Below, in pieces: positions 1-64,000 of a stretch of 64,000 nt of DNA (position 1 is its first letter; every line of letters begins with the position of its first letter). Source of the DNA: Catenovulum maritimum. GTDB lineage: Bacteria; Pseudomonadota; Gammaproteobacteria; Enterobacterales; Alteromonadaceae. Under the pieces are notes generated by a model. The model searched no databases. It was not told the DNA's origin and was given only the letters and a program-made list of their open reading frames with translations. The stretch lies in the NCBI RefSeq assembly GCF_001050375.1, contig NZ_KQ130499.1, positions 1 to 64,000 of the forward strand. The letters run 5' to 3'. Position numbers and translations under genes: made by a program.

Positions 1-1480
1 CCGCCTGTGGCGCTCGCAATTGAGTTAGAGATGCTGCCTGCATCGACAATCGCATCTTCGTCTGCTGCAACAACGAGGTCTACACTACCTTGGGTTTGGC
101 CTGCCGCAATGGTGATGGTTTGTTCGTTCGCCAATGTAATGGTCACATCGGTATCGGCTGCATTGGTTAAGGTTGCGGTATAGGTAATGGTGCCGCCGGT
201 TTCTTCTAAGCTATCGGTTGCTGACAAACTTAATTCGGTTGTGTCCACTGTATCCGTAATACGCGTCACGGCTGGCGCATCATTAAATCCAAGGCTAACA
301 AACCCACCACCAGTTGCATCCGTTATGTTTGCTGAGATTGTGCTTTCATCTATGTAAACATCATCGCTATTGGCAAATTCGACATTCACACTAGCTGAGG
401 TTTCGCCTGCCAATATGGTAATGGTTTCACCATTGGATAAAGTAATGGTGACGTCACTTTCTGGAACCGCTGATAACTCAGCCGTATAAACTATTGCGCC
501 GCCCGCCTCAGTAAGAGAATCCGTTGCAGCAAGCAAGGTTACGGCTTGTGCTATTTCAGTCACCGCTGGCGTTTCGTCTATGATTAAGTTCTCGTAATTA
601 CCACCAGAAACATCATTAATGCGTGCGCTAATTTCACTCACGCCATCTAAATCTGCAGCGTTAACGTCAACGGTGCCCGTTAAACTACCCGCAGCAATCA
701 CGATACTTTGGCCGTTACTTAAATTGACCGTCAGTGGCGCATCTGATAATTGGTTTACACTGGCTGTGTAAGTAATCGTGCCGCCTTCAATCGCTAGCGC
801 ACTGGTTGCATCTAGAGTGAGGTTAGTATCTGTTTGTGTATCGGTAATCGCGGTTGTAACCGTAGTTTGATCAACCACTAGATTCTCAAAGTTACCGCCT
901 GTGGCGCTCGCAATTGAGTTAGTAATTGAAGTTGCATCTACAATCGCATCTTCATCTGCTGCAACAACCAGGTCTACACTGCCTTGGGTTTGACCCGCGG
1001 CAATGGTGATGGTTTGTTCGTTCGCAAGCGTGATGGTCACATCGGTATCGGCTGCATTAGTCAGCGTCGCCGTGTAGGTAATCGTGCCGCCTGCTTCCGT
1101 TAAGCTATCAATTGCTGACAAGCTTAAACCTGTTGCATCGACCGTATCGGTAATCGCGGTTGTAACCGTAGTTTGATCAACCACTAGATTCTCAAAGTTA
1201 CCGCCTGTGGCGCTCGCAATTGAGTTGGTAATTGACGTTGCATCTACAATCGCATCTTCATCTGCTGCAACGTTAAATTCAACACTACCTTGGGTTTGAC
1301 CCGCGGCAATGGTGATGGTTTGCTCGTTCGCCAATGTGATGGTCACATCGGTATCGGCTGCATTGGTTAAGGTTGCGGTATAGGTAATCGTGCCGCCGGC
1401 TTCTTCTAAGCTATCAGTTGCTGACAAGCTTAATTCGGTTGTATCTAGCGTGTCGGTTATTTGAGTAATAACAGGGGTTG
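1..1480 (-). repeat. Tandem Ig-like repeats of the adhesin, about 300 bp each
   Basis: Units of about 98-102 codons recur. The same word (ccgcctgtggcgctcgcaat) starts at 1, 895 and 1201; the last two are 306 bp (102 codons) apart and are preceded by an almost identical stretch of about 50 bp. The unit at about 550-890 is more divergent. Near-identity at DNA level suggests recent duplication or gene conversion, and copy number may vary. Confidence 0.85.
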
Positions 1481-3056
1481 AATCAACTACAACATTGACA
1501 CTAGAGTCAGTTGTCGCTTGTGTAATACTAGTTGATAACTCTTGTGCATCTAAAATGGAATCTTCATTTGCATCAACAACAAAATCAACACTCGCAGTTA
1601 ACTCTCCAGCATTAATCGTAATATTTTGTCCATTACTTAACTCAATTAATAAGTCCTGATCAATTGCTGTATTTAAAGTGGCGGTATAAGTAATATTGCC
1701 ACCCGCTTCGGTCACCACATCATTTGATGAGATACCGACAACCGCAACATTTTCGCCTCTAACAACAAGACTAGAATCTGAAGCCTGTGCAGTTAATAAA
1801 CCGTCAGATACTTCAACGTCAATCCCTAAATCAGAAATATTTAGATCTGTATCTTGAAGTGCATCTACTCCAAGTTGAGTTAAAACTACTTGGCCACCGA
1901 CAATCTCAAAAAATCCATTATCATTGTTCAATAAACTAAAAGTGAGTTCATCGCCGTCAACATCAGAGGCAACGATATTAGCAATCGGGTCACCAACTTC
2001 AACATCGTCAGCATTAATATCCAACGCATTAACCTGAATAATCGGAGCTTCATTAATCGCAATCTCAATTGTTGAGTCCACTACATTTGAGTTGCCTGCT
2101 TGGTCAATAAATTGAACGGATATATCATGGACCTGCTCTGATAACGTATTTAAAATATTATCAGGAAGGATCCAAGTGCCATCTTCATTGTTAATAGCTT
2201 GCAGCGTTTGACCATTAATCGAAACAACGACTATTGCATCATTATCATCTACGGTTCCGGTTACAGCTGGGGTTTGATCTTCAGTGACTAAATTATCAAT
2301 TGTTCCTTGCGGTGCAATTGAATCAACAACAACATTACTGTTAATCGTAACTTGCTCACCATTAGGGTAAATCACGATAATTTGAATTACATTATTACCT
2401 TCGACTAAGGTGTAGCCTGGGCTAATGGAGAAAGTGCCATCGCCATTGTTTATGACATCAAATTCATTACCGTTAATGATAGCGACAGCTGTAGCATTAG
2501 GGTCATCAATTACACCACCTAGATCTGGGGTCTGGGTGTTAGTAACTAAATCTTGAATTTCTGCGGTATTATCTTGCGAATCAACGATGGAATTAATGAC
2601 AAGCTCTGAAACTGGCACCGGGATAGAAAAATTAGTAAAAAACTCAGCTTCAAAACGGGTTGTATTAGTGTCAAATCCTGCAGAAGCTCTAGTTTCACTA
2701 TTATCAGCTTCCACTGTGACGATTTCGTCAGAACCTCCAGAACTTTCATTACCTGCAGCGGTTGAAGCAATCTCTTCCGTGTTGCCTTCTAAAACAGCTT
2801 CTTGGATTGCGGCGATCTCATCATCTGAAGGCAAATCACCAGTAACGGTAGAAGCATCCGCATCTGTCATTTCAACTTCTTCGCCGTCTAGTTTTCTTAA
2901 AACTAGCTTTGATCCACTTTCAATAGTAATTATTTGACCTGCAGCTAAAAACGCACCTATATTTAACGCAACAGGTTCACCGTTTTGTATTAACTGAACG
3001 ACACCCAAGACATCTATAATTTGTCCTGAATCTTTTAAAGTAATTTGACTCGCCAT
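1..3056 (-). CDS. LapA-type giant surface adhesin, N-terminal part (C-terminus outside window)
   Basis: Partial gene of at least 1018 codons, open at the window edge. The first 60 or so residues (start MASQITLKDSGQIIDVLG) match the retention module of LapA-family RTX adhesins, which lodges in the outer-membrane exporter and holds the fibre on the cell. A TAAG motif at residues 99-102 fits the LapG protease site. Bacterial Ig-like segments with phrases such as FDVINNGDGTFSI and INGQTLQAINNEDGTW follow to about residue 440, then repeats of about 100 residues containing TLANEQTITIAAGQTQGS. Expected role is biofilm attachment, exported by a type I system and released by LapG when c-di-GMP is low. 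None of lapB, lapC, lapD, lapE or lapG is in the window. The start was chosen because no upstream ATG keeps the module alignment. Family assignment is strong; ligand unknown. Confidence 0.88.
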   Translation of the reverse strand, partial: MASQITLKDSGQIIDVLGVVQLIQNGEPVALNIGAFLAAGQIITIESGSKLVLRKLDGEEVEMTDADASTVTGDLPSDDEIAAIQEAVLEGNTEEIASTAAGNESSGGSDEIVTVEADNSETRASAGFDTNTTRFEAEFFTNFSIPVPVSELVINSIVDSQDNTAEIQDLVTNTQTPDLGGVIDDPNATAVAIINGNEFDVINNGDGTFSISPGYTLVEGNNVIQIIVIYPNGEQVTINSNVVVDSIAPQGTIDNLVTEDQTPAVTGTVDDNDAIVVVSINGQTLQAINNEDGTWILPDNILNTLSEQVHDISVQFIDQAGNSNVVDSTIEIAINEAPIIQVNALDINADDVEVGDPIANIVASDVDGDELTFSLLNNDNGFFEIVGGQVVLTQLGVDALQDTDLNISDLGIDVEVSDGLLTAQASDSSLVVRGENVAVVGISSNDVVTEAGGNITYTATLNTAIDQDLLIELSNGQNITINAGELTASVDFVVDANEDSILDAQELSTSITQATTDSSVNVVVDSTPVITQITDTLDTTELSLSATDSLEEAGGTITYTATLTNAADTDVTITLANEQTITIAAGQTQGSVEFNVAADEDAIVDATSITNSIASATGGNFENLVVDQTTVTTAITDTVDATGLSLSAIDSLTEAGGTITYTATLTNAADTDVTITLANEQTITIAAGQTQGSVDLVVAADEDAIVDATSITNSIASATGGNFENLVVDQTTVTTAITDTQTDTNLTLDATSALAIEGGTITYTASVNQLSDAPLTVNLSNGQSIVIAAGSLTGTVDVNAADLDGVSEISARINDVSGGNYENLIIDETPAVTEIAQAVTLLAATDSLTEAGGAIVYTAELSAVPESDVTITLSNGETITILAGETSASVNVEFANSDDVYIDESTISANITDATGGGFVSLGFNDAPAVTRITDTVDTTELSLSATDSLEETGGTITYTATLTNAADTDVTITLANEQTITIAAGQTQGSVDLVVAADEDAIVDAGSISNSIASATG
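2751..2762 (-). other. Predicted LapG cleavage site (TAAG) in adhesin
   Basis: The codons read Thr-Ala-Ala-Gly, residues 99-102, in the context ASTAAGNE. In LapA of Pseudomonas fluorescens LapG cuts between the two alanines of a TAAG at about residue 108, so motif and position both agree. Cleavage here is inferred. Confidence 0.75.
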
Positions 3057-3495
3057 GTAACAACCCCAGATAGCAATACAACAAGCAAAATGAATTTCGC
3101 CCAGTATAAAAATTAAAAGATTAACCAGTTAAGTCTAGTCGAATAAAAAGCGATTGAATAGGGTTCAGGGCCATAGAAAAACTAGATTTAAGCAGGTTTT
3201 GCACAAAAATGTTAACTATAGCCACTCAAACAGTTCCAAATCCAGCTCAATACAAAGTATCCAAGCTAATTAGACTTTGCTATAATGTCGCACTTTTTAA
3301 TTATCTTACGGGTTCAAATAGCTAAATTTGGTTTAAAAACCGACCAAACCAGCTAAAAAAATACCTTTGCCGGTTATTCTGTTCTTGTATTTTATTAAAT
3401 AATGAATATGCTGCTATGCAGCAAAATTGGGCGCGTTCCCAATAATTATTTCGAATTTTCTAAAGATTTAGGTTGAAGAGGGAGTCACAAACTCT
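3057..3495. other. 439-bp divergent intergenic region, adhesin / asnB
   Basis: Contains upstream sequence of both genes. I see an extended -10 element for asnB (entered separately) and about 200 nt of apparently untranslated leader before asnB. No clear palindromic operator or open frame of note was seen, and no convincing promoter for the adhesin. Confidence 0.5.
3278..3286 (+). promoter_or_regulatory. Extended -10 promoter candidate for asnB
   Basis: TGCTATAAT is a perfect TG-N-TATAAT extended -10. The -35 region is poor, as allowed for this class. It lies about 210 bp upstream of the asnB start, so a long leader is implied. Confidence 0.5.
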
Positions 3496-5172
3496 ATGTG
3501 TTCAATTTTTGGTATTCTTGATCTAAAAACAGATCGAGCAGAGCTAAGAGAAACAGCTAAAGAGCTGTCTAAACTACTACGCCACCGTGGTCCTGACTGG
3601 TCAGGTATTTACGCGAGTGATAACGCAATTCTAGCGCATGAGCGTTTAGCGATTGTTGACGTGAATTCTGGTGACCAACCTCTTTTCAATCCTAATCGTA
3701 CTCACGCATTAGCAGTTAATGGCGAAATCTATAATCATAAAGAATTAGAAAAAGACCTAAGCATAGATTTTACGTTCCAAACTAAATCTGATTGCGAAGT
3801 TATCTTAGCTAAATACCAAGAAAAAGGTATTGAGTTCATTGATGAATTAAAAGGTATGTTTGCTTTTATTCTATATGATGAAACTAAAGATGAATATTTA
3901 ATCGCACGTGACCATATGGGTATTATCCCACTTTATATGGGTTGGGACGAGCACGGTAACTTCTTTGTTGCTTCAGAAATGAAGGCATTAGTACCTGTTT
4001 GTACTAAAGTTCAAGAGTTCCCACCAGGGCACTACCTGCATAGCGCTGATGGCGAATTACGTCAGTACTATCAACGTGACTGGATGGAATACGACGCAGT
4101 TAAAGATAACTCAGCAAATCCAGAAGACATCAATAAAGCATTAGAGAAATCAGTTAAATCTCATTTAATGTCAGATGTACCTTACGGTGTATTGCTTTCA
4201 GGTGGTTTAGATTCATCTGTTATTTCATCTATAACTCAAAAATTTGCTGCTAAGCGAATTGAAGAAGATGATGCATCAGAAGCTTGGTGGCCAAAACTGC
4301 ACTCTTTTGCAGTTGGTTTAGAAGGTGCACCAGACTTAAAAGCAGCGAAAAAAGTTGCTGATGCAATTGGTACTGTTCACCACGAAATGACTTACACAGT
4401 TCAAGATGGTATCGACGCAATTAAAGACGTTATTTACCATTTAGAAACTTACGATGTAACCACAATTCGTGCATCAACACCTATGTACTTAATGGCGCGT
4501 AAAATTAAAGCTATGGGTATCAAAATGGTACTTTCTGGAGAAGGTGCTGATGAGATCTTTGGTGGCTATTTATATTTCCATAAAGCACCAAATGCGAAAG
4601 AGTTCCATGAAGAGCTAAACCGTAAACTAAACAAACTACACATGTTTGATTGCCTTCGTGCAAACAAAGCAATGTCAGCTTGGGGCGTAGAATCTCGTGT
4701 ACCTTTCTTAGACAAAGAGTTCATGGATGTTGCTATGCGAATCAATCCTGAAGCTAAAATGTGTAAAAATGGTAAGCCTGAGAAAAGTATTTTACGTGAA
4801 GCTTTCCAAGACGGTTACTTACCTGATGAAGTTTTATGGCGTCAAAAAGAACAGTTCAGCGACGGTGTTGGCTATAGCTGGATTGACAGCTTAAAAGAGC
4901 ATTGTGCGGCTAATGTAACTGATGACCAATTAGCGAATGCAGAGAATGTATTCCCACACAATACGCCAGATACTAAAGAAGCATACTATTATCGTACTAT
5001 CTTCCAGGAGCACTTCCCACTACCTTCATGTGCAGAGTGTATTCCAGGTGGTAAATCAGTTGCTTGTAGCACACCTGAAGCATTGGCTTGGGATGAGTCA
5101 TTCCAAAATATGGCTGACCCTTCAGGTCGTGCAGTTGCTTCTGTTCACAATGATGGTTACGAAAAACTGTAA
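3496..5172 (+). CDS. asnB: Asparagine synthase B (glutamine-hydrolysing)
   Basis: Cytoplasmic enzyme making asparagine from aspartate, glutamine and ATP. The 558-residue product is close to E. coli AsnB (554). The N-terminal Ntn glutaminase begins MCSIFGIL, so Cys2 becomes the nucleophile after Met removal. The synthetase domain has the PP-loop LSGGLDSS at about residue 234 and GEGADEIFGGY further on. A GAGGGAG-like ribosome site precedes the ATG. It is a single-gene unit, with an extended -10 promoter upstream and an intrinsic terminator downstream. Nothing looks missing. Confidence 0.97.
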   Translation: MCSIFGILDLKTDRAELRETAKELSKLLRHRGPDWSGIYASDNAILAHERLAIVDVNSGDQPLFNPNRTHALAVNGEIYNHKELEKDLSIDFTFQTKSDCEVILAKYQEKGIEFIDELKGMFAFILYDETKDEYLIARDHMGIIPLYMGWDEHGNFFVASEMKALVPVCTKVQEFPPGHYLHSADGELRQYYQRDWMEYDAVKDNSANPEDINKALEKSVKSHLMSDVPYGVLLSGGLDSSVISSITQKFAAKRIEEDDASEAWWPKLHSFAVGLEGAPDLKAAKKVADAIGTVHHEMTYTVQDGIDAIKDVIYHLETYDVTTIRASTPMYLMARKIKAMGIKMVLSGEGADEIFGGYLYFHKAPNAKEFHEELNRKLNKLHMFDCLRANKAMSAWGVESRVPFLDKEFMDVAMRINPEAKMCKNGKPEKSILREAFQDGYLPDEVLWRQKEQFSDGVGYSWIDSLKEHCAANVTDDQLANAENVFPHNTPDTKEAYYYRTIFQEHFPLPSCAECIPGGKSVACSTPEALAWDESFQNMADPSGRAVASVHNDGYEKL

Positions 5173-5202
5173 TCAAATTGCTGGATAATCAATACGAAAA
5201 AG

Positions 5203-5227
5203 CCCTGAAGTTTCAGGGTTTTTTTAT
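5203..5227 (+). terminator. Intrinsic terminator after asnB
   Basis: Stem CCCTGA / TCAGGG with loop AGTT, followed by seven or more T residues, 30 bp after the asnB stop. Confidence 0.85.
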
Positions 5228-5287
5228 TTCTTAACTCGCCAAATTTATCCCCTAGCAAGCAATATAAATCTAGAATATAAGAAGCGT

Positions 5288-5668
5288 TTAACTGGACTCG
5301 AATATAACGGTAGCAAATGCATAGCTTTGCTCATCTGACAAACTTATGAGGGATTTAACGACTTTTCCCTGAGCCAAATCCGATAATATTTTTTCAGCCT
5401 GCCCCGAAACAAGTAAGACAGGCTTGCCACGCTCGTCATTGGTGATTTCAAAATTTTGAAAAGAAACACCACAGGCAATACCAGTTCCAACTGCTTTAGC
5501 TGCAGCTTCTTTTGCAGCCCAGCGCTTAGCTAAATAAGCAATAGCCTGTTTATGCTCTCCAAAAATATTAAGCTCATTAGGTGTTAAGACACGTTTAGCT
5601 AAAGCGAGTAAGTTGGCATTATCAAAACGTTTAATTTCGACAATGTCATTACCTAAACCTAAAATCAT
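5288..5668 (-). CDS. acpS: Holo-[acyl-carrier-protein] synthase
   Basis: Transfers phosphopantetheine from CoA to the apo acyl carrier protein for fatty-acid synthesis. The 126-residue product has the family motif LGNDIVEIKRF with Mg-binding Asp8, and KRWAAKEAAAKAVGTG with Glu54. It is last in the rpoE-to-acpS gene line. The start codon shares its first base with the pdxJ stop region (1-nt overlap), so translation is probably coupled. Same gene order as in E. coli (pdxJ-acpS). Confidence 0.96.
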   Translation of the reverse strand: MILGLGNDIVEIKRFDNANLLALAKRVLTPNELNIFGEHKQAIAYLAKRWAAKEAAAKAVGTGIACGVSFQNFEITNDERGKPVLLVSGQAEKILSDLAQGKVVKSLISLSDEQSYAFATVIFESS

Positions 5669-6402
5669 TAACTTCTAGCATCTAACATAAGTTGAAGCAT
5701 ATCTCGAGTTGCCTTCTCAAGCCCGTCAATTGCGGCTCTAGCAATAATGGCATGGCCAATATTTAACTCTATCATTTGAGGGATAGCAGCGATTGGTTTA
5801 ACGTTATGATAATTTAAGCCATGGCCTGCGTTGACTTTAATGCCGATAGAGTCAGCATAAGCAGCACTTTCGCTAATTCGCTTTAATTCAGCCATTTGCT
5901 CTGCTTCAGTTTCAGCATCTGCGTAGCCACCAGTATGAATTTCTATATACGGTGCTCCAGTTAATTTCGCCGCATCTATTTGTTGCTTATCTGCATCAAT
6001 AAATAACGAAGTTTGAGTTCCTATAGCGGTTAATCTAGCCACAGCAGCAGTCACTTTATCAATTTGACCCGCTACATCTAAACCACCTTCAGTTGTTAGT
6101 TCTTCTCGTTTCTCAGGAACTAAACAACAGAATTCAGGTTTAATTCTTTCGGCAATTTTAAGCATCTCTTCCGTCACAGCCATTTCAAGATTAAGTCGAG
6201 TCTGGACAGTTTGAGCAAGTATATCTACATCTCTATCTTGGATATGGCGTCTATCTTCGCGTAAATGAACTGTAATACCTGCAGCACCTGCATGTTCTGC
6301 AACCGCAGCAGAATGAACAGGATCAGGATAACTCGTCCCGCGTGCTTGTCGAATAGTGGCTATATGATCTATGTTAACGCCTAATAAAATCTCTTTATTC
6401 AT
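5668..6402 (-). CDS. pdxJ: Pyridoxine 5'-phosphate synthase
   Basis: Condenses 1-deoxyxylulose 5-phosphate with 3-amino-2-oxopropyl phosphate to give pyridoxine 5'-phosphate, the last ring-forming step of de novo vitamin B6 synthesis. The 244-residue length matches the family. Visible motifs are [15 protein letters not shown] at the N-terminus, HLREDRRHI, and the C-terminal [10 protein letters not shown] phosphate-binding segment. It overlaps recO by 4 nt and abuts acpS, an operon arrangement shared across gammaproteobacteria. Confidence 0.97.
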
Positions 6403-7109
6403 CGATTCATTCTCTTAAATAATTCTCTACTTTTAATTGGCTTACCAGCTAATAAATGATCAAGCCAACGTCGGGTTAATAATTTTGCCGACTTTAAAAT
6501 TTCAACTTCACTAAAATCTCTTTCGCCAATTTTAGTGATGATATCGCCGGGAAAAATAGGTAAATTGAGCCAAGGAGCGACTTTACTGCTCCAACCTTGC
6601 TCTGGATAAAATTGATATTGCATGTCAGCTTGAATTGGTTCAAAGGCATCAAAGCAGGTGTCAAAATCAACACTTACCCCAAGCTCATCGATTAAATCAA
6701 GTTCGAAGTTACGCAAAACGCTTTCGAGTTCAATATCAGAAAGCTTAAGCTGATAAATCACTTGTATATACCAAGATAAGATTAACTCAGAGTGTAATGT
6801 TTGCTGCAGTAATTTAACCAAGAGTTCATTGATGTACAAACCACTGTATAATAGCTTGCCGGTTAAAATAGCCAGCTGGCTATCTAACTCATATTTATCA
6901 ACAAAAAATAAATCGGCTCTACCTTGGCTAAGTTTAATTGTATATAAATTGAAAGGCTCAAATTTTGCTGAGTTTCGGCCAACTCGAACAATCGCAGTTA
7001 ACCGCCCATCAAACTCTGTTAGCAACTGGCATATATAAGAGCCTTCGCGGTAAGCGCGGCTGTGAAGCACAACCGCCTTCTGCATTAGATTAGAAGTTAT
7101 CGTCTCCAT
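6399..7109 (-). CDS. recO: DNA repair protein RecO
   Basis: Recombination mediator that helps RecR load RecA on SSB-coated DNA. The 236-residue product has the OB-fold start [15 protein letters not shown] and the helical C-terminal part, with ends [12 protein letters not shown]. The start at 7109 overlaps the era stop by 20 nt. An in-frame ATG at 7085 lies 4 nt past the era stop and would give 228 residues. I kept the first because it has the better purine-rich upstream sequence, but either is possible. Both neighbours are as in E. coli. Confidence 0.9.
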
Positions 7110-7995
7110 ACCCTAAACTTCTTAATGCGCGTTCATCATCAGCCCAGCCTGACTTCACTTTAACAAATAATTCTAAGTAAACTTTACAGTCCAGCATGCG
7201 CTCAATGTCATAACGAGCATCGCTACCGATTGTTTTGATTTTTTCGCCATTTTTACCAATAACAATACGCTTTTGAGCATCTCTAGTAACCAGTATCGCT
7301 GCATATACTTTTAACAAACCATTTGGCTGATACTCAAACTTTTCAATTTCAACAGCAATATCATAAGGTAGCTCTTCACCTGTATTACGCATTAATTTTT
7401 CACGAATAATTTCACTCGTCATAAATTTAGATGAACGATCCGTAAAGTAATCTTCAGGGAAGTAAAACTCACAAGGCTCAAGACTCTCTTTAACCACTTT
7501 TTCAACTACATCAACCTGAGCGCCTTTTTCTGCACTAATAGGGATAATTTGTTGAAAATCATGCTGTGAGCCAAGAAACTGTAGATGAGGCAACAAAGAC
7601 TCTTTATCTTTAACGTTATCAACTTTATTAATCAATAACACACAAGGTACGCCTGCTTGCTTAATTCGCTTTAATACCATTTCATCGTCTGGCAACCAAT
7701 GCGTACCTTCAACTAAAAAGAGTACCAAGCTAACGTCTGCAATAGAGCTATGAGCAGCTCTATTCATTAAACGGTTAATCGCACGCTTTTCATCAGAATG
7801 AAGACCTGGCGTGTCAATGTAAACCGTTTGATAATTGCCTTCTGTATGTATTCCCATAACACGATGACGCGTAGTTTGTGGCTTTTTAGAAGTAATACTA
7901 ACCTTTTGGCCAACAATTCTATTAATGAGTGTTGATTTGCCGACATTAGGTCGACCAACAATGGCGACTAAACCACAATGAGTATTTGGGGTCAT
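7090..7995 (-). CDS. era: GTPase Era, 16S rRNA-processing factor
   Basis: Essential GTPase that binds the 3' end of 16S rRNA and couples 30S maturation to growth. The 301-residue product has G1 GRPNVGKST (residues 14-22), G3 DTPG (61-64), G4 NKVD, and a C-terminal KH domain including [11 protein letters not shown]. It follows rnc by 8 nt, the usual rnc-era pairing, and overlaps recO. Confidence 0.97.
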
Positions 7996-8003
7996 AAGAA
8001 AAC

Positions 8004-8681
8004 CTATAAAGAAGAAATACGATTAAGCATAGCGCGCGCAGCTTCTTGTTCTGCTTTACGTCTACTTGAACCTTTGCCTTTTGTTGTCAGCTCTGGTTCA
8101 TTTAAGTGACAAGTTACGGAAAAAACTTGATTGTGATCTTTACCCTTTATTTCATCAACTTGATAATCTGGTAAGTCTAACTGCCTAGATTGCTGATATT
8201 CTTGTAGCTGTGTTTTAGCGTCTTTTTGAGCTTGGCCAGGTTTCAACTGAGCGAGTCGAGATTCATACCAAGCTAGAATAAGTGCTTTAGCTGTATCCAT
8301 TCCAGCTTCTAAATATACAGCACCTATTATAGATTCAACTGCATCTTCTAAAATAGAGTTGCGTCTATGGCCGCCACTTTTTAATTCGCCAGGGCCAAGA
8401 ATTAAATAATCACTTAATTTAAATTCATGTGCCAATTCAACTAAAGTTTCACCTCTAACCAAAGTGGCACGCATTCGACTCAAGTCACCTTCATTACATT
8501 TAGGAAACTGCACATAAAGTTGCTCTGCAATGACAAAGCCAAGAATCGAATCGCCTAAGAACTCCAAGCGCTCATTGTGTTTACTCTTAGCGCTTCTGTG
8601 AGTTAAAGCTTGCTGTAATAAGTTACGATCTTCAAACTGGTAACCTATTGCTTTAGTTAATATATTAAGTGTATCTATCAT
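8004..8681 (-). CDS. rnc: Ribonuclease III
   Basis: Double-strand-specific endoribonuclease processing rRNA precursors and some mRNAs. The 225-residue product has the signature [14 protein letters not shown] (residues 35-48), with metal ligands including Glu40 and Asp44, and an acidic [10 protein letters not shown] segment. A C-terminal dsRNA-binding domain ends in [12 protein letters not shown]. The start overlaps the lepB stop by 1 nt, giving tight coupling within lepA-lepB-rnc-era. Confidence 0.97.
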
Positions 8682-9625
8682 TACTTTTTAATTTCACTTG
8701 CGCCTGGGATTTTGCCTAAGCGGTCAAAACGAACACCCGACGGGACCCAAGATGGAAGAAAATCATCTTCACCACGTTCAAATTCAAAACTCATCCAAAT
8801 AAAGACAGCTTTACCGACTAAATGGTTTTCAGGTACAAAGCCCCAGAATCGGCTATCGGTTGAGTTATCTCTATTATCACCTAAAACAAAGTAATGGCTT
8901 TCAGGTACGATCCATTCATCATTTTGGCTGGTTGAAGCTTGTTTATGAAACATAGATGACATATCTGGTGCTCTAAAATTCAATAATACGTCATGTTTAA
9001 CACCTGATAAATCTTCAACAAATCGATCAAGTGGATATGGCCCCATGCTGAACTCACCGCGACTGACTAGTTCTTTCTGCATTTCCTGATATTGAGTTTG
9101 ACACTCTGCACCAGCTTGGCAATTAGGTAAAATATAAACCTTTTTATTACGATAAATAACTCTATCACCCGGCAAAGCAACAACACGTTTAATATAGTCC
9201 AACGCTGGATTTTCAGGGTATTTAAAAACAGCTACATCACCACGAAGTGGCTTATCTGTCTCTAATAAGATACTGTTCGCGACTGGATTACGGATACCAT
9301 AACTGTACTTTTCAACTAAGATAAAATCGCCAACCAAAAGCGTTGGCATCATAGATCCTGAAGGGATTTGAAATGGTTCATATAAAAATGAGCGCAAAAC
9401 AAAAACGAAAGCGATAACAGGAAAAATAGATTCCGCAAATTCAGCGACAGGATGTTGAGGTGCGATTCTATGCTTAACTTCATCATCTAAATCTAGCTGA
9501 GTTGCTGCGCCAGCTGCTTCTAACTTTTGTTTGCGTTTTGGTTTCCATAGCAAAACATCTAACAACCAGATTAAACCAGTTGAGATAGTTAACACAAACA
9601 ACATAATCGAAAAATAGTTGGCCAT
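8681..9625 (-). CDS. lepB: Signal peptidase I
   Basis: Inner-membrane protease that removes Sec and Tat signal peptides. The 314-residue protein has an N-terminal membrane anchor (residues 4-27), a second membrane segment near 68-80, then the catalytic Ser91 in PSGSMMPTL and Lys146 in [11 protein letters not shown], the same numbering class as E. coli (Ser91/Lys146). The C-terminal box [11 protein letters not shown] is present. It lies 13 nt after lepA. Confidence 0.97.
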
Positions 9626-9638
9626 AATTTTTCCTAAA

Positions 9639-11438
9639 TTATTTACCCAGTTTAAGGACAGCTAAAAACGCATCTTGAGGTACTTCAACATTACCCAATT
9701 GCTTCATACGTTTTTTACCTTCTTTTTGTTTTTGGAGTAATTTCTTCTTACGAGAAACATCACCACCATAACATTTTGCAATTACGTTTTTGCGTAACTG
9801 TTTTACAGTTGTTCTAGCGATTACATGCGCACCAATCGTTGCTTGAATTGCAATATCAAACATTTGACGTGGAATCAAATCTTTCAGTTTATCAGCCATT
9901 TCTCGGCCACGATATTGTGAATTGTCTCTGTGCGTAATCAACGCAAGCGCGTCCACTCTTTCGCCATTAATTAGAATATCAACTCGCACCATGTCTGATT
10001 CATTAAATTTAGTGAAGTTATAATCTAATGATGCATAGCCACGGCTGGTAGACTTCAATCGGTCAAAGAAATCTAATACAACTTCTGCCATTGGAATCTC
10101 ATAAATCACATTGACTTGATTTCCATGGTAACTCATCGCTTTTTGTACTCCACGCTTTTCAATACAAAGCGTGATTACATTTCCTAAATACTCTTGTGGC
10201 ACTAAAATATGACACTCAGCAATCGGTTCAAATATCTTTTCAATTTCACCAACCGAAGGTAAGTTAGATGGATTATCTACCATTACCTCTTCGCCGTTTT
10301 TCTTCTCTACTTTATAAATTACAGTTGGTGCTGAAGTAATCAGGTCTAAATCGTATTCTCTCTCTAAACGCTCTTGGATGATCTCCATGTGCAGCATACC
10401 TAAGAAGCCACAGCGGAAACCAAATCCTAAAGCAGTAGAGCTTTCTGGTTCATAAAATAACGAAGCATCATTTAAGCTTAATTTACCTAAAGCCTCACGA
10501 AGCGCTTCAAAGTCATCAGATGAAATAGGGAAAATACCAGCATATACTTGGGGTTTAACTTTTTGGAAACCAGGTAAAGCCACTTCAGAAGGGTTTTTAA
10601 CCATAGTGATGGTATCGCCCACAGGCGCACCTAAAATATCTTTAATGCCCGCAATAACGTAACCAACTTCACCCGCTTTTAACACGCCGGTTTTAGTCTG
10701 CTTAGGGGTAAAGATACCTACATTATCAATTACGTGATCGTGTCCTGTTGACATAACACGCATTTTTTCACCAGCGCGTATTTCACCATTTTTCACACGA
10801 ACAAGAGATACAACACCTTGGTAATTATCGAACCAAGAGTCGATAATTAATGCTTGTAGTGGCGCATCCGGATCGCCTTCAGGACAAGGAATTTGCTTAA
10901 CTATAGTTTCAAGTACATCTTCAATGCCTAAGCCAGTTTTTGCTGAACATCTAACAGCGTCTAATGCATCAATACCAACGATATCTTCTATTTCTTCGGC
11001 AACTCTGTCTGGATCAGCTTGAGGTAAATCGATTTTATTTAGGACAGGAACAACTTCGAGATCCATTTCAATTGCCGTATAGCAGTTAGCAAGAGTTTGA
11101 GCCTCTACGCCTTGACCAGCATCAACAACCAATAACGCACCATCACAAGCCGCTAATGAACGTGATACTTCATAAGTGAAATCAACATGTCCAGGGGTAT
11201 CGATAAAGTTTAACTGATAAGTTTCACCATCTTTAGCTGTGTAATTTAAGGTAACACTTTGTGCTTTGATTGTGATGCCTCGTTCGCGTTCTAACTCCAT
11301 AGAGTCTAAAACTTGCGCTTCCATTTCGCGTTCAGACAAGCCGCCGCAAGTTTGGATGAGTCGATCGGATAAGGTAGACTTGCCGTGATCTATATGGGCA
11401 ATAATAGAAAAATTACGTATGTGTTTGAATTTATTCAA
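9639..11438 (-). CDS. lepA: Elongation factor 4 (LepA)
   Basis: Ribosome-associated translational GTPase linked to 30S assembly and stalled-ribosome handling. The 599-residue length equals E. coli LepA. Motifs are [14 protein letters not shown] (G1), DTPGHVDF (G3) and NKIDLPQAD (G4). The LepA-specific C-terminal domain ends with [19 protein letters not shown]. First gene of the lepA-lepB-rnc block; about 165 bp separate it from rseC, so it may also have its own promoter. Confidence 0.98.
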
Positions 11439-11605
11439 TTTATAAACGCTCTAAAACAATTCTTTGATACTAAAGAGAAGCAAGCTATTCAATAATAATT
11501 CGAGCTTTAAAATCAACTCTTTAGTTGAGATGAGGTATTATACCCAAACCGTTTAAAGAAGCTAGTTTCAGGCTATTTAAGCGAAAAAATAACCAATAAA
11601 ATTAT

Positions 11606-12070
11606 TTAATCTTTGCTGCATTCAACTTTATCAAAATTAAATGTTTCAACAACTTTGGGCATAATGGATAAAGCTTTAATTTTTTTGCTAAAGAAGTTAG
11701 CTAAATAAAGGCCTGAAATGATTCCAGATAAAGCAAACACTAATCCTATTAATTCGTGAAATGAAAAAAGGTTAGCGATAACCAAACCAACAAACATTCC
11801 GACTAAGGGCAAGAGATAAAGCAAGATAGAAGACCAAACTAAGTTTTGCTCTGGTATCGCAACTGTCACGGTATCACCAAGCTCGACTTTGTAATCACAT
11901 TTCACCATGACGCGATTCGTTTTGGTTGTCATTAGCTGAGCGATAATACCGGTACCACAATCTTTCTTTTGTTGGCACTGGCCACAACTCGTCTTCACTT
12001 GAGTTGTTATCCAAATTTTTTGTGGCCCTGCAAAGCCTTCTACCACGCCTTTTTCATGCAACATAAACAT
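11606..12070 (-). CDS. rseC: RseC/MucC family membrane protein
   Basis: Membrane protein of the sigmaE locus; the family has been linked to modulation of sigmaE and to SoxR reduction. The 154-residue product has a cysteine cluster SCGQCQQKKDCG near residues 28-39, then two membrane segments at about 82-100 and 106-124. An alternative start is Met3 (12064). It follows rseB and precedes lepA, as in E. coli. Exact biochemical role is not known. Confidence 0.9.
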   Translation of the reverse strand: MFMLHEKGVVEGFAGPQKIWITTQVKTSCGQCQQKKDCGTGIIAQLMTTKTNRVMVKCDYKVELGDTVTVAIPEQNLVWSSILLYLLPLVGMFVGLVIANLFSFHELIGLVFALSGIISGLYLANFFSKKIKALSIMPKVVETFNFDKVECSKD

Positions 12071-12137
12071 AGCTTCCCAAAATAACCTAACTTTAATAAT
12101 AACATTTTTAGACTGGGGTTAGCTTGTTCAAGTGCAA

Positions 12138-12166
12138 TTCACCTTCAATTAAAAATTGAAGGTGAA
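12138..12166. other. Perfect stem-loop between rseB and rseC
   Basis: Inverted repeat TTCACCTTCAATT / AATTGAAGGTGAA around AAA. There is no T-run on either side, so I read it as an intercistronic mRNA hairpin and not as a complete terminator. Confidence 0.55.
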
Positions 12167-12173
12167 TAAAGGT

Positions 12174-13145
12174 TTAGTTCCAATAAATAGATTTTAGTAA
12201 TTGATTAGCGGTTTTAGGCGGTATTTTACCGATTAAAGTAACTTCATACTCACCGATTTGATGACTGGCATAATGATTCGCACCCGAGCTAAATTCACCT
12301 ATAGTGATTTTATCACCCGTATTCAATCGTCTTACATAAACAGAAAACCACACAACACCATCAGTTAGCATCATATAATCCACTATTTCTTTCTGCCCAA
12401 GCAAATAGTGTTGATCTGATTTCACTTTAGCAAATCCCTCTGGCATCCAGCCAATACTCCAATCTAATACCAGATGAGATTGACTTGGCACTAAATTGTA
12501 AGGTTCTGGCAATTCCGCTTTAGCAACTTCCGCGATTAACTCATTAGGCTCGGATTGTATTTGTAAATTAGAAACTTGTAGCTGCTCTAAAACTTCACCT
12601 TGTTGATTAATCAAAGCTGATTTAAGTAAAAGTCCCGATTCTTCGTGCAACCAAAGCCAATAATTAAAACGATTATTATCCTTAGCAATCACTCTGATAA
12701 GTCTTGCTGGCAAGCCTGCGACCCTACTTTTACCGACTAGATGAAAATCATACCACTGAGATATTTTCGAAATATCACTGCGAATAATTTCAGGAATAGG
12801 TCCAGCGGGAACATTGCCTTGAATAGTGTAAGCAAGTTGTTCAGGCTGCAAATAAGTCACATTATCGCCCCGACGGACAATTTGCTGCCCTGGACCATTT
12901 AGAGATGTCAGGACCTCTATTTCTTGGCCATTAATTTGACCATGATACCAGCGCCAAGGATCAGCTTTATTACCATGAACAACCACAAAAGACATTTCAA
13001 ATTGTTGTTCACTTAGAGCAGTTTTCATCTTAGACAACCAAGTGGTTGCATCGTCATTGGCTAAAGCGCTAAAGCTAAAAAAAAGAGTCGCCAGAAACCA
13101 TTTTTTTAAACAGTTTCTGGTCGTGTAGAAGTGTTTATTGATCAA
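12174..13145 (-). CDS. rseB: Periplasmic sigmaE regulator RseB (MucB)
   Basis: Periplasmic protein that binds RseA and mislocalised lipoproteins or LPS and so protects RseA from DegS cleavage. The MucB/RseB fold is recognisable by DDATTWLSKMKTALSEQQF at the mature N-terminus and the C-terminal half with IGWMPEGFAKV. A signal peptide ends in FSFSALA. The open frame extends up to an ATG at 13193, but that would put 30 extra residues before the signal peptide and overlap rseA by 59 nt. I prefer the TTG at 13145, which overlaps the rseA stop by 11 nt and gives 323 residues. Confidence 0.85.
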   Translation of the reverse strand: MINKHFYTTRNCLKKWFLATLFFSFSALANDDATTWLSKMKTALSEQQFEMSFVVVHGNKADPWRWYHGQINGQEIEVLTSLNGPGQQIVRRGDNVTYLQPEQLAYTIQGNVPAGPIPEIIRSDISKISQWYDFHLVGKSRVAGLPARLIRVIAKDNNRFNYWLWLHEESGLLLKSALINQQGEVLEQLQVSNLQIQSEPNELIAEVAKAELPEPYNLVPSQSHLVLDWSIGWMPEGFAKVKSDQHYLLGQKEIVDYMMLTDGVVWFSVYVRRLNTGDKITIGEFSSGANHYASHQIGEYEVTLIGKIPPKTANQLLKSIYWN

Positions 13146-13749
13146 GCTCAGGTTCTGCTTGTTGCAATTTAACTTGTTCTGCAGATATAGCATTAGTCTG
13201 TCTCGATTTTAATTGCTGAGCATGATCCATAATGTAAGCGTTAATTCGCTGGCTCTGCTCTGCCGCACTATACTGTCGGCTGGTCGGTATTGATTCAACC
13301 TGCTGCATACTAACAGGATCTAAACTACCGCCAATAGGAAATGTTTGTAATACAGGTTGAGGGACATGTACATCTTGTTGGGTTTCTGTCTGAAATCCGA
13401 TGACCAAAGCCGCAGCAAACGAAGCTGCAATACCATACTGAGCAGCAGGCTTAAACCAACTAATAACATTTGATTTTTTATTGTCCGCTACTTCTTCATT
13501 TTGAGCGGTTACTTTGGCGTTCGGGGCAAAAGAAACCGGCTCTTTTTCAATCGCAGCAGCAATATTAGCCGCTAAATCTAAATTTAAATTGTCTGGTAAT
13601 TCATTACGCATCGCATCACCAATTAAGTGATAATTGGCAAAGCTTTCAGACAAGCTTGCATCATGTTTCAGCTTATCAATCGCTTTACTATTTTCATCTT
13701 GACCATCGACTAATGCTGACACACTTTCTTTAACAGATTTTGAATTCAT
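13135..13749 (-). CDS. rseA: Anti-sigmaE factor RseA (MucA)
   Basis: Single-pass inner-membrane protein that holds sigmaE inactive and is cut by DegS and RseP under envelope stress. The 204-residue product has the N-terminal sigma-binding domain (SVSALVDGQ, then NYHLIGDAMRNEL), one membrane segment near residues 105-122 (QYGIAASFAAALVIGF) and a Gln-rich periplasmic tail ending AEPELDQ. The ATG at 13749 was chosen over a GTG 6 nt upstream. Lies 63 nt after rpoE. Confidence 0.92.
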   Translation of the reverse strand: MNSKSVKESVSALVDGQDENSKAIDKLKHDASLSESFANYHLIGDAMRNELPDNLNLDLAANIAAAIEKEPVSFAPNAKVTAQNEEVADNKKSNVISWFKPAAQYGIAASFAAALVIGFQTETQQDVHVPQPVLQTFPIGGSLDPVSMQQVESIPTSRQYSAAEQSQRINAYIMDHAQQLKSRQTNAISAEQVKLQQAEPELDQ

Positions 13750-13812
13750 ATACACTTCACTTTTACTGATAATTTTTTAAACTTAACCAGAGATTCAAAT
13801 TAGATTTTCGGA

Positions 13813-14394
13813 TTAACTCTTTGCCAACATAGGCTTTAAATTAGTATCTATAGCTTCGCGCGCTCTAAATATTCTCGAACGAACCGTACCAACTGGGCAC
13901 TCCATAATATCGGCGATCTCTTCATAGCTCATGCCATCAATTTCACGCAACGTGATAGCGGTTTTTAAATCATTCGGTAATTGATCTATAGTTGCAAAAA
14001 TTACTTTTTTTACATCTTCAGAAATCAATAAATTCTCTGGTGAGCTATTTTCACGTAGGCCATCTGCCGAATCGAAAAACTCTGCATCTGATACTTCAAT
14101 ATCATTAACCGCAACCTTCCGCGCTTGAGAGGTTAAATAATTCTTAGCACTGTTCACAGCAATGCGGTACAACCAAGTATAAAAAGCACTTTCGCCTCTA
14201 AATCCAGGCATAGCTCGATAAGCTTTAATGAAAGCTTCTTGTGCTACATCTGCAACATCACCTGGGTGCTTAACATAACGAGCAACTAAATTTGTTACCT
14301 TATGCTGATACTTCAATACTAATAAATTAAACGCTTGCTTTTCGCCACGCTGAACACGCTCAACCAATTGTTGGTCTGTTACATCTAAGCTCAT
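13813..14394 (-). CDS. rpoE: RNA polymerase sigmaE factor
   Basis: ECF sigma factor for the envelope-stress response. The 193-residue product is close to E. coli RpoE (191) and begins MSLDVTDQQLVERVQRGE. Region 2 is QHKVTNLVARYV...DVADVAQEAFIKAYRA, and region 4 is SYEEIADIMECPVGTVRSRI. The open frame runs 17 codons further upstream, but the ATG at 14394 follows an AGGAG and matches family starts. A GAACTT-N16-TCTAT promoter upstream suggests autoregulation. Confidence 0.96.
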   Translation of the reverse strand: MSLDVTDQQLVERVQRGEKQAFNLLVLKYQHKVTNLVARYVKHPGDVADVAQEAFIKAYRAMPGFRGESAFYTWLYRIAVNSAKNYLTSQARKVAVNDIEVSDAEFFDSADGLRENSSPENLLISEDVKKVIFATIDQLPNDLKTAITLREIDGMSYEEIADIMECPVGTVRSRIFRAREAIDTNLKPMLAKS

Positions 14395-14504
14395 GTAGGC
14401 TATCGCTCCTGTGTATTTATCTCGATATATTCGAAATAAGTCCAAGTCATTTTAAAGCCGATTAAAAGGCTTAAAAAACATGGTATAGTTGTACAATTAA
14501 ATAC

Positions 14505-14531
14505 ATAGACTTTTAGTTACAGAAAAAGTTC
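14505..14531 (-). promoter_or_regulatory. SigmaE-type promoter upstream of rpoE
   Basis: On the minus strand GAACTT (14531-14526), a 16-nt spacer, then TCTAT (14509-14505). This matches the -35 (GAACTT) and closely the -10 (TCTGA/TCTRA) of sigmaE promoters, about 110 bp upstream of the rpoE start. RpoE autoregulation is known in enterics; use here is inferred. Confidence 0.72.
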
Positions 14532-14605
14532 TAAAAAATTAATTAAAATGTAAAATTAAACTCAACGAAGAGTTTCTGAATCATTGTATCAGTATTAGAG
14601 CAAAT

Positions 14606-16225
14606 ATGAGTAATCATCAAACCGAGCATAAATGTGATATTTTAGTTATTGGAGCTGGCGCTGCTGGATTAACCCTAGCGTTACGATTAGCTTCATCAGC
14701 CAATGTTATAGTCTTAAGCAAATCACAATTAAAAGAAGGCTCAACCTATTACGCACAAGGCGGTATTGCTGCTGTTTTTGATGAACAAGACAGTGTTGAG
14801 TCTCATGTTCAAGATACCCTCATTGCTGGCGCTGGTTTATGTGAAGAAGCTGCCGTTCGAGTTACCGCAGAAAAAGCCCGAGAGAGTTTAGAGACCCTAA
14901 TTAGCTATGGTGTTCCGTTTGATACGGTCAAAACGGATAATGGCGAAGAGAAATACCACCTGACCAGAGAAGGTGGGCATAGCCATAGAAGAATACTACA
15001 TGCCGCAGATGCGACTGGTAAAGCAGTACAAAAAACCTTAATAAAAGCTGTAACCTCACATCCTAACATTCATATTTTTGAACGCTACAATGCGGTTGAT
15101 CTCATTACTGATGAAAAAATAAGACAAGCAGGAAATAGATGCCATGGCGCCTATGTTTGGAATCGCGATTTAGAAAGAGTAGAAGTTGTAAAAGCCAGCT
15201 CAGTTGTACTAGCAACAGGCGGAGCAAGTAAAGTTTATCAATATACCTCCAACCCTGATATAGCAAGTGGTGATGGTGTCGCTATGGCTTGGCGTGCTGG
15301 CTGTAGAGTCGCTAATATGGAATTTAACCAATTTCACCCGACTTGCCTATTTCACCCCGACGCAAACAACTTCTTATTAACTGAAGCATTGCGAGGTGAA
15401 GGTGCGTATTTAAGACGGCCTGATGGTACTCGTTTTATGCCTGACTTTGATGAAAGAGCTGAATTAGCGCCAAGAGATATAGTCGCAAGAGCAATAGACT
15501 ATGAAATGAAACGCCTTGGTGCTGATTGCATGTACCTAGATATTAGCCACAAACCAAAGGCCTTTATCAAACAGCATTTCCCCAATATTTATAAACGCTG
15601 TAAAGAGCTTGGTATTAAAATTAACAAACAACCTATGCCTGTGGTACCGGCTGCGCATTATACTTGCGGCGGCGTAATGACAGACTTGTCAGGCCAAACA
15701 GATATTGAAAATCTATTTGCCATTGGTGAAGTTGCCTACACAGGTTTACATGGTGCGAATAGAATGGCAAGTAACTCGTTACTTGAATGTCTTGTATTTG
15801 CTGAAGCAGCAGCTAAAAAAATACTGTCTCAACCATACACTCAAGTAGATTCAATTAAAATTCCTGAATGGGATGAAAGCCAAGTTTCGGATTCAGATGA
15901 AGAAGTCGTCATTCACCATAACTGGCATGAACTAAGACTCCTAATGTGGGATTATGTAGGTATCGTCAGAACCGATAAACGTTTAGAACGAGCATTAAGA
16001 CGAATTGAGCTACTCCAACAAGAAGTCCATGAATACTACTCAAACTTTAAAGTAAGTAATAACTTACTTGAACTAAGAAATTTATTAGATGTCGCCGAGT
16101 TAATTGTTAGATGTGCAATGCAAAGAAAAGAAAGCCGAGGGTTACACTATAATCTAGATTACCCTGATTTAGCGGATAATCCAAAACCGAGTATTTTAAC
16201 TCCAAGAGCTAATCCGCATATATAA
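14606..16225 (+). CDS. nadB: L-aspartate oxidase
   Basis: FAD enzyme oxidising aspartate to iminoaspartate, the first step of de novo NAD synthesis; NadA then uses the product. The 539-residue length matches E. coli NadB (540). The FAD-binding start is [16 protein letters not shown], and [21 protein letters not shown] and [13 protein letters not shown] are classic NadB segments. It is divergent from rpoE, the same arrangement as in E. coli. nadA and nadC are about 35 kb away in this window. Confidence 0.97.
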
Positions 16226-16272
16226 ACATAACTAAAGATGAAATAAAGCTTAAATCTAGCCTTTATCTTAGA

Positions 16273-16310
16273 TACAAAAAAGCCGATGAAATTTCATCGG
16301 CTTTTTTGTA
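16273..16310. terminator. Bidirectional intrinsic terminator between nadB and porin gene
   Basis: Near-perfect inverted repeat, stem AAAAAAGCCGATGAAA / TTTCATCGGCTTTTTT, with T-runs reading out in both directions. It sits between two convergent genes. Confidence 0.9.
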
Positions 16311-16322
16311 TCGAGTCTGAGA

Positions 16323-17483
16323 TTAGAATTTAGCGTTAAATTCAATCCAAGATTTAGTTACGTTAAGTGGACGCGCAACATCTCCTGAGAAATCAGCATA
16401 TTTAAGCGTTAAGCTATAGTTTTTGCTAATACTATAACCGACAACTATATCAACCTCACTACCTGCATCAGCACCACCATGATCTTCAGAATATGAATGG
16501 TAAACAGCCATAGCTTTAAACTTACCTTGCTTATAAGCAACAGAAGCAAAAGTATCTTCTAAACCATTATCTGGTGTTCCCAAGAATAAATCTGCCCAGC
16601 CATTAAATGCGTGTTTAGTTGCTAATGGTGTTGTAAATCCACCGTTACCACCATCACTGCCTAATAATTCGTAGCCTGCACCAAATGTAACGCTACCAAC
16701 TTTATATTTAGCATCTAATGCTAAATAATCAGCATCAAAACTTCCTTGGCTTTGAGTTGCATATGAAGCATGTAAGGCAACACCACTAAACTTACCTGAA
16801 TAGTCAATACCATAAGTATCTAAAGCATCTGCTGCACCCGCAAGCTCGTAGTTATAGAAAAAACCACTAACTGATTGAGTTTCGCTTAATTTATAAGTTG
16901 CTAAGAAATTATGTGCATCCACATCATCATTCTTATCTCTAATAGTATTAACATTAGTTATATACGAATAATCGACAGACACATCACCGAAAGTTGCTTG
17001 AGCGCGCAAACCATCAAATGTTTGCTTATTTTGACGCCAGCCAACATGACCGATAAATCTTTGATTTAGGTTAGTAATGGTTTGACGACCATAAGTAATA
17101 GCGTAACCATCAGCAGCATACTTGATATTTGCTTCATTAATCTCTGTATACTCATCATCAGCTACAATGTGATAAGTAGGATCTGATGTAGTCAATGCAT
17201 AATCGTCAATAAAAGCAGTATTATTATCTAATTGAACAAAAGCAGTGAAGCCTGAAAACTCGGCTGTTTTGTATGAAAGGCTTGATTTTAAAGTACCTGC
17301 TTTAGCGTATTTAGCTTTTCCAGGGTTCTCTACACCTTCGTATCTTAAACGAAACGCAGCGCTTGCCTTACCTTCAGTAAAAGCGTCGGCAATAGTGTCC
17401 GCAGCATAAGTAGGGGCAGAAACAGCAACAGTGCTGATAACAGAAGCTAATGTGATAGCTAGTTTAGATTTTTTAAGTTCCAT
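16323..17483 (-). CDS. Outer-membrane porin-like beta-barrel protein
   Basis: The 386-residue precursor has a Sec signal peptide cut near residue 27 (SAPTYAA). The mature part alternates short amphipathic strands with acidic loops and ends in IEFNAKF, a terminal aromatic as expected for BAM-assembled barrels. The pattern ASAAFRLRYEGV and the YGRQTI segment resemble the alginate-export/Opr-type porin group. Substrate is unknown. GGAG lies 8 nt before the ATG. It is a single gene bounded by a shared terminator and a region without an obvious partner. Confidence 0.78.
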   Translation of the reverse strand: MELKKSKLAITLASVISTVAVSAPTYAADTIADAFTEGKASAAFRLRYEGVENPGKAKYAKAGTLKSSLSYKTAEFSGFTAFVQLDNNTAFIDDYALTTSDPTYHIVADDEYTEINEANIKYAADGYAITYGRQTITNLNQRFIGHVGWRQNKQTFDGLRAQATFGDVSVDYSYITNVNTIRDKNDDVDAHNFLATYKLSETQSVSGFFYNYELAGAADALDTYGIDYSGKFSGVALHASYATQSQGSFDADYLALDAKYKVGSVTFGAGYELLGSDGGNGGFTTPLATKHAFNGWADLFLGTPDNGLEDTFASVAYKQGKFKAMAVYHSYSEDHGGADAGSEVDIVVGYSISKNYSLTLKYADFSGDVARPLNVTKSWIEFNAKF

Positions 17484-17698
17484 AGGTCACTCCAAGTAAC
17501 ATTTAAAATTAATAAATAGTTTGTAGAGTGATGTCGGATGTCTTGACGCGAGTTAAATTTAAACCTAATTAACCTTTAGGGTCAAGCTTTTTATTTTATT
17601 TTTATATTTATTTTTCAATTGGTTATAGTAAATACAGGAAAGCAGAGACGGCAAAAACACCTTAACTTTTATAGCTAAGGTGTTAGGTGGAAGAAGGA

Positions 17699-18694
17699 CT
17701 AATTCTTGTCGAATGGCCAAGTACTTGATCGGCTCTGCCAGATCGTTTTAGCTTGGGTTAACGCCTCTTCAGCATCAAGTTGTTTTAGCAGAATGAGTAC
17801 AATCGCCATTGTCCCTATTACTGCTTGTTCTCCGTATGGATTGTCAATTTCATTAAGCCAAAACTGTTTTAATTCAGCTAAATTCAATTCCCTAGGTTTA
17901 ATTTGCCAACCTTCTAATAAAGCGGGCATTTCAACTTCAGAGTTAACGCCACTACGCGAACTATGCACTAACACTTTGCGTTCGGGGTTAAATTCTACTT
18001 CACCACCTTCGCCACGAAAGCACACAACATGCTCATCATTGCACAACTGTGCGGCAGCAACATGTCTTAAATCAAAGTTTCTGTGATGTACACCATGCAA
18101 ACTATGATTTGCTTTAAAAGGATTCAACATTCGTGCCAAAGTGTTTGCTGGGGAGCGTAAACCAAATAAAGCTCGTAACTGAATTAAGTCGTCTAGCTTG
18201 GGATGAATAGTAGCTAAGTCTAAATAACTAAAACCAAACTGGTTTAACTGCTGTTCAACTTGCTCTGCACTTTTAGCTGCAGTGAAGCCAAAGAATGCTA
18301 AAGCCTCTTTAATATATAAACGATTTGAATCAGGTTCTGAAGTGCCGTGTATCGTAATTTTAATACCAGACTGACCCAAAGCCATAATAGCCAACATAAA
18401 CCAAGGTAAATGACGCCTTTTACCTGCGTAACAGCCGATATCGAGATCAGCTTGTATCTGGCTAAATTCAGGCTCAACATATTCGCGACAAGCCTGAGTA
18501 AAACCCGCTAACTCTTCAGCGGTTTCTTCACGCACTCTCAGCAACATTAAAAATGCACCTAATTGCTCAGGTAATACCTTACCTTGGAGTATTTGTGACA
18601 TGGCATCATAGGCTTGCTGTTGTGAAAGCGTTTTTCCTGCACGTTGGCCACGGCCAACCATATTAATATAATCTTTAAAAGGCGTTGTCATCAT
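17699..18694 (-). CDS. ybiB: YbiB/TrpD2-type protein (anthranilate phosphoribosyltransferase-like fold)
   Basis: The 331-residue protein belongs to the TrpD2/YbiB group: the fold of nucleoside phosphorylase / anthranilate phosphoribosyltransferase without the full PRPP site. Seen features are the helical N-terminal part (LSQQQAYDAMSQILQG...QLGAFLMLLRVREETAEELAGF) and the central DIGCYAGKRRHLPWFMLA replacing the TrpD GTGGD loop. E. coli YbiB binds nucleic acid and is LexA-regulated; activity here is unproven. It lies downstream of nasA on the same strand but behind a terminator. Confidence 0.82.
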   Translation of the reverse strand: MMTTPFKDYINMVGRGQRAGKTLSQQQAYDAMSQILQGKVLPEQLGAFLMLLRVREETAEELAGFTQACREYVEPEFSQIQADLDIGCYAGKRRHLPWFMLAIMALGQSGIKITIHGTSEPDSNRLYIKEALAFFGFTAAKSAEQVEQQLNQFGFSYLDLATIHPKLDDLIQLRALFGLRSPANTLARMLNPFKANHSLHGVHHRNFDLRHVAAAQLCNDEHVVCFRGEGGEVEFNPERKVLVHSSRSGVNSEVEMPALLEGWQIKPRELNLAELKQFWLNEIDNPYGEQAVIGTMAIVLILLKQLDAEEALTQAKTIWQSRSSTWPFDKN

Positions 18695-18841
18695 GGATAT
18701 TCTTAAAAGAAGCTAAAATTGAAATGCAAAGTTATTAATCAGTAATCTATTAAGCAATAACTAAAAAGCTTATCGGTTTGCTTAAGTTTAATTATGCTAA
18801 AAATACGTGAGTTAGTCGATTTAAGTTTTGCTAAAACGAAA

Positions 18842-18862
18842 AAAAGGGCTTGCGCCCTTTTT
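18842..18862 (-). terminator. Intrinsic terminator after nasA
   Basis: Stem AAAAGGGC / GCCCTTTT with loop TTGC and T-run, 36 nt past the nasA stop. The symmetric A and T flanks would also act on the other strand. Confidence 0.8.
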
Positions 18863-18897
18863 ATATAAAAGTGTATTTATCGAATCATCAAACGATA

Positions 18898-21561
18898 TTA
18901 AGCAACCGCTGCTGGACAATGTGATTTAATCAATCCAGATAAGTCAGTTTTACATGAACCACAATTAGTACCACACTGTAATCGCTCACCTAACTTTTCA
19001 ACCGTGTCATCACCATAATCAACGATAGCTTCTATGATTTGCTTTTCGCCTACTTGGAAACAGCTACAAATTTGGCGGCCTTTAGCGACTTCAGGGGTTG
19101 GGATTCCTGCAACTAACGCTTTAATTTCAGCTCTATCAAAGGTTTCTAAGTTATACATTTCAGATAACCAAGTCATGTCTTCGGTAAACGGAGTTGCTTG
19201 AATATAACAAACAAACTCTAAACCAGATTCGCTATAACAAAATACTTTAAATGAATTATCTGAGTTATTTTCAACTCGAATCCACTCACCATTAGCGTTA
19301 GCTCTTTGTTGGCACCAATCTAACCAATCTGTCACTTCACCTGTACCAGCAAAGCTTAATTGATGTCCAGCACTATTTGGTGCCTTAACCCAGTATTCTG
19401 TATCAGCAAAAACAGCATGTTTACTATATGAAATAGCATAAAAATCAGCTTGATAAGCTTCTATTTTGACCGCAGCATGTTTTAATTCTGGCTGACCTGA
19501 AATCGGATCAACTGCTGGTGCATATAACACATTAATATTTGAACGAGATGCAAATTGTTTAGTCCAGTGCATAGGTGCAAACAACTCACCTTTACGCTGA
19601 CCTGAATCAATTTTAACTTTTAATAAAGTGTCACCAAACGCTGAACTAATCTTAGCAATTTGGTTTTCTTGAAGCTGATACAAGTTCGCATCATCAGGGT
19701 GCATAGCAACAAAAGGTTCGCTAATATGCGCAGTTAATTTAGCCGCTTTACCTGTGCGAGTCATAGTATGCCACTGATCTCTAATTCGACCTGAATTGCA
19801 TACTAATGGATATTCTGCCGAGGTTAACTGCTTAGGAGCCTGCGCTGTCACGCTAATAAATTGGGCTTTGCCTGATGGCGTGAAAAATTTACCATCATCG
19901 AACATACGTGCTCTACCTTGCGGATAAGCTGCATTGACTGGCCATTGAATTGGACGGAATTTATCGTATTCAGCTTCTGATAAACCAACTAAACCACTGA
20001 TATCAAAATCACGCGTCCCATTGTTTTCAAATGCAGATAAACGTGCATGTTCGTCGAAGATTTGATAAGGGTGTTGATAATCAAAACCTTGCTCAAAGCC
20101 CATAGCTTTAGCGACTTCGCAAATAATTTGCCAATCATGCTTAGCTTGACCTGATGGCGGTAATAAACCACGTTGACGTGAAATACGACGCTCTGAATTC
20201 GTCACTGTACCATTTTTTTCAGACCAACCGGTTGCTGGTAAGCGTACATCAGCCCAAGCCGAAGTATCGGTATTTTCATTGCAGTCTGAAACCACAACGA
20301 GTGGGCAATTTTTTAATGCATCGGCAACTGAATTACCATTCGGTAAACTAACTGCTGGGTTAGTTGCCATAATCCAAACGGCCTTAATGTCACCATTTTG
20401 GATTTTTTCAAACATATCCACTGCTTTAGCGCCCATCTCTGTAGAGATAGTTGGCGACTGCCAAAAACGTTGCACCAAATCAGTGTGTTGTGGATTTTGA
20501 ATATCCATATGTGCAGCTAGCATATTTGCTAAACCACCCACTTCACGACCACCCATAGCGTTTGGCTGGCCAGTAATAGAGAAAGGTCCCGATCCAACTT
20601 TACCTATCTTACCTGTCGCTAAGTGACAGTTAATAATAGCGTTACATTTATCAGTTCCTTGGCTGGATTGATTTACGCCCATGCAATAAAAAGTAATTGC
20701 AGAAGGACTATTTACAAATAAAGCGAAATAACGCGCCAAGTCATCAACATCGACATCACATATTGCTGCAGTTTGTTCTAAACTTGCTTGCTCAACACTT
20801 GCTAAACAAGCATCAAAACCTTCAGTAAACTGCGAGATGTAATCTGTATCTAGTGCTTGGTTATTCGCAATATAATGTAATAAACCATTAAACAACGCGA
20901 CGTCAGTGCCGGGTTTAATGGCTAAATGAATATCAGCCAACTCTGTGGTTGCACTCTTACGAGGATCAACCACAACAACTTGTAAATTTGGGTTTAATTT
21001 TTTAGCTCGCTCCATACGCTGGAACAACACTGGATGTGTCCAAGCTGCATTAGAGCCAACTAATACTAATAAATCTGTATCTTCTAAATCTTCGTAATTA
21101 CATGGCACAGTATCTGAACCAAATGCACGCTTATAGCCTGCTACTGCAGACGACATACATAACCGAGAGTTAGTATCTATATTGGCCGCACCGATGTAAC
21201 CTTTCATCAGTTTATTGGCAACATAGTAGTCTTCTGTTAATAACTGGCCTGAAACATAAAACGCCACAGCTTGTGGGCCATGTTCATCAATAACCTGTTT
21301 AAAACCAGAAGCAACATGGCTAATAGCCTCATCCCAAGAAGCAGCCGAATCCCCTATCATAGGCTGCAGTAATCGCCCTGACACATCGTTTGTCTCTAAT
21401 ACAGATGAACCTTTAACGCATAGTCGACCGAAATTTGCGGGATGCTCAGAAGAACCATTGACTTGAGTTAGCGTCATAGAATCCATGTTTACATCGATTC
21501 CACATCCAACACCACAATAAGGACAAGTGGTTTGTTTTAATTTTACTGCTGTATTCTTCAT
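18898..21561 (-). CDS. nasA: Assimilatory nitrate reductase, catalytic subunit
   Basis: Cytoplasmic molybdopterin enzyme reducing nitrate to nitrite. The 887-residue protein has an N-terminal [4Fe-4S] site (Cys13, Cys16, Cys20, Cys48 in CPYCGVGC and RLCVKGS). The likely Mo ligand is Cys135 in NSRLCMSSAV. A molybdopterin-dinucleotide-binding domain includes NSGRIRDQWHTMTRTG, and a C-terminal BFD-like [2Fe-2S] domain has CSCFQVG...CGTNCGSC (about 838-880). The extra Fe-S domain is typical of Klebsiella-type NasA, which takes electrons from NasC; a NasC-like gene lies at 41973. The upstream region has a possible sigma54 promoter. Confidence 0.96.
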   Translation of the reverse strand: MKNTAVKLKQTTCPYCGVGCGIDVNMDSMTLTQVNGSSEHPANFGRLCVKGSSVLETNDVSGRLLQPMIGDSAASWDEAISHVASGFKQVIDEHGPQAVAFYVSGQLLTEDYYVANKLMKGYIGAANIDTNSRLCMSSAVAGYKRAFGSDTVPCNYEDLEDTDLLVLVGSNAAWTHPVLFQRMERAKKLNPNLQVVVVDPRKSATTELADIHLAIKPGTDVALFNGLLHYIANNQALDTDYISQFTEGFDACLASVEQASLEQTAAICDVDVDDLARYFALFVNSPSAITFYCMGVNQSSQGTDKCNAIINCHLATGKIGKVGSGPFSITGQPNAMGGREVGGLANMLAAHMDIQNPQHTDLVQRFWQSPTISTEMGAKAVDMFEKIQNGDIKAVWIMATNPAVSLPNGNSVADALKNCPLVVVSDCNENTDTSAWADVRLPATGWSEKNGTVTNSERRISRQRGLLPPSGQAKHDWQIICEVAKAMGFEQGFDYQHPYQIFDEHARLSAFENNGTRDFDISGLVGLSEAEYDKFRPIQWPVNAAYPQGRARMFDDGKFFTPSGKAQFISVTAQAPKQLTSAEYPLVCNSGRIRDQWHTMTRTGKAAKLTAHISEPFVAMHPDDANLYQLQENQIAKISSAFGDTLLKVKIDSGQRKGELFAPMHWTKQFASRSNINVLYAPAVDPISGQPELKHAAVKIEAYQADFYAISYSKHAVFADTEYWVKAPNSAGHQLSFAGTGEVTDWLDWCQQRANANGEWIRVENNSDNSFKVFCYSESGLEFVCYIQATPFTEDMTWLSEMYNLETFDRAEIKALVAGIPTPEVAKGRQICSCFQVGEKQIIEAIVDYGDDTVEKLGERLQCGTNCGSCKTDLSGLIKSHCPAAVA

Positions 21562-22143
21562 TCAAATTCTTACCTAAATTTGGTTGAGTCTCCGCCATTG
21601 GAGCCATCAACTAAAAATGCTCAAGATGATTTCTTCTATTGCATCCCACCATCGGACGGAATATCAAAAGCAAAAAACACACCAAAAACAATAACCAGTT
21701 GAATATAAAGATAAAAATAACATAACTAAACAATTTCATTAGATACTCGGCTAAAACCTCTATTTATTTGCACCAAATTGGCGGTACAAAAAATATTCAG
21801 GTTTAATTCAGCATCAAACCAAAACAATAAAAAATGAAGGCTTGTTATAAAATGAGTTTCGTCGGAACTAACGAAAAATCTGTTAAATTTTTAATTGTCT
21901 ACGCTATCACTTTACTTTTGTAAATTAATTGAATTAGCAAGGGTTAGAAGCATAAAAGACAAAAAACTTCATAATAAATAATAGCTTAAGAAATTATTTT
22001 TTATAATTCAATTTGCCAATTTTATATTCTAGCGCTAAAGTAATGCTCATATTTATCGTGTTTTACACAGGTTGTACGTTCAAATAAAAGCGAATAAAAC
22101 TATTGATACTTAATTTGGACGATGTAATGCAAAGGACAATAAA
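21562..22143. other. 582-bp divergent intergenic region, nasA / hxlR-type regulator
   Basis: Very AT-rich. It holds the nasA leader (about 100 nt) with a hairpin CTCC-AATGGC-GGAG near 21587-21605, a possible -24/-12 promoter for nasA, and an inverted repeat TTTCGT-N8-ACGAAA at 21857-21876. A possible -35/-10 (TTGATA, TAATGC) lies ahead of the regulator. No open frame of interest. Confidence 0.45.
21669..21684 (-). promoter_or_regulatory. Possible sigma54 promoter for nasA
   Basis: Minus strand TGGTGTG-TTTT-TTGCT keeps the invariant GG and GC at 12-bp spacing and a perfect TTGCT at -12. The -24 element departs from TGGCACG at three positions. It lies about 110 bp before nasA. NtrC/sigma54 control of nas genes is known in Klebsiella. 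Confidence 0.45.
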
Positions 22144-22641
22144 ATGGCTCAATCTTCTAATGATAAAAGATGCAACGATGACTGCCCTATCAAACATACT
22201 TTATCTATGTTTCAAGGAAAATATTCCGCTTTAATTTTACGAGAATTACTTTCAGGAACCAAGCGCTTCTCTGTATTGTTAAAGAAAATTCCAGGAATCT
22301 CTTCTAAAACGTTAAATGAAAAACTTAAGCAATACACTCAATATGGTGTAATTACACGCCATGCCTATCCAGAAATTCCACCTAAAGTTGAATATTGCAT
22401 TACAGAAAAAGGTAAACAACTTGAACAGGTGATCATTGAGCTTCATAAATTTGGCTTAGACCAAGTTAATCAAAAAAGTACCCAAGCAAAATCTCGACGC
22501 CGCATGAGTGACTTTGATACCGAAGCCAAAGGGGCAAAACGATTTGGTCGTCGGGCTGTCGATATTAAAGCCAGAGCGGCCAAAAAAATTGGCCGTCGTA
22601 ATTCAGATATAGATATCTCAAACTTGTACTCAAACGAGTAA
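22144..22641 (+). CDS. HxlR-family winged-helix regulator with basic RR-repeat tail
   Basis: The 165-residue protein has an HxlR DNA-binding domain at residues 10-100 (CPIKHTLSMFQGKYSALILREL, then FSVLLKKIPGISSKTLNEKLK). There are two cysteines just before the domain (RCNDDCP); HxlR proteins often sense thiol-reactive signals through one such cysteine. After residue 115 comes an unusual tail with three copies of an R-R-x-x-D pattern (RRRMSDFD, GRRAVDIK, GRRNSDID). AAAGGA precedes the start. It overlaps the convergent hisC-like gene by 12 nt. Target genes are unknown; divergent nasA is a candidate. Confidence 0.8.
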   Translation: MAQSSNDKRCNDDCPIKHTLSMFQGKYSALILRELLSGTKRFSVLLKKIPGISSKTLNEKLKQYTQYGVITRHAYPEIPPKVEYCITEKGKQLEQVIIELHKFGLDQVNQKSTQAKSRRRMSDFDTEAKGAKRFGRRAVDIKARAAKKIGRRNSDIDISNLYSNE

Positions 22642-23742
22642 GCTTGATTCCTTAGTTAGATTTAACTTTATAATACAATTACCTAATGCCTTTAAAAAAG
22701 CTGTGTTGTCCGCTTCACTGCCAATCGTGACACGGATATACTCAGGCATTTGGTAACCTGTTAAATCTGCAACTAATATATTCTGATTTTTGAGCTGCTG
22801 GGTCACTTTAGTTGCCAAGCCAACCTCAACACAGATGAAGTTTGTCTCTGATTCAATGTAATTGAGATCAAGCTCAGCTAAACCTAAGCTCAATTGCTGA
22901 TACCCCAAATGATTCTTAGCTACCGTCTGTTTTAAAAACTCTCTTTCTCGCATTGCTTCACTTGCTGCAATTAAGCCTAATCGATTTAAATTAAAGGGTT
23001 GGCGAACTCGATTAAGTACCTCTGCAACTTCTGGATGCGAGACTGAATAACCAACTCTAAACCCAGCCAAACCATAAGCTTTAGAAAAAGTCCTAACCAA
23101 AATCAAATTAGGGTAACTATTTAATAATCTAACGCTATCAATTAGTTGAACCGTTTCACTATATTCAAAATAAGCTTCATCGAGTACAAGTATGATGTCC
23201 TTTGGTAAAAGGTCTAAAAATTGTAGTAAGTTACTTTTCCCGACGACAGTCCCAGTTGGATTATTTGGATTGGCGACAAAAATAAGCTTAGTTTTGTCGG
23301 TTATACTTTGGTACATGGCTTTTAAATCATGCTGCCAGCCGTTAGCTTTCACCATAACGGGCTTAGCACCCGAAATTTTAGCTAATAGCGGATAAGCGGC
23401 AAAAGCATACTGGGAAAACATAATCTCATCACCTTGTTGGCAAAAAGCTCGTGTAATCAAATCAAGCACATCATTTGAGCCGTTACCTAAAGTGATCTGA
23501 GCCTTATCGACCCAAAGCATATTTGATAAAGTTTTCTTAAAGTGATCTGCTGTTGCGTCAGGATATAAGTAGGCACTTTCTATTCCATTCGCAATAGCAG
23601 CTTTAACTTTTGGGCTAATACCAAAACGGCTCTCATTGGCATCTAATTTAATCATTTGCCTAATATAGCTAGATTCAGGCGAAGCTGGATAAGCTTTAAC
23701 ATTGACTAACCATGGGTTTATTACTTTTTCTATCATTGTCAT
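22630..23742 (-). CDS. hisC: Histidinol-phosphate aminotransferase-like enzyme
   Basis: PLP class I/II aminotransferase, 370 residues. Seen features are ANESRFG near the N-terminus, GNGSNDVLDLI, ANPNNPTG, DEAYFEY, and the PLP lysine in RTFSKAYGLAGFRVGY. HisC converts imidazole-acetol phosphate and glutamate to histidinol phosphate. The gene is not in a his operon: it sits 12 nt behind a DUF2269-SnoaL membrane gene, so it could be a second aminotransferase with another substrate (aromatic or related amino acids). GGAG lies 7 nt before ATG 23742. Confidence 0.85.
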   Translation of the reverse strand: MTMIEKVINPWLVNVKAYPASPESSYIRQMIKLDANESRFGISPKVKAAIANGIESAYLYPDATADHFKKTLSNMLWVDKAQITLGNGSNDVLDLITRAFCQQGDEIMFSQYAFAAYPLLAKISGAKPVMVKANGWQHDLKAMYQSITDKTKLIFVANPNNPTGTVVGKSNLLQFLDLLPKDIILVLDEAYFEYSETVQLIDSVRLLNSYPNLILVRTFSKAYGLAGFRVGYSVSHPEVAEVLNRVRQPFNLNRLGLIAASEAMREREFLKQTVAKNHLGYQQLSLGLAELDLNYIESETNFICVEVGLATKVTQQLKNQNILVADLTGYQMPEYIRVTIGSEADNTAFLKALGNCIIKLNLTKESSLLV

Positions 23743-23754
23743 TGTGTTACTCCG

Positions 23755-24669
23755 TTAACTTAAGCTAACTCTTTGTACGTTGGGTAAATCATTTAAATCA
23801 AAATCGATATCCACTTGGCAAATTAACCCCTGACTTCGCTGCATGATATTGCTACCTCTCAATGCTGGCATTATTTGACCATTTTGAGTTTTGCCTATTG
23901 CGCACCATAAAATTTCGACTCTGTCACTATCGCCATCAACCTGCTCTGGACATATCTTGATCTCATCAAACTGATCTCCCAGCTTTTGGAAAAACTGCTC
24001 TATATTTAAGATTCCCTTAATTTCAGATGTTGCGAAAGGATCATTAAAAACAGCGTCATCTCGAAACAACTTAAGTAAATCAGTCATTTTCTCGGCATTC
24101 AGTAATGAAAAATAATATTCAGCAAATTCAGCTGCTGACATCTGCTTAATTCGGTGCCATTTTTTTAATTTAACAACTAAATTAACCAGATTAAGTAAAA
24201 GTATGATTGCGCAACTTATACCAACAAGCTTAAGGGTTTGGCTCGCTTCAGGTTTTGTCACCATCAAAAAATAAACCAGTCCAATTAAAGCGATATTTGA
24301 ATAACCAATTGCAGGTACTCGCCGCATTAAGCTCCTTTTTCCTTTACGCCCTACGACTAAAAAATAAAAAATTAGCCACGAGTTAATAAAGATGACCAGT
24401 GTGATAACTTCAGCCCAAAAGAGCCAGCTGGGATTCAACCAAGGTTGTAGAAGATAAAATTGATACTGGTTAGCGAGTAAAAGGCCAGTCGTGATCGTGG
24501 TTATTAAGCCGCCCATAATAAAGACACATTTTAAAACAAAGACTGTATCTATAATGCCAAGAACTGTATGCAGATGATCGGCTCGATTCGCTCGATTTCC
24601 CCAGAAAGGTAAGGTCGCAGCAGTACCTAACCACAATGCGGAGAAAAGTACGTGTATGTATAGCAACAT
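23755..24669 (-). CDS. DUF2269-like membrane domain fused to SnoaL/NTF2-like domain
   Basis: The 304-residue protein has four or five membrane segments in the first 170 residues (LLYIHVLFSALWLGTAATL, then others near 40, 75, 115 and 140), resembling DUF2269 integral-membrane proteins. A cytoplasmic domain of about 120 residues follows (SAAEFAEYYFSLLNAEKM...FRDDAVFNDPFA), a SnoaL/ketosteroid-isomerase-type alpha+beta cone. No function is known for such a fusion. The ATG at 24669 has AGGA 8 nt upstream; the longer frame starts at a TTG and was rejected. It is the first gene of a two-gene unit with the HisC-like enzyme. Confidence 0.72.
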   Translation of the reverse strand: MLLYIHVLFSALWLGTAATLPFWGNRANRADHLHTVLGIIDTVFVLKCVFIMGGLITTITTGLLLANQYQFYLLQPWLNPSWLFWAEVITLVIFINSWLIFYFLVVGRKGKRSLMRRVPAIGYSNIALIGLVYFLMVTKPEASQTLKLVGISCAIILLLNLVNLVVKLKKWHRIKQMSAAEFAEYYFSLLNAEKMTDLLKLFRDDAVFNDPFATSEIKGILNIEQFFQKLGDQFDEIKICPEQVDGDSDRVEILWCAIGKTQNGQIMPALRGSNIMQRSQGLICQVDIDFDLNDLPNVQRVSLS

Positions 24670-25078
24670 TGTAAGTTTCCTAATTAAACACAAGTTTAGT
24701 GGACTTAGGCTGACCTAAATTCCACCCACTAATGTCGTCGCTATATTTAATAAATACGCCAATAACACTAAAGATGCAAAACCTTTTTACAAAAAAATTT
24801 ATCTCCAGATATGAAGAAAATAAATTTAATTTTTTTTCTTCTAGCAAAGTATTAGCAGAGCAATTTCTTTACTTTTTTCCACTATCGACACTATTTGAAA
24901 CCATATTGTCAGCTTAAAAATGGGCTCATATACTGGATTGAGTCGTCGCTGACCAACAAACAAAATTTATACATTGAGTTCAACATTTAGTTATTTATGG
25001 CTGTGTTTTATCAAGCTTTATTCACTAGCTTATGGACTCAAGTAATACAAAGAAATCGTATTTACAGAGAAATGAAAA
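24670..25078. other. 409-bp divergent region before DUF2269 gene and sulfur cluster
   Basis: AT-rich spacer between the leftward DUF2269-SnoaL gene and the rightward tusA-like gene. It has an imperfect inverted repeat at 24699-24725 (GTGGACTTAGG / CCTAAATTCCAC, loop CTGA), just upstream of the DUF2269 start, that could be an operator or leader hairpin. A 61-codon open frame at 24732-24917 is low-complexity and not believed. No clear promoter for the sulfur cluster could be fixed. Confidence 0.45.
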
Positions 25079-25303
25079 ATGGAAATTGACCAGTTTATCG
25101 ATGCTGTAGGCCTTGCTTGTCCTATGCCCATATTAAAATTTAAGCAAAACACAAAAACGCTTGCGACTGGTTCTATCGTAAAAGTAACAACAAGCGATCC
25201 AGACTCGGTGAATGATTTTAATGCTTATAGCAAACATAAAGGCTACCGGATCATAGATAGATCGGTTGGCAGTAATTTATTTGAGTTCATCATTCAAATA
25301 TAG
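25079..25303 (+). CDS. TusA-family sulfur-carrier protein
   Basis: The 74-residue protein begins with the TusA pattern VGLACPMPILKFKQ, where Cys14 would carry a persulfide. The rest matches the two-layer fold (GSIVKVTTSDPDSVNDF). TusA proteins pass sulfur from a cysteine desulfurase to acceptors such as TusD or MoaD-like partners. Here it is followed 13 nt later by a desulfurase-like gene, so the pair likely works as a private sulfur relay and not as the housekeeping TusA. First gene of the cluster. Confidence 0.88.
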   Translation: MEIDQFIDAVGLACPMPILKFKQNTKTLATGSIVKVTTSDPDSVNDFNAYSKHKGYRIIDRSVGSNLFEFIIQI

Positions 25304-25316
25304 CTAAGGATCAATC

Positions 25317-26801
25317 ATGCAATCAGGTAAAGCTTTACTCAATCAAATCAGCCAAGCGTTTTATGGTGCAGATATAAAATACCAAACAATAACTGGCAAA
25401 AGCATAAAGCGGATTTATTTGGATTCGGCTGCTAGCTGCCTAATGTTAAAACCAGCGTTTTTAGCTAGCACTCAATATTTACCTCATTATGCCAATACCC
25501 ATAGCGAAATACATAACTCTGCGATTGTTTCAAATCAAATGTACGATTGGGCAAAGCAGACAGTATTAGCTTTTGTTAAAGCCGATCCGAAGCAATATAG
25601 CTGTGTGTTTATTGGCAGTGGCGCAACAGGTGGGATCAATAGATGTGCCCAAATTATGGCTAATATACGCCCGAATAAAACAACAGCACTTGTCTCTTTA
25701 ATGGAGCATCATTCTAACGATCTGCCTCATAGAAAATACAACAAAAAAGTAGAACATATTGAATGTGAAGATAGTGGCATAAACCTAGGTTCGGTTTGTA
25801 TTAAAGACCTAGAACAAAAACTGATTAAGCACCAAGGCCAAGTTAACTATGTTGCCATTACAGGCGCAAGTAATGTCACAGGTATTTTAAACCCGATAAA
25901 AAAAATTAGCGAAATCAGCCACCAGCACAATGCTCTAGTGATAGTGGATGGCTCTCAAATGTTAGCTCACGCCCCTATATCACTGACACGATCGCAAAAT
26001 GATCCGACCAGTGCGGATATTGACGCTTTAGTTTTTTCTGGACATAAAATGTACGCTCCGGGCTCACCTGGCGTGTTAATTATCAAAACAAAATTACTTG
26101 AGCAAAGCCAACCTAACCAAATGGGAGGCGGCATAGTTTCGCAGGTATCTAAAGGTCATTTCGATCTCATAGACGATTTACAAGCCAGAGAAGAAGCAGG
26201 CACGCCAAATATTTTTGGTGCTGTCAATTTAGCAATGTCACTAAATGTGTTGAATAGAATCACTATGACTGAAATCGCTCACCACGAGAGCGAATTATTA
26301 AAATATCTGTTTACTGAGCTAAGTAAAATCGATGGCCTTAGTATTTACGCCAACCAAGATTTAGCCAAATATCCAAGAACTGCTACTTTCTCTTTTAACT
26401 TAGCCGGTATAGATCATGCGTTGCTAGCCGCCATTTTAAATGACTATTTTAATATTGCGGTCAGGAACGAATGCTTCTGCGCTCACCCTTATGTCAGAGA
26501 GCTGATTATAGATCAACTTTGGGAACTCGATCCTGATTTACCAAGCGAACAAATCGAAGCTAAAAAAGGCATGGTTCGAGCAAGTTTCGGCTTAAATAAC
26601 ACTATTACAGATGCAATCGAGTTAGTTAATGCGCTCACTCAGATAGTTCAAAACCCAACAAAATATACAGCAGAGTACGAATTAACCCAGTCCCAAGGTT
26701 ACCAACATAAAACTAAGCAAACCGACTGGCGAAGCTTATTTTGTCCAGATCAAATGCTAAACCAATTACTAAGTCAACAAACAGACCCACAACATTCTTA
26801 A
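25317..26801 (+). CDS. SufS/CsdA-like class V cysteine desulfurase
   Basis: The 494-residue PLP enzyme has the core IVDGSQMLAHAP (Asp211, PLP ring) and SGHKMYAPGSPG (Lys244, Schiff base). A C-terminal active loop VRNECFCAHPYV puts Cys388 where SufS-type enzymes carry the persulfide cysteine. The loop is longer and holds a second cysteine (386), and the chain has about 90 more residues than typical SufS, mostly after the catalytic domain. It probably removes sulfur from cysteine and loads the TusA-like protein. It could instead act on another cysteine-like substrate. It is 35 nt before the adenylating enzyme. Confidence 0.85.
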   Translation: MQSGKALLNQISQAFYGADIKYQTITGKSIKRIYLDSAASCLMLKPAFLASTQYLPHYANTHSEIHNSAIVSNQMYDWAKQTVLAFVKADPKQYSCVFIGSGATGGINRCAQIMANIRPNKTTALVSLMEHHSNDLPHRKYNKKVEHIECEDSGINLGSVCIKDLEQKLIKHQGQVNYVAITGASNVTGILNPIKKISEISHQHNALVIVDGSQMLAHAPISLTRSQNDPTSADIDALVFSGHKMYAPGSPGVLIIKTKLLEQSQPNQMGGGIVSQVSKGHFDLIDDLQAREEAGTPNIFGAVNLAMSLNVLNRITMTEIAHHESELLKYLFTELSKIDGLSIYANQDLAKYPRTATFSFNLAGIDHALLAAILNDYFNIAVRNECFCAHPYVRELIIDQLWELDPDLPSEQIEAKKGMVRASFGLNNTITDAIELVNALTQIVQNPTKYTAEYELTQSQGYQHKTKQTDWRSLFCPDQMLNQLLSQQTDPQHS

Positions 26802-26836
26802 AACAAGACACTCAGCAATCAACAGAGGATCATACA

Positions 26837-28153
26837 ATGACAAGCCTAGCTACACCCGAAAAACACATTGAAGCTGTCGATCATAATGAGCTGATCAATG
26901 ATTTATACCCTATCATAGATCACCCTCTCTATGGCACAGTCACTAGTTTTAAACAAACGCCTTACTTAATGCCAGCCCAACTCGCTGACTTTACCAACGA
27001 TACTGATTTTTCTGCAGAAGCAACTAACTTAGAAATATGCCCTGCTTGCTTTTTCAATACTTCAGGTACAACCAACCGAAGTAAAAAAATACCTTTTTCT
27101 GATGCGGACTTAGAAAGACAAAAAATACACGAAAAAATTGCACTCAGTAAATTAGGCATGGGTAAAGGCGACGGCGTTATGTCATTAGGCGCACCATTAC
27201 CAAGCATATCAGGCTGGGCTATTGTCAATGGCAGTGAAGCAACAGGCGCAAGAGCCATTAATTCATCACAGATTGACTATGATGAAATATTTGAAAAAGG
27301 CCAAGCGGATCAAGTTACCTTTGTCATAGGCACACCTTTAGTTGTGAAAGAAATAGGCAAAGCCATTGAAAGTGAATTTGGGCCACTAACAAAGGTGTTA
27401 CCAAATTTAACTACAGCCATTATTTTTGGTGATGTATTACCCGATGCTTTAAGAGCTGAATTAAAAGAATTATGGGGCTTTAAAAACATCTACAGCTTAT
27501 ACGGCACAGTAGAAGCAGACGTAGTCGCGACAGAGTGTCCAAATAAACTGGGTGAAATGGAGCTCATGTCTGAGCGCCTATTATTTGAATTTTTACCTGA
27601 ATTTGAACTCGCCAAAGAGCGCCAAAATAATTTATATACCGCACAAGCCAAGCCAATTGAACAAGTACAAAACGGTGAATTTGGTGAAATATTAATTAGC
27701 GATTTAAGCCGCGATACCTTGCCACTCATACGTTACCGAATTGGCGACATCATCAAGGTAAACAGAGCAACTGGCATACACAATGCCGAAAAGCCGAGTA
27801 TTTCCGTTTTAGGCCGCAGTAAAAACACTGTGCTATTAGACGACATTGCGCTGTATGAAATGCAACTAGATAACGCAATTAAATCTTGGCTAGGAGATGA
27901 AATAGTTGAGTGGCAATTAGAGCAAACGTCAAATGCCAAACCACAGCAATATCAACTTAGAGTTCAATTAAAAAGCAAATCAATTGAAGCCAAACATCAA
28001 CAAAGCTTTTATCCACTTTTAGCGAGGCAAAGACCTGAACTAGCCATGCTGAATTTAAAGCAACATATCAAAATAGAACAAGTAAAAGCTTTTAGCCAGA
28101 TTGAAGTAAAAGGCGATACCAAAGCGCAACGCATCATACTGTTAACTAAATAA
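26837..28153 (+). CDS. PaaK-like adenylate-forming enzyme
   Basis: Acyl-AMP-forming enzyme of 438 residues resembling phenylacetate-CoA ligase. Motifs in order: P-loop TSGTTNRSKKIPF (75-87), IIFGDVLP, YGTVEAD (222-228), and LIRYRIGD (297-304) with the hinge after it. A C-terminal lobe of about 110 residues follows. It should activate a carboxylate with ATP; whether the acceptor is CoA or a sulfur from TusA is not known. The longer frame overlaps the desulfurase gene, but AGAGGA 9 nt before ATG 26837 fixes this start. The flavoprotein gene follows 12 nt later. Confidence 0.83.
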   Translation: MTSLATPEKHIEAVDHNELINDLYPIIDHPLYGTVTSFKQTPYLMPAQLADFTNDTDFSAEATNLEICPACFFNTSGTTNRSKKIPFSDADLERQKIHEKIALSKLGMGKGDGVMSLGAPLPSISGWAIVNGSEATGARAINSSQIDYDEIFEKGQADQVTFVIGTPLVVKEIGKAIESEFGPLTKVLPNLTTAIIFGDVLPDALRAELKELWGFKNIYSLYGTVEADVVATECPNKLGEMELMSERLLFEFLPEFELAKERQNNLYTAQAKPIEQVQNGEFGEILISDLSRDTLPLIRYRIGDIIKVNRATGIHNAEKPSISVLGRSKNTVLLDDIALYEMQLDNAIKSWLGDEIVEWQLEQTSNAKPQQYQLRVQLKSKSIEAKHQQSFYPLLARQRPELAMLNLKQHIKIEQVKAFSQIEVKGDTKAQRIILLTK

Positions 28154-28165
28154 GAGATAAAAATC

Positions 28166-29743
28166 ATGAATCAATTTACTCAACATAAGTATGTCATTTT
28201 AGGTGGTGGTCCTGGGGGATTACAACTAGCTTATTACCTAGAACAAGCTAACCAAGACTATATTGTGCTAGATAGTGCTGATATTGCAGGCAATACATTT
28301 GCTCACTTTCCACGTCACAGAACCTTAATATCTATCAATAAACGATTTACTGGTAGTACAGATCCTGAATTTAATATGCGTCATGATTGGAACTCATTAC
28401 TATGTGACGATGACCAATTTCGTTTTAAAAATTACGACAAGCAATTCTTTCCTCATGCTGATAGCATGGTGGAATATATGGCTGATTTTGTGTCGCGCTT
28501 CCAACTAAAAATGCGATACAACACAAGTGTAAAATTGATCGATAAACAAAGTGATGAATATTTAATAACAACAGAAACTAACGAGCAAATTCGTTGTAAA
28601 GTACTCGTCGTTGCCACAGGCGTATCTAAACCAAACATCCCAAATATTGAAGGTATAGAACACAGTGAACAATACCAAGATATGAGCTTGGATTTAACGG
28701 ACTACGAAGACAAACGCGTGCTAATAATCGGCAAAAAGAACTCAGCATTTGAAACCGCAGATCACCTAACATCAGCTGCCGCTATGATACATTTAGCCAG
28801 TCCTAATTCGATAAAAATGGCGTGGAAAACCCATTATGTCGGAGACTTACGAGCAATAAATAATAATGTATTAGATACCTACCAGCTCAAAACTCAAAAT
28901 GCGGTATTAGATGCAGATATTGTCAGTATTAAGAAAAAATCTGGTCAACTTGAAGTTACTTTTAAATATCATCATGCTGAAGATGAAATCGAAACCATTA
29001 TTTATGACAAAGTACTATGCTGTGCTGGGTTTAAATTTGATGCTTCTATCTATTCAGAGCAAGTTAAACCAGAATTAGCCCACATGGGAAAATACCCAGC
29101 GTTAAAGCCAAATTTCGAGTCAGTGAATAATCCAAATTTATATGTGGCTGGTACTTTAACCCACTCATTAGACTACCGAAAAGCAACATCTGGTTTTATT
29201 CATGGCTTTAGATATAACTCAAAAGCACTTGCTGAAATATTACTTGAAAAGTTCTCTAGCAAACCGATCCCGAACGTGAAAGTTTTAGCTCAAGCAGAAA
29301 GTATTACCGAACATATGCTAGACAGAGTTAATCACTCAGGTGGTTTATGGCAGCAACCTGGTTTTATCGCTGATGCAGCCGTGTTGGAAGATGGCTTTTT
29401 CAACTATAGCAAAGAGTTTCCATTAGATTATTTAGTCCAGCGCCATGCAGCTAAAAACGTCAACTTATTTACTTTAACTCTAGAGTACGGTGCCCCGATT
29501 ATGGGAGACCCATTTGCAGTTGAGCGTATTCATCGAGAAAACACCGAAAAATCAGAAGCGAGTCAGTTTTTACACCCAGTTGTTCGTCACTATGTAAACG
29601 GAGAACTGCAAGCCAGACACGACATCATTGAAGATTTAGAAGCGAAATGGGTTGAACCAGAACATTACCAACCTTTAATAGCCTTCTTCAACCAGTGTTT
29701 AACGGCTAGTAAAAAAACCGAAAAACAGGCTGAAATGGCTTAG
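28166..29743 (+). CDS. FAD/NAD(P)-dependent oxidoreductase, FMO/FOXRED2-like
   Basis: The 525-residue flavoprotein has an FAD site ILGGGPGGLQLAYYLEQA (residues 11-28) and DSADIAGNTFAHFPRHRTL. A second nucleotide-binding fold reads RVLIIGKKNSAFETADHL, where the usual glycine-rich GxGxS is degenerate (GKKNSA). ATGVSKPNIPNIEG and the late YVAGTLTHSLDYRKATSGFIHGFRYN segments are typical of flavin monooxygenase-like proteins. It probably oxidises the cluster product, perhaps on sulfur or nitrogen. It is tightly linked to the ligase upstream; 74 nt with a stem-loop separate it from the exporter. Confidence 0.8.
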   Translation: MNQFTQHKYVILGGGPGGLQLAYYLEQANQDYIVLDSADIAGNTFAHFPRHRTLISINKRFTGSTDPEFNMRHDWNSLLCDDDQFRFKNYDKQFFPHADSMVEYMADFVSRFQLKMRYNTSVKLIDKQSDEYLITTETNEQIRCKVLVVATGVSKPNIPNIEGIEHSEQYQDMSLDLTDYEDKRVLIIGKKNSAFETADHLTSAAAMIHLASPNSIKMAWKTHYVGDLRAINNNVLDTYQLKTQNAVLDADIVSIKKKSGQLEVTFKYHHAEDEIETIIYDKVLCCAGFKFDASIYSEQVKPELAHMGKYPALKPNFESVNNPNLYVAGTLTHSLDYRKATSGFIHGFRYNSKALAEILLEKFSSKPIPNVKVLAQAESITEHMLDRVNHSGGLWQQPGFIADAAVLEDGFFNYSKEFPLDYLVQRHAAKNVNLFTLTLEYGAPIMGDPFAVERIHRENTEKSEASQFLHPVVRHYVNGELQARHDIIEDLEAKWVEPEHYQPLIAFFNQCLTASKKTEKQAEMA

Positions 29744-29778
29744 TTAACCTTAACTCTAGATAAGAAATTAGCTAGGAA

Positions 29779-29809
29779 AACCGCAAGATGAAACTTTCGT
29801 CTTGCGGTT
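29779..29809 (+). promoter_or_regulatory. Stem-loop before the TauE-like gene
   Basis: Perfect 10-bp stem AACCGCAAGA / TCTTGCGGTT with an 11-nt loop, 8 nt before ATG 29818. No U-run follows. An upstream ATG (29788) lies within it, which argues for the downstream start. Could be an mRNA-stability or translation-control element. Confidence 0.6.
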
Positions 29810-29817
29810 CTAAAAAC

Positions 29818-30795
29818 ATGAAAATTTCACCCAATAAAAATCTGACATTCCGCCAATATTTGTATCCAAGTCTAATTTTAATACTCTATACATCTTGGCT
29901 GAGTTATATGTTTATAAGCCAAAGTTGGCACTACTTTAACGATTTTTGGCCTATGTCTCTGACTATGGCACTAGGCTCTTTTGTCGCTGGCTCAACCCCA
30001 ACCGGAGGCGCAGCGGTTGCCTTTCCAGTATTCACCAAGGTATTAGACATATCCGCGGCAGATGCACGTACTTTCGGATTTATGATCCAGTCAATTGGTA
30101 TGACCTCAGCTGCTCTATATATTTGGCACAGAAAACTGCCCGTACTAAAACCCGTTATATTGTTTGCAAGTTTAGGCGGAATTATAGGTAACCTAATTGC
30201 ACAAAACGGCATTGAAATACCCGCAGGCATAGCCAAAATAACCTTTACCAGTTTACTCTGTATGTTTGCTCTTGCTTTGCTTTACTGCACTTGCTCGACA
30301 AAGCCAAAATCACAATATTTAAAATTGCATGTGACAAAAAAGTCGGCTCGGTTAGAATTCTTTATTGCAGGGGTTTTCGGCGGCTTTATCGCAGAAATGA
30401 CAGGTTCCGGCGTCGATATTATCGTATTTATTTTGCTAACCCTAAGTTATCGAGTCTCAGAAAAAATCAGTATACCGACCACAGTGATCTGTATGGCGAT
30501 CAACTCAATATACGGCTTTATAACCCATGCTTTTTATATCCAAGATACAGCACCTATGTTTGGTCCTTGGTTAGTTAGCATCCCCATAGTGGCTATTGGC
30601 GCACCAATTGGCGCTTGGCTTGTCACTCAAATATCCAACAAAAGTATCATCTGCTTAATTTGCTTTTTAGTTGCCTTAGACTTAATTAGTAGCCTAGCAA
30701 TATTGAACTTTAACACCAGCATGTACCAAACAATTTGCTTGAGTTGCCTAGTATGTGGCAGCACATTTTATTGCTTAATAAAAAGAACAAAATAA
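29818..30795 (+). CDS. TauE/SafE-family transporter
   Basis: Membrane protein of about 325 residues with eight or so hydrophobic segments and the paired family motifs: the first repeat has GSFVAGSTPTGGAAVAFPV, the second FGGFIAEMTGSGVDI. TauE/SafE proteins move sulfite, sulfoacetate and other organosulfur anions. Position directly behind the sulfur-carrier, desulfurase, ligase and flavoprotein genes suggests export of a sulfur compound or of sulfite by-product. Start moved 10 codons down from 29788 because of the stem-loop. Confidence 0.82.
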   Translation: MKISPNKNLTFRQYLYPSLILILYTSWLSYMFISQSWHYFNDFWPMSLTMALGSFVAGSTPTGGAAVAFPVFTKVLDISAADARTFGFMIQSIGMTSAALYIWHRKLPVLKPVILFASLGGIIGNLIAQNGIEIPAGIAKITFTSLLCMFALALLYCTCSTKPKSQYLKLHVTKKSARLEFFIAGVFGGFIAEMTGSGVDIIVFILLTLSYRVSEKISIPTTVICMAINSIYGFITHAFYIQDTAPMFGPWLVSIPIVAIGAPIGAWLVTQISNKSIICLICFLVALDLISSLAILNFNTSMYQTICLSCLVCGSTFYCLIKRTK

Positions 30796-30948
30796 ATTTT
30801 GTCGATGCAGGCCAGAGCATCTAACAATGCTTTACTTTAAGAAACTAACTAACCATTTTTCGCCTTCTTGTGCACTGTTTTCAGCACTTTATAATCGAAT
30901 CATCCCAAATTCGATTAAAGATATTTGATAAATAATATGGAGTCAGCA

Positions 30949-31752
30949 ATGTTTTCAATAAAGCCTATTATCGTATTGTCATGTATAGCAAGCTTTAGTT
31001 TTAATCTACATGCTCATGCGCCAAGGCCTCACCCACATCATCAAAAACCTAGCGAAGAAATACCAGAAGTCACTTATAAAGTGGAAGATTCAACCGCTGA
31101 AGTACAAGTCACACCAAGTGGCGAAACCTTTATGCCAATTAGCAATGAAAGACATGCTCAGCACCAAGCTGCAGGACATGGTTACTATCCGATAATAAGT
31201 GGCTTAGTACCAAGCCTATTCACACCACCCGCTATGGATAATGTACAAGACTACATAATTAAAAAAGACGAAATGGTCGTCATTAATCCGGCTGAAAATG
31301 AATATATTCACATAATGGAAGGTAAACGCCACGGCTTCGAAAATTTAACTGTCGCGATAACCAATACCCATACAGGCAATGGCGCACCTTTACATAGCCA
31401 TGTAGGTGAAGAAGCCCACCTGCTTTTAAAAGGTAAAATGCTTTATCACCTAGATGGTGAAGAAGTTGTAGTGGAAGTGCCATATATAGTTAACATACCT
31501 TCGATGGTGCCACATGCTTTCATTAATATAGATGATGAACCCGCAGAATTAATTGGCATTTTTCCATCAAATGAATGGGAATATGACATCTTAGACGGCC
31601 CAGTCTTCACTGAAGGTGTCGACGAATTAATCGAAGAAAACGCGGCCGAGCAAGACAAATGGAAAAACTGGCATAAGCCTAGTCACGCTAAAAAGCGATT
31701 AGACTACTATAAAAAGCATCACACGCATGGCGGTGAAGCACACCACCATTAG
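30949..31752 (+). CDS. Secreted histidine-rich cupin protein
   Basis: The 267-residue precursor has a signal peptide ending at FSFNLHAHA, then a His/Pro-rich segment (PRPHPHHQK). A single cupin domain covers about residues 130-205: NGAPLHSHVGEEAHLLLKG is motif 1, with metal ligands His, His, Glu and probably His in PSMVPHAFIN of motif 2. The tail is again His-rich (KKHHTHGGEAHHH). It is likely a periplasmic metal-binding cupin, perhaps a dioxygenase or isomerase. GGAG 6 nt before ATG 30949 decides the start over two upstream ATGs. It lies 153 nt behind the exporter and may belong to the same locus. Confidence 0.75.
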   Translation: MFSIKPIIVLSCIASFSFNLHAHAPRPHPHHQKPSEEIPEVTYKVEDSTAEVQVTPSGETFMPISNERHAQHQAAGHGYYPIISGLVPSLFTPPAMDNVQDYIIKKDEMVVINPAENEYIHIMEGKRHGFENLTVAITNTHTGNGAPLHSHVGEEAHLLLKGKMLYHLDGEEVVVEVPYIVNIPSMVPHAFINIDDEPAELIGIFPSNEWEYDILDGPVFTEGVDELIEENAAEQDKWKNWHKPSHAKKRLDYYKKHHTHGGEAHHH

Positions 31753-31849
31753 AAGCAAAAGGTGTGACAGTTTAAAAATCAACCAAAGCCACGAATGCTT
31801 CAATCAGCGGCTTTGGTTAAATATCCCCACCTCTGCAGACTGCCTCTCT

Positions 31850-32320
31850 CTATAAATTAAGCTCAGATAAACTTGGAAAATCATCTGGCCTAACCGCGCC
31901 TTGCCAAGTGAACAGGCGTTCAGACGCTTCAATTTCAACATCATTGATTGAAGCATGGCGTTTCGCCATTAAACCATTTTCATCGAATTCCCAATTCTCA
32001 TTACCATAAGCCCTCAACCATTGACCCTGGCTATTCTGATACTCATAAGCAAAGCGCACCGCTATTTTATTATCCGTATAGGCCCAAAGCTCTTTGACTA
32101 ATTTGTAATTCAGCTCGTTTTGCCATTTTTGAGTTAAAAATTGAACAATTTCGGCTCGGCCATTTATAAAGCTAGAACGGTTACGCCACTGGCTATCTTG
32201 GCTATAAGCGAACGATACTTTTTCAGGATCTTGATTGTTCCAACCGTTTTCTGCCATGCGAACTTTAGTTTTAGCACTTTCAAGATCAAAAGGCGGTAAA
32301 GGTGGGCGTGGTGTATCCAT
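31850..32320 (-). CDS. DUF1348 (NTF2-like) protein
   Basis: The 156-residue protein matches the DUF1348 nuclear-transport-factor-2-like family: [57 protein letters not shown] and [13 protein letters not shown]. Members are small cone-shaped proteins without a proven activity. Start ATG 32320 has GGAG 9 nt upstream; 20 further codons upstream lack support. It is divergent from a TetR gene, and two operator-like palindromes overlap its promoter, so TetR most likely represses it. Confidence 0.88.
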
Positions 32321-32370
32321 AATAAATAACTCCAAAATAGATTTTATAATTAGAAACTCAACCGAGCAAA

Positions 32371-32388
32371 GTAGACACATCTGTCTAC
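32371..32388. promoter_or_regulatory. TetR operator candidate 1
   Basis: Perfect palindrome GTAGACA-CATC-TGTCTAC, 7-4-7, within the divergent TetR / DUF1348 promoter region. Confidence 0.75.
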
Positions 32389-32398
32389 CCGTTGTGTT

Positions 32399-32427
32399 AG
32401 AGTAGACAAGTTTGTATACTTTGACAA
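32399..32427 (-). promoter_or_regulatory. Sigma70 promoter for DUF1348 gene
   Basis: Minus strand TTGTCA (32427-32422), 17-nt spacer, TACTCT (32404-32399). Overlap with operator 2 fits repression. Confidence 0.55.
32402..32419. promoter_or_regulatory. TetR operator candidate 2
   Basis: GTAGACA-AGTT-TGTATAC, the same half-site with one mismatch, 31 bp (about three helical turns) from operator 1. It overlaps the -10 and spacer of the DUF1348 promoter. Confidence 0.72.
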
Positions 32428-32459
32428 TCCTTTTTTCATAACGAATTTCAACTAAGCAT

Positions 32460-33020
32460 ATGGATAAAAAAAGCTTACTAATAGAAACAAGCTTAAAGCT
32501 ATTCTACCAAGACGGTATTCATGCTGTTGGCATTAATCATATTCTAGCGACATCAGGAGTTGCCAAAAAAACCCTATACAACCACTTCGAAACAAAGGAA
32601 GCCTTAATCCAAGCTTGTGTCATTGAAAGAGATAAACGCTTTATGAACTGGCTAAGCCAAGCTTGCCAGCATGCTCATTCAACAAGTCAATTTATCGAGT
32701 TTTTTTTCAATGCACTAGATGATTGGATAAACAATAGAGTACAAGCCTTAGGTGAGTTTAGAGGCTGCTTTTTTGTGAATACCAGCGCTGAATACAGTGA
32801 TCTTGATAACCCAATTTTTCAACAATGCTTGCAGCATAAACTCAAGGTAAAAACTTATATAGAAAACAGTCTCAGTGCATTTACTAATGACATAGGTGAA
32901 TGTCAGCAATTAACTGATCAACTCATTTTGTTAAAGGAAGGCGTGATCAACAGCGCTTTTATTATGCAAGATAAACAAGCTGCACTAAAAGCGATGAAAA
33001 TACTAAAGCTCTCAGTATAA
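32460..33020 (+). CDS. TetR/AcrR-family repressor
   Basis: The 186-residue protein has the TetR N-terminal helix-turn-helix ([44 protein letters not shown]). The C-terminal ligand domain includes [13 protein letters not shown], as in TetR proteins with a TetR_C subdomain that often pair with NTF2-like or quinone-responsive genes. It begins 40 bp from the second operator and probably regulates itself and the divergent DUF1348 gene. Inducer unknown. Confidence 0.88.
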
Positions 33021-33281
33021 TCGCAAAATTAGATGAACCCTGAATAGTGCATTATCGCTATAAATGCTTATCAATGGGCCGCTTATAGCAAGATCGTATA
33101 AAAATAATCTCAAATAAAACGTCCTGTTAACTATCCTTATACTGCTTTAAAAAACGAAGTGATAAATACCACTTAGTTGTAAATCAACTTCAATTCAAAA
33201 TTAGGAATAATGAAAGACTAGATAGTTCTCGATTGAAGCTAAATTTACAAACAATTAATGCTCTCGTATAGGAGAATGGAT

Positions 33282-34586
33282 ATGAAACGTTTAATTCAAC
33301 ATACTAAATCTTTAAAACGCTCATTTTTACTCATACTAGTCATGGCTAGCACTCATCTGGTTTCTGGATGCTCTGATAGCGATGATAACAACTCAATGAG
33401 TAAACAAGCTGTTACTATATCTGGTAGCGCAATAAAAGGGACTTTAAATAGTGCCAAAGTCGAAGCCATTAGTGCGGCAGACATGTCTGTTTTGGGGACA
33501 ACTCAAACTAATAATGAAGGCGAATATACGCTAGAATTTGAAAAGAACGCGGACCAAGATTCTGGCTTAATCTTAATTAAAGTATCAGCTGATGAAGATA
33601 CTGAAATGATCTGTGACGCAGATAAGTGTGGCAGCGTAAATAACGGAGATACGGTAACGGCAAGTGATTTATCTGGCTTAGAATTAATGACGACTTTAAC
33701 CCTAGATAAATCAACTAATAGCACAGTTGAAGTTACAGGTTTACCCGTTAATTCTTTAACCACAGCAGCAACTGAAGTTATTACAAATAGCTTAGGCGGC
33801 AGTGTTCTTTCAACTTTAACTGGCCCTGATCTAAGCAAATTACAACAGGATGCATCTGAAGTTGTTCTATCTTCTTTAGGCGTTAGCGATCGCAGTTTAG
33901 ATATATTTTCATCAAAAATTCCGGATGCAACCAAAATTGAAGCAGGCCTATCAGCCAGTTTTAGCAACCAGCAAAAAAACACAGCAACCCAGCTATCAAT
34001 ACTTAATGCCGCTTTCGCTGGAACAGATGATGGTTTGGTCAACGAATTATCAGACTATCTAAATGCATTAAAAGGTGCTTTATCTAGCGGTGATTTTAAT
34101 AGTAATTTTTCAACGACAATTCAAGATATTCAAGCGGCCTATACTGAAGCTTACGACATTTTAAATGGTGCAGGCGGAATACCGAGCTCAGTTACAATTG
34201 CTGACTTCACCTCAATTACTTGGCCTAGCAATATTAACTTTGAAAATGGTGGCATTGTCATTGATATTAAAGACCCAAATACGGGTGGTGATGGCACAGG
34301 TAGCTGGACATTAACAATAACAGGTAAAGCAACAGTTAATGGAATTCAAATAGATATTCCTGAAGTTAAAGTTCAAAATGTTGCTGCAGTTCCTTCATCA
34401 GCCAATACTGCCGACATTGAATCAGCCTTTAAACAACAAACCGAAGTAGGTGGTATTACAGTACAAAATGTGAGTTTTAATATAACAGAAGAAACCTCAA
34501 CAAAAGTTGTGATTGAATATTCTGCAACGATTACAGCCTCTGGTATAACTCAAACACAAAATTTAATTTATACCTATACACGCTAA
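33282..34586 (+). CDS. Putative lipoprotein with carboxypeptidase-regulatory-like domain
   Basis: The 434-residue precursor has a lipoprotein signal ending in the lipobox LVSGC (Cys30). After an acidic linker (SDSDDNN) comes a beta-sandwich segment (TISGSAIKGTLNSAKVEAISAADMSVLGTTQTNNEGEYT is the region, about 45-85) of the kind found in carboxypeptidase-regulatory-like domains. Later parts are helical and then beta-rich, without a family I recognise. AGGAG 7 nt before ATG 33282 fixes the start; two upstream ATGs are poorly placed. It stands alone, ended by a strong terminator. Function unknown. Confidence 0.7.
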   Translation: MKRLIQHTKSLKRSFLLILVMASTHLVSGCSDSDDNNSMSKQAVTISGSAIKGTLNSAKVEAISAADMSVLGTTQTNNEGEYTLEFEKNADQDSGLILIKVSADEDTEMICDADKCGSVNNGDTVTASDLSGLELMTTLTLDKSTNSTVEVTGLPVNSLTTAATEVITNSLGGSVLSTLTGPDLSKLQQDASEVVLSSLGVSDRSLDIFSSKIPDATKIEAGLSASFSNQQKNTATQLSILNAAFAGTDDGLVNELSDYLNALKGALSSGDFNSNFSTTIQDIQAAYTEAYDILNGAGGIPSSVTIADFTSITWPSNINFENGGIVIDIKDPNTGGDGTGSWTLTITGKATVNGIQIDIPEVKVQNVAAVPSSANTADIESAFKQQTEVGGITVQNVSFNITEETSTKVVIEYSATITASGITQTQNLIYTYTR

Positions 34587-34592
34587 TAACTT

Positions 34593-34629
34593 AAAAGCAC
34601 TTGTCGCAATAACAGCGGCAAGTGCTTTT
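34593..34629 (+). terminator. Intrinsic terminator after lipoprotein gene
   Basis: 15-bp stem AAAAGCACTTGTCGC / GCGGCAAGTGCTTTT with one G-T pair and loop AATAACA, just after the stop. Confidence 0.8.
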
Positions 34630-34772
34630 ATAAAGAACTAGAGAATGAATTCCTTTCATCAAAAGCGATCGCTGGATTAATTCAACTACAGCGTCAACTT
34701 CATTTAATTCCCTGCTAACCTATACCCGAGTAACCAGCCCTACTTAGTGCTATTTACACTCTGATCGCATAA

Positions 34773-36620
34773 CTAAGCCACATATTCAAGCCGGTTTATG
34801 CCATATTTTTTAATTTTAGAGGCAAGTGTCGTAGGCTTTAAACCGAGCAGTTCTGCTGCGCCATTTTCGCCATAAATTTTGCCTAAACTTTGTTTTAGCG
34901 CATTTTCTATATTGGCCTTTTCCATTAATTTTTGCTGCTGCGCGCTGATTAGTTCGCCATCATTTTTAGGTTTTAGTTTTACTTTGTTTAGCGAAGTTTC
35001 GCTTGCTAAAAAATCAAATGAGAGCTTACCGCCTTTGGCTAAAATAACCTGCCTTTCAATAATGTTTTCAAGTTCACGTATATTCCCCGGCCAGTTGTAA
35101 TTTTGTAAGTGCTGCATTTGCGCTATGCTAATTTGCGGTTGTGGCTGGTTAAAACGTGTCGCAACTTTAGCAATAAAATGCTTCACCAAAAGCGGAATGT
35201 CATCTCGACGCTCACGCAGCGGTGGCGAATTTATCGGAAATACATTCAAGCGGAAATACAAATCCTCTCTAAATTTATTTTGCTCAACTAATTTAATTAA
35301 ATCTTGGTTAGTCGCAGCTATCACTCGCACATCCACTTTACGGGTTTTAGATTCGCCAACGCGCTCAAATTGCTGCTCTTGCAATACGCGTAATAATTTA
35401 CTCTGCAATTGCAGCGGAATTTCGCCTACTTCATCGAGAAAAATAGTCGCGCCATCTGCCAATTCAAACCGCCCTAACCTATCACTTATTGCGCCAGAGA
35501 AAGCACCTTTTACATGGCCAAAAAATTCGCTTTCGAATAATTCAGCCGGTATCGCTGCACAATTGACTCTAATCAAGGGCCTGGCTTTGCGCCGACTCGT
35601 TTCATGTAAAGCGCGAGCAATCAACTCTTTACCTGTACCTGATTCACCTATAATCAATACATTGGCGTCAGTTTCACCCACCAACTCAATTTGATTTATC
35701 ATGCGCTGCACTACCGCACTTTGGCCAATAATTTGATGATGGTTAAAATCAGCGTTAATTTCTTCCAGCAGGTATGCGTTTTCCAACTCGAGCCGACTTT
35801 TTAGTGCATCTACTTCAGCTAGTGCAGTTAACAGCTTAGCTTGCGTTTTTTTACGTTCTGTCACATCTCTAAATATAACCACGGCACCAATCAGCATGCC
35901 GTTATCCGTCACAGGTGTACTGGTATACTCTACCGATATGGCTTTACCTTGCTTAGACCAAAACACCTCATTGTCGACAAAATGCACTGTACCGTCGTGA
36001 AAAGCTGCGTAAATTGGGCAATCTTGGCTATGATAATGGCGCCCATCTTGATGCGAATGATGAATCACATCATGAATTTTCTTGCCGGTTAATTCACTTC
36101 TTTTCCAACCAAGGATCGCTTCTGCGGCATCATTGACAAAAGTTGTCTTGCCTTGTGCATCAACGCCATAAATTCCATCTCCAACTGCAGATAATAAGAG
36201 TTGATTATGTCTTTCTATTTCTTCAAATATAGTTTCGTTTTTTTGCCAATGCGACAAACCAGATTGAAAACTCAGATCAACTGAGGATTGATAACGCTTA
36301 GCAAATACCACGCTCGCATCTTCACAGCTCAACAGTATATTTGGCGCTATGTACTTTGCAGTCACCTCCAAATGCAATGATTCTCCTTTCCGTTCGGTAA
36401 ACAGCTCACTCGTCCATGCTTGCTGCTTCAGCATAACTTCTTGACTAAAGTTATAAAGTTGCCCTATGCAAGGCTGAAATAATTGACTAACCGCTAATTT
36501 TTTAAAAGCATGAGCGGTTAAACCAAACAAGTTTTCCGCTTGTTGATTAACCTCTAATACCTGATTGTTAATTGGGTCAATCAGTATTAAAGCAGTTGGC
36601 GCATACTGAAATAAATCCAT
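34773..36620 (-). CDS. Sigma54-dependent transcriptional activator with two PAS domains
   Basis: The 615-residue bacterial enhancer-binding protein begins with one PAS domain (about 1-110) and has a second PAS with a PAC segment (about 140-260, NQLLLSAVGDGIYGVDAQGKT). A short coiled coil follows, then an AAA+ domain with Walker A GESGTGKE, loop 1 GAFSGA, Walker B TIFLDEVGEI and NWPGNIRELENII. The C-terminal Fis-type helix-turn-helix is FhlA-like (AAELLGLKPTTLASKIKKYGI). It is divergent from cynS with palindromic sites and a -24/-12 promoter in between, so it most likely activates cynS and the FNT channel. Start ATG 36620 was chosen over 36641 for domain fit. Confidence 0.9.
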   Translation of the reverse strand: MDLFQYAPTALILIDPINNQVLEVNQQAENLFGLTAHAFKKLAVSQLFQPCIGQLYNFSQEVMLKQQAWTSELFTERKGESLHLEVTAKYIAPNILLSCEDASVVFAKRYQSSVDLSFQSGLSHWQKNETIFEEIERHNQLLLSAVGDGIYGVDAQGKTTFVNDAAEAILGWKRSELTGKKIHDVIHHSHQDGRHYHSQDCPIYAAFHDGTVHFVDNEVFWSKQGKAISVEYTSTPVTDNGMLIGAVVIFRDVTERKKTQAKLLTALAEVDALKSRLELENAYLLEEINADFNHHQIIGQSAVVQRMINQIELVGETDANVLIIGESGTGKELIARALHETSRRKARPLIRVNCAAIPAELFESEFFGHVKGAFSGAISDRLGRFELADGATIFLDEVGEIPLQLQSKLLRVLQEQQFERVGESKTRKVDVRVIAATNQDLIKLVEQNKFREDLYFRLNVFPINSPPLRERRDDIPLLVKHFIAKVATRFNQPQPQISIAQMQHLQNYNWPGNIRELENIIERQVILAKGGKLSFDFLASETSLNKVKLKPKNDGELISAQQQKLMEKANIENALKQSLGKIYGENGAAELLGLKPTTLASKIKKYGINRLEYVA

Positions 36621-36723
36621 CTCTATAAACCTATATTGCAAGTCGCATCTAAACAGATTGGTACAAAGCTCACACCAACCTGTTTCCAGTAAACATTTAG
36701 ATATACAAAAGCTAGGCCAACAA

Positions 36724-36776
36724 AACGAAATTTCGTTACCAACTCAACGAAATATAGTTACCAACGATAAATCGTT
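36724..36776. promoter_or_regulatory. Upstream activator sites (three 14-bp palindromes)
   Basis: AACGAAATTTCGTT (36724-36737, perfect 14-bp palindrome), AACGAAATATAGTT (36746-36759, one good half) and AACGATAAATCGTT (36763-36776, 6-2-6 palindrome); the first two are each followed by ACC. They lie 66-118 bp upstream of the cynS promoter, a normal enhancer distance, and close to the activator gene. Confidence 0.7.
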
Positions 36777-36841
36777 CTACAGAAATAATAACAAAAAAAA
36801 TAATGTCAATTAAAAACAACAACTTAAAATTATTTAATAGA

Positions 36842-36858
36842 TTGGCACACATATCGCA
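36842..36858 (+). promoter_or_regulatory. Sigma54 promoter for cynS
   Basis: TTGGCAC-ACATA-TCGCA keeps the GG and GC pairs at exactly 12 bp and a perfect TTGGCAC at -24. Expected start of transcription near 36869. Confidence 0.75.
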
Positions 36859-37006
36859 ATACTAGTGTTGAGATCATGATATCGGAATCATGAGATTAAT
36901 TCTGATTGGATGACTAACAAGTTAACTAAGGATAGTGCGCACAAACGGTGCAAAAAATGTGTAAAGAAATGGCTAAGATTTAACTTTTTATTTGGAGAAC
37001 CCAACT

Positions 37007-37447
37007 ATGAATAGGCTAGATGTAACAGAAGCAATTTTTGCGATAAAAAAAGAAAAAGAATTGAGCTGGGAAGGGATTGCAGAAGCAATTGGCATGTCTA
37101 CAGTTTGGACGACTTCTGCTTGTTTAGGTATGAATAGCTGCCCTTCTGGCGCTGCAACTAAACTAGTGGAGTTTTTGGGTCTACCTGAAGAAGCAACGCG
37201 GGTGTTAATGGAATATCCGACTAAAGAATGGGATAAATCAGTACCGCAAGATCCACTAATTTATCGTTTATATGAAGTCGTCGGTGTCTACGGCGATACT
37301 TTAAAAGAAGTGATACAAGAAAAATTTGGCGACGGGATTATGAGTGCTATCGACTTTTCAATGGAAGTTGATAAGGAAGAAAACCCAAAAGGTGACAGAG
37401 TTATATTAACCCTAAATGGTAAGTTTTTACCTTATAAGGCTTGGTGA
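37007..37447 (+). CDS. cynS: Cyanate hydratase (cyanase)
   Basis: Decomposes cyanate with bicarbonate to ammonia and CO2, giving usable nitrogen and removing a toxic ion. The 146-residue product has the POU-like helical N-terminus and the decamer-forming C-terminal half. Catalytic residues are all present: Arg87 and Glu90 in YRLYEVV and Ser113 in GIMSAIDF (E. coli Arg96, Glu99, Ser122). ATG 37007 with GGAG 9 nt upstream is preferred over 36992. It is controlled, by sequence, by a sigma54 promoter. The usual LysR-type CynR and carbonic anhydrase CynT are not adjacent. Confidence 0.97.
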   Translation: MNRLDVTEAIFAIKKEKELSWEGIAEAIGMSTVWTTSACLGMNSCPSGAATKLVEFLGLPEEATRVLMEYPTKEWDKSVPQDPLIYRLYEVVGVYGDTLKEVIQEKFGDGIMSAIDFSMEVDKEENPKGDRVILTLNGKFLPYKAW

Positions 37448-37564
37448 TTCTTTTTAGTGCACTTTCTGAGCAATAAAGCCCCAAGATAAAGAATTAACAT
37501 TACATTTTATAAGGATTTAAACAGAGATAAATTAAAACACTTATAAAACAAATAGTTAAATCGG

Positions 37565-37580
37565 TGGCACCGAATTTGCT
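37565..37580 (+). promoter_or_regulatory. Sigma54 promoter for FNT channel gene
   Basis: TGGCACC-GAAT-TTGCT is nearly the consensus TGGCACG-N4-TTGCT, with the 12-bp GG to GC spacing. It lies 95 bp upstream of the FNT start. Confidence 0.82.
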
Positions 37581-37674
37581 AGTCTTAACTTGCAAATTAG
37601 AAAAACAAGGCGAGTTAGTAAAACTAATTTTGGCGTTTAAAAATCAATTTTAAAACTACATAGAGAGCAACAAT

Positions 37675-38487
37675 ATGGCGTATATAGAACCAAGTGAGTT
37701 TGTCACAAAAATGGTTGATTCAGGCGAACAAAAAGTCTGGATGTCGACTAAAGATACTTTCATTCGCGCATTTATGGCGGGTGCAATCTTAGGCTTAGCA
37801 GCAGTGTTTGCTATTACAGTTGGGGTTAAATCAGGCAGTCCAATTTTAGGCGCATGTTTGTTCCCAGTTGGCTTTATCATGCTCTACCTAATGAAGTTTG
37901 ATCTCTTAACTGGCGTATTTACTTTAGTACCATTAGCGCTTATTGATAAACGACCTGGCGTCACCTTTAAAGGTATGATGAGAAACTGGGGGTTAGTATT
38001 CTGCGGTAACTTTGCAGGTGCTCTCACAACCGCTTTTTTCATGTCGTTCATTTTAACTTACGGTTATAACATAGATGGTGGCGCAATCGCAGCGAAAGTA
38101 GCATCTATTGGTGAATCAAGAACATTAGGTTATCAAGAGCAAGGTATTGCCGGTTGGTTTACTATCTTTATTCGCGGCATGTTATGTAACTGGATGGTTT
38201 CTATGGGTGTTGTTGGCGCTATGATCTCTACATCTGCTGGTTCTAAAATGGCGGCTATGTGGATGCCTGTTATGTTGTTCTTCTTCATGGGTTTCGAACA
38301 TTCAATCGTAAACATGTTCTTATTCCCATTTTCTATGATTATGGGTGGAGAGTTCACGGTTTATGATTACTTAATTTGGAATGAATTACCAACAGCTTTA
38401 GGTAACTTAGCGGGTGGCTTCTTGTTAGTCGGGCTACCACTTTACTTGACGCATGTAAGAACTTCAGCAGAGCGTAAACCTGCATAA
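37675..38487 (+). CDS. Formate/nitrite transporter (FNT) family channel
   Basis: The 270-residue membrane protein has six hydrophobic segments and FNT features: an N-terminal amphipathic stretch, the omega-loop region LYLMKFDLLTGVF, the N-terminal GAILGLAAVFAI segment and the C-terminal NLAGGFLLVGLPLYLTH. FNT pentamers pass small monovalent anions (formate, nitrite, hydrosulfide). Next to cynS and under a similar sigma54 promoter, this one may carry nitrite or cyanate; the substrate is inferred. A terminator follows before the kinase gene. Confidence 0.9.
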   Translation: MAYIEPSEFVTKMVDSGEQKVWMSTKDTFIRAFMAGAILGLAAVFAITVGVKSGSPILGACLFPVGFIMLYLMKFDLLTGVFTLVPLALIDKRPGVTFKGMMRNWGLVFCGNFAGALTTAFFMSFILTYGYNIDGGAIAAKVASIGESRTLGYQEQGIAGWFTIFIRGMLCNWMVSMGVVGAMISTSAGSKMAAMWMPVMLFFFMGFEHSIVNMFLFPFSMIMGGEFTVYDYLIWNELPTALGNLAGGFLLVGLPLYLTHVRTSAERKPA

Positions 38488-38520
38488 TAATAAAAATTCA
38501 CATTAGATGAATTACTAACT

Positions 38521-38548
38521 AAAGCTCTGCATCCGCAGAGCTTTTTGC
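38521..38548 (+). terminator. Intrinsic terminator after FNT gene
   Basis: Stem AAAGCTCTGC / GCAGAGCTTT, loop ATCC, T-rich tail. It is only 31 bp before the phosphatase-kinase gene, which would then rely on read-through or its own promoter. Confidence 0.82.
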
Positions 38549-38578
38549 TTTTATAGACTTATAGAGATTGTAGCCTAG

Positions 38579-40321
38579 ATGAAAAAATCACTTGACGTTA
38601 GTATAGGCCAAGCCACAGATAAAGGTGTTAAATCCGTTAACCAAGATTACTTGGGGTTTAGAATTCCGAAAGAGCCTATGCTTAGCAGCAAAGGTATTGT
38701 CTTAGCGATGGCTGATGGCATAAGTTCAAGTAAAGTGAGTCAAATCGCCAGTAAAACCGCGGTAAATGGATTTTTAGAAGATTATTATTGCACTTCTGAC
38801 TCTTGGGCAGTTAAAACTTCAGTGCAAAAAGTGGTTAAATCAATTAATTCATGGCTCTTTGCCCAAACCAAAAACAGCCCGTATAGATATGAGAAAGACA
38901 AAGGCTACATATGCACCTTTAGTGCGTTGGTACTTAAATCGCATTCGGCGCATATATTTCACTCTGGCGATACCCGAGTTTATCGTCTAGATGGCAACCA
39001 ACTTGAACAGCTGACTCAAGACCACAGACGGGTAGTCTCTGCCGATGTGAGTTATTTAACTAGAGCGCTGGGGATAGATCAAACGCTAGAAATTGATTAT
39101 AAAAAACTCACAATAGAGCAAGGTGATATCTTTATATTAGCGACTGATGGCGTGTTTGAGTTTGTCGATAATCAAACGATTTGCCAATTTATCCAACAGG
39201 CAAAATCGTCCGAGCAAGATGAAAACCTTAAACAAAAATTAGATATTGCCGCTAAACAAATCCTAGATCATGCCTTATCAGCTGGCAGTAACGACAACCT
39301 TAGTGTGCAGATTGTGTGCATCGAGAGTTTGCCTAGTTATCAACTTGATGAAGTTCAGCAACATGTTGCCATGTTACCTATGCCACCCGCTTTATCTGCA
39401 AGAATGGAATTTGATGGCTACCAAATTATTCGAGAAATTTATATCAGCAGCCGTAGCCATGTGTATTTAGCGAAAGACATAAGCAGCCAACAAACTGTAG
39501 TCATTAAGGTACCATCCACTGAGTTACGAGGTGATACTAAATACTTAGAAAGTTTTATGCTAGAAGAGTGGATAGCCAAACGAGTTAACCATCCAAATGC
39601 GGTACGAGCAATAGAGCCAAATAGAAAACGAAATTACCTTTATCTAGTCACTGAATATATAGAAGGGATTTCACTGAATCAGTGGATGATAGACAATCCA
39701 AAACCTAAATTAGAACAAGTTAGAGAGATAATTGAGCAAGTTGCCAAAGGGTTACAGGCATTTCATCGCCAAGAGATGATTCATCAAGATATTCGCCCGC
39801 AAAATATCATGATAGATAATTCTAACACGGCTAAAATCATTGATTTTGGCTCTACCTATATTGCTGGCGTCACAGACACTAAGAGTGAAGAAGCCTTACG
39901 CGGCACAATGCGTTATTCAGCGCCAGAGTACTTTTTAGGCCAACACGGCACGCAAAAATCAGATATCTATGCGCTAGCGGTAATCGCTTATCAAATGTTG
40001 TCGGGGAAATTTCCTTATGGCGTTGAAATAGCTCAAGCAAAAAGCGTTTCAGCCCAAGGTAGATTAAAATATAAAAGCTTAATTAATGACGAGTCTGAAT
40101 TACCCATTTGGGTCGATGATGCACTGCGTAAGGCTTTACAAATTGATCCATTTAAACGATATGATCAGTTATCTGAGTTCACCCACGATTTACGCTTTCC
40201 AAATAAAGCCTTCATCGCCAAAACGAGACCTCCATTGATAGAGCGCAATCCAGTGATGTTTTGGCAAACTGTTAGTTTTGTATTATTTTTAATTTTAGTG
40301 CTCACCGCTCTGCCAGTATAA
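38579..40321 (+). CDS. Bifunctional PP2C phosphatase / Ser-Thr protein kinase
   Basis: The 580-residue protein has an N-terminal PP2C domain (about 5-250: NQDYLGFR, VLAMADGISSSK with metal Asp46, HSGDTRVYRL, ATDGVFEFVD, GSNDNLSVQ). A Hanks-type kinase domain follows (about 275-540: VVIKVP lysine, HQDIRPQNIMID catalytic loop, IDFGS, RGTMRYSAPEY, SDIYALAVIAYQM). A single membrane segment ends the chain. The catalytic loop reads HQD in place of HRD. Similar fusions (such as PA1782 of Pseudomonas aeruginosa) lie in nitrate-assimilation loci, so a nitrogen-linked role is likely; targets unknown. Confidence 0.9.
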   Translation: MKKSLDVSIGQATDKGVKSVNQDYLGFRIPKEPMLSSKGIVLAMADGISSSKVSQIASKTAVNGFLEDYYCTSDSWAVKTSVQKVVKSINSWLFAQTKNSPYRYEKDKGYICTFSALVLKSHSAHIFHSGDTRVYRLDGNQLEQLTQDHRRVVSADVSYLTRALGIDQTLEIDYKKLTIEQGDIFILATDGVFEFVDNQTICQFIQQAKSSEQDENLKQKLDIAAKQILDHALSAGSNDNLSVQIVCIESLPSYQLDEVQQHVAMLPMPPALSARMEFDGYQIIREIYISSRSHVYLAKDISSQQTVVIKVPSTELRGDTKYLESFMLEEWIAKRVNHPNAVRAIEPNRKRNYLYLVTEYIEGISLNQWMIDNPKPKLEQVREIIEQVAKGLQAFHRQEMIHQDIRPQNIMIDNSNTAKIIDFGSTYIAGVTDTKSEEALRGTMRYSAPEYFLGQHGTQKSDIYALAVIAYQMLSGKFPYGVEIAQAKSVSAQGRLKYKSLINDESELPIWVDDALRKALQIDPFKRYDQLSEFTHDLRFPNKAFIAKTRPPLIERNPVMFWQTVSFVLFLILVLTALPV

Positions 40322-40367
40322 GAACAACTTTACCTGAATAAGTTTTGCTTGCTCTAATTCAAGCACT

Positions 40368-40610
40368 TTAACTGAGTGAATCTTCTGGTACGTTACCATG
40401 AATGCACTCGATTAGTCGTCCAACATCTTTTTTACAGCAACCATTGCCATCTGTCGCATAAGTTTGACGGCGAACTTCCTCAACCGACATAGCACCGTCT
40501 GCAATCGCATCAATGATATCGATTTTAATCACCTCATTACAAACACAAAGGTTACTATCTAAATCTTTTTTAAGTATTTCTGGTAATTTATCTAATGGGT
40601 TTGTTATCAC
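40368..40610 (-). CDS. BFD-like (2Fe-2S)-binding small protein
   Basis: The 80-residue protein looks like a stand-alone bacterioferritin-associated-ferredoxin domain: CVCNEVIKIDIIDAI with Cys22 and Cys24, then NGCCKKDVGRLIE. The expected Cys-x-x-Cys pair is altered: Asn56 stands at the first position and the cysteines are adjacent (58 and 59). It may still bind a cluster with shifted ligands. It is convergent with the phosphatase-kinase gene (46 bp apart). Electron transfer or assembly role in the nitrogen region is inferred. Confidence 0.75.
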   Translation of the reverse strand: MITNPLDKLPEILKKDLDSNLCVCNEVIKIDIIDAIADGAMSVEEVRRQTYATDGNGCCKKDVGRLIECIHGNVPEDSLS

Positions 40611-40716
40611 TTTAAAACTCTATTTTATCTACTGATATTTGTTGCAGCCTGTTAATGTTAACTAACCTGTTAAGCACAGATTTTCCGCTTATTTAGCTGT
40701 GTCGGCTTTAAGCTAG

Positions 40717-41724
40717 TTATAATCTATCGGTTAACGCTATGCCTAACCCAAACCTCTGCTGAGAATGATTATAATCAATTAAACTTTCTCCATAGCCAGT
40801 AAAAAACTGCATATAACCTCGCAGTCTACCCCAAATAGGATAGGTAAAACCAAGCTCCAAAGCGCCCTTTCCTGTCGCTAGATTCTGTCTGAGCATAAAC
40901 TGACCTTGAATTTTATGATCAACCCGATAAGCCCCTGTTAACTCAAAATATCCCATGTATTTGGAAATATCAGGATTATCATCTCCATTCGGGTCATCTT
41001 CTGACTTTTTATCTGATTCTGGTAAGCGCCACCAAGGTCTTAAATTAATTAGCCAATCAGCATCTTCAACCAAAATTGACATATAAGCTCGATTCCAGCT
41101 ACGCGATAGATGGGCTTCTCGGCCATTTGATTGATGCTCTAAACCAAAGGCCAAACTGGTTTCTGTATGCCAAATTTGCCATTTCACCGGTAAGTAATAA
41201 AACACCTCAGGCTGATAATTTGTTTCTCTAAAAGGTTTAGATATTTCATTGCCATAAACTTGCCACCAAGATTTAAGTGTCATACCAAAATATAATGCAT
41301 CACCTTGGGTAAATAGAGATTCGGCATTTAATGGTACTTTAAAACTGATCTGAAATTTGGCTTCGAGATCCTGCTTTGGATCAACCAATTGAGATGCTTG
41401 ATAAGCAGCTTCGTTATAGCTAGAGATGTAACTAACCGGCAGAATATAATTCATTCTGTGCGGCGTTATTGTATATGGATTAAATTTATTTTTGCGCTCC
41501 GCATTTAGCCGTTCAGTTAAGGCACCATCATCTTTATCAGCCGAGACTAACTGCTCACATAATTCAAGTAACGCACTAATTTGGGTGTTTTCTGCCGAGG
41601 ACTTTATTTGCTCTAATAAACAAGTATTGAGTTTTTGCTGCTTTAAGTTTCTTTCTCTATTCGCGCTAGCCTGAAAAGAGCTTAGCAGTAAAATAGCGAT
41701 CAAAATTTTGTTAAACACACTCAC
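40717..41724 (-). CDS. pldA: Outer-membrane phospholipase A
   Basis: Calcium-dependent outer-membrane phospholipase that removes phospholipids from the outer leaflet. The 335-residue precursor has a signal peptide ending SSFQASA. The OMPLA barrel shows the active-site segment LEHQSNGREAHLSRSWNRAY, holding the His, Ser and Asn of the triad, and ends in FGLGIALTDRL. The N-terminal mature segment of about 60 residues is helical and Cys-containing, longer than in E. coli. A single gene, not obviously linked to nitrogen use. Confidence 0.92.
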   Translation of the reverse strand: MSVFNKILIAILLLSSFQASANRERNLKQQKLNTCLLEQIKSSAENTQISALLELCEQLVSADKDDGALTERLNAERKNKFNPYTITPHRMNYILPVSYISSYNEAAYQASQLVDPKQDLEAKFQISFKVPLNAESLFTQGDALYFGMTLKSWWQVYGNEISKPFRETNYQPEVFYYLPVKWQIWHTETSLAFGLEHQSNGREAHLSRSWNRAYMSILVEDADWLINLRPWWRLPESDKKSEDDPNGDDNPDISKYMGYFELTGAYRVDHKIQGQFMLRQNLATGKGALELGFTYPIWGRLRGYMQFFTGYGESLIDYNHSQQRFGLGIALTDRL

Positions 41725-41920
41725 CTCAATATTATTGATAATGGTTAAAATAACCTATTATTCAAAAATGGCTCAAAGACTCACTGACTCTAGATTATAA
41801 AATAAAAGTATCTTGGGATTCAGCTTATTTAAAAGTTTCTGTCTAGGCTTATCTGGCAATTGATTAGGAATGGAATATTTGAGGGATTAGGCATGGGATT
41901 AACTAAAAAAGAGAAAGATT

Positions 41921-41946
41921 AGATACCTGATTAGTAACAGGTATCT
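41921..41946. terminator. Terminator-like hairpin after the NasC-like gene
   Basis: Stem AGATACCTG / CAGGTATCT with an 8-nt loop; on the minus strand it is followed by a T-rich but interrupted stretch. It lies 27 bp past the stop. Confidence 0.6.
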
Positions 41947-41972
41947 AAATTTAAACTTACAGAGGCAATTAA

Positions 41973-43409
41973 TTAAGCTTCAATCGCAAGTTTAGCTAGT
42001 TCAGAGTCGATAACATTTTGAACCATGCCAACACATGTACCACAGCTAGAGCTCGCTTTCGTTTTAGCTCTAACTAAATCAACAGTGTCACAACCTTGCT
42101 GGATAGCTTCTGCAATCGTTCCTTTAGTTACTAAGTTACACGTACAAATAAAGGTACTTTCTGGCATATCATCCGCTGGGTTTTTAATTGGCCCTTGTAA
42201 TGCAGGTACAATTAAAGATTCAGCGGTATCAGTTAATGGCACGCGATTTAAGCATTGGAATAACAAGCTATCGTATTCTGTTGAATCACCAATCAGAACT
42301 GCACCAATTAAGAATTCACCCGTCTCATCCGTTACAACTTTTTTGTACACTTCTTTTTCTGGGTTTTCATAAGCGAAAGTTTTAGCATTTGGTGTCCGTG
42401 CATGTGCATCACCAATTGAAGCTACATCAACGCCCATCAATTTTAGTTTAGTGCTCATGTCAGCACCTTGGAAAGTAAAATCTCCACCTAAAATATGAGA
42501 TACGGCCGCTCTAGCCATAGTGTAACCTGGCGATACTAAACCAAAAATACGACCCTGCCACAAAGCACATTCACCAATTGCATAAATGTTTTCATCTGAA
42601 GTTTGACAATTATCGTTTATGACTATGCCGCCACGCTCACCAATTTCGATATCAAATTCGCGCGCTAAGGTATCTTGCGGACGAATACCCGCTGAGAATA
42701 AAACTAAGTCTGTTTCTAATTCCGTATCGTCCGAAAACTCAAGCTTGTGCAGACATGTTTCGCCATCAATAATATGTTTAGTCGCTTTTTGGGTATGTAC
42801 TGACACACCTAAGGCTTCTATCTTTTGTTTTAATTGACGACCGCCACCGATGTCAATTTGGGTCGGCATCAATTGAGGTGCAAATTCGATTACGTGCGTT
42901 TTTAAGCCTAACTGTTTTAGTGCATTGGCTGCTTCTAAACCGAGCAAACCACCACCAACAACTAAGCCAACTTTGCATTTTTCTGCTGCGGCTTTAATTG
43001 CGTCTAAATCTTCAATAGTACGGTAAACAAAACAGTTCTCTCTGTCTTTACCTGGCATAGGTGGCACAAAAGGATATGAGCCTGTCGCAAGTACTAATTT
43101 GTCGTAAGGAAAAACTTCACCCGCTTGAGTTGTTACGGTTTTCGCCGCTTTGTCTATACCTGTAACTCGGCTATTAATGAAATGAGATACGCCAAGCGTT
43201 TTGTAATAAGTATCTGATGTTAAAGATAAATCGTCAGCCGATTTACCGCCAAAATATTCAGATAAGTGAACACGGTCATAAGCAAGTCTTGGCTCTTCTG
43301 CCAACACAGTTATTTCCACTTGACCTTCTGCTTGAGCTGCAATTTGATCAACAAAATGATGTCCGACCATACCATTGCCTACTACTACTATGCGTTGCTT
43401 GCTCGACAA
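41973..43409 (-). CDS. nasC: NADH-dependent electron-transfer subunit of nitrate reductase (NasC-type; NirB N-terminal half)
   Basis: The 478-residue flavoprotein is like the first half of NirB: FAD site VVVGNGMVGHHFVDQ, NAD site GLVVGGGLLGLEAANAL, GECALWQGRIFGL, then one BFD-like [2Fe-2S] domain (CTCNLVTKGTIAEAI...SSCGTCVG, residues about 422-462). The siroheme half of NirB (about 350 residues) is absent and a hairpin follows at once, so this looks like a complete shorter protein. Klebsiella NasC has this build and feeds NADH electrons to NasA, which here also carries a BFD domain. A stand-alone remnant of nirB is the alternative. Confidence 0.82.
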   Translation of the reverse strand: MSSKQRIVVVGNGMVGHHFVDQIAAQAEGQVEITVLAEEPRLAYDRVHLSEYFGGKSADDLSLTSDTYYKTLGVSHFINSRVTGIDKAAKTVTTQAGEVFPYDKLVLATGSYPFVPPMPGKDRENCFVYRTIEDLDAIKAAAEKCKVGLVVGGGLLGLEAANALKQLGLKTHVIEFAPQLMPTQIDIGGGRQLKQKIEALGVSVHTQKATKHIIDGETCLHKLEFSDDTELETDLVLFSAGIRPQDTLAREFDIEIGERGGIVINDNCQTSDENIYAIGECALWQGRIFGLVSPGYTMARAAVSHILGGDFTFQGADMSTKLKLMGVDVASIGDAHARTPNAKTFAYENPEKEVYKKVVTDETGEFLIGAVLIGDSTEYDSLLFQCLNRVPLTDTAESLIVPALQGPIKNPADDMPESTFICTCNLVTKGTIAEAIQQGCDTVDLVRAKTKASSSCGTCVGMVQNVIDSELAKLAIEA

Positions 43410-43444
43410 AACGCCCTCCTGAATAAATCTTTAAAAACACAAAA

Positions 43445-43466
43445 ACCGGGCAATCCCGGTTTTTTA
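43445..43466 (-). terminator. Intrinsic terminator between nrtD and nasC
   Basis: Stem ACCGGG / CCCGGT, loop CAAT, A-run and T-run on both sides. On the minus strand it follows nrtD by about 70 nt and precedes nasC by 35 nt, so nasC would need read-through or its own promoter. Confidence 0.75.
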
Positions 43467-43532
43467 TATCGACATTGATACTATCGATTCTAGCAGATAT
43501 TGTGCCAGCTAATCGAGTAGCTTATATAAAAT

Positions 43533-44408
43533 TTAAGCTACTTCGCTATTTTTAGCTTTTTCTGCAGGCTTTTTCTTAGCTGAAACAGGTTCTACTTTAC
43601 GTTGTTTCTCGTATAAGAATTTTAATACTTCATGACGGTAATGGTTATATTCAGGTTGATCAGCAAGTACTAATCTATCTCTTGGACGAGGCAAATCAAC
43701 ATTTAAGATTTCACCAACAGTAGCTGAAGGGCCATTTGTCATCATAACAATACGATCAGAAAGTAATACGGCTTCATCAACATCGTGTGTGATCATTATC
43801 ACTGTGTTACCTAAATCCGCATGAATTTCCATTAATGAATCTTGTAAATGTGCACGTGTTAACGCATCTAACGCCCCAAAAGGCTCATCCATTAATAAAA
43901 CTTTAGGCTGCATTGCTAATGCACGAGCAATCCCGACACGCTGCTTCATACCACCTGATATTTCAGCTGGGCGTTTATGCGCCGCATGCGTCATATGTAC
44001 TAGTTCTAGATTATGGTTAATCCAGTCATGCATTTCTGCTTTACTCATTTTGTTTTTGCTAGTTGAACCATCAAATACTTGTTTAACCGCTAATTCAACA
44101 TTTTCGTAAGCTGTTAACCAAGGTAGTAATGAGTGGTTCTGAAAAACTACCGCACGCTCTGGCCCAGGTTGGTTTACTTCTTTATTATCTAGTAAAACCC
44201 CACCTTGTGTTGCTTGGTATAAACCAGCAACTATGTTTAGAACGGTTGACTTACCACAACCAGAGTGGCCGATTAATGAAACAAACTCACCTTTTGCTAT
44301 TTTTAAGTCTACGTCTCTTAATGCGCAAAATGGACCTTTCGGCGTTGGGAATTCTATCCCAACTTTAGTAAGTTCTAAGTGTCTTTCGTCGTTAAACTTT
44401 TCCATCAT
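43533..44408 (-). CDS. nrtD: Nitrate ABC transporter, ATPase subunit
   Basis: The 291-residue cytoplasmic ATPase of the nitrate/sulfonate/taurine type has Walker A GHSGCGKST, signature ISGGMKQRVGIARAL, Walker B VLLMDEPFGALDAL and switch His in MITHDVDEAV. A tail rich in Lys and Ala follows (KKKPAEKAKN). It powers the permease at 44470. NrtC with its extra sensor domain is absent, as in Klebsiella NasFED. Third gene of nrtA-nrtB-nrtD. Confidence 0.94.
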   Translation of the reverse strand: MMEKFNDERHLELTKVGIEFPTPKGPFCALRDVDLKIAKGEFVSLIGHSGCGKSTVLNIVAGLYQATQGGVLLDNKEVNQPGPERAVVFQNHSLLPWLTAYENVELAVKQVFDGSTSKNKMSKAEMHDWINHNLELVHMTHAAHKRPAEISGGMKQRVGIARALAMQPKVLLMDEPFGALDALTRAHLQDSLMEIHADLGNTVIMITHDVDEAVLLSDRIVMMTNGPSATVGEILNVDLPRPRDRLVLADQPEYNHYRHEVLKFLYEKQRKVEPVSAKKKPAEKAKNSEVA

Positions 44409-44469
44409 TTTTTCCTCAAATTCTGTTCAATAATTGGTTGCTTGTATCTAGCTTTTAATTAGCTTGTCT

Positions 44470-45465
44470 TTATCTAAGTGCGATTGACTTGTCCCAGCTT
44501 GCATAGCGTTGGATTGCTAACATAAGTCTGTCTAACATAAAGCCGATAACACCTATCACTAAGACTGCAACCATGATGCGAGCGAGTGAATCTGAGCTAC
44601 CATTTTGGAATTCGTCCCAAACAAATTTACCTAAGCCTGGGTTTTGCGCTAGCATTTCTGCTGCGATTAATACCATCCAGCCTATACCAAGTGACAATCG
44701 CAAACCTGTGAATATCATCGGAATTGAAGACGGTAATACTATTTTTGTAATGTGAGCGATTTTGCTTAAGCTCAATACTTTACTAACGTTCACTAGATCT
44801 TTATCAATACTAGAAACACCAACAGCTGTATTTATCAAAGTTGGCCATAAGCAACATAAGGCAACAGTAAAGGCAGAAGTTAAGAATGATTTAGAAAACA
44901 TTGGGTCATCAGTTACATATAAAGCTGATACAACCATAGTCACAAGTGGCAACCAAGCAAGTGGAGAAACTGGTTTAAATACTTGAATTAAAGGATTAAT
45001 TGCAGAATAAGCATTTTGGCTTAGACCACATAAAATGCCGAGTGGCACAGCAATAACAGAGGCAATTAAAAAGCCTATCATAACTGTATATAAACTAGTC
45101 CAAATTTGGTCTAAAAAGGTTGGTTTACCTGTATAAGATCTAATTTTTGGTTCATAGCTAGGGTCTTTTGCAATTCGGTCTGCGTTGCGTTTTTCTTGAC
45201 GCTCGTAAAATTTCGTTGCTTTTTCTCTTTCGGCAAAATGTTCATCAACCAATACAGAGCTTTGCTCTAAAACATGTGTTGGACCAGGGAATTGGCCTAA
45301 AGAGGTATCTATATTTCTTGCGGCAACATTCCACAAAAATAGGAAAATTACTAAACCGATAAAAGGTAATAATGCAGCTGTCGCTATTTTTTTCGCATTA
45401 TCGGTATTAACTGTGGTTTTAATATCCAAGGTAGTCACTTTTGATAAATTGGCTGATTTCAACAT
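44470..45465 (-). CDS. nrtB: Nitrate ABC transporter, permease subunit
   Basis: The 331-residue inner-membrane permease of the BPD family has about six to seven membrane segments and the EAA loop in the late cytoplasmic part (KIAHITKIVLPSSIPMIFTGLRLSLGIGWMVLIAAEML). It carries an insertion of about 60 charged residues after the first membrane segment (FAEREKATKFYERQEKRNAD) that is common in marine NrtB. Partner genes are nrtA upstream and nrtD downstream. Confidence 0.93.
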   Translation of the reverse strand: MLKSANLSKVTTLDIKTTVNTDNAKKIATAALLPFIGLVIFLFLWNVAARNIDTSLGQFPGPTHVLEQSSVLVDEHFAEREKATKFYERQEKRNADRIAKDPSYEPKIRSYTGKPTFLDQIWTSLYTVMIGFLIASVIAVPLGILCGLSQNAYSAINPLIQVFKPVSPLAWLPLVTMVVSALYVTDDPMFSKSFLTSAFTVALCCLWPTLINTAVGVSSIDKDLVNVSKVLSLSKIAHITKIVLPSSIPMIFTGLRLSLGIGWMVLIAAEMLAQNPGLGKFVWDEFQNGSSDSLARIMVAVLVIGVIGFMLDRLMLAIQRYASWDKSIALR

Positions 45466-45493
45466 TTTTCTCTCCTAACAACTTTGTTTAAGC

Positions 45494-45517
45494 GGCGATG
45501 GCGGCTCTGCCATCGCC
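45494..45517 (-). other. GC-rich stem-loop between nrtA and nrtB
   Basis: 8-bp stem GGCGATGG / CCATCGCC in the 74-nt gap, no T-run. Such hairpins can protect the upstream mRNA from 3' decay and so raise the level of the binding protein over the permease. Confidence 0.55.
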
Positions 45518-45539
45518 TATCTTTAAGTCTTCTCAGCGC

Positions 45540-46925
45540 TTAAAGTTTGGTTGATCCCTTCAACCCGATTTCGAATTTTTCTAAATAAGCATTTGGCTTA
45601 GAACCGTCATACACTATGTTGTCGATAAAGTGTTTTTGTGGTTTTTTGAAGCCTGACTCATTTGAAAACTCAGGGAACTCAGAAGCTTTTGCTTTTCCTT
45701 CAGCAATTAACTCTTTAGCTGCTTCTGCATAGATGTCAGGACGATATACTTTCTTCGCGATATCTTTGTACCAAGAATCAGGTTTTTCGTCTGAAATTTG
45801 TCCCCAACGACGCATTTGAGTTAAGTACCAAATCGCATCTGAGTAGTAAGGATAAGTTGCGTTATAACGGAAGAATACGTTGAAGTCAGGTACTGAACGC
45901 TTATCACCTTTTTCGTATTCAAAGGTACCTGTCATACTGTTTGCGATAACATCATAGTCAGCACCAACATATTGGCTCTTAGATAATATTTTCACAGCTT
46001 CAGGACGATTTGCATTGTTGTTTGCATCTAACCACATAGCCGCACGTATCATTGCTTTAACAACACGGATATGAGTGTTAGGGTATTTTTCAGCCCAAGA
46101 TTTACTTACACCGAATACTTTTTCTGGGTTATTTTTCCAGATTTCATAATCGGTAACCACTGGCACACCAATACCTTTAAATACAGCTTGTTGGTTCCAC
46201 GGCTCACCAACACAGTAACCATAAATTGTGCCGGCTTCCATAGTTGAAGGCATTTGCGGTGGTGGCGTTACAGATAAAAGCGCATCAGCTTTAAGTTGGC
46301 CAGAGATATCACCTTTATGCGGTGCGTAGTAACCTGGGTGAATACCACCAGCAGCTAACCAATAACGTAACTCATAGTTATGCGTTGATACTGGAAATAC
46401 CATACCCATGTTGAATGGCTTACCTTTTTGGCGATAGCTATCAACTACAGGCTTTAATGAATCAGCTTTAATTGGATGAACAGGCTTACCATTTTCATGT
46501 GGTATGTGTTTCTTCATTTGTTTCCAAATGTCGTTTGATACTGTAATCGCATTACCATTTAAGTCCATGCTGAATGCAGTAATGATGTCGGCTTTAGTAC
46601 CAAAACCGATTGTTGCACCTAATGGTTGACCAGCAAGCATGTGTGCACCATCTAATTGGCCATCAATAACTCTGTCCAATAACACTTTCCAGTTTGCTTG
46701 TGCTTCAAGCGTTACATATAAGCCTTCGTCTTCGAAATAACCTTTTTCATATGCAATTGCCAATGGCGCCATATCAGTTAATTTAATGAAACCAAACTTT
46801 AATTCTTCTTTTTCAGCGTAACCAACTTCAGCACTCACCTGAGCAGAAAACACTGTTGCAGCTAATGAAACAGAAGCGGCTAACGTTTTGATCGTCGTTT
46901 TAATTAACTTTGACTTAAACATCAT
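45540..46925 (-). CDS. nrtA: Nitrate ABC transporter, substrate-binding protein
   Basis: The 461-residue precursor has a signal peptide cut near SAQVSA. The mature protein is an NrtA/CmpA-type binding protein ([42 protein letters not shown], then [13 protein letters not shown] and [14 protein letters not shown]). Expected ligand is nitrate (nitrite as well); bicarbonate-binding CmpA is the alternative but the gene context argues for nitrate. GGAG lies 9 nt before ATG 46925. Upstream is an antitermination-type leader. Confidence 0.93.
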
Positions 46926-46971
46926 TAATAAACTCTCCAACTAAATAATCTAAAAAAATCCCAAAAAAAAA

Positions 46972-47015
46972 CCCACTCCGATTCACCACCTATAGAGGTG
47001 ATGAACTGGAGTGGG
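46972..47015 (-). terminator. Leader (attenuator) terminator of nrtA operon
   Basis: Outer stem CCCACTCC / GGAGTGGG enclosing an inner stem TTCATCACC / GGTGGTGAA, followed by nine T residues on the minus strand. It lies 40-50 nt upstream of the nrtA start, inside the leader, so it must be overcome for expression. Confidence 0.85.
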
Positions 47016-47046
47016 CATCTTTGCCTTAACAGCACAACACTGTGCT
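47014..47046 (-). promoter_or_regulatory. ANTAR (NasR/NasT-type) two-hexaloop RNA site
   Basis: Minus strand hairpin P1 AGCAC-AGTGTT-GTGCT (47046-47031) and hairpin P2 GGC-AAAGAT-GCC (47025-47014), 5 nt apart. Both hexaloops have A at position 1 and G at position 4, the ANTAR recognition rule. The 3' arm of P2 shares bases 47014-47015 with the terminator stem, so the two are mutually exclusive. The P2 stem is short (3 bp). Confidence 0.72.
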
Positions 47047-47075
47047 ATTAATAATAAATTGTTCGAACTAGATAA

Positions 47076-47091
47076 TACATTAAGCGTGCCA
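47076..47091 (-). promoter_or_regulatory. Degenerate sigma54-like promoter for nrtA
   Basis: Minus strand TGGCACG-CTTA-ATGTA: perfect -24 half, but -12 reads GT in place of GC. It is correctly placed about 30 nt upstream of the P1 hairpin. Confidence 0.4.
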
Positions 47092-47287
47092 ATATTTTTT
47101 AAACCATTAAAAACAACAACTTAGACAAATAATCAGCTAGAATTAAAATCAAACCAAAAATCAGCTTCACTAATTAAGTGCAAATATTCCTGGTAGCCTA
47201 GTTTAATTTTGCACTTGCACTTCACTATTGAGCAGATACTTAGGTAAACTAGCTCGTAGATTCATTCAATTAAGTAAAGGGAACAAA

Positions 47288-48310
47288 ATGAGTGCAACAA
47301 TTTTAGTAACAGGTGGCGCTGGTTATATTGGTAGCCATACTGTTTTAGAACTTTTAAACCAAGACGATCAGGTAATTGTCTTTGATAATTTAAGTAATTC
47401 ATCAGAAGAATCACTCAAGCGTGTTGAAAAAATTACAGGTAAACAGGCAACTTTTGTCAAAGGCGATATTTTAGATACGGCACAATTAGATGCTGTTTTT
47501 AAACAATATAAAATCGATTCTGTTATTCACTTTGCTGGTTTAAAAGCAGTTGGCGAAAGCACCCAAATTCCTCTGACTTACTATCAAAACAATGTCACTG
47601 GTACCATCAACTTGTGCCAAGTGATGGCTGACAACCAAGTTAAGTCTTTGGTATTTAGTTCATCTGCGACTGTTTATGGCGATCCAATTGCATTACCATT
47701 AATTGAAACCATGCCGACTGGGATACCAACTAACGCTTACGGCCATTCTAAATTAATGATTGAAGAGATTCTGCGCGATCTATCAGAATCTGACCCTGAA
47801 TGGAAAATTGTTATCTTGCGTTACTTTAATCCAATTGGTGCACACGAATCAGGCTTAATAGGTGAAGATCCAAATGGTATTCCAAATAACTTGATGCCTT
47901 TTATCTCACAGGTTGCTGTCGGTCGCCGTGAGCAATTAAGTGTATTCGGTAATGATTACGATACTCACGACGGTACAGGCGTCAGAGATTATATTCACGT
48001 AGTCGATCTAGCTTTAGGTCATTTAAAGGCATTAAACAGAATTAAGACAGACACTGGCGTATTTACCTATAACCTAGGTACAGGAATTGGTTACTCAGTA
48101 CTAGATATGGTGAAAGCTTTTGAAAAAGTCTCAGATAAAGCGGTCAAATACCAAATTGTCGATCGTAGACCTGGGGATGTTGCGGCCTGTTATGCCGATG
48201 CGACTGCAGCATTAAAAGAGCTCGAGTGGTCAGCACAATTTGATTTAGATAGAATGTGTCAGGACACTTGGCGTTGGCAAAGTACTAACCCAAATGGTTA
48301 TGAAAGCTAA
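47288..48310 (+). CDS. galE: UDP-glucose 4-epimerase
   Basis: Interconverts UDP-glucose and UDP-galactose for surface polysaccharide synthesis and galactose use. The 340-residue SDR enzyme has GGAGYIGSH at the NAD site, SSSATVYG, the catalytic YGHSK (Tyr-x-x-x-Lys), and RYFNPIGAH. The ATG at 47288 follows AAAGGGAAC; 20 upstream codons in the open frame match nothing. It stands alone, with a hairpin downstream. Confidence 0.96.
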
Positions 48311-48325
48311 TTCACAATAAACACC

Positions 48326-48359
48326 TTACACTGGAGTGATATGATTTACTCCAGTGTAA
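48326..48359 (+). other. Stem-loop after galE
   Basis: Perfect 12-bp stem TTACACTGGAGT / ACTCCAGTGTAA with a 10-nt loop. No T-run follows, so it is either a weak terminator or an mRNA 3' stabiliser. Confidence 0.5.
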
Positions 48360-48477
48360 ACAATCAACTAAAAGTGAAAATATTCAATATAATTTTTTAA
48401 CCTAAGTTTAGAATTGAACTTTTAGGTAAAAAGATTAGAATAGTCGCGATTTTTGTCCGTTTTAACCGAGCTCTTTC

Positions 48478-49347
48478 ATGACCAAATACCAATCTATATT
48501 CTTTTTTACTTCACTCTCCTTTGCTCAGTGTAGCTATGCAGCGAGTGATCACCAAGAATCAAGATTTGGTAAATTCGATGCTTCAGCAGAGTTGGGTTAT
48601 GTTATGACAGCGAGCACATCTAAAAGTGATTCTAAGCGCCTCATCTTTAAAACCTCTATTAACAATCAAACTGAAAATTTTCGACATGACTTTAGGTTCT
48701 CTACTTTTTTTCGCCAAGATGAAGAAAAAGTTGATAAAAATGATCCTGATAGTGACACAATTCCTGTCACTAAAAGTGAAAAGTATTTTGCTTCGTTAGA
48801 ATCAACCTATCTAGTCTCTAAAGACGGTGATGGTATCCCTTTATTCATGTCTTACGAAACTGATAGAATTAATAAAAACTATGCTTACCAAGCTTCAGTT
48901 GCAACAGGTTATAACTATAAGATCTTAGATTCTGAAGTCGATTATTTAGAGTTTTCTGTTGGTCCTGGTTATGCTTTCGATAAATTAAAAAAATCATTTA
49001 GAACTTATTTTGATGAGAATGATAACGAGGTTGAAGCTGGCGACCAAAATGTAGTTGATAGCAAAACAACAACGACATTTTATGAAGAAAGCCGAAAAGA
49101 GTTTATTCTACGTGCGGCAGCAACATATAAAAGAGAAATTGCTAAAAACGTGAACTTTAACGCTGGCTATTCAGTGGAACGAAGTGCAGAAAACATAAAA
49201 ACCAAATTAGAGTCAGCAATTACAATGAAAGTAAATGGCTCTCTTGCTGTTAAAGCCTCGCTTGTCAGCAATCAAAATACCAATTCAGGTAATGACCAAG
49301 TTAACAAAGATAAAATTAACTCAGTCACTTTAGTTTATAAGTTTTAA
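48478..49347 (+). CDS. DUF481 (YdiY-like) outer-membrane protein
   Basis: The 289-residue precursor has a signal peptide ending QCSYAA. The mature part is beta-strand-rich with the DUF481 layout (SAELGYVMTASTSKSDSKRLIFKTSIN, then YLEFSVGPGYAF and YKREIAKNVNFNAGYSVE) and ends in SVTLVYKF, a terminal Phe typical of outer-membrane barrels. YdiY is acid-inducible in E. coli with unclear function. Its last codons overlap the convergent nadC stop by 4 nt. Confidence 0.85.
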   Translation: MTKYQSIFFFTSLSFAQCSYAASDHQESRFGKFDASAELGYVMTASTSKSDSKRLIFKTSINNQTENFRHDFRFSTFFRQDEEKVDKNDPDSDTIPVTKSEKYFASLESTYLVSKDGDGIPLFMSYETDRINKNYAYQASVATGYNYKILDSEVDYLEFSVGPGYAFDKLKKSFRTYFDENDNEVEAGDQNVVDSKTTTTFYEESRKEFILRAAATYKREIAKNVNFNAGYSVERSAENIKTKLESAITMKVNGSLAVKASLVSNQNTNSGNDQVNKDKINSVTLVYKF

Positions 49348-50198
49348 TCTATCCTAAGTGATAAATCGATTGCTTGGATATGCTTAGTTAGCGCACCACT
49401 AGAGATAAAATCAACGCCAGCCTGTGCATAATCAGCAATTGTCTCTAACGTAATGTTACCCGACATTTCTAATTTAGCTGGTTTATCTGCAGCTTTATTA
49501 ATATCTGACGCCGCTGCTATTTCTGCCGGTGAATAATTATCTAACATAATAATATCTGCACCTGCTGCTAAGGCTAAATTAAGCTCGTCATTGTTTTCCA
49601 CTTCGACTTCAACTGGTTTATTTGGTGCAATTTGACGCGCTTGTTTAACGGCGTTTTCAATTGAACCAGCTGCAATAATGTGATTTTCTTTTATTAAGAA
49701 GGCATCATACAAACCGATTCTATGGTTTTGACCGCCTCCGCAAGTCACTGCATACTTTTGTGCTAAACGTAAACCTGGAATAGTTTTTCGAGTATCTAAT
49801 AATTTAGTTTGAGTATGAGCAATTTTGGCCACATATATAGAGGTTGCAGTCGCTGTAGCAGATAGCGTTTGAATAAAATTAAGCGCCGTTCTTTCGGCAG
49901 TTAAAATATCTCTAGCTGAACCTTTTAACTGACAAAGAGTTTGATTTGGTGACAGTTTATCGCCATCTTTAGCTAACCAAGTAATTTCAACTTCAGATTT
50001 AATTTGTCGAAAAGCCTCTTCCAACCAAGCTTGGCCACACAAAACACATGACTCTCTGGTAATAATCCTTGCTGACACTGTCTGCTCCGCAGGGATCAAT
50101 AAAGCCGTAATATCATTATCTGGATTTAAACCGTTTAAATCTTCGTATAACGCAGCTTCAACTTGGGCTTGTATACTTGATAGCAATTCAGGAGTCAT
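49344..50198 (-). CDS. nadC: Nicotinate-nucleotide pyrophosphorylase (carboxylating)
   Basis: Converts quinolinate and PRPP to nicotinate mononucleotide, the third step of de novo NAD synthesis. The 284-residue product shows LDTRKTIPGLRLAQKYAVTCGGGQNHR (read as separate motifs LDTRKTIPGLR and CGGGQNHR), EVEVEN, and the final SSGALTKHIQAIDLSL. The open frame can start at a TTG at 50219, but the ATG at 50198 is preferred. The upstream neighbour nadA lies about 0.5 kb further, with a tRNA in between. Confidence 0.95.
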   Translation of the reverse strand: MTPELLSSIQAQVEAALYEDLNGLNPDNDITALLIPAEQTVSARIITRESCVLCGQAWLEEAFRQIKSEVEITWLAKDGDKLSPNQTLCQLKGSARDILTAERTALNFIQTLSATATATSIYVAKIAHTQTKLLDTRKTIPGLRLAQKYAVTCGGGQNHRIGLYDAFLIKENHIIAAGSIENAVKQARQIAPNKPVEVEVENNDELNLALAAGADIIMLDNYSPAEIAAASDINKAADKPAKLEMSGNITLETIADYAQAGVDFISSGALTKHIQAIDLSLRID

Positions 50199-50219
50199 AT
50201 TCTTAGGTAAACCATTCAA

Positions 50220-50708
50220 TTTTTATAATTTGTTAATGTCAGTATTTTACACTAATCAGGTATTACCAAGCATAAAAAATTTATTTTATTTCAAATGTAA
50301 GATTGAGTGCTTTTACGCAACTAACATATTAAATCTAACAAAACTTAACTCAGGCTAATATGAAGGAATCGCTTGAAGAGCCGACTCAGAATAATTTAAA
50401 ACGTATGCACTATAGCTAATGCAGTATTGTGGCCAGCAGGATAAAGAAAAATTTATTTCAAGAAGTCTTTGTTAATAACTCGCAGTATAAACAAATTGAA
50501 GAGTTATGGGATAAAGAAGAAGAGTGGCGGTGAGAGAGGGGTTCGAACCCTCGATACGCTATTAACGTATACACACTTTCCAGGCGTGCGCCTTCAGCCG
50601 CTCAGCCATCTCACCGTTTAAAATTGCTTGTTTAAAGCGGGCTGCATAATAGGGAATACAGCCCAATTTAGCAAGTTTTCAGCCCTAAAAACTGAAATAA
50701 AACTTAGT
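50220..50708. other. Intergenic region nadC to nadA, containing tRNA-Ser
   Basis: Apart from the tRNA (50525-50615) the region holds only AT-rich DNA with two short plus-strand frames (about 20 and 34 codons) that I do not accept as genes. Confidence 0.5.
50525..50615 (-). tRNA. tRNA-Ser (GGA anticodon)
   Basis: Class II tRNA with 7-bp acceptor stem GGTGAGA / TCTCACC, D-arm GGCTGAGCGGCTGAAGGCG type, anticodon loop CTGGAAA (anticodon GGA, reads UCC/UCU), long variable arm, T-arm GGTTCGAACC and an encoded CCA end. Transcribed leftward between nadA and nadC. Confidence 0.97.
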
Positions 50709-51773
50709 TTACGCGTTACCTTTTACTTTTTGCTTATGCTCAGCTGCAAAGTTAAGCATTCTGTCTAATGGCAATAAAGCTCTTTCGCGCAATGCTTCAT
50801 CAACAAAAATTTCATGCTCAGACAAATCATCTGCGATTAAACAGTTTTCAATTGCAACTAAACCATTCATTGCCATCCAAGGACAATGAGCACAGCTACG
50901 ACATGTTGCGCCTTGCCCGCCTGTTGGTGCTTCAATAAAGGTTTTTTCAGGCGTTAGCTGCTGCATCTTGTAAAAAATGCCTTTATCGGTCGCTACGATG
51001 AACATTTCGTTGTCCATCTCCTGACTTGCTTTTATGAGCTGGCTCGTCGAGCCAACAGCGTCGGCCAATTCAATAACCGAAGCTGGTGATTCAGGATGTA
51101 CCAAAACGGCTGCTTGTGGGTACATAGACTTCATGTCAATTAAGTGCTTGGCTTTAAACTCATCATGAACGATACAAGCACCATTCCATTTGAGCATTTC
51201 GGCACCTGTTTGCTTTTCAATGTAAGCGCCTAAATGTTTATCTGGTCCCCAGATAATTTTATGCCCTTCACTATCTAAATGCTCAACAATTTCAAGTGCA
51301 ATAGAAGAGGTAACAACCCAGTCTGCACGAGCTTTTACCGCTGCCGACGTGTTTGCATATACCACGACAGTATGGTCTGGATGTGCGTCACAAAATTCAG
51401 TGAATTCTTTTTCAGGACAACCCAAATCAAGTGAACAGGTTGCGTCTAAAGTTGGCATAAACACACGCTTTTCAGGGCTTAGTATTTTAGAGGTTTCACC
51501 CATAAACTTAACCCCAGCAACGATTAGATTCTTAGCTGGGTGGTCACGCCCAAAACGTGCCATTTCGAGAGAATCAGACACACATCCGCCAGTTTCTTCA
51601 GCGAGTGCTTGAATTTCTGGATCTGTGTAATAATGTGCGACTAAAACAGCATCTTTTTCAATCAACAATTGCTTGATTCTATCTTTGTACGCTTGTTTTT
51701 CGTCTTGATTCAAAGGAACGGGTTTAGCTGGGTATTCAAACTCAATACCAGCATTAAGTTGCATTTGCGCCAT
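50709..51773 (-). CDS. nadA: Quinolinate synthase
   Basis: [4Fe-4S] enzyme condensing iminoaspartate (from NadB) with dihydroxyacetone phosphate to quinolinate. The 354-residue product shows [24 protein letters not shown]-like [52 protein letters not shown], and the C-terminal cluster cysteines in [16 protein letters not shown]. With nadB and nadC in the window the de novo path to nicotinate mononucleotide is complete. Confidence 0.96.
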
Positions 51774-51851
51774 GAAGTGTCATTCATCTATTGCCAATAA
51801 TTTCGCGAATTATACTGCAACTAGAGTGAAATATGTATTAATTAAGCATAA

Positions 51852-51884
51852 AAAAAGCGCATAACCTATGACTATGCGCTTTTA
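51852..51884 (-). terminator. Intrinsic terminator after MFS gene
   Basis: Stem AAAAGCGCATA / TATGCGCTTTT with a 9-nt loop and T-runs both ways, between the MFS stop and nadA. Confidence 0.85.
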
Positions 51885-51902
51885 TTAGTTTGTATATCTT
51901 TA

Positions 51903-53324
51903 TTAGCCAGCCATTTCCTCTAGCTCTTTACCTTTGGTTTCTAATACATATTTAGCGACAAATACAGCTGAAATCGCAGCACATAAAGCATAGAAGCCAT
52001 AAGCAACAGCTAAACCAACAGAAGCTAAAATAATTGGGAATGTCATGGTAATCGCAAAATTAGCGACCCATTGAAAGAATCCGGCAATAGATAAACCTAG
52101 GCCTCGAATACGATTCGGGAACATTTCACCCAACATAACCCACATGATAGGTCCCCATGACATGTTGAAGAAAATAACATACAAGTTAGCAGATACGAGT
52201 GCTACACCACCCATTTGCGAATTTAAACTCACTTCGCCATTAGCACCTACACTAGCAGTAGAGAATGCATATGCAGCAATAGCAAGTGTTACAGCCATAC
52301 CCACAGAGCCAATCCAGAGTAGAGGTTTACGCCCAATTTTGTCGACTAAAGTAATAGCAACAATACATGCAGCAATACTCAAACTGCCTGATAAGACGTT
52401 AATAAACAAAGAATCGCTTTCAGAAAAACCAACCGACTGCCACAATACTGCGCCGTAGTAAAACACCACATTAATGCCGACAAATTGCTGGAATACCGCA
52501 AGGCCAATACCAACCCAGATGATAGGTCTAACTTTGCCTGTAACCCCATCTTTTAAATCTTTTAAAGATGGTTGGTCACTTGCTGAACTTGCAACCGTTG
52601 CGCTAATTTCATCAAACTTTTTCAGTGCTTCTTCTTTACCGTATAATTTAGTTAATACCGAAATAGCCTGCTCTTTTTTACCTTTAGCGACTAAAAACCT
52701 TGGACTTTCAGGAATAAAAAACAAGGCAAATAAGAAGATAAATGCTGGTGCTAATTCTACCCAGAACATCCAACGCCATGTTTCATAATCAAGCCACAAA
52801 ATGTTTAACGCCGAACCAGAAATACTAGCAAGTAGGTAATTTCCTAAAAATGCAGCGGTTAAACCAGAAATAATCGCAATTTGCTGAACTGTCGTAAGAC
52901 GGCCTCTATATCTAGCAGGTGCAACTTCACTAATATAAGCTGGTGTCATAACACTTGCCGCACCAACCGCGAAACCGCCAAGAACTCGATAAAAAATAAA
53001 TTCAATCGAAGTGGCAGATATACCTGTTCCCCATGCGGAAATAATAAACAAAATGGCAGAGGTAATTAGCATTAACTTTCTACCATAAGTGTCAGCTAAG
53101 CGGCCTGCGATTGCAGCCCCAAAAGCACAACCAAGTAACATACTTGCAACATTAAACCCAGTTCCCGCAGAATCAGAATTAAATGCAACTTTTAAACCTT
53201 CTACAGTTCCATTTATCGAACCACTATCATACCCAAACAGAAAGCCACCAATAGTCGCGATACAGCTTATTAATAAAATAAACGCTGTATTTTCTTTATT
53301 ACCTACATTCAGCTCAACACTCAT
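51903..53324 (-). CDS. Sugar-porter MFS transporter
   Basis: The 473-residue membrane protein has about 12 membrane segments. Sugar-porter motifs are GYDSGSINGT in segment 1, GRLADTYGRKLMLI, PAYISEVAPARYRGRL, PESPRFLVAKGKKEQA in the central loop and DKIGRKPLLWIG. It resembles XylE/GalP-type proton symporters for hexoses or pentoses; substrate cannot be read from the sequence. GGAG lies 8 nt before the ATG. It is a single-gene unit. Confidence 0.92.
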   Translation of the reverse strand: MSVELNVGNKENTAFILLISCIATIGGFLFGYDSGSINGTVEGLKVAFNSDSAGTGFNVASMLLGCAFGAAIAGRLADTYGRKLMLITSAILFIISAWGTGISATSIEFIFYRVLGGFAVGAASVMTPAYISEVAPARYRGRLTTVQQIAIISGLTAAFLGNYLLASISGSALNILWLDYETWRWMFWVELAPAFIFLFALFFIPESPRFLVAKGKKEQAISVLTKLYGKEEALKKFDEISATVASSASDQPSLKDLKDGVTGKVRPIIWVGIGLAVFQQFVGINVVFYYGAVLWQSVGFSESDSLFINVLSGSLSIAACIVAITLVDKIGRKPLLWIGSVGMAVTLAIAAYAFSTASVGANGEVSLNSQMGGVALVSANLYVIFFNMSWGPIMWVMLGEMFPNRIRGLGLSIAGFFQWVANFAITMTFPIILASVGLAVAYGFYALCAAISAVFVAKYVLETKGKELEEMAG

Positions 53325-53566
53325 ATTGCTCTCCAGTAACCGTCAACATCTTAGTTAACATTTTTTTACACTTATTAACAATAGTAACAAGTTTGGATTT
53401 TAGTTGAAATTATAAAATAATGTTATTTAATTACAATTTTTAACAATCATTTCCCTTAACCAATCATATAAAATTTTGCTGTCATATTTGTGTCCTATTT
53501 TGTTCAATTATTCGTCACATTAAACGAATAGTATTTGAAATATTAGCCTAACGGATAAGTTCAAAT

Positions 53567-54070
53567 ATGAATAAAATAACGGCGAAAGATCAGCAACTTT
53601 TTGCTTGGCTTTTCACCTCAACTCAAAATAAAAACATGCAATGGGTCAAACTGATTTCCAAAACAGGTGATGGCCACTTTTATCTTGCATTAGCTTTAAC
53701 TTTAGCCTTGCTTGAGAGAGAAGGCTTTTGGTTTTTAGCCGTAGGCTTAATTGCATTTATGTTTGAGTTGCCTTCTTATTTCATGCTGAAAAAAGCGTTT
53801 AAAAGAACGCGTCCCAGCGATTTATTAGTGGCGGCATACATTGAGCCAAGCGACAAATTTAGTTTGCCTTCGGGTCATACTGCAGCTGCATTTTTGATGG
53901 CCAGTTTAATTAGTTATTTTTATCCCAGTTTTAGCCTGCTTGCATACACTTGGGCTAGTTTAATCGGTTTATCTCGTGTCTTGTTGGGGGTTCATTTTCC
54001 CACAGATATTTTGGCTGGCGCGATCCTAGGTATTGCCAGCGCTTGGTTTAGTTTATTTTTGGTGCTTTGA
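53567..54070 (+). CDS. PAP2-family membrane phosphatase
   Basis: The 167-residue membrane protein has the three-part PAP2 signature KKAFKRTRP, PSGHTAAAF and SRVLLGVHFPTD, and four to five hydrophobic segments. It dephosphorylates lipid phosphates such as undecaprenyl pyrophosphate or phosphatidate. It sits 4 nt before a glycosyltransferase-like gene, so the pair is probably an operon acting on a lipid-linked intermediate. Confidence 0.92.
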   Translation: MNKITAKDQQLFAWLFTSTQNKNMQWVKLISKTGDGHFYLALALTLALLEREGFWFLAVGLIAFMFELPSYFMLKKAFKRTRPSDLLVAAYIEPSDKFSLPSGHTAAAFLMASLISYFYPSFSLLAYTWASLIGLSRVLLGVHFPTDILAGAILGIASAWFSLFLVL

Positions 54071-54074
54071 TTTT

Positions 54075-55142
54075 ATGAAAATTTTATATGGTGTACAGGG
54101 AACAGGTAATGGTCATATTAGCCGAGCTAGAATCATGGCTAAGCGTTTTGCCGAGTTAAATATAGACGTGGACTATATCTTCTCCGGCCGAGAGCCTGAT
54201 AAATTTTTTGATATGGAAGTATTTGGAGACTACCAAGTCAAAAAAGGTATGTCTTTTGTTAGTAATGATGGCGATGTTTCTATTTTTTCGACGTTAAAGC
54301 AAATTGAAGCCTCTCGTTTTTTGAAAGATGTAAACCGTTTAGATTTAAGCCAATATGACTTATTGTTAAATGACTTTGAACCGGTAACTGCTTGGGCAGC
54401 GAAAAGACAAGGATTGACCAGCATAGGTATATCTCATCAAGCTTCTTTTATGCAAAACATACCAACACAAGGCGCTAAGTGGACTGATAAGAAATTACTT
54501 AAATATTTTGCGCCTTGCCAATATAACTTAGGGGTTCATTGGTATCACTTCGGTGCATCGATTATTCCTCCTTTTATCGAACGTCAGCACGATATTAGCC
54601 AAACACCGAAAAAGATACTGGTTTACTTACCATTTGAATCTCTTGAGCAAATAAAGTCTCTATTGGCTGATTTTTGTGATTTCGACTTTTATTGTTATCA
54701 CCCAGATATAGTTGAAAACCAAGACAACGAACACTTACACCTTAGAAAGCTCAGTAAAGATAAGTTTAAGCAAGACTTAGCCGAGTGCAGCGGTATTATT
54801 GCCAATGCAGGTTTTGAACTGTCGAGTGAAGCTTTATGTTTTGGTAAACGAATTTTGTTAAAACCGTTAAATGGTCAATTTGAACAAGCGAGTAATGCGC
54901 ATACTCTCGAGCTACTAGGCCTTGCAACAGTTATGAATCAACTGAATTTTGAAACCGTTGAAACTTGGCTTGAAAATAATCAATCTGGTCAGGTTATTTT
55001 TCCTGATGACCCTCAGCCTTTGATTGACTGGATATTAAAAGGTCAATATCAAGATACTGCGGAGCTCAGAAAACAGCTGTGGCAACAAGTACAATTTCCA
55101 GCTGAAGTTATTCAATTACTTGAAGGCAATAAAGCGGCTTAA
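54075..55142 (+). CDS. MJ1255/VC2487-family glycosyltransferase-like protein
   Basis: The 355-residue protein starts MKILYGVQGTGNGHISRARI, the nucleotide-sugar transferase N-terminal glycine-rich loop of the MJ1255/VC2487 family. A second Rossmann half holds the donor-site segment CSGIIANAGFELSSEAL, like that of GT-B enzymes. It is likely a transferase for a cell-surface or lipid glycan; substrate unknown. The longer frame (from 54033) overlaps the PAP2 gene and was rejected. Coupled to the PAP2 gene. Confidence 0.85.
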   Translation: MKILYGVQGTGNGHISRARIMAKRFAELNIDVDYIFSGREPDKFFDMEVFGDYQVKKGMSFVSNDGDVSIFSTLKQIEASRFLKDVNRLDLSQYDLLLNDFEPVTAWAAKRQGLTSIGISHQASFMQNIPTQGAKWTDKKLLKYFAPCQYNLGVHWYHFGASIIPPFIERQHDISQTPKKILVYLPFESLEQIKSLLADFCDFDFYCYHPDIVENQDNEHLHLRKLSKDKFKQDLAECSGIIANAGFELSSEALCFGKRILLKPLNGQFEQASNAHTLELLGLATVMNQLNFETVETWLENNQSGQVIFPDDPQPLIDWILKGQYQDTAELRKQLWQQVQFPAEVIQLLEGNKAA

Positions 55143-55148
55143 ATGCTT

Positions 55149-55184
55149 GTATTCTTAGAGCAAAATACACTGTTCTAAGAATAC
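55149..55184 (+). other. Stem-loop after glycosyltransferase gene
   Basis: Perfect 11-bp stem GTATTCTTAGA / TCTAAGAATAC with a 14-nt loop, no T-run, starting 7 nt past the stop. Confidence 0.5.
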
Positions 55185-55192
55185 ACTCGCCA

Positions 55193-55230
55193 AAAATCAT
55201 TTAATTGATATTTCTCAATTAAGTGATTTT
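55193..55230 (+). terminator. Terminator-like hairpin abutting the cyclase start
   Basis: Stem AAAATCATTTAATTGA / TCAATTAAGTGATTTT (one T-G mismatch), loop TATTTC, ending in five T residues at the TTG start of the next gene. Probably ends the glycosyltransferase transcript and may also restrict cyclase translation. Confidence 0.6.
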
Positions 55231-56321
55231 TGGCTATAGTTGAACCACAGATCAATAAAATAAGCCTCCCAAATTTGCAAGCAAAAAAAGGTATTAGCTT
55301 TGTCAGGCGTACATATTTACCTAGAATTATAGGACTTTCACTCGGCGCATTTCCCGTGGCGTCTGTGTTATATGCGCAACAGCATAATTTGCTCACATGG
55401 CTTGCGCTATTTTTATGCAGTTTTGTATGGCCACATGTTGCCCATGTAGTCAGCTTAAAGGCTAATAAACCGCATAAACTGGCTTTTTTATGCTTATTAA
55501 TCGATTCAGTGATCGTTGGCTTTTGGCTGCCTGTTATACATTTTAGTATCATACCTTGTATTTTATATATTACGGCTTCCACTCTAAATAACGTAGCTTC
55601 AGGCGGTTTACTATTTTATCTTAAAGGCTTGCTGGCAAATATAGTCGGTGTTGCTTTGGGGATTATTTGCTACGGCTTTAATTGGGATATAGAGACAAGC
55701 AAACTAACCATACTAATATGCTTACCTCTACTGCTGATTTATCCTCTTATGGTCGGCTCTGTGACCTACCACCTTTCAAAAAAACTCGGACAAAAAATCA
55801 AAAAAATCGAAAAGATAAACCAGCTGGACTATTTATCTCAATTATATAATCGGCGCTTTTGGGAAAGTTTGGCAGAGAAGAGTTACTTAGAGTTTAAACA
55901 AACGAATCAACCAACTTGTTTGCTGATGATCGACATTGATCATTTTAAAAAGATAAATGATCAATTTGGACATCTTGCCGGCGATCAAGTTATTCAACAA
56001 TTTTCAACCAAATTAAGAAGCTTTTTTGCAGTCCAAACCAGTGCATTTGGTCGGTATGGTGGTGAAGAGTTTGGGGTGATCCTCCAAAACACTGATCAAG
56101 CAGCAGCATTAATGCTCGCGCAAGAATTTAGAGAAAAAATAGCAGCTGAAGCGATCGAATTTAAAGGGCAATTTTTCAATTATACAATAAGCATAGGGGT
56201 TGCTGAAATTAACAAAAACATGAATCAATATTGGCTCTGGGTAGATGCCGCAGATAAAGCTTTATATCAAGCAAAAACAAGTGGTCGTAATCAAGTTTGC
56301 GTATATACCCAAGCTAGCTAA
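55230..56321 (+). CDS. MASE2-GGDEF diguanylate cyclase
   Basis: The 363-residue inner-membrane enzyme makes c-di-GMP. An N-terminal MASE2 sensor (about 24-185, FVRRTYLPRIIGLSLG) has several membrane helices. The GGDEF domain (about 205-360) has DYLSQLYNRRFWE, MIDIDHFKKINDQFGHLAGDQV and the intact GGEEF motif in FGRYGGEEFGVIL, and so should be active. An inhibitory RxxD site is not obvious. No ATG precedes the conserved region: a stop lies 4 nt upstream in frame, so TTG 55230 is the likely start. The LapA-type adhesin at 1-3056 is a possible downstream client. Confidence 0.88.
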   Translation: MAIVEPQINKISLPNLQAKKGISFVRRTYLPRIIGLSLGAFPVASVLYAQQHNLLTWLALFLCSFVWPHVAHVVSLKANKPHKLAFLCLLIDSVIVGFWLPVIHFSIIPCILYITASTLNNVASGGLLFYLKGLLANIVGVALGIICYGFNWDIETSKLTILICLPLLLIYPLMVGSVTYHLSKKLGQKIKKIEKINQLDYLSQLYNRRFWESLAEKSYLEFKQTNQPTCLLMIDIDHFKKINDQFGHLAGDQVIQQFSTKLRSFFAVQTSAFGRYGGEEFGVILQNTDQAAALMLAQEFREKIAAEAIEFKGQFFNYTISIGVAEINKNMNQYWLWVDAADKALYQAKTSGRNQVCVYTQAS

Positions 56322-56334
56322 ATCAAAAGTTGGT

Positions 56335-57180
56335 TTACCAACCTAAATAAGTTAAATAACCATATATTTCTTTACCTAACCTGGCTTCTCTAGGTTCAAA
56401 GCCAGCCAGACCAAATAACTCTCTTTGTCGATAATGCATAGTTAAATGTCTTTTGCTCGCTTGCACTCTCTTGCTAACTGTCGATAAAGAAATATGACTA
56501 TCTTGTTCAGACCAAACATCAAGAATTGGCATTGGCAAACGCGCTATTTTAGTCGCCAACCCATGATTTAATTTATGATCAGGTAAATAAGGTGCAATTA
56601 AAACAAGAGCATCAGGTTGTTTAATCTCTTTCTTTTCAAATGATTCGATTAGCCAACCTGCTGTGGCACCTTGTGCTACGAATAAAATTAATCCGGGATA
56701 GTTTTTTGCTTCCTGTTGCAAGGCACTGACAAATAACTTGATTTGCGCGCGATAGTTGGCTTGTAAGCTTTCTGGAAAATAATAAGTACTTGAATTAGGT
56801 CTATCACTATATTTTTTAAGTACCGCTTCATCTTGAGTTATCTCTTCCCCTTTAGATAAATCAGGTACGAGCCCAGCAAGCGTGATCCAACCATAATCAT
56901 TGAGTTGATATCTTAAACGTAAAAATGCGGATGCTTGAGCAGGGCTAACAGTCATATCAGGCAGTAAAATAGCGACCCCTCTGACAGTTGCTTGCGTTTG
57001 TTCACTGAGTAAGGCCGTAAACTCAGTTTCTCCAGCCATTAAGAGTTTAATTTCATCTTCTGGGGCAAAGCGCTTGATATCAGAAACTAACAAGTCGACT
57101 TTAGAGGTTGGCAAAACATACTCTATAGAATGGGCTGTCGTAATTGTGAAAAGCAAAATAAAATAAGATAAGAGCTTCAT
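56335..57180 (-). CDS. DUF3530 family protein (alpha/beta-hydrolase-like)
   Basis: The 281-residue precursor has a signal peptide ending TTAHS. The mature part resembles DUF3530 (ATVRGVAILLPDMTVSPAQ, LNDYGWITLAGLVPDL, IAPYLPDHKLNHGLA), predicted to take an alpha/beta-hydrolase fold. The nucleophile elbow is not a clean GxSxG (VAQGATAG), so catalysis is doubtful. The open frame can begin at a TTG at 57192; ATG 57180 is preferred. It neighbours the yrfG/nudE pair, as in other marine relatives. Function unknown. Confidence 0.75.
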   Translation of the reverse strand: MKLLSYFILLFTITTAHSIEYVLPTSKVDLLVSDIKRFAPEDEIKLLMAGETEFTALLSEQTQATVRGVAILLPDMTVSPAQASAFLRLRYQLNDYGWITLAGLVPDLSKGEEITQDEAVLKKYSDRPNSSTYYFPESLQANYRAQIKLFVSALQQEAKNYPGLILFVAQGATAGWLIESFEKKEIKQPDALVLIAPYLPDHKLNHGLATKIARLPMPILDVWSEQDSHISLSTVSKRVQASKRHLTMHYRQRELFGLAGFEPREARLGKEIYGYLTYLGW

Positions 57181-57233
57181 ATGCGGCGCCAATAATCCGA
57201 GATAATTTAATATCGGCTCAATCAGCCAAATAT

Positions 57234-57902
57234 TTAACCTAATTCTTCTAAGGCTTTAATCATTTGCCAATAATCCTCTATCGCTTCAAATTCCTTTATC
57301 TCGCGAGAAGCTTGCTGGCTGTCTGGATTTTTAATTGCAACTAGGTGCTGAATACCAAATTCCTGAGCCTTATGTAAAATAGGTAAACTATCATCAACAA
57401 ACAAGGTTCTTGCTTTATCAAACTTTAAATCAGCCTGAACCGCTTGCCATAATTCCAAAGACTCTTTGCTATAGCCGTATTCATGGGTTGAAATAAGCCG
57501 ATCAAAATAATCATGTAACTGAGTTTTTTCGAATTTGAGTGTCATCCCATCAGGATGGGAATTTGTCAGTAATATGACCTGTTTTCCTGCTTTTCTTAGT
57601 GCAGTTAAGAATTCAGGCGTGCTTTGTCGAATCTGAATTAAGTGAGACACTTCACGTTTCAACTCAACTATATCTAAATTCAGCTCTTTTGCCCAATAGT
57701 CAAAACAATACCATTTTAATTGCCCTTGCAATTTAGCATATTGGCGTTTTAAATTTTCTCGTACACTTTCTTCCGATAAATTATGTATCTGTGAATATCG
57801 TTTGGGTAAATGCTCTAACCAAAAATGATTATCAAAATGTAAGTCTAATAAAGTGCCATCCATATCTAAAAGCACAGTATCTATATCTTGCCATTGCAGC
57901 AT
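57234..57902 (-). CDS. yrfG: HAD-superfamily nucleotidase YrfG
   Basis: The 222-residue HAD phosphatase has motif I LLDMDGTLLDL (Asp13, Asp15), motif II LLTNSH, the motif III lysine in the GYSKESL region and motif IV TLFVDDSLPIL. E. coli YrfG dephosphorylates GMP and IMP. Divergent from nudE, the conserved yrfG/nudE arrangement. Complete. Confidence 0.93.
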   Translation of the reverse strand: MLQWQDIDTVLLDMDGTLLDLHFDNHFWLEHLPKRYSQIHNLSEESVRENLKRQYAKLQGQLKWYCFDYWAKELNLDIVELKREVSHLIQIRQSTPEFLTALRKAGKQVILLTNSHPDGMTLKFEKTQLHDYFDRLISTHEYGYSKESLELWQAVQADLKFDKARTLFVDDSLPILHKAQEFGIQHLVAIKNPDSQQASREIKEFEAIEDYWQMIKALEELG

Positions 57903-57953
57903 AAGGTTTATTGGTATATTTTGGGTTACATGGAGACTAGTATAACAAAGCCA

Positions 57954-58532
57954 ATGAATAAATTACTGCCAGAAAAACAATTACCGCAAATTTTGAACAC
58001 TGAAACGTTAGCTGAAAGCAGGTTATTTAGAGTCGAGAGCCTAGATCTCGAATTTTCTAACGGTGAAAAAAGAACCTTTGAACGACTAAGAGGAAATAGA
58101 CCTGGTCGGGGCGCAGTTATGATAGTCCCTATGGTAGATGAAAATACCTTTGCCCTTATTCGAGAATACGCAGCAGGCACACATAATTACCAACTCGGAT
58201 TCCCAAAAGGCATTATTGATATAGGTGAAACGCCAGAACAAGCTGCTAATAGAGAATTAAAAGAAGAAATAGGCATGGGTGCTAATAAACTGATAAACAT
58301 GAAAAGTCTAGCTATGGCACCTGGATATTCGAGCTCTAGCATGCATATTTTGTTAGCTCATTCACTTTATCCGGAAAAACTTGACGGAGATGAGCCAGAA
58401 CCATTGGATATTATACACTGGTCAGTTAATAATATAGATGAACTACTGCAAAGAGATGACTTTACCGAAGCACGCAGTGTAGCGGCATTATTTTTGGCAC
58501 AACAGATATTGAAGACGCAGAATGACACCTAA
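57954..58532 (+). CDS. nudE: ADP compounds hydrolase NudE
   Basis: Nudix hydrolase acting on ADP-ribose, NADH and Ap3A. The 192-residue product has the Nudix box GIIDIGETPEQAANRELKEEIGM (consensus G-x5-E-x7-REUxEExGU intact) and family segments FRVESLDLEFSNGEKR and MAPGYSSSSMH. Start choice is uncertain: ATG 57930 would give 200 residues; neither has a strong ribosome site and 57954 fits the E. coli length (186) better. It overlaps cysQ by 11 nt. Confidence 0.92.
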   Translation: MNKLLPEKQLPQILNTETLAESRLFRVESLDLEFSNGEKRTFERLRGNRPGRGAVMIVPMVDENTFALIREYAAGTHNYQLGFPKGIIDIGETPEQAANRELKEEIGMGANKLINMKSLAMAPGYSSSSMHILLAHSLYPEKLDGDEPEPLDIIHWSVNNIDELLQRDDFTEARSVAALFLAQQILKTQNDT

Positions 58533-59361
58533 ACCCAAAGACCTGCTCGAACAAGTAAAACAAATCGCATATCACGCTGGTGAAGCTATTATGCAAATTT
58601 ATAAAAAAAACGACTATGATTTGTATCAAAAAGACGATGAATCACCTGTCACTTCAGCTGATTATGCAGCAAATGAAGTATTAGTCGAAGAGTTAAAAAA
58701 CCTAGCGCCTGATATTCCAATCATTTCTGAAGAAATGGAAAAAACCCCTTTAGTTGAAAGACAAAAGTGGAAGCGCTACTGGTTATTAGACCCTATGGAT
58801 GGGACGCAAGAGTTTGTTTCTAGGAGTGGCGACTTTGCGGTCAATATAGCACTGATCGAAAACCACACCCCTGTACTAGGGGTAATTTACTGGCCAACCA
58901 AAAATACTTGGTATTTTGCTACTAAAGGCAATGGTGCTTACAAACAAATTAAGCAAACTGGAAATATAGTTCCAATCCAGGTGACTAGCCACAGCGAAAA
59001 ACCTGAACTGAGAATTGCGGTATCACGTGTTCAAAAATCAGAAACCATAGCCAAATATCTAGTTGCAGAACAAACTCATCCTAAAATCGCCTTAGGTAGC
59101 TGCTCGCTTAAAAACTGTTTAATTGCCGAAGGTAATGCTGACTTTTATTTGCGTATAGGTCCAACTGGAGAGTGGGATACAGGAGCGAGTCATTGCATAC
59201 TTAGAGAAGCAGGTGGGGAAATTTTAGATGCTGAATTTAACCCCATCACTTATAATCAGCGCGATACGTTAGAAAACCCAGACTTTATTGTTATGGGAGA
59301 TCAAAATATAGAATGGCAAAAAGTGGTCAAGCCCCACAAGACGCACCGAAAATTAAATTAA
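58522..59361 (+). CDS. cysQ: 3'(2'),5'-bisphosphate nucleotidase CysQ
   Basis: Removes 3'-phosphoadenosine 5'-phosphate, the toxic by-product of sulfate assimilation. The 279-residue inositol-monophosphatase-family protein has PVTSADYAANE, IISEEME, the metal motif LLDPMDGTQEFVSRSGDFAV and the C-terminal EWDTGASHCIL. Its start lies inside the end of nudE, so the two genes are coupled. Confidence 0.95.
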   Translation: MTPKPKDLLEQVKQIAYHAGEAIMQIYKKNDYDLYQKDDESPVTSADYAANEVLVEELKNLAPDIPIISEEMEKTPLVERQKWKRYWLLDPMDGTQEFVSRSGDFAVNIALIENHTPVLGVIYWPTKNTWYFATKGNGAYKQIKQTGNIVPIQVTSHSEKPELRIAVSRVQKSETIAKYLVAEQTHPKIALGSCSLKNCLIAEGNADFYLRIGPTGEWDTGASHCILREAGGEILDAEFNPITYNQRDTLENPDFIVMGDQNIEWQKVVKPHKTHRKLN

Positions 59362-59375
59362 GGGAAATCTCATTA

Positions 59376-59963
59376 ATGAAATTTAAACAGCTAAGCTTAG
59401 GATTAGGCTTACTTCTTTCTTTATCTACTACCCAAGCATTTGCGGATTGGAGTTTGGTCAACTCTCAATCTCAGTTAAATTTTTTATCGACAAAAAAATC
59501 TCAAGTAACTGAGCTACATAAATTTAATCAACTATCAGGCAAGGTTTCTGATTTAGGCCAAGTTGAAATTCAAATCGATTTAAACTCAGTTGATACACAA
59601 ATTCCAATTCGAAACCAAAGAATGCAGGAATTTTTATTTGAGACAACAAAATTTGCTACAGCTGAACTAACAGCTCAATTAAAGCCAGCTTTACTGAAGA
59701 GCTTAGCACTAGGAAGTGCGGAACAAATCTCATTAAAAGCTGAGTTAAACTTACACGGACATAAACAAAATATTGATGTGCAAGCAATCGTTTTTAAGCA
59801 AGCGAACAATGATCTAAAAGTTATTTCAACTCAACCTATTTTACTGCAAGCATCGCAATTTGATTTAGTAAACGGCCTCAATAAGTTACAAGAATTAGCT
59901 GGACTCCCATCTATCACTTATACAGTTCCAGTTACTTTCTCACTTGAATTCAAGGCAGATTAA
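59376..59963 (+). CDS. YceI-family periplasmic protein
   Basis: The 195-residue precursor has a signal peptide ending STTQAFA. The rest is a YceI lipocalin-like barrel (WSLVNSQSQLNFLSTKKSQ, HKFNQLSGKVSDLG, NQRMQEFLFETTKFATAEL, LNLHGHKQNIDVQ). Family members bind isoprenoid lipids such as octaprenyl chains. ATG 59376 is preferred since the longer frame from 59313 would overlap cysQ by 49 nt and bury the signal peptide; GGGAAA lies upstream. Ends in a bidirectional terminator. Confidence 0.9.
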   Translation: MKFKQLSLGLGLLLSLSTTQAFADWSLVNSQSQLNFLSTKKSQVTELHKFNQLSGKVSDLGQVEIQIDLNSVDTQIPIRNQRMQEFLFETTKFATAELTAQLKPALLKSLALGSAEQISLKAELNLHGHKQNIDVQAIVFKQANNDLKVISTQPILLQASQFDLVNGLNKLQELAGLPSITYTVPVTFSLEFKAD

Positions 59964-59974
59964 ACTATCCACAA

Positions 59975-60006
59975 AAACACAGCTGTAATCAATTACAGCT
60001 GTGTTT
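59975..60006. terminator. Bidirectional terminator hairpin
   Basis: Stem AAACACAGCTGTAAT / ATTACAGCTGTGTTT between the convergent YceI and outer-membrane-barrel genes, A/T flanks on both sides. Confidence 0.75.
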
Positions 60007-60010
60007 AGCC

Positions 60011-60823
60011 TTAAAATGAATACTTGATAGCAGCTAATAGAGATATTTCTTTATACTCCCTTTTAGGCTGATAAAATTGTCCTGCTGGTCGCCCCAGACG
60101 ATACAAACTTGCTTCTTTACTTTTTCCGATGAACTCCTGTTTATAACCGACTCCCAAGCTTAAATTGACTGAGCGAGAATATTCATGAATAAATTCAGCG
60201 CCAAGTTTTGCTGATAAGAAGTTAGTGAGTTCAACTCGGCCTATGTCAAACTGGTTGTTTTTAAACTCAACTGTCATTTCGCCATCTAATGCAGATTCAA
60301 ATAATAGATCAAACTTAAGTTTATTTTTGTCAGTTATAGGTAGCTGAAACTCTGTCCCAAGCTGAAAAGTTGTAAAGTTATAAACTTCATAAAGACCACT
60401 AACATCGGCTTGTGAGCGAATATCTCTATTAACCTTAACACTCGCTAATCCCCCCAACACATACCAGTCAAGCTTATCTGAGCTAATTAAACGACGAAGC
60501 CTTAAAGTATAATGGTTTCGGCTTATATCGCTCTTTGTGGATTTTTGTATCCCGCTTTGGGTTTGACCTAAATAATCTAAGCGACCTTTTTGCGGCGCCA
60601 TGCTGACAGATATTTGCCATAATCGAGTTTGGTAACCGAGTTCAAGCATGAATGAATTAGCCTTGCCAGATTCACGGTTTAAGTTAACCCCTAAATCGAC
60701 CTCATCATATTCGGTTTGGTTATGTGCAGCGCCCGTTTTTATATAAAATTCGTTTGCATAGAGCGGGCAATAAATCAGCGCTGAAATAATAAAACTAAAA
60801 GGCAAAAAAAAGCGACTAAGCAT
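60011..60823 (-). CDS. Predicted outer-membrane beta-barrel protein
   Basis: The 270-residue precursor (from ATG 60823) has a signal peptide MLSRFFLPFSFIISALIYC...YANE. The mature chain alternates beta strands with charged turns and ends in EISLLAAIKYSF, a terminal Phe as for BAM substrates. It has no family I can name; sequence is broadly like outer-membrane-protein beta-barrel domains. A longer reading from ATG 60856 (9 nt after the lipoprotein stop) adds 11 residues. An intrinsic terminator overlaps this region. Likely partnered with the lipoprotein upstream. Confidence 0.65.
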   Translation of the reverse strand: MLSRFFLPFSFIISALIYCPLYANEFYIKTGAAHNQTEYDEVDLGVNLNRESGKANSFMLELGYQTRLWQISVSMAPQKGRLDYLGQTQSGIQKSTKSDISRNHYTLRLRRLISSDKLDWYVLGGLASVKVNRDIRSQADVSGLYEVYNFTTFQLGTEFQLPITDKNKLKFDLLFESALDGEMTVEFKNNQFDIGRVELTNFLSAKLGAEFIHEYSRSVNLSLGVGYKQEFIGKSKEASLYRLGRPAGQFYQPKREYKEISLLAAIKYSF

Positions 60824-60835
60824 AAGATTAGTCGC
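60804..60835 (-). terminator. Intrinsic terminator overlapping the start of the barrel gene
   Basis: Minus strand stem GCGACTAA / TTAGTCGC, loop TCTTATGC, then eight T residues. The ATG at 60823 lies in the loop. It ends the upstream lipoprotein transcript or attenuates the barrel gene. Confidence 0.75.
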
Positions 60836-60865
60836 CTTTTGAATAAAATAAGTCATAACTATCAG

Positions 60866-61870
60866 TTACATTAAAGATGACCAGCTAACGATATCTGTCG
60901 AATCTATGCTGCCGTCACCATTTGTGTCTATATCTACTTTGACACTGGTGCTAGATAAAGTGGTCAATGTCATACTAGAACCTGAACCAACGACTTTAAG
61001 CTTACCGCTAAAAGGATAACTTGCATTTAAAGAGGCGTATTCAAAGCTATCGGTAATCGAAAGGGATACACTGCCATTAAGCGTATTGTCTGCAACGATT
61101 GCGGCATAATCTACTCTAGTAATACCAGTATTATTATCAAAAACACTTGTGCCATTTAAACCACTTACGATTTGTTTAAATCTATCGGCTTCATAACTCA
61201 CCTGACTAGACTGCGATTTTATAGTATAACCATTCACTGTACTAATTTTAGTCAGTAAAAGAGCGCCTGATATTTCAAGTTTGTCTGAAGTGTTTCCCAA
61301 CGAAAAACCATCAAAATCAAAGCTCAAACCTAAAGTGTAATCATCCGAAAACTCTGAGTCTCCGACAACATTAGTAAAAGTAACAGCCATCACACCATTA
61401 CTGACCATGCCGCTACTATCTTTACAATTACTAAATTCCATTTTCAAGTAATCGCCTATGGTTTCTCGGCCTTGTGAAGCAATACTTGCAATAAATTTTT
61501 GTTTACCAGAAACATCGCAATCAAATTCTTGGTTTATCTTCACACCAGTAAAGGTATCGCCAATTAATTTTTTACTTGAACGAGTGAGCTCAACTAAACG
61601 GTCAAAATTAACAGGGCTGCTTGATTCGTTATTTTGAGATGATACTCCCGAAAATGAATCAAAAAAACCGCGACTGACGCCATCAGCAAAGCCTTCTAAA
61701 CTAGCTGAAAGCGCGATTTCAGACACAGTATCAGAATTAGCTTCTGTTATTTTAATCGGGGTGGTATTTATACTGTTTTCAATGCTAGCAGTGGAGTCAC
61801 CGCCACTACCTCCGCATCCAGTTAAACTAATTCCGGTTAATAGTGCGAGGTTTAACCATGTTTTATTCAT
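60866..61870 (-). CDS. Putative lipoprotein with C-terminal EF-hand/dockerin-like motif
   Basis: The 334-residue precursor has a lipoprotein signal with lipobox LTGC (Cys19) and a Gly/Ser linker (GGSGGDSTAS). The body is beta-rich and unrecognised. The last 25 residues contain DTNGDGSIDSTD, which matches a calcium-binding dockerin/EF-hand loop, as found in secreted polysaccharide-active proteins. It precedes the barrel protein gene by 9-42 nt and may form a surface pair with it. Function unknown. Confidence 0.65.
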   Translation of the reverse strand: MNKTWLNLALLTGISLTGCGGSGGDSTASIENSINTTPIKITEANSDTVSEIALSASLEGFADGVSRGFFDSFSGVSSQNNESSSPVNFDRLVELTRSSKKLIGDTFTGVKINQEFDCDVSGKQKFIASIASQGRETIGDYLKMEFSNCKDSSGMVSNGVMAVTFTNVVGDSEFSDDYTLGLSFDFDGFSLGNTSDKLEISGALLLTKISTVNGYTIKSQSSQVSYEADRFKQIVSGLNGTSVFDNNTGITRVDYAAIVADNTLNGSVSLSITDSFEYASLNASYPFSGKLKVVGSGSSMTLTTLSSTSVKVDIDTNGDGSIDSTDIVSWSSLM

Positions 61871-62080
61871 TTTGTATTTCCATATTTAATCGTTATAGGT
61901 TTCCATCAATTGCTCTAGTACAAATGCCACAGCGCTTAACTCAAGAAACAGAAACCTGCAGTAAAGTAGCTTGCTATAATACATTAAATTTTGAATTGAA
62001 AAAATGAGTTCCTACCAAACAGCTGCCTAATACTTACCGATAACCCGCCTACTAAACGCTCTTTCTAATCCGTCAAAAGT

Positions 62081-63730
62081 CTAAGACTTATGCCTTTGTT
62101 GCCTTTGCAATAACTTACTTTGGGTTTTAATCTCGCTTTTATCTTCAGCAAACACCTTAAGCGTACTAAAATGACTTTTTAGTTTAGAAGCTGCATAATC
62201 CTGCTCTATCGCTGAAATAACCGCTTGATGCTTAGTTGGAAACAATGCCTCTGTTGCTTGTGAGATAAGCTCATACAGTCGCTTCAAGTTAATTTGATGT
62301 GTTTGCCCCGTCTCGTCAAATAACCAATTACTCAACGCCATAAACTCATCAAATGGGTTGTCTGATAATATTTGTGGTAATGAATGCTTAAAGCGACCTG
62401 AATTACCTATCATGTCCCAGTAACGCGCAAATCGATTAACCAATTGCATAGTTGCAAAGTCGACTAAATTGGTACTCAAAATATTAAAAGGCGGTAGCGG
62501 ATTGAAACGCAAATCAAATGCTTGTGTATGCCTAATAATTGGGCTTCCTTTCAGGCGTTTTAAAATACCAAGTTGAATTTCCTGTGGCTTACATTGATAA
62601 AGTTGATTAAAACTATCACGAAAAGATTCAAGCGTTTCACCAGGCAAACCAAAAATGAGATCTGCGTGAATGTGTGCACTGGTATTTTGTCTCAACCAAA
62701 TCAGGTTATCTTTTGATTTAGCGTTATTTTGCTTTCGATTTATATTTGCTTGCACTTGGGGTTCAAAGGTTTGGATCCCAACCTCAAATTGTAAACAGTC
62801 GTCTGGAAATTGAGCCAAAAACTCTTTAAGTTTTCGCGGTAAATGATCTGGGACCACTTCAAAGTGAAGATATAAATCATCCGTCATGCGATCTAAGAAA
62901 AACTGCATAATTTTTATCGATGTCGCGATATTTAAATTAAAAGTTCTATCTATAAATTTAAAGTTCCTAGCACCGCGTTGATACAAAATATCCATCTGAG
63001 CTAAAAATGATTCTAATTCAAACGGATTAGATGCAGTGTCTAATGAAGACAAACAAAATTCACACTTAAATGGGCAGCCGCGCGAAGCCTCAACATAGAG
63101 TAGCCGGTTTTGTAAGTCTTCATCTGAGTAATATTGATACGGATACTCTAACTCCGTCAATGCAACAGGTTTAGACTTCAATATTTTTTGTTCTGGCTCT
63201 GTGCGATTAATAATATCTCGACACAACTGATAAAAACTAATATCTGCAGCGCCTGTTAAAACATAATCAGCATATTCGACTATCGTCTGTTGTTCAGTTT
63301 CATAACTGACTTCTGGACCACCCAAAACAACTTTAATCTCTGGCGCGATCACTTTTAATAAACTCACCACATTAGTCGTTTCAACTATATTCCAAATATA
63401 AACACCAAATCCAACTATGCTAGGTTTAGCTGCCAATATTTGCTCGACAATATCGATTGCTCGAGTTTGAATAACAAACTCTTTAATCTCGCAATTTGCT
63501 TGCAACTCTTTAAGGTTGGCATATAAATACCTTAACCCTAAGCTAGCATGTATATATTTAGCATTAATCGTGGCCAGCACTATTTTATCCGATTCAACAG
63601 ATACTGGGCTTTCGTGCTGCTCTAAAGAGGCCGGCGGAGATAAATCTACTTTATTAGCAAGAGATAAATCAGATTCAGTTACATTGATATGTTTGATAGC
63701 TAACGAGGAATCAACTGGTTGACTGGACAT
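62081..63730 (-). CDS. B12-binding domain radical SAM protein
   Basis: The 549-residue protein has an N-terminal cobalamin-binding-type Rossmann domain (about 45-180: VLATINAKYIHASLGLRYLY, IVGFGVYIWN, VVLGGPEVSYE). A radical SAM domain follows with the cluster motif GCPFKCEFCLSS (about residues 218-229) and RTFNLNIATSIKIMQFF. A DUF4080-like C-terminal part includes GLPGETLESFRDSF and PIIRHTQAFDLRFNPLPPF. Substrate unknown; methylation or rearrangement is typical of the class. Single gene. Confidence 0.88.
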   Translation of the reverse strand: MSSQPVDSSLAIKHINVTESDLSLANKVDLSPPASLEQHESPVSVESDKIVLATINAKYIHASLGLRYLYANLKELQANCEIKEFVIQTRAIDIVEQILAAKPSIVGFGVYIWNIVETTNVVSLLKVIAPEIKVVLGGPEVSYETEQQTIVEYADYVLTGAADISFYQLCRDIINRTEPEQKILKSKPVALTELEYPYQYYSDEDLQNRLLYVEASRGCPFKCEFCLSSLDTASNPFELESFLAQMDILYQRGARNFKFIDRTFNLNIATSIKIMQFFLDRMTDDLYLHFEVVPDHLPRKLKEFLAQFPDDCLQFEVGIQTFEPQVQANINRKQNNAKSKDNLIWLRQNTSAHIHADLIFGLPGETLESFRDSFNQLYQCKPQEIQLGILKRLKGSPIIRHTQAFDLRFNPLPPFNILSTNLVDFATMQLVNRFARYWDMIGNSGRFKHSLPQILSDNPFDEFMALSNWLFDETGQTHQINLKRLYELISQATEALFPTKHQAVISAIEQDYAASKLKSHFSTLKVFAEDKSEIKTQSKLLQRQQRHKS

Positions 63731-63814
63731 GTGAGTACTTAATCCGGAAAAAAATCTAACGGATATGATACAGCATCTGTCGCTGTATCACTATCATTAG
63801 CTATAAGCCTTAAT

Positions 63815-64000
63815 TTAAAGCCTAGGTGGTTGGGCTGCCTGTTCCTGAGTTTTTTGAGGGGAAACCAACTTAGCTGGTAACTTATCCAAATAGCGTTCGA
63901 CTGAAATTGCTTTTAATACCGTTTGATTAAACTCGAGTTCAGCCTGTTGTTGCTTTTGTGTGATTAATTGATGGTAAATTTTCTGCCTCACTCTCTCAAA
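63815..64000 (-). CDS. C-terminal fragment of an unidentified protein
   Basis: An open frame enters from the right edge and stops at 63815-63817, giving 61 residues that begin FERVRQKIYHQLITQKQQQA and end in QAAQPPRL. The helical, Arg/Gln-rich run followed by ISVERYLDKLPAKLV resembles the end of a parvulin-type peptidyl-prolyl isomerase, but the evidence is weak. It is too short to name. Confidence 0.45.
   Translation of the reverse strand, partial: FERVRQKIYHQLITQKQQQAELEFNQTVLKAISVERYLDKLPAKLVSPQKTQEQAAQPPRL

Follow-up and report, generated by a model that had tools for sequence, protein, structure and literature searches.

The 64-kb stretch of Catenovulum maritimum DNA analysed here (the window) contains closely spaced genes for a TusA-type sulfur carrier, a cysteine desulfurase-like enzyme, an acyl-adenylate-forming ligase, a flavoprotein and a TauE-type transporter. 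This arrangement raises the question of whether the locus encodes a dedicated pathway for the incorporation of sulfur into a small molecule, and of which known sulfur systems, if any, it resembles.

Organization of the gene cluster

A detailed inspection of the locus confirmed that these five genes are present, with the coordinates and catalytic residues given in the original prediction. The six predicted ORFs, from the TusA gene to the cupin gene (Table 1), are real and all are located on the + strand. The extent of the unit had been underestimated: the full cluster is comprised of nine genes (22144-31752), which include, beyond the five, an HxlR-type regulator, a second HisC-type aminotransferase (HisC2), a DUF2269-SnoaL membrane protein and the cupin; three of these (HisC2, the DUF2269-SnoaL protein and HxlR) had been missed as members. 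The HxlR and HisC2 genes are convergently oriented, and their 3′ ends overlap by 12 nt. The predicted gaps of 13, 35 and 12 nt are correct (with the start of LIG taken as the ATG at 26837; the longest ORF begins at a TTG, 26741), while the fourth gap has the predicted length of 74 nt only with the TauE ATG at 29818, and is 44 nt when measured to the longest TauE ORF.

Table 1. Features of the nine-gene cluster and of its divergent promoter region (positions in the window).
Feature	Position	Strand	Basis
HxlR-type regulator	22144..22641	+	PF01638, 91.6 bits; YM01 orthologue in the corresponding position, 59% identity
Second HisC (HisC2), aromatic-aminotransferase kind	22630..23742	-	TIGR01141, 333 bits, over cut-off
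Membrane protein with DUF2269-like N-terminal part and SnoaL-like C-terminal domain	23755..24693	-	Pfam
GTCGTCGCT, candidate operator copy 1, DUF2269-SnoaL side	24734..24742	+	Count versus shuffles
Promoter-like TTGTCA-17-TATACT before TusA	24906..24934	+	10 of 12 consensus matches; kept in YM01
GTCGTCGCT, candidate operator copy 2, 7 nt past the -10 hexamer in both species	24942..24950	+	Count versus shuffles
TusA-type sulfur carrier, 74 aa, Cys14 in CPxP	25079..25303	+	PF01206, 60.7 bits
SufS-like class V PLP enzyme (CSD), Lys244, Cys386-x-Cys388	25317..26801	+	PF00266 (Aminotran_5), 236.6 bits
PaaK-like acyl-adenylate-forming ligase (LIG)	26837..28153	+	AMP-binding, 32.5 bits, cut-off 29.9
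FAD/NAD(P)-type flavoprotein (FOX)	28166..29743	+	Pyr_redox_3, 167 bits
TauE/SafE (TSUP) transporter	29788..30795	+	PF01925, 67.6 bits
His-rich cupin, signal-like N-terminus (by eye)	30925..31752	+	Cupin_2, 49.7 bits

Conservation of the cluster within the genus

The same nine genes, in identical order and orientation and with 47-74% protein identity, are present in a second marine member of the genus, Catenovulum agarivorans YM01, a cultured agar-degrading strain (PMC4052312). The genes flanking the two clusters are unrelated, and the repetition of the nine-gene order in this setting is therefore more than chance and supports a sulfur pathway; we infer that the block moved horizontally. YM01 is the only other genome found in which the aminotransferase, the DUF2269-SnoaL protein and HxlR travel with the cluster. 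LIG, FOX, a second HisC (at E 1e-20), the DUF2269-SnoaL protein and the cupin have matches in the same two of eight Catenovulum genomes only, a co-occurrence that also speaks for the sulfur pathway; in wider samples the DUF2269-SnoaL protein was found in 2 of 60 genomes (E 1e-5) and the cupin in 2 of 78 (E 1e-10). The original prediction was to be given up if the gene set proved to be confined to a single genome; this outcome did not occur, since the set is shared with a second species, although its conservation is one genus deep.

The TusA, CSD and LIG genes are contiguous in both species, with gaps of 13 and 35 nt in the window and 22 and 30 nt in YM01, where the cupin gene overlaps that of TauE by 4 nt. 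The gap between FOX and TauE is looser in YM01 (151 nt), which counts against the sulfur pathway.

Divergent promoter region

The cluster contains two divergent operons, which share an intergenic region conserved between the window and YM01. The hexamers and spacing of the promoter-like sequence before TusA are unchanged in YM01; since the promoter scan found 21 sites against a shuffle mean of 33.1, such a site in one genome alone means nothing. The 9-mer GTCGTCGCT occurs exactly twice in the 64 kb (0 of 100 shuffles reach two copies) and exactly twice in the YM01 stretch, in equivalent positions (none of 200 shuffles reaches two). This pair constitutes a candidate operator, to which the HxlR regulator would bind, thereby controlling both divergent operons. 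The conserved region with its two 9-mers per species is a further point in favour of the sulfur pathway. Riboswitch control was rejected, as Rfam at gathering thresholds revealed only a tRNA in the window.

Sulfur carrier and desulfurase

The predicted Cys14 of TusA is located within a Cys14-Pro-Met-Pro sequence, i.e. a CPxP motif. The protein exceeds the PF01206 cut-off (28.6 bits) and lies below that of the NCBIfam TusA equivalog (37.5 vs 78 bits). It is most similar to its counterpart in the YM01 cluster (54% identity, with at most 38% to other matches in the genus), and this closest relationship of an extra TusA copy lends support to the sulfur pathway. So does the retention of Lys244 and Cys388 of CSD, which occupy the predicted places and are kept in 14 of the 14 comparison rows covering them. 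The same rows all have Cys386 as well, which forms a CxC motif with Cys388. CSD can be aligned with solved desulfurases (best E 1.2e-45), and the SufS model TIGR01979 gives it 228 bits, well short of the cut-off (475); judged by its sequence, it is SufS-like and not SufS.

PADLOC matched only CSD among the nine proteins, to the desulfurase models SspA and DndA (approximately 100 bits each, E 3e-29); no partner gene of an SspA/DndA system is present among the nine, and anti-phage defence was therefore rejected.

Within the class sample, 10 other genomes contain CSD relatives of 43-50% identity, and the stretches fetched from them lack the other eight cluster genes, so that the link between desulfurase, TusA and ligase rests on two genomes. 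A 35% identical relative is located in a heavy-metal efflux region. Such solitary relatives, together with the score below the SufS cut-off, favour a pathway without sulfur incorporation, in which HisC2, LIG and FOX would transform an aromatic or acyl acid, while CSD and TusA would perform maintenance functions (e.g. Fe-S or tRNA thiolation) or have a different class V PLP activity. We consider this unlikely. The contiguity of TusA, CSD and LIG behind the same conserved promoter region in both species argues against it, and maintenance could be covered by the two other TusA-like genes (of three, including the cluster copy) and the three more distant CSD matches in the window genome.

Ligase, flavoprotein and accessory proteins

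LIG scores below the cut-off of every NCBIfam model that it matched (by a wide margin for DVU_1553-family, 77 bits, and for FlxY, 56 bits) and has K-N where the D of GRxxD, the usual motif of such ligases, is expected; both observations count against the sulfur pathway. Its matches to the AjiA1 and PaaK structures are weak, and the search for plasmid homologues yielded one weak partial match.

The flavoprotein had been predicted to be FMO-like, an assignment that needs correction: FOX scores 167 bits with Pyr_redox_3 vs 25.7 with the FMO-like model (over the cut-off of 22, with no stretch passing alone). It is 71% identical in YM01, and presumably resembles the eukaryotic FOXRED2 family. A relative in Nonomuraea gerenzanensis (46% identity over 95% of the length) is flanked by an AMP ligase and a P450. 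That this actinomycete has an AMP ligase next to its FOX relative supports the sulfur pathway; no other cluster gene was matched in the 25-kb stretch that holds the relative, which also suits a pathway without sulfur incorporation. The structure models of FOX and LIG, built from two-row alignments, were unusable (mean pLDDT 39 and 31, respectively).

HisC2 belongs to the aromatic aminotransferase group. In a comparison that, outside the genus, covered plasmid-borne copies only, it shares 44% identity with a P. aeruginosa copy that has pheA on one side and a prephenate dehydrogenase/EPSP synthase gene on the other, and 39% with a Priestia copy located among hppD, fahA and homogentisate dioxygenase genes; it is only 29% identical to the other HisC of the window genome. 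This kinship supports a sulfur pathway with an aromatic 2-oxo acid. HisC2 scores as HisC, and we take it to fall within the wider aminotransferase class that includes PatB.

The DUF2269-SnoaL protein scores over the cut-off for SnoaL_2 (37.2 bits) and just below that for DUF2269 (27.9 vs 28 bits), and contains hydrophobic 19-mers at residues 1, 41, 90, 126 and 151. The plasmid search revealed no homologues of this protein or of the cupin, which is 55% identical in YM01. TauE is 50% identical in YM01, with a separate 33% paralogue elsewhere in the window genome. Its context was tried as a guide to the substrate and rejected as uninformative, since the neighbourhoods of the 12 relatives fetched are ordinary ones (by eye, six of the Catenovulum relatives share a single neighbourhood).

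The presence of TauE brings sulfur disposal into consideration. CSD and TusA would release sulfane sulfur from cysteine, its oxidation to sulfite would fall to FOX or to an enzyme of the host, TauE would export the sulfite, and LIG and HisC2 would handle the carbon part. In support of this reading, Streptomyces coelicolor co-transcribes a TauE homologue with a persulfide dioxygenase, and this homologue is presumed to export sulfite (PMC7533328); moreover, a TauE relative of Pseudoalteromonas sp. NC201 is divergent from a fusion of desulfurase, metallo-beta-lactamase and rhodanese (by eye). A fusion of the NC201 type was, however, unmatched at E 1e-5 in the 12 fetched loci of other TauE relatives. 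The cluster resembles the sulfane-sulfur oxidation circuit of S. coelicolor (same source) in tying a TauE-type transporter to sulfane sulfur. It differs from that circuit in having a ligase and an aminotransferase, and in the lack of any persulfide-dioxygenase-like, rhodanese or CsoR match (eight cluster proteins scanned with Pfam, HisC2 with NCBIfam). The absence of dioxygenase and rhodanese matches counts against disposal, which also leaves the adenylating ligase and the second aromatic aminotransferase unexplained, and appears quite improbable.

Comparison with known sulfur systems

In its combination of genes, the cluster differs from the known pathways with which it was compared, and the set is not described among the literature matches listed, to which this statement is confined. 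PtmA3/PtmU4 combines carboxylate activation with carrier-bound sulfur to produce thioacids, and thereby offers a precedent for the sulfur pathway; this cassette, that of thioplatensimycin, is grouped with QbsL/QbsK, OrfJ/OrfI (pdt) and YtkG/YtkF (PMC6006322). The Catenovulum cluster shares with the cassette the pairing of an AMP ligase, here a putative carboxylate-activating one, with a protein sulfur carrier, and differs from it in that the carrier is TusA and that a desulfurase, a flavoprotein, an aminotransferase and a transporter lie within the cluster. Type III CoA-transferase (PF02515) was unmatched in both the window genome and YM01 (0 of 2; of 14 control genomes, 5 gave a match), and the predicted lack of a CoA-transferase holds genome-wide for this family. 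Membership of the known cassettes (PtmA3/PtmU4, QbsL/QbsK or pdt type), suggested by a sulfur carrier adjoining putative carboxylate activation, was thus rejected as extremely improbable, because their defining transferase is unmatched (unless it lies in an assembly gap) and because the cluster's carrier is a TusA ending in FIIQI, not a ThiS/MoaD-like protein with a terminal Gly-Gly.

In tRNA thiolation, sulfur is transferred by the IscS-TusA-MnmA persulfide relay. The proposed chemistry is similar, with sulfur passed from the desulfurase to TusA as a persulfide and on to an adenylated acceptor. Here, however, the desulfurase is SufS-like and the activating enzyme PaaK-like, and a small carboxylic acid would therefore serve as acceptor.

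Tropodithietic acid biosynthesis (PMC8283759) is comparable to the proposed pathway in its aromatic-acid activation, flavoenzyme, sulfur source and occurrence in marine bacteria. TdaE of this pathway is homologous to acyl-CoA dehydrogenases, and the sulfur is attributed to PatB and TdaB homologues (PMC8283759); unlike TdaE, none of the eight cluster proteins scanned with Pfam matched acyl-CoA dehydrogenase.

Proposed pathway

The best single reading of the locus, which we regard as having an even chance of being correct, is a biosynthetic cluster that provides its own sulfur, in which a cysteine-to-TusA relay sulfurates an adenylated, probably aromatic, small acid, and the resulting sulfur metabolite is exported. 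The original prediction of a dedicated sulfur-incorporation pathway is partly supported by the conservation of the gene set and its promoter region, and weakened by the restriction to one genus and by the CSD relatives found elsewhere without TusA, ligase, flavoprotein or TauE.

We infer the chemical steps, their order and the substrate class as follows. CSD would draw sulfur from cysteine as a Cys388-bound persulfide, perhaps with Cys386 as a shuttle, and would pass it to Cys14 of TusA. HisC2 may make or consume an aromatic 2-oxo acid, FOX may oxidize the carbon skeleton or the sulfur, and LIG would convert the carboxylate into an acyl-AMP. The TusA persulfide would then attack the acyl-AMP, and reduction of the acyl persulfide would give a thioacid or one of its derivatives; TauE would export this product, and the cupin would bind it or act upon it in the periplasm. 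None of the cluster genes was recognized as encoding a dedicated sulfur-transfer enzyme, which counts against the proposed pathway; the last step would therefore proceed without an enzyme, unless LIG performs it.

A more specific proposal, which is possible and rather doubtful, is that of a new thioacid route: a CxC-type desulfurase loads TusA, the acyl-adenylate is thiolated directly on the PaaK-like ligase without a CoA-transferase, a Gly-Gly carrier or NRPS/PKS, a single HxlR-type switch governs the genes, and a sulfur-bearing aromatic acid is exported. The small size of the cluster and its presence in the cultured strain YM01 make deletion combined with metabolomics a direct test. If the proposal is true, the sulfur relay of tRNA thiolation would have been taken over by small-molecule biosynthesis, and the TusA-desulfurase-ligase signature could be used to mine genomes for thio-compounds missed by searches based on CoA-transferases or Gly-Gly carriers.

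Conservation and boundaries of the nine-gene block

The 19.9-kb locus of Catenovulum agarivorans YM01 was compared with eleven proteins of the window, encoded from the HxlR gene through the TetR gene. This comparison revealed that nine of them are matched in identical order and orientation: HxlR (59% identity), the second HisC, HisC2 (47%), DUF2269-SnoaL (62%), TusA (54%), the SufS-like class V PLP enzyme CSD (57% and 67%, in two pieces on either side of a run of N), the PaaK-like ligase LIG (74%), the flavoprotein FOX (71%), TauE (50%) and a cupin (55%). The five-gene TusA-desulfurase-adenylase-flavoprotein-TauE cluster of the original prediction was confirmed and extended to a nine-gene unit matched in YM01. 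Gene order and strand are as predicted, and so are the gaps, except where the choice of the TauE start codon matters; in YM01, FOX and TauE are separated by 151 nt, and cupin and TauE overlap by 4 nt. Family searches identified (i) TusA, (ii) a cysteine-desulfurase-type class V PLP enzyme, (iii) a divergent AMP-forming ligase (LIG), (iv) a pyridine-nucleotide-type flavoprotein (FOX), (v) a TauE transporter and (vi) the cupin.

None of the seven flanking proteins of the window (DUF1348, TetR, glycosyl transferase, NasA-like, putative lipoprotein, sigma-54 regulator and cyanase) was matched in the YM01 stretch, including DUF1348 and TetR, the right-hand neighbors of the block. Reciprocally, six flanking proteins of YM01 had no match in the window save for one distant aminotransferase-to-aminotransferase pair. 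The block is therefore sharp-edged and placed differently in the two genomes. Its G+C content (0.382, versus 0.383 for the rest of the window) thus gives no compositional sign of recent import. Beyond the HxlR end in YM01 (stretch 14390-16730) lie genes for an AdoMet decarboxylase-domain protein, a DUF3802 protein and a class I/II aminotransferase that looks like MalY/PatB; none of the three adjoins the block in the window.

In the window, the block appears to be placed within a nitrate-assimilation region, with a NasA-like molybdopterin oxidoreductase (scoring under the curated cut-offs) on one side and cyanase, NirB-like and nitrate-transport genes on the other.

Features adjoining the nine-gene block in the window
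Feature	Position	Location
NasA-like protein	18898-21561	left of block
DUF1348 (SnoaL-like) gene and TetR regulator gene	31850-33020	adjoin right side of block
Sigma-54 regulator, cyanase, PP2C-kinase fusion (38579-40321), NirB-like half, nitrate ABC transporter	34773-46940	right of block

Distribution of the cluster proteins

The window genome is included in every count given here. LIG was found in three of 60 genomes at E 1e-3 (the window genome, YM01 and one 25% partial match) and in the window genome alone among 369 of the class sample at E 1e-10; an alignment scan of 84,980 species genomes, confined to two short peptide patterns, returned only YM01. Similarly, FOX was present in 2/60 genomes (E 1e-30) and, in a phylum sample of 398, only in the window genome (E 1e-40). 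DUF2269-SnoaL occurs in 2/60 genomes (E 1e-5), the cupin in 2/78 (E 1e-10) and the second HisC in two of the eight Catenovulum genomes (E 1e-20), all eight of which carry another HisC. TauE was matched in 12 of 78 genomes (E 1e-15), closely in YM01 alone, and the TusA of YM01 is the nearest copy, the remaining matches in the genus reaching at most 38%. The cluster is narrow but real, and its gene combination was not met in the literature searched.

CSD is distributed differently. At E 1e-50 it was detected in 12 of the 369 class genomes, and within Catenovulum the CSD comparison covered the window genome and YM01; besides the window genome, of the 12 ten showed 43-50% identity and one 35%. The ten, a class V PLP subfamily scattered across Gammaproteobacteria without other cluster genes, share the motif RN[EGQ]CFCAHPYV around the catalytic cysteine. 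The other eight cluster proteins had no match at E 1e-3 in any of the 11 neighborhoods fetched, an absence less secure in five, where the gene is about 4 kb or less from a contig end. This pattern makes CSD look like an enzyme that occurs sporadically on its own and was recruited into the cluster, which weakens the argument from conservation. A plasmid-borne CSD relative (35%) with the same CxC motif is located on pMaqPC1 of Methylobacterium aquaticum (stretch 9055-10383), flanked by a DUF4395 gene and a gene for a heavy-metal P-type ATPase, in a metal-efflux region.

Divergent promoter region

The intergenic region separating DUF2269-SnoaL from TusA is alignable between the two species. In both, TTGTCA-17-TATACT precedes TusA, and the 9-mer GTCGTCGCT starts 7 nt past the -10 hexamer. 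A promoter scan of the window gave fewer sites (21) than the shuffled mean (33.1), so by itself it is no evidence. GTCGTCGCT has exactly two copies in the 64-kb window and exactly two in the 19.9-kb YM01 stretch, all within this intergenic region, one on the side of each divergent gene. Two copies were reached in 0/100 shuffles of the window and 0/200 of the YM01 stretch, counts that overstate the surprise, since the motif was chosen after viewing the two-species alignment and the second species is no independent test. An 11-mer form with up to two mismatches did not exceed chance in the window (7 matches against an expected 5.68), and no exact copy precedes the HxlR gene itself. Most simply, the two divergent operons form one regulon, with GTCGTCGCT as a candidate operator that HxlR may bind.

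Proposed sulfur relay

In the relay that we infer, every chemical step of which is putative, sulfur would pass from cysteine to CSD Cys388, then to TusA Cys14 and on to an acyl-AMP on LIG; the carbon skeleton would be built or oxidised by FOX, HisC2 and the SnoaL protein, and the product exported by TauE. The relay would follow the logic of TusA-dependent tRNA thiolation. It would equally follow that of carrier-dependent thioacid formation (PMC6006322), and it would have no need of a CoA-transferase. A type III CoA-transferase was detected in neither the window genome nor YM01.

A rival explanation is sulfite-forming sulfur disposal with TauE as the exporter, for which Streptomyces offers a precedent (PMC7533328) and the neighborhood of a TauE relative in Pseudoalteromonas sp. 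NC201 speaks as well. On the megaplasmid of this strain (stretch 5355-8780), a 763-aa protein is encoded divergently from the TauE relative; by eye, it comprises NifS-type desulfurase, metallo-beta-lactamase (persulfide dioxygenase-like) and rhodanese parts. Another TauE relative (37%), on a plasmid of Serratia proteamaculans AGR_495 (stretch 757-10478), lies amid DUF1702, VCBS-repeat, RnfD-like, histidine N-methyltransferase and AarF genes, which presumably resemble enediyne accessory genes.

The other rival is an aromatic pathway into which sulfur is not incorporated.

The plasmid-borne HisC copies nearest to HisC2 are one flanked by pheA and a prephenate dehydrogenase/EPSP synthase gene, and others in a tyrosine-degradation set; the other HisC of the window genome is more distant (29%). 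These relationships point to aromatic amino or oxo acids. The record of P. aeruginosa plasmid pPALO11 contains core genes in a chromosome-like series (serC, pheA, hisC, prephenate dehydrogenase/EPSP synthase, cmk, rpsA and neighbors).

A 46% FOX relative in Nonomuraea gerenzanensis has an AMP ligase on one side and a P450 on the other and is a second such flavoprotein adjoining an adenylating ligase, although tblastn at E 1e-3 did not match this ligase to LIG. The three genes are consecutive on one strand (stretch 9566-14897), in a region unannotated in the record, and a sulfotransferase-domain ORF adjoins the ligase on the opposite strand.

The sulfur-incorporation reading is supported in part: the gene set stands, while the chemistry is inferred and the relatives of CSD elsewhere stand alone. 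The nine-gene cluster, probably one regulon, is best filed as a variant of sulfur-carrier-dependent small-molecule biosynthesis.
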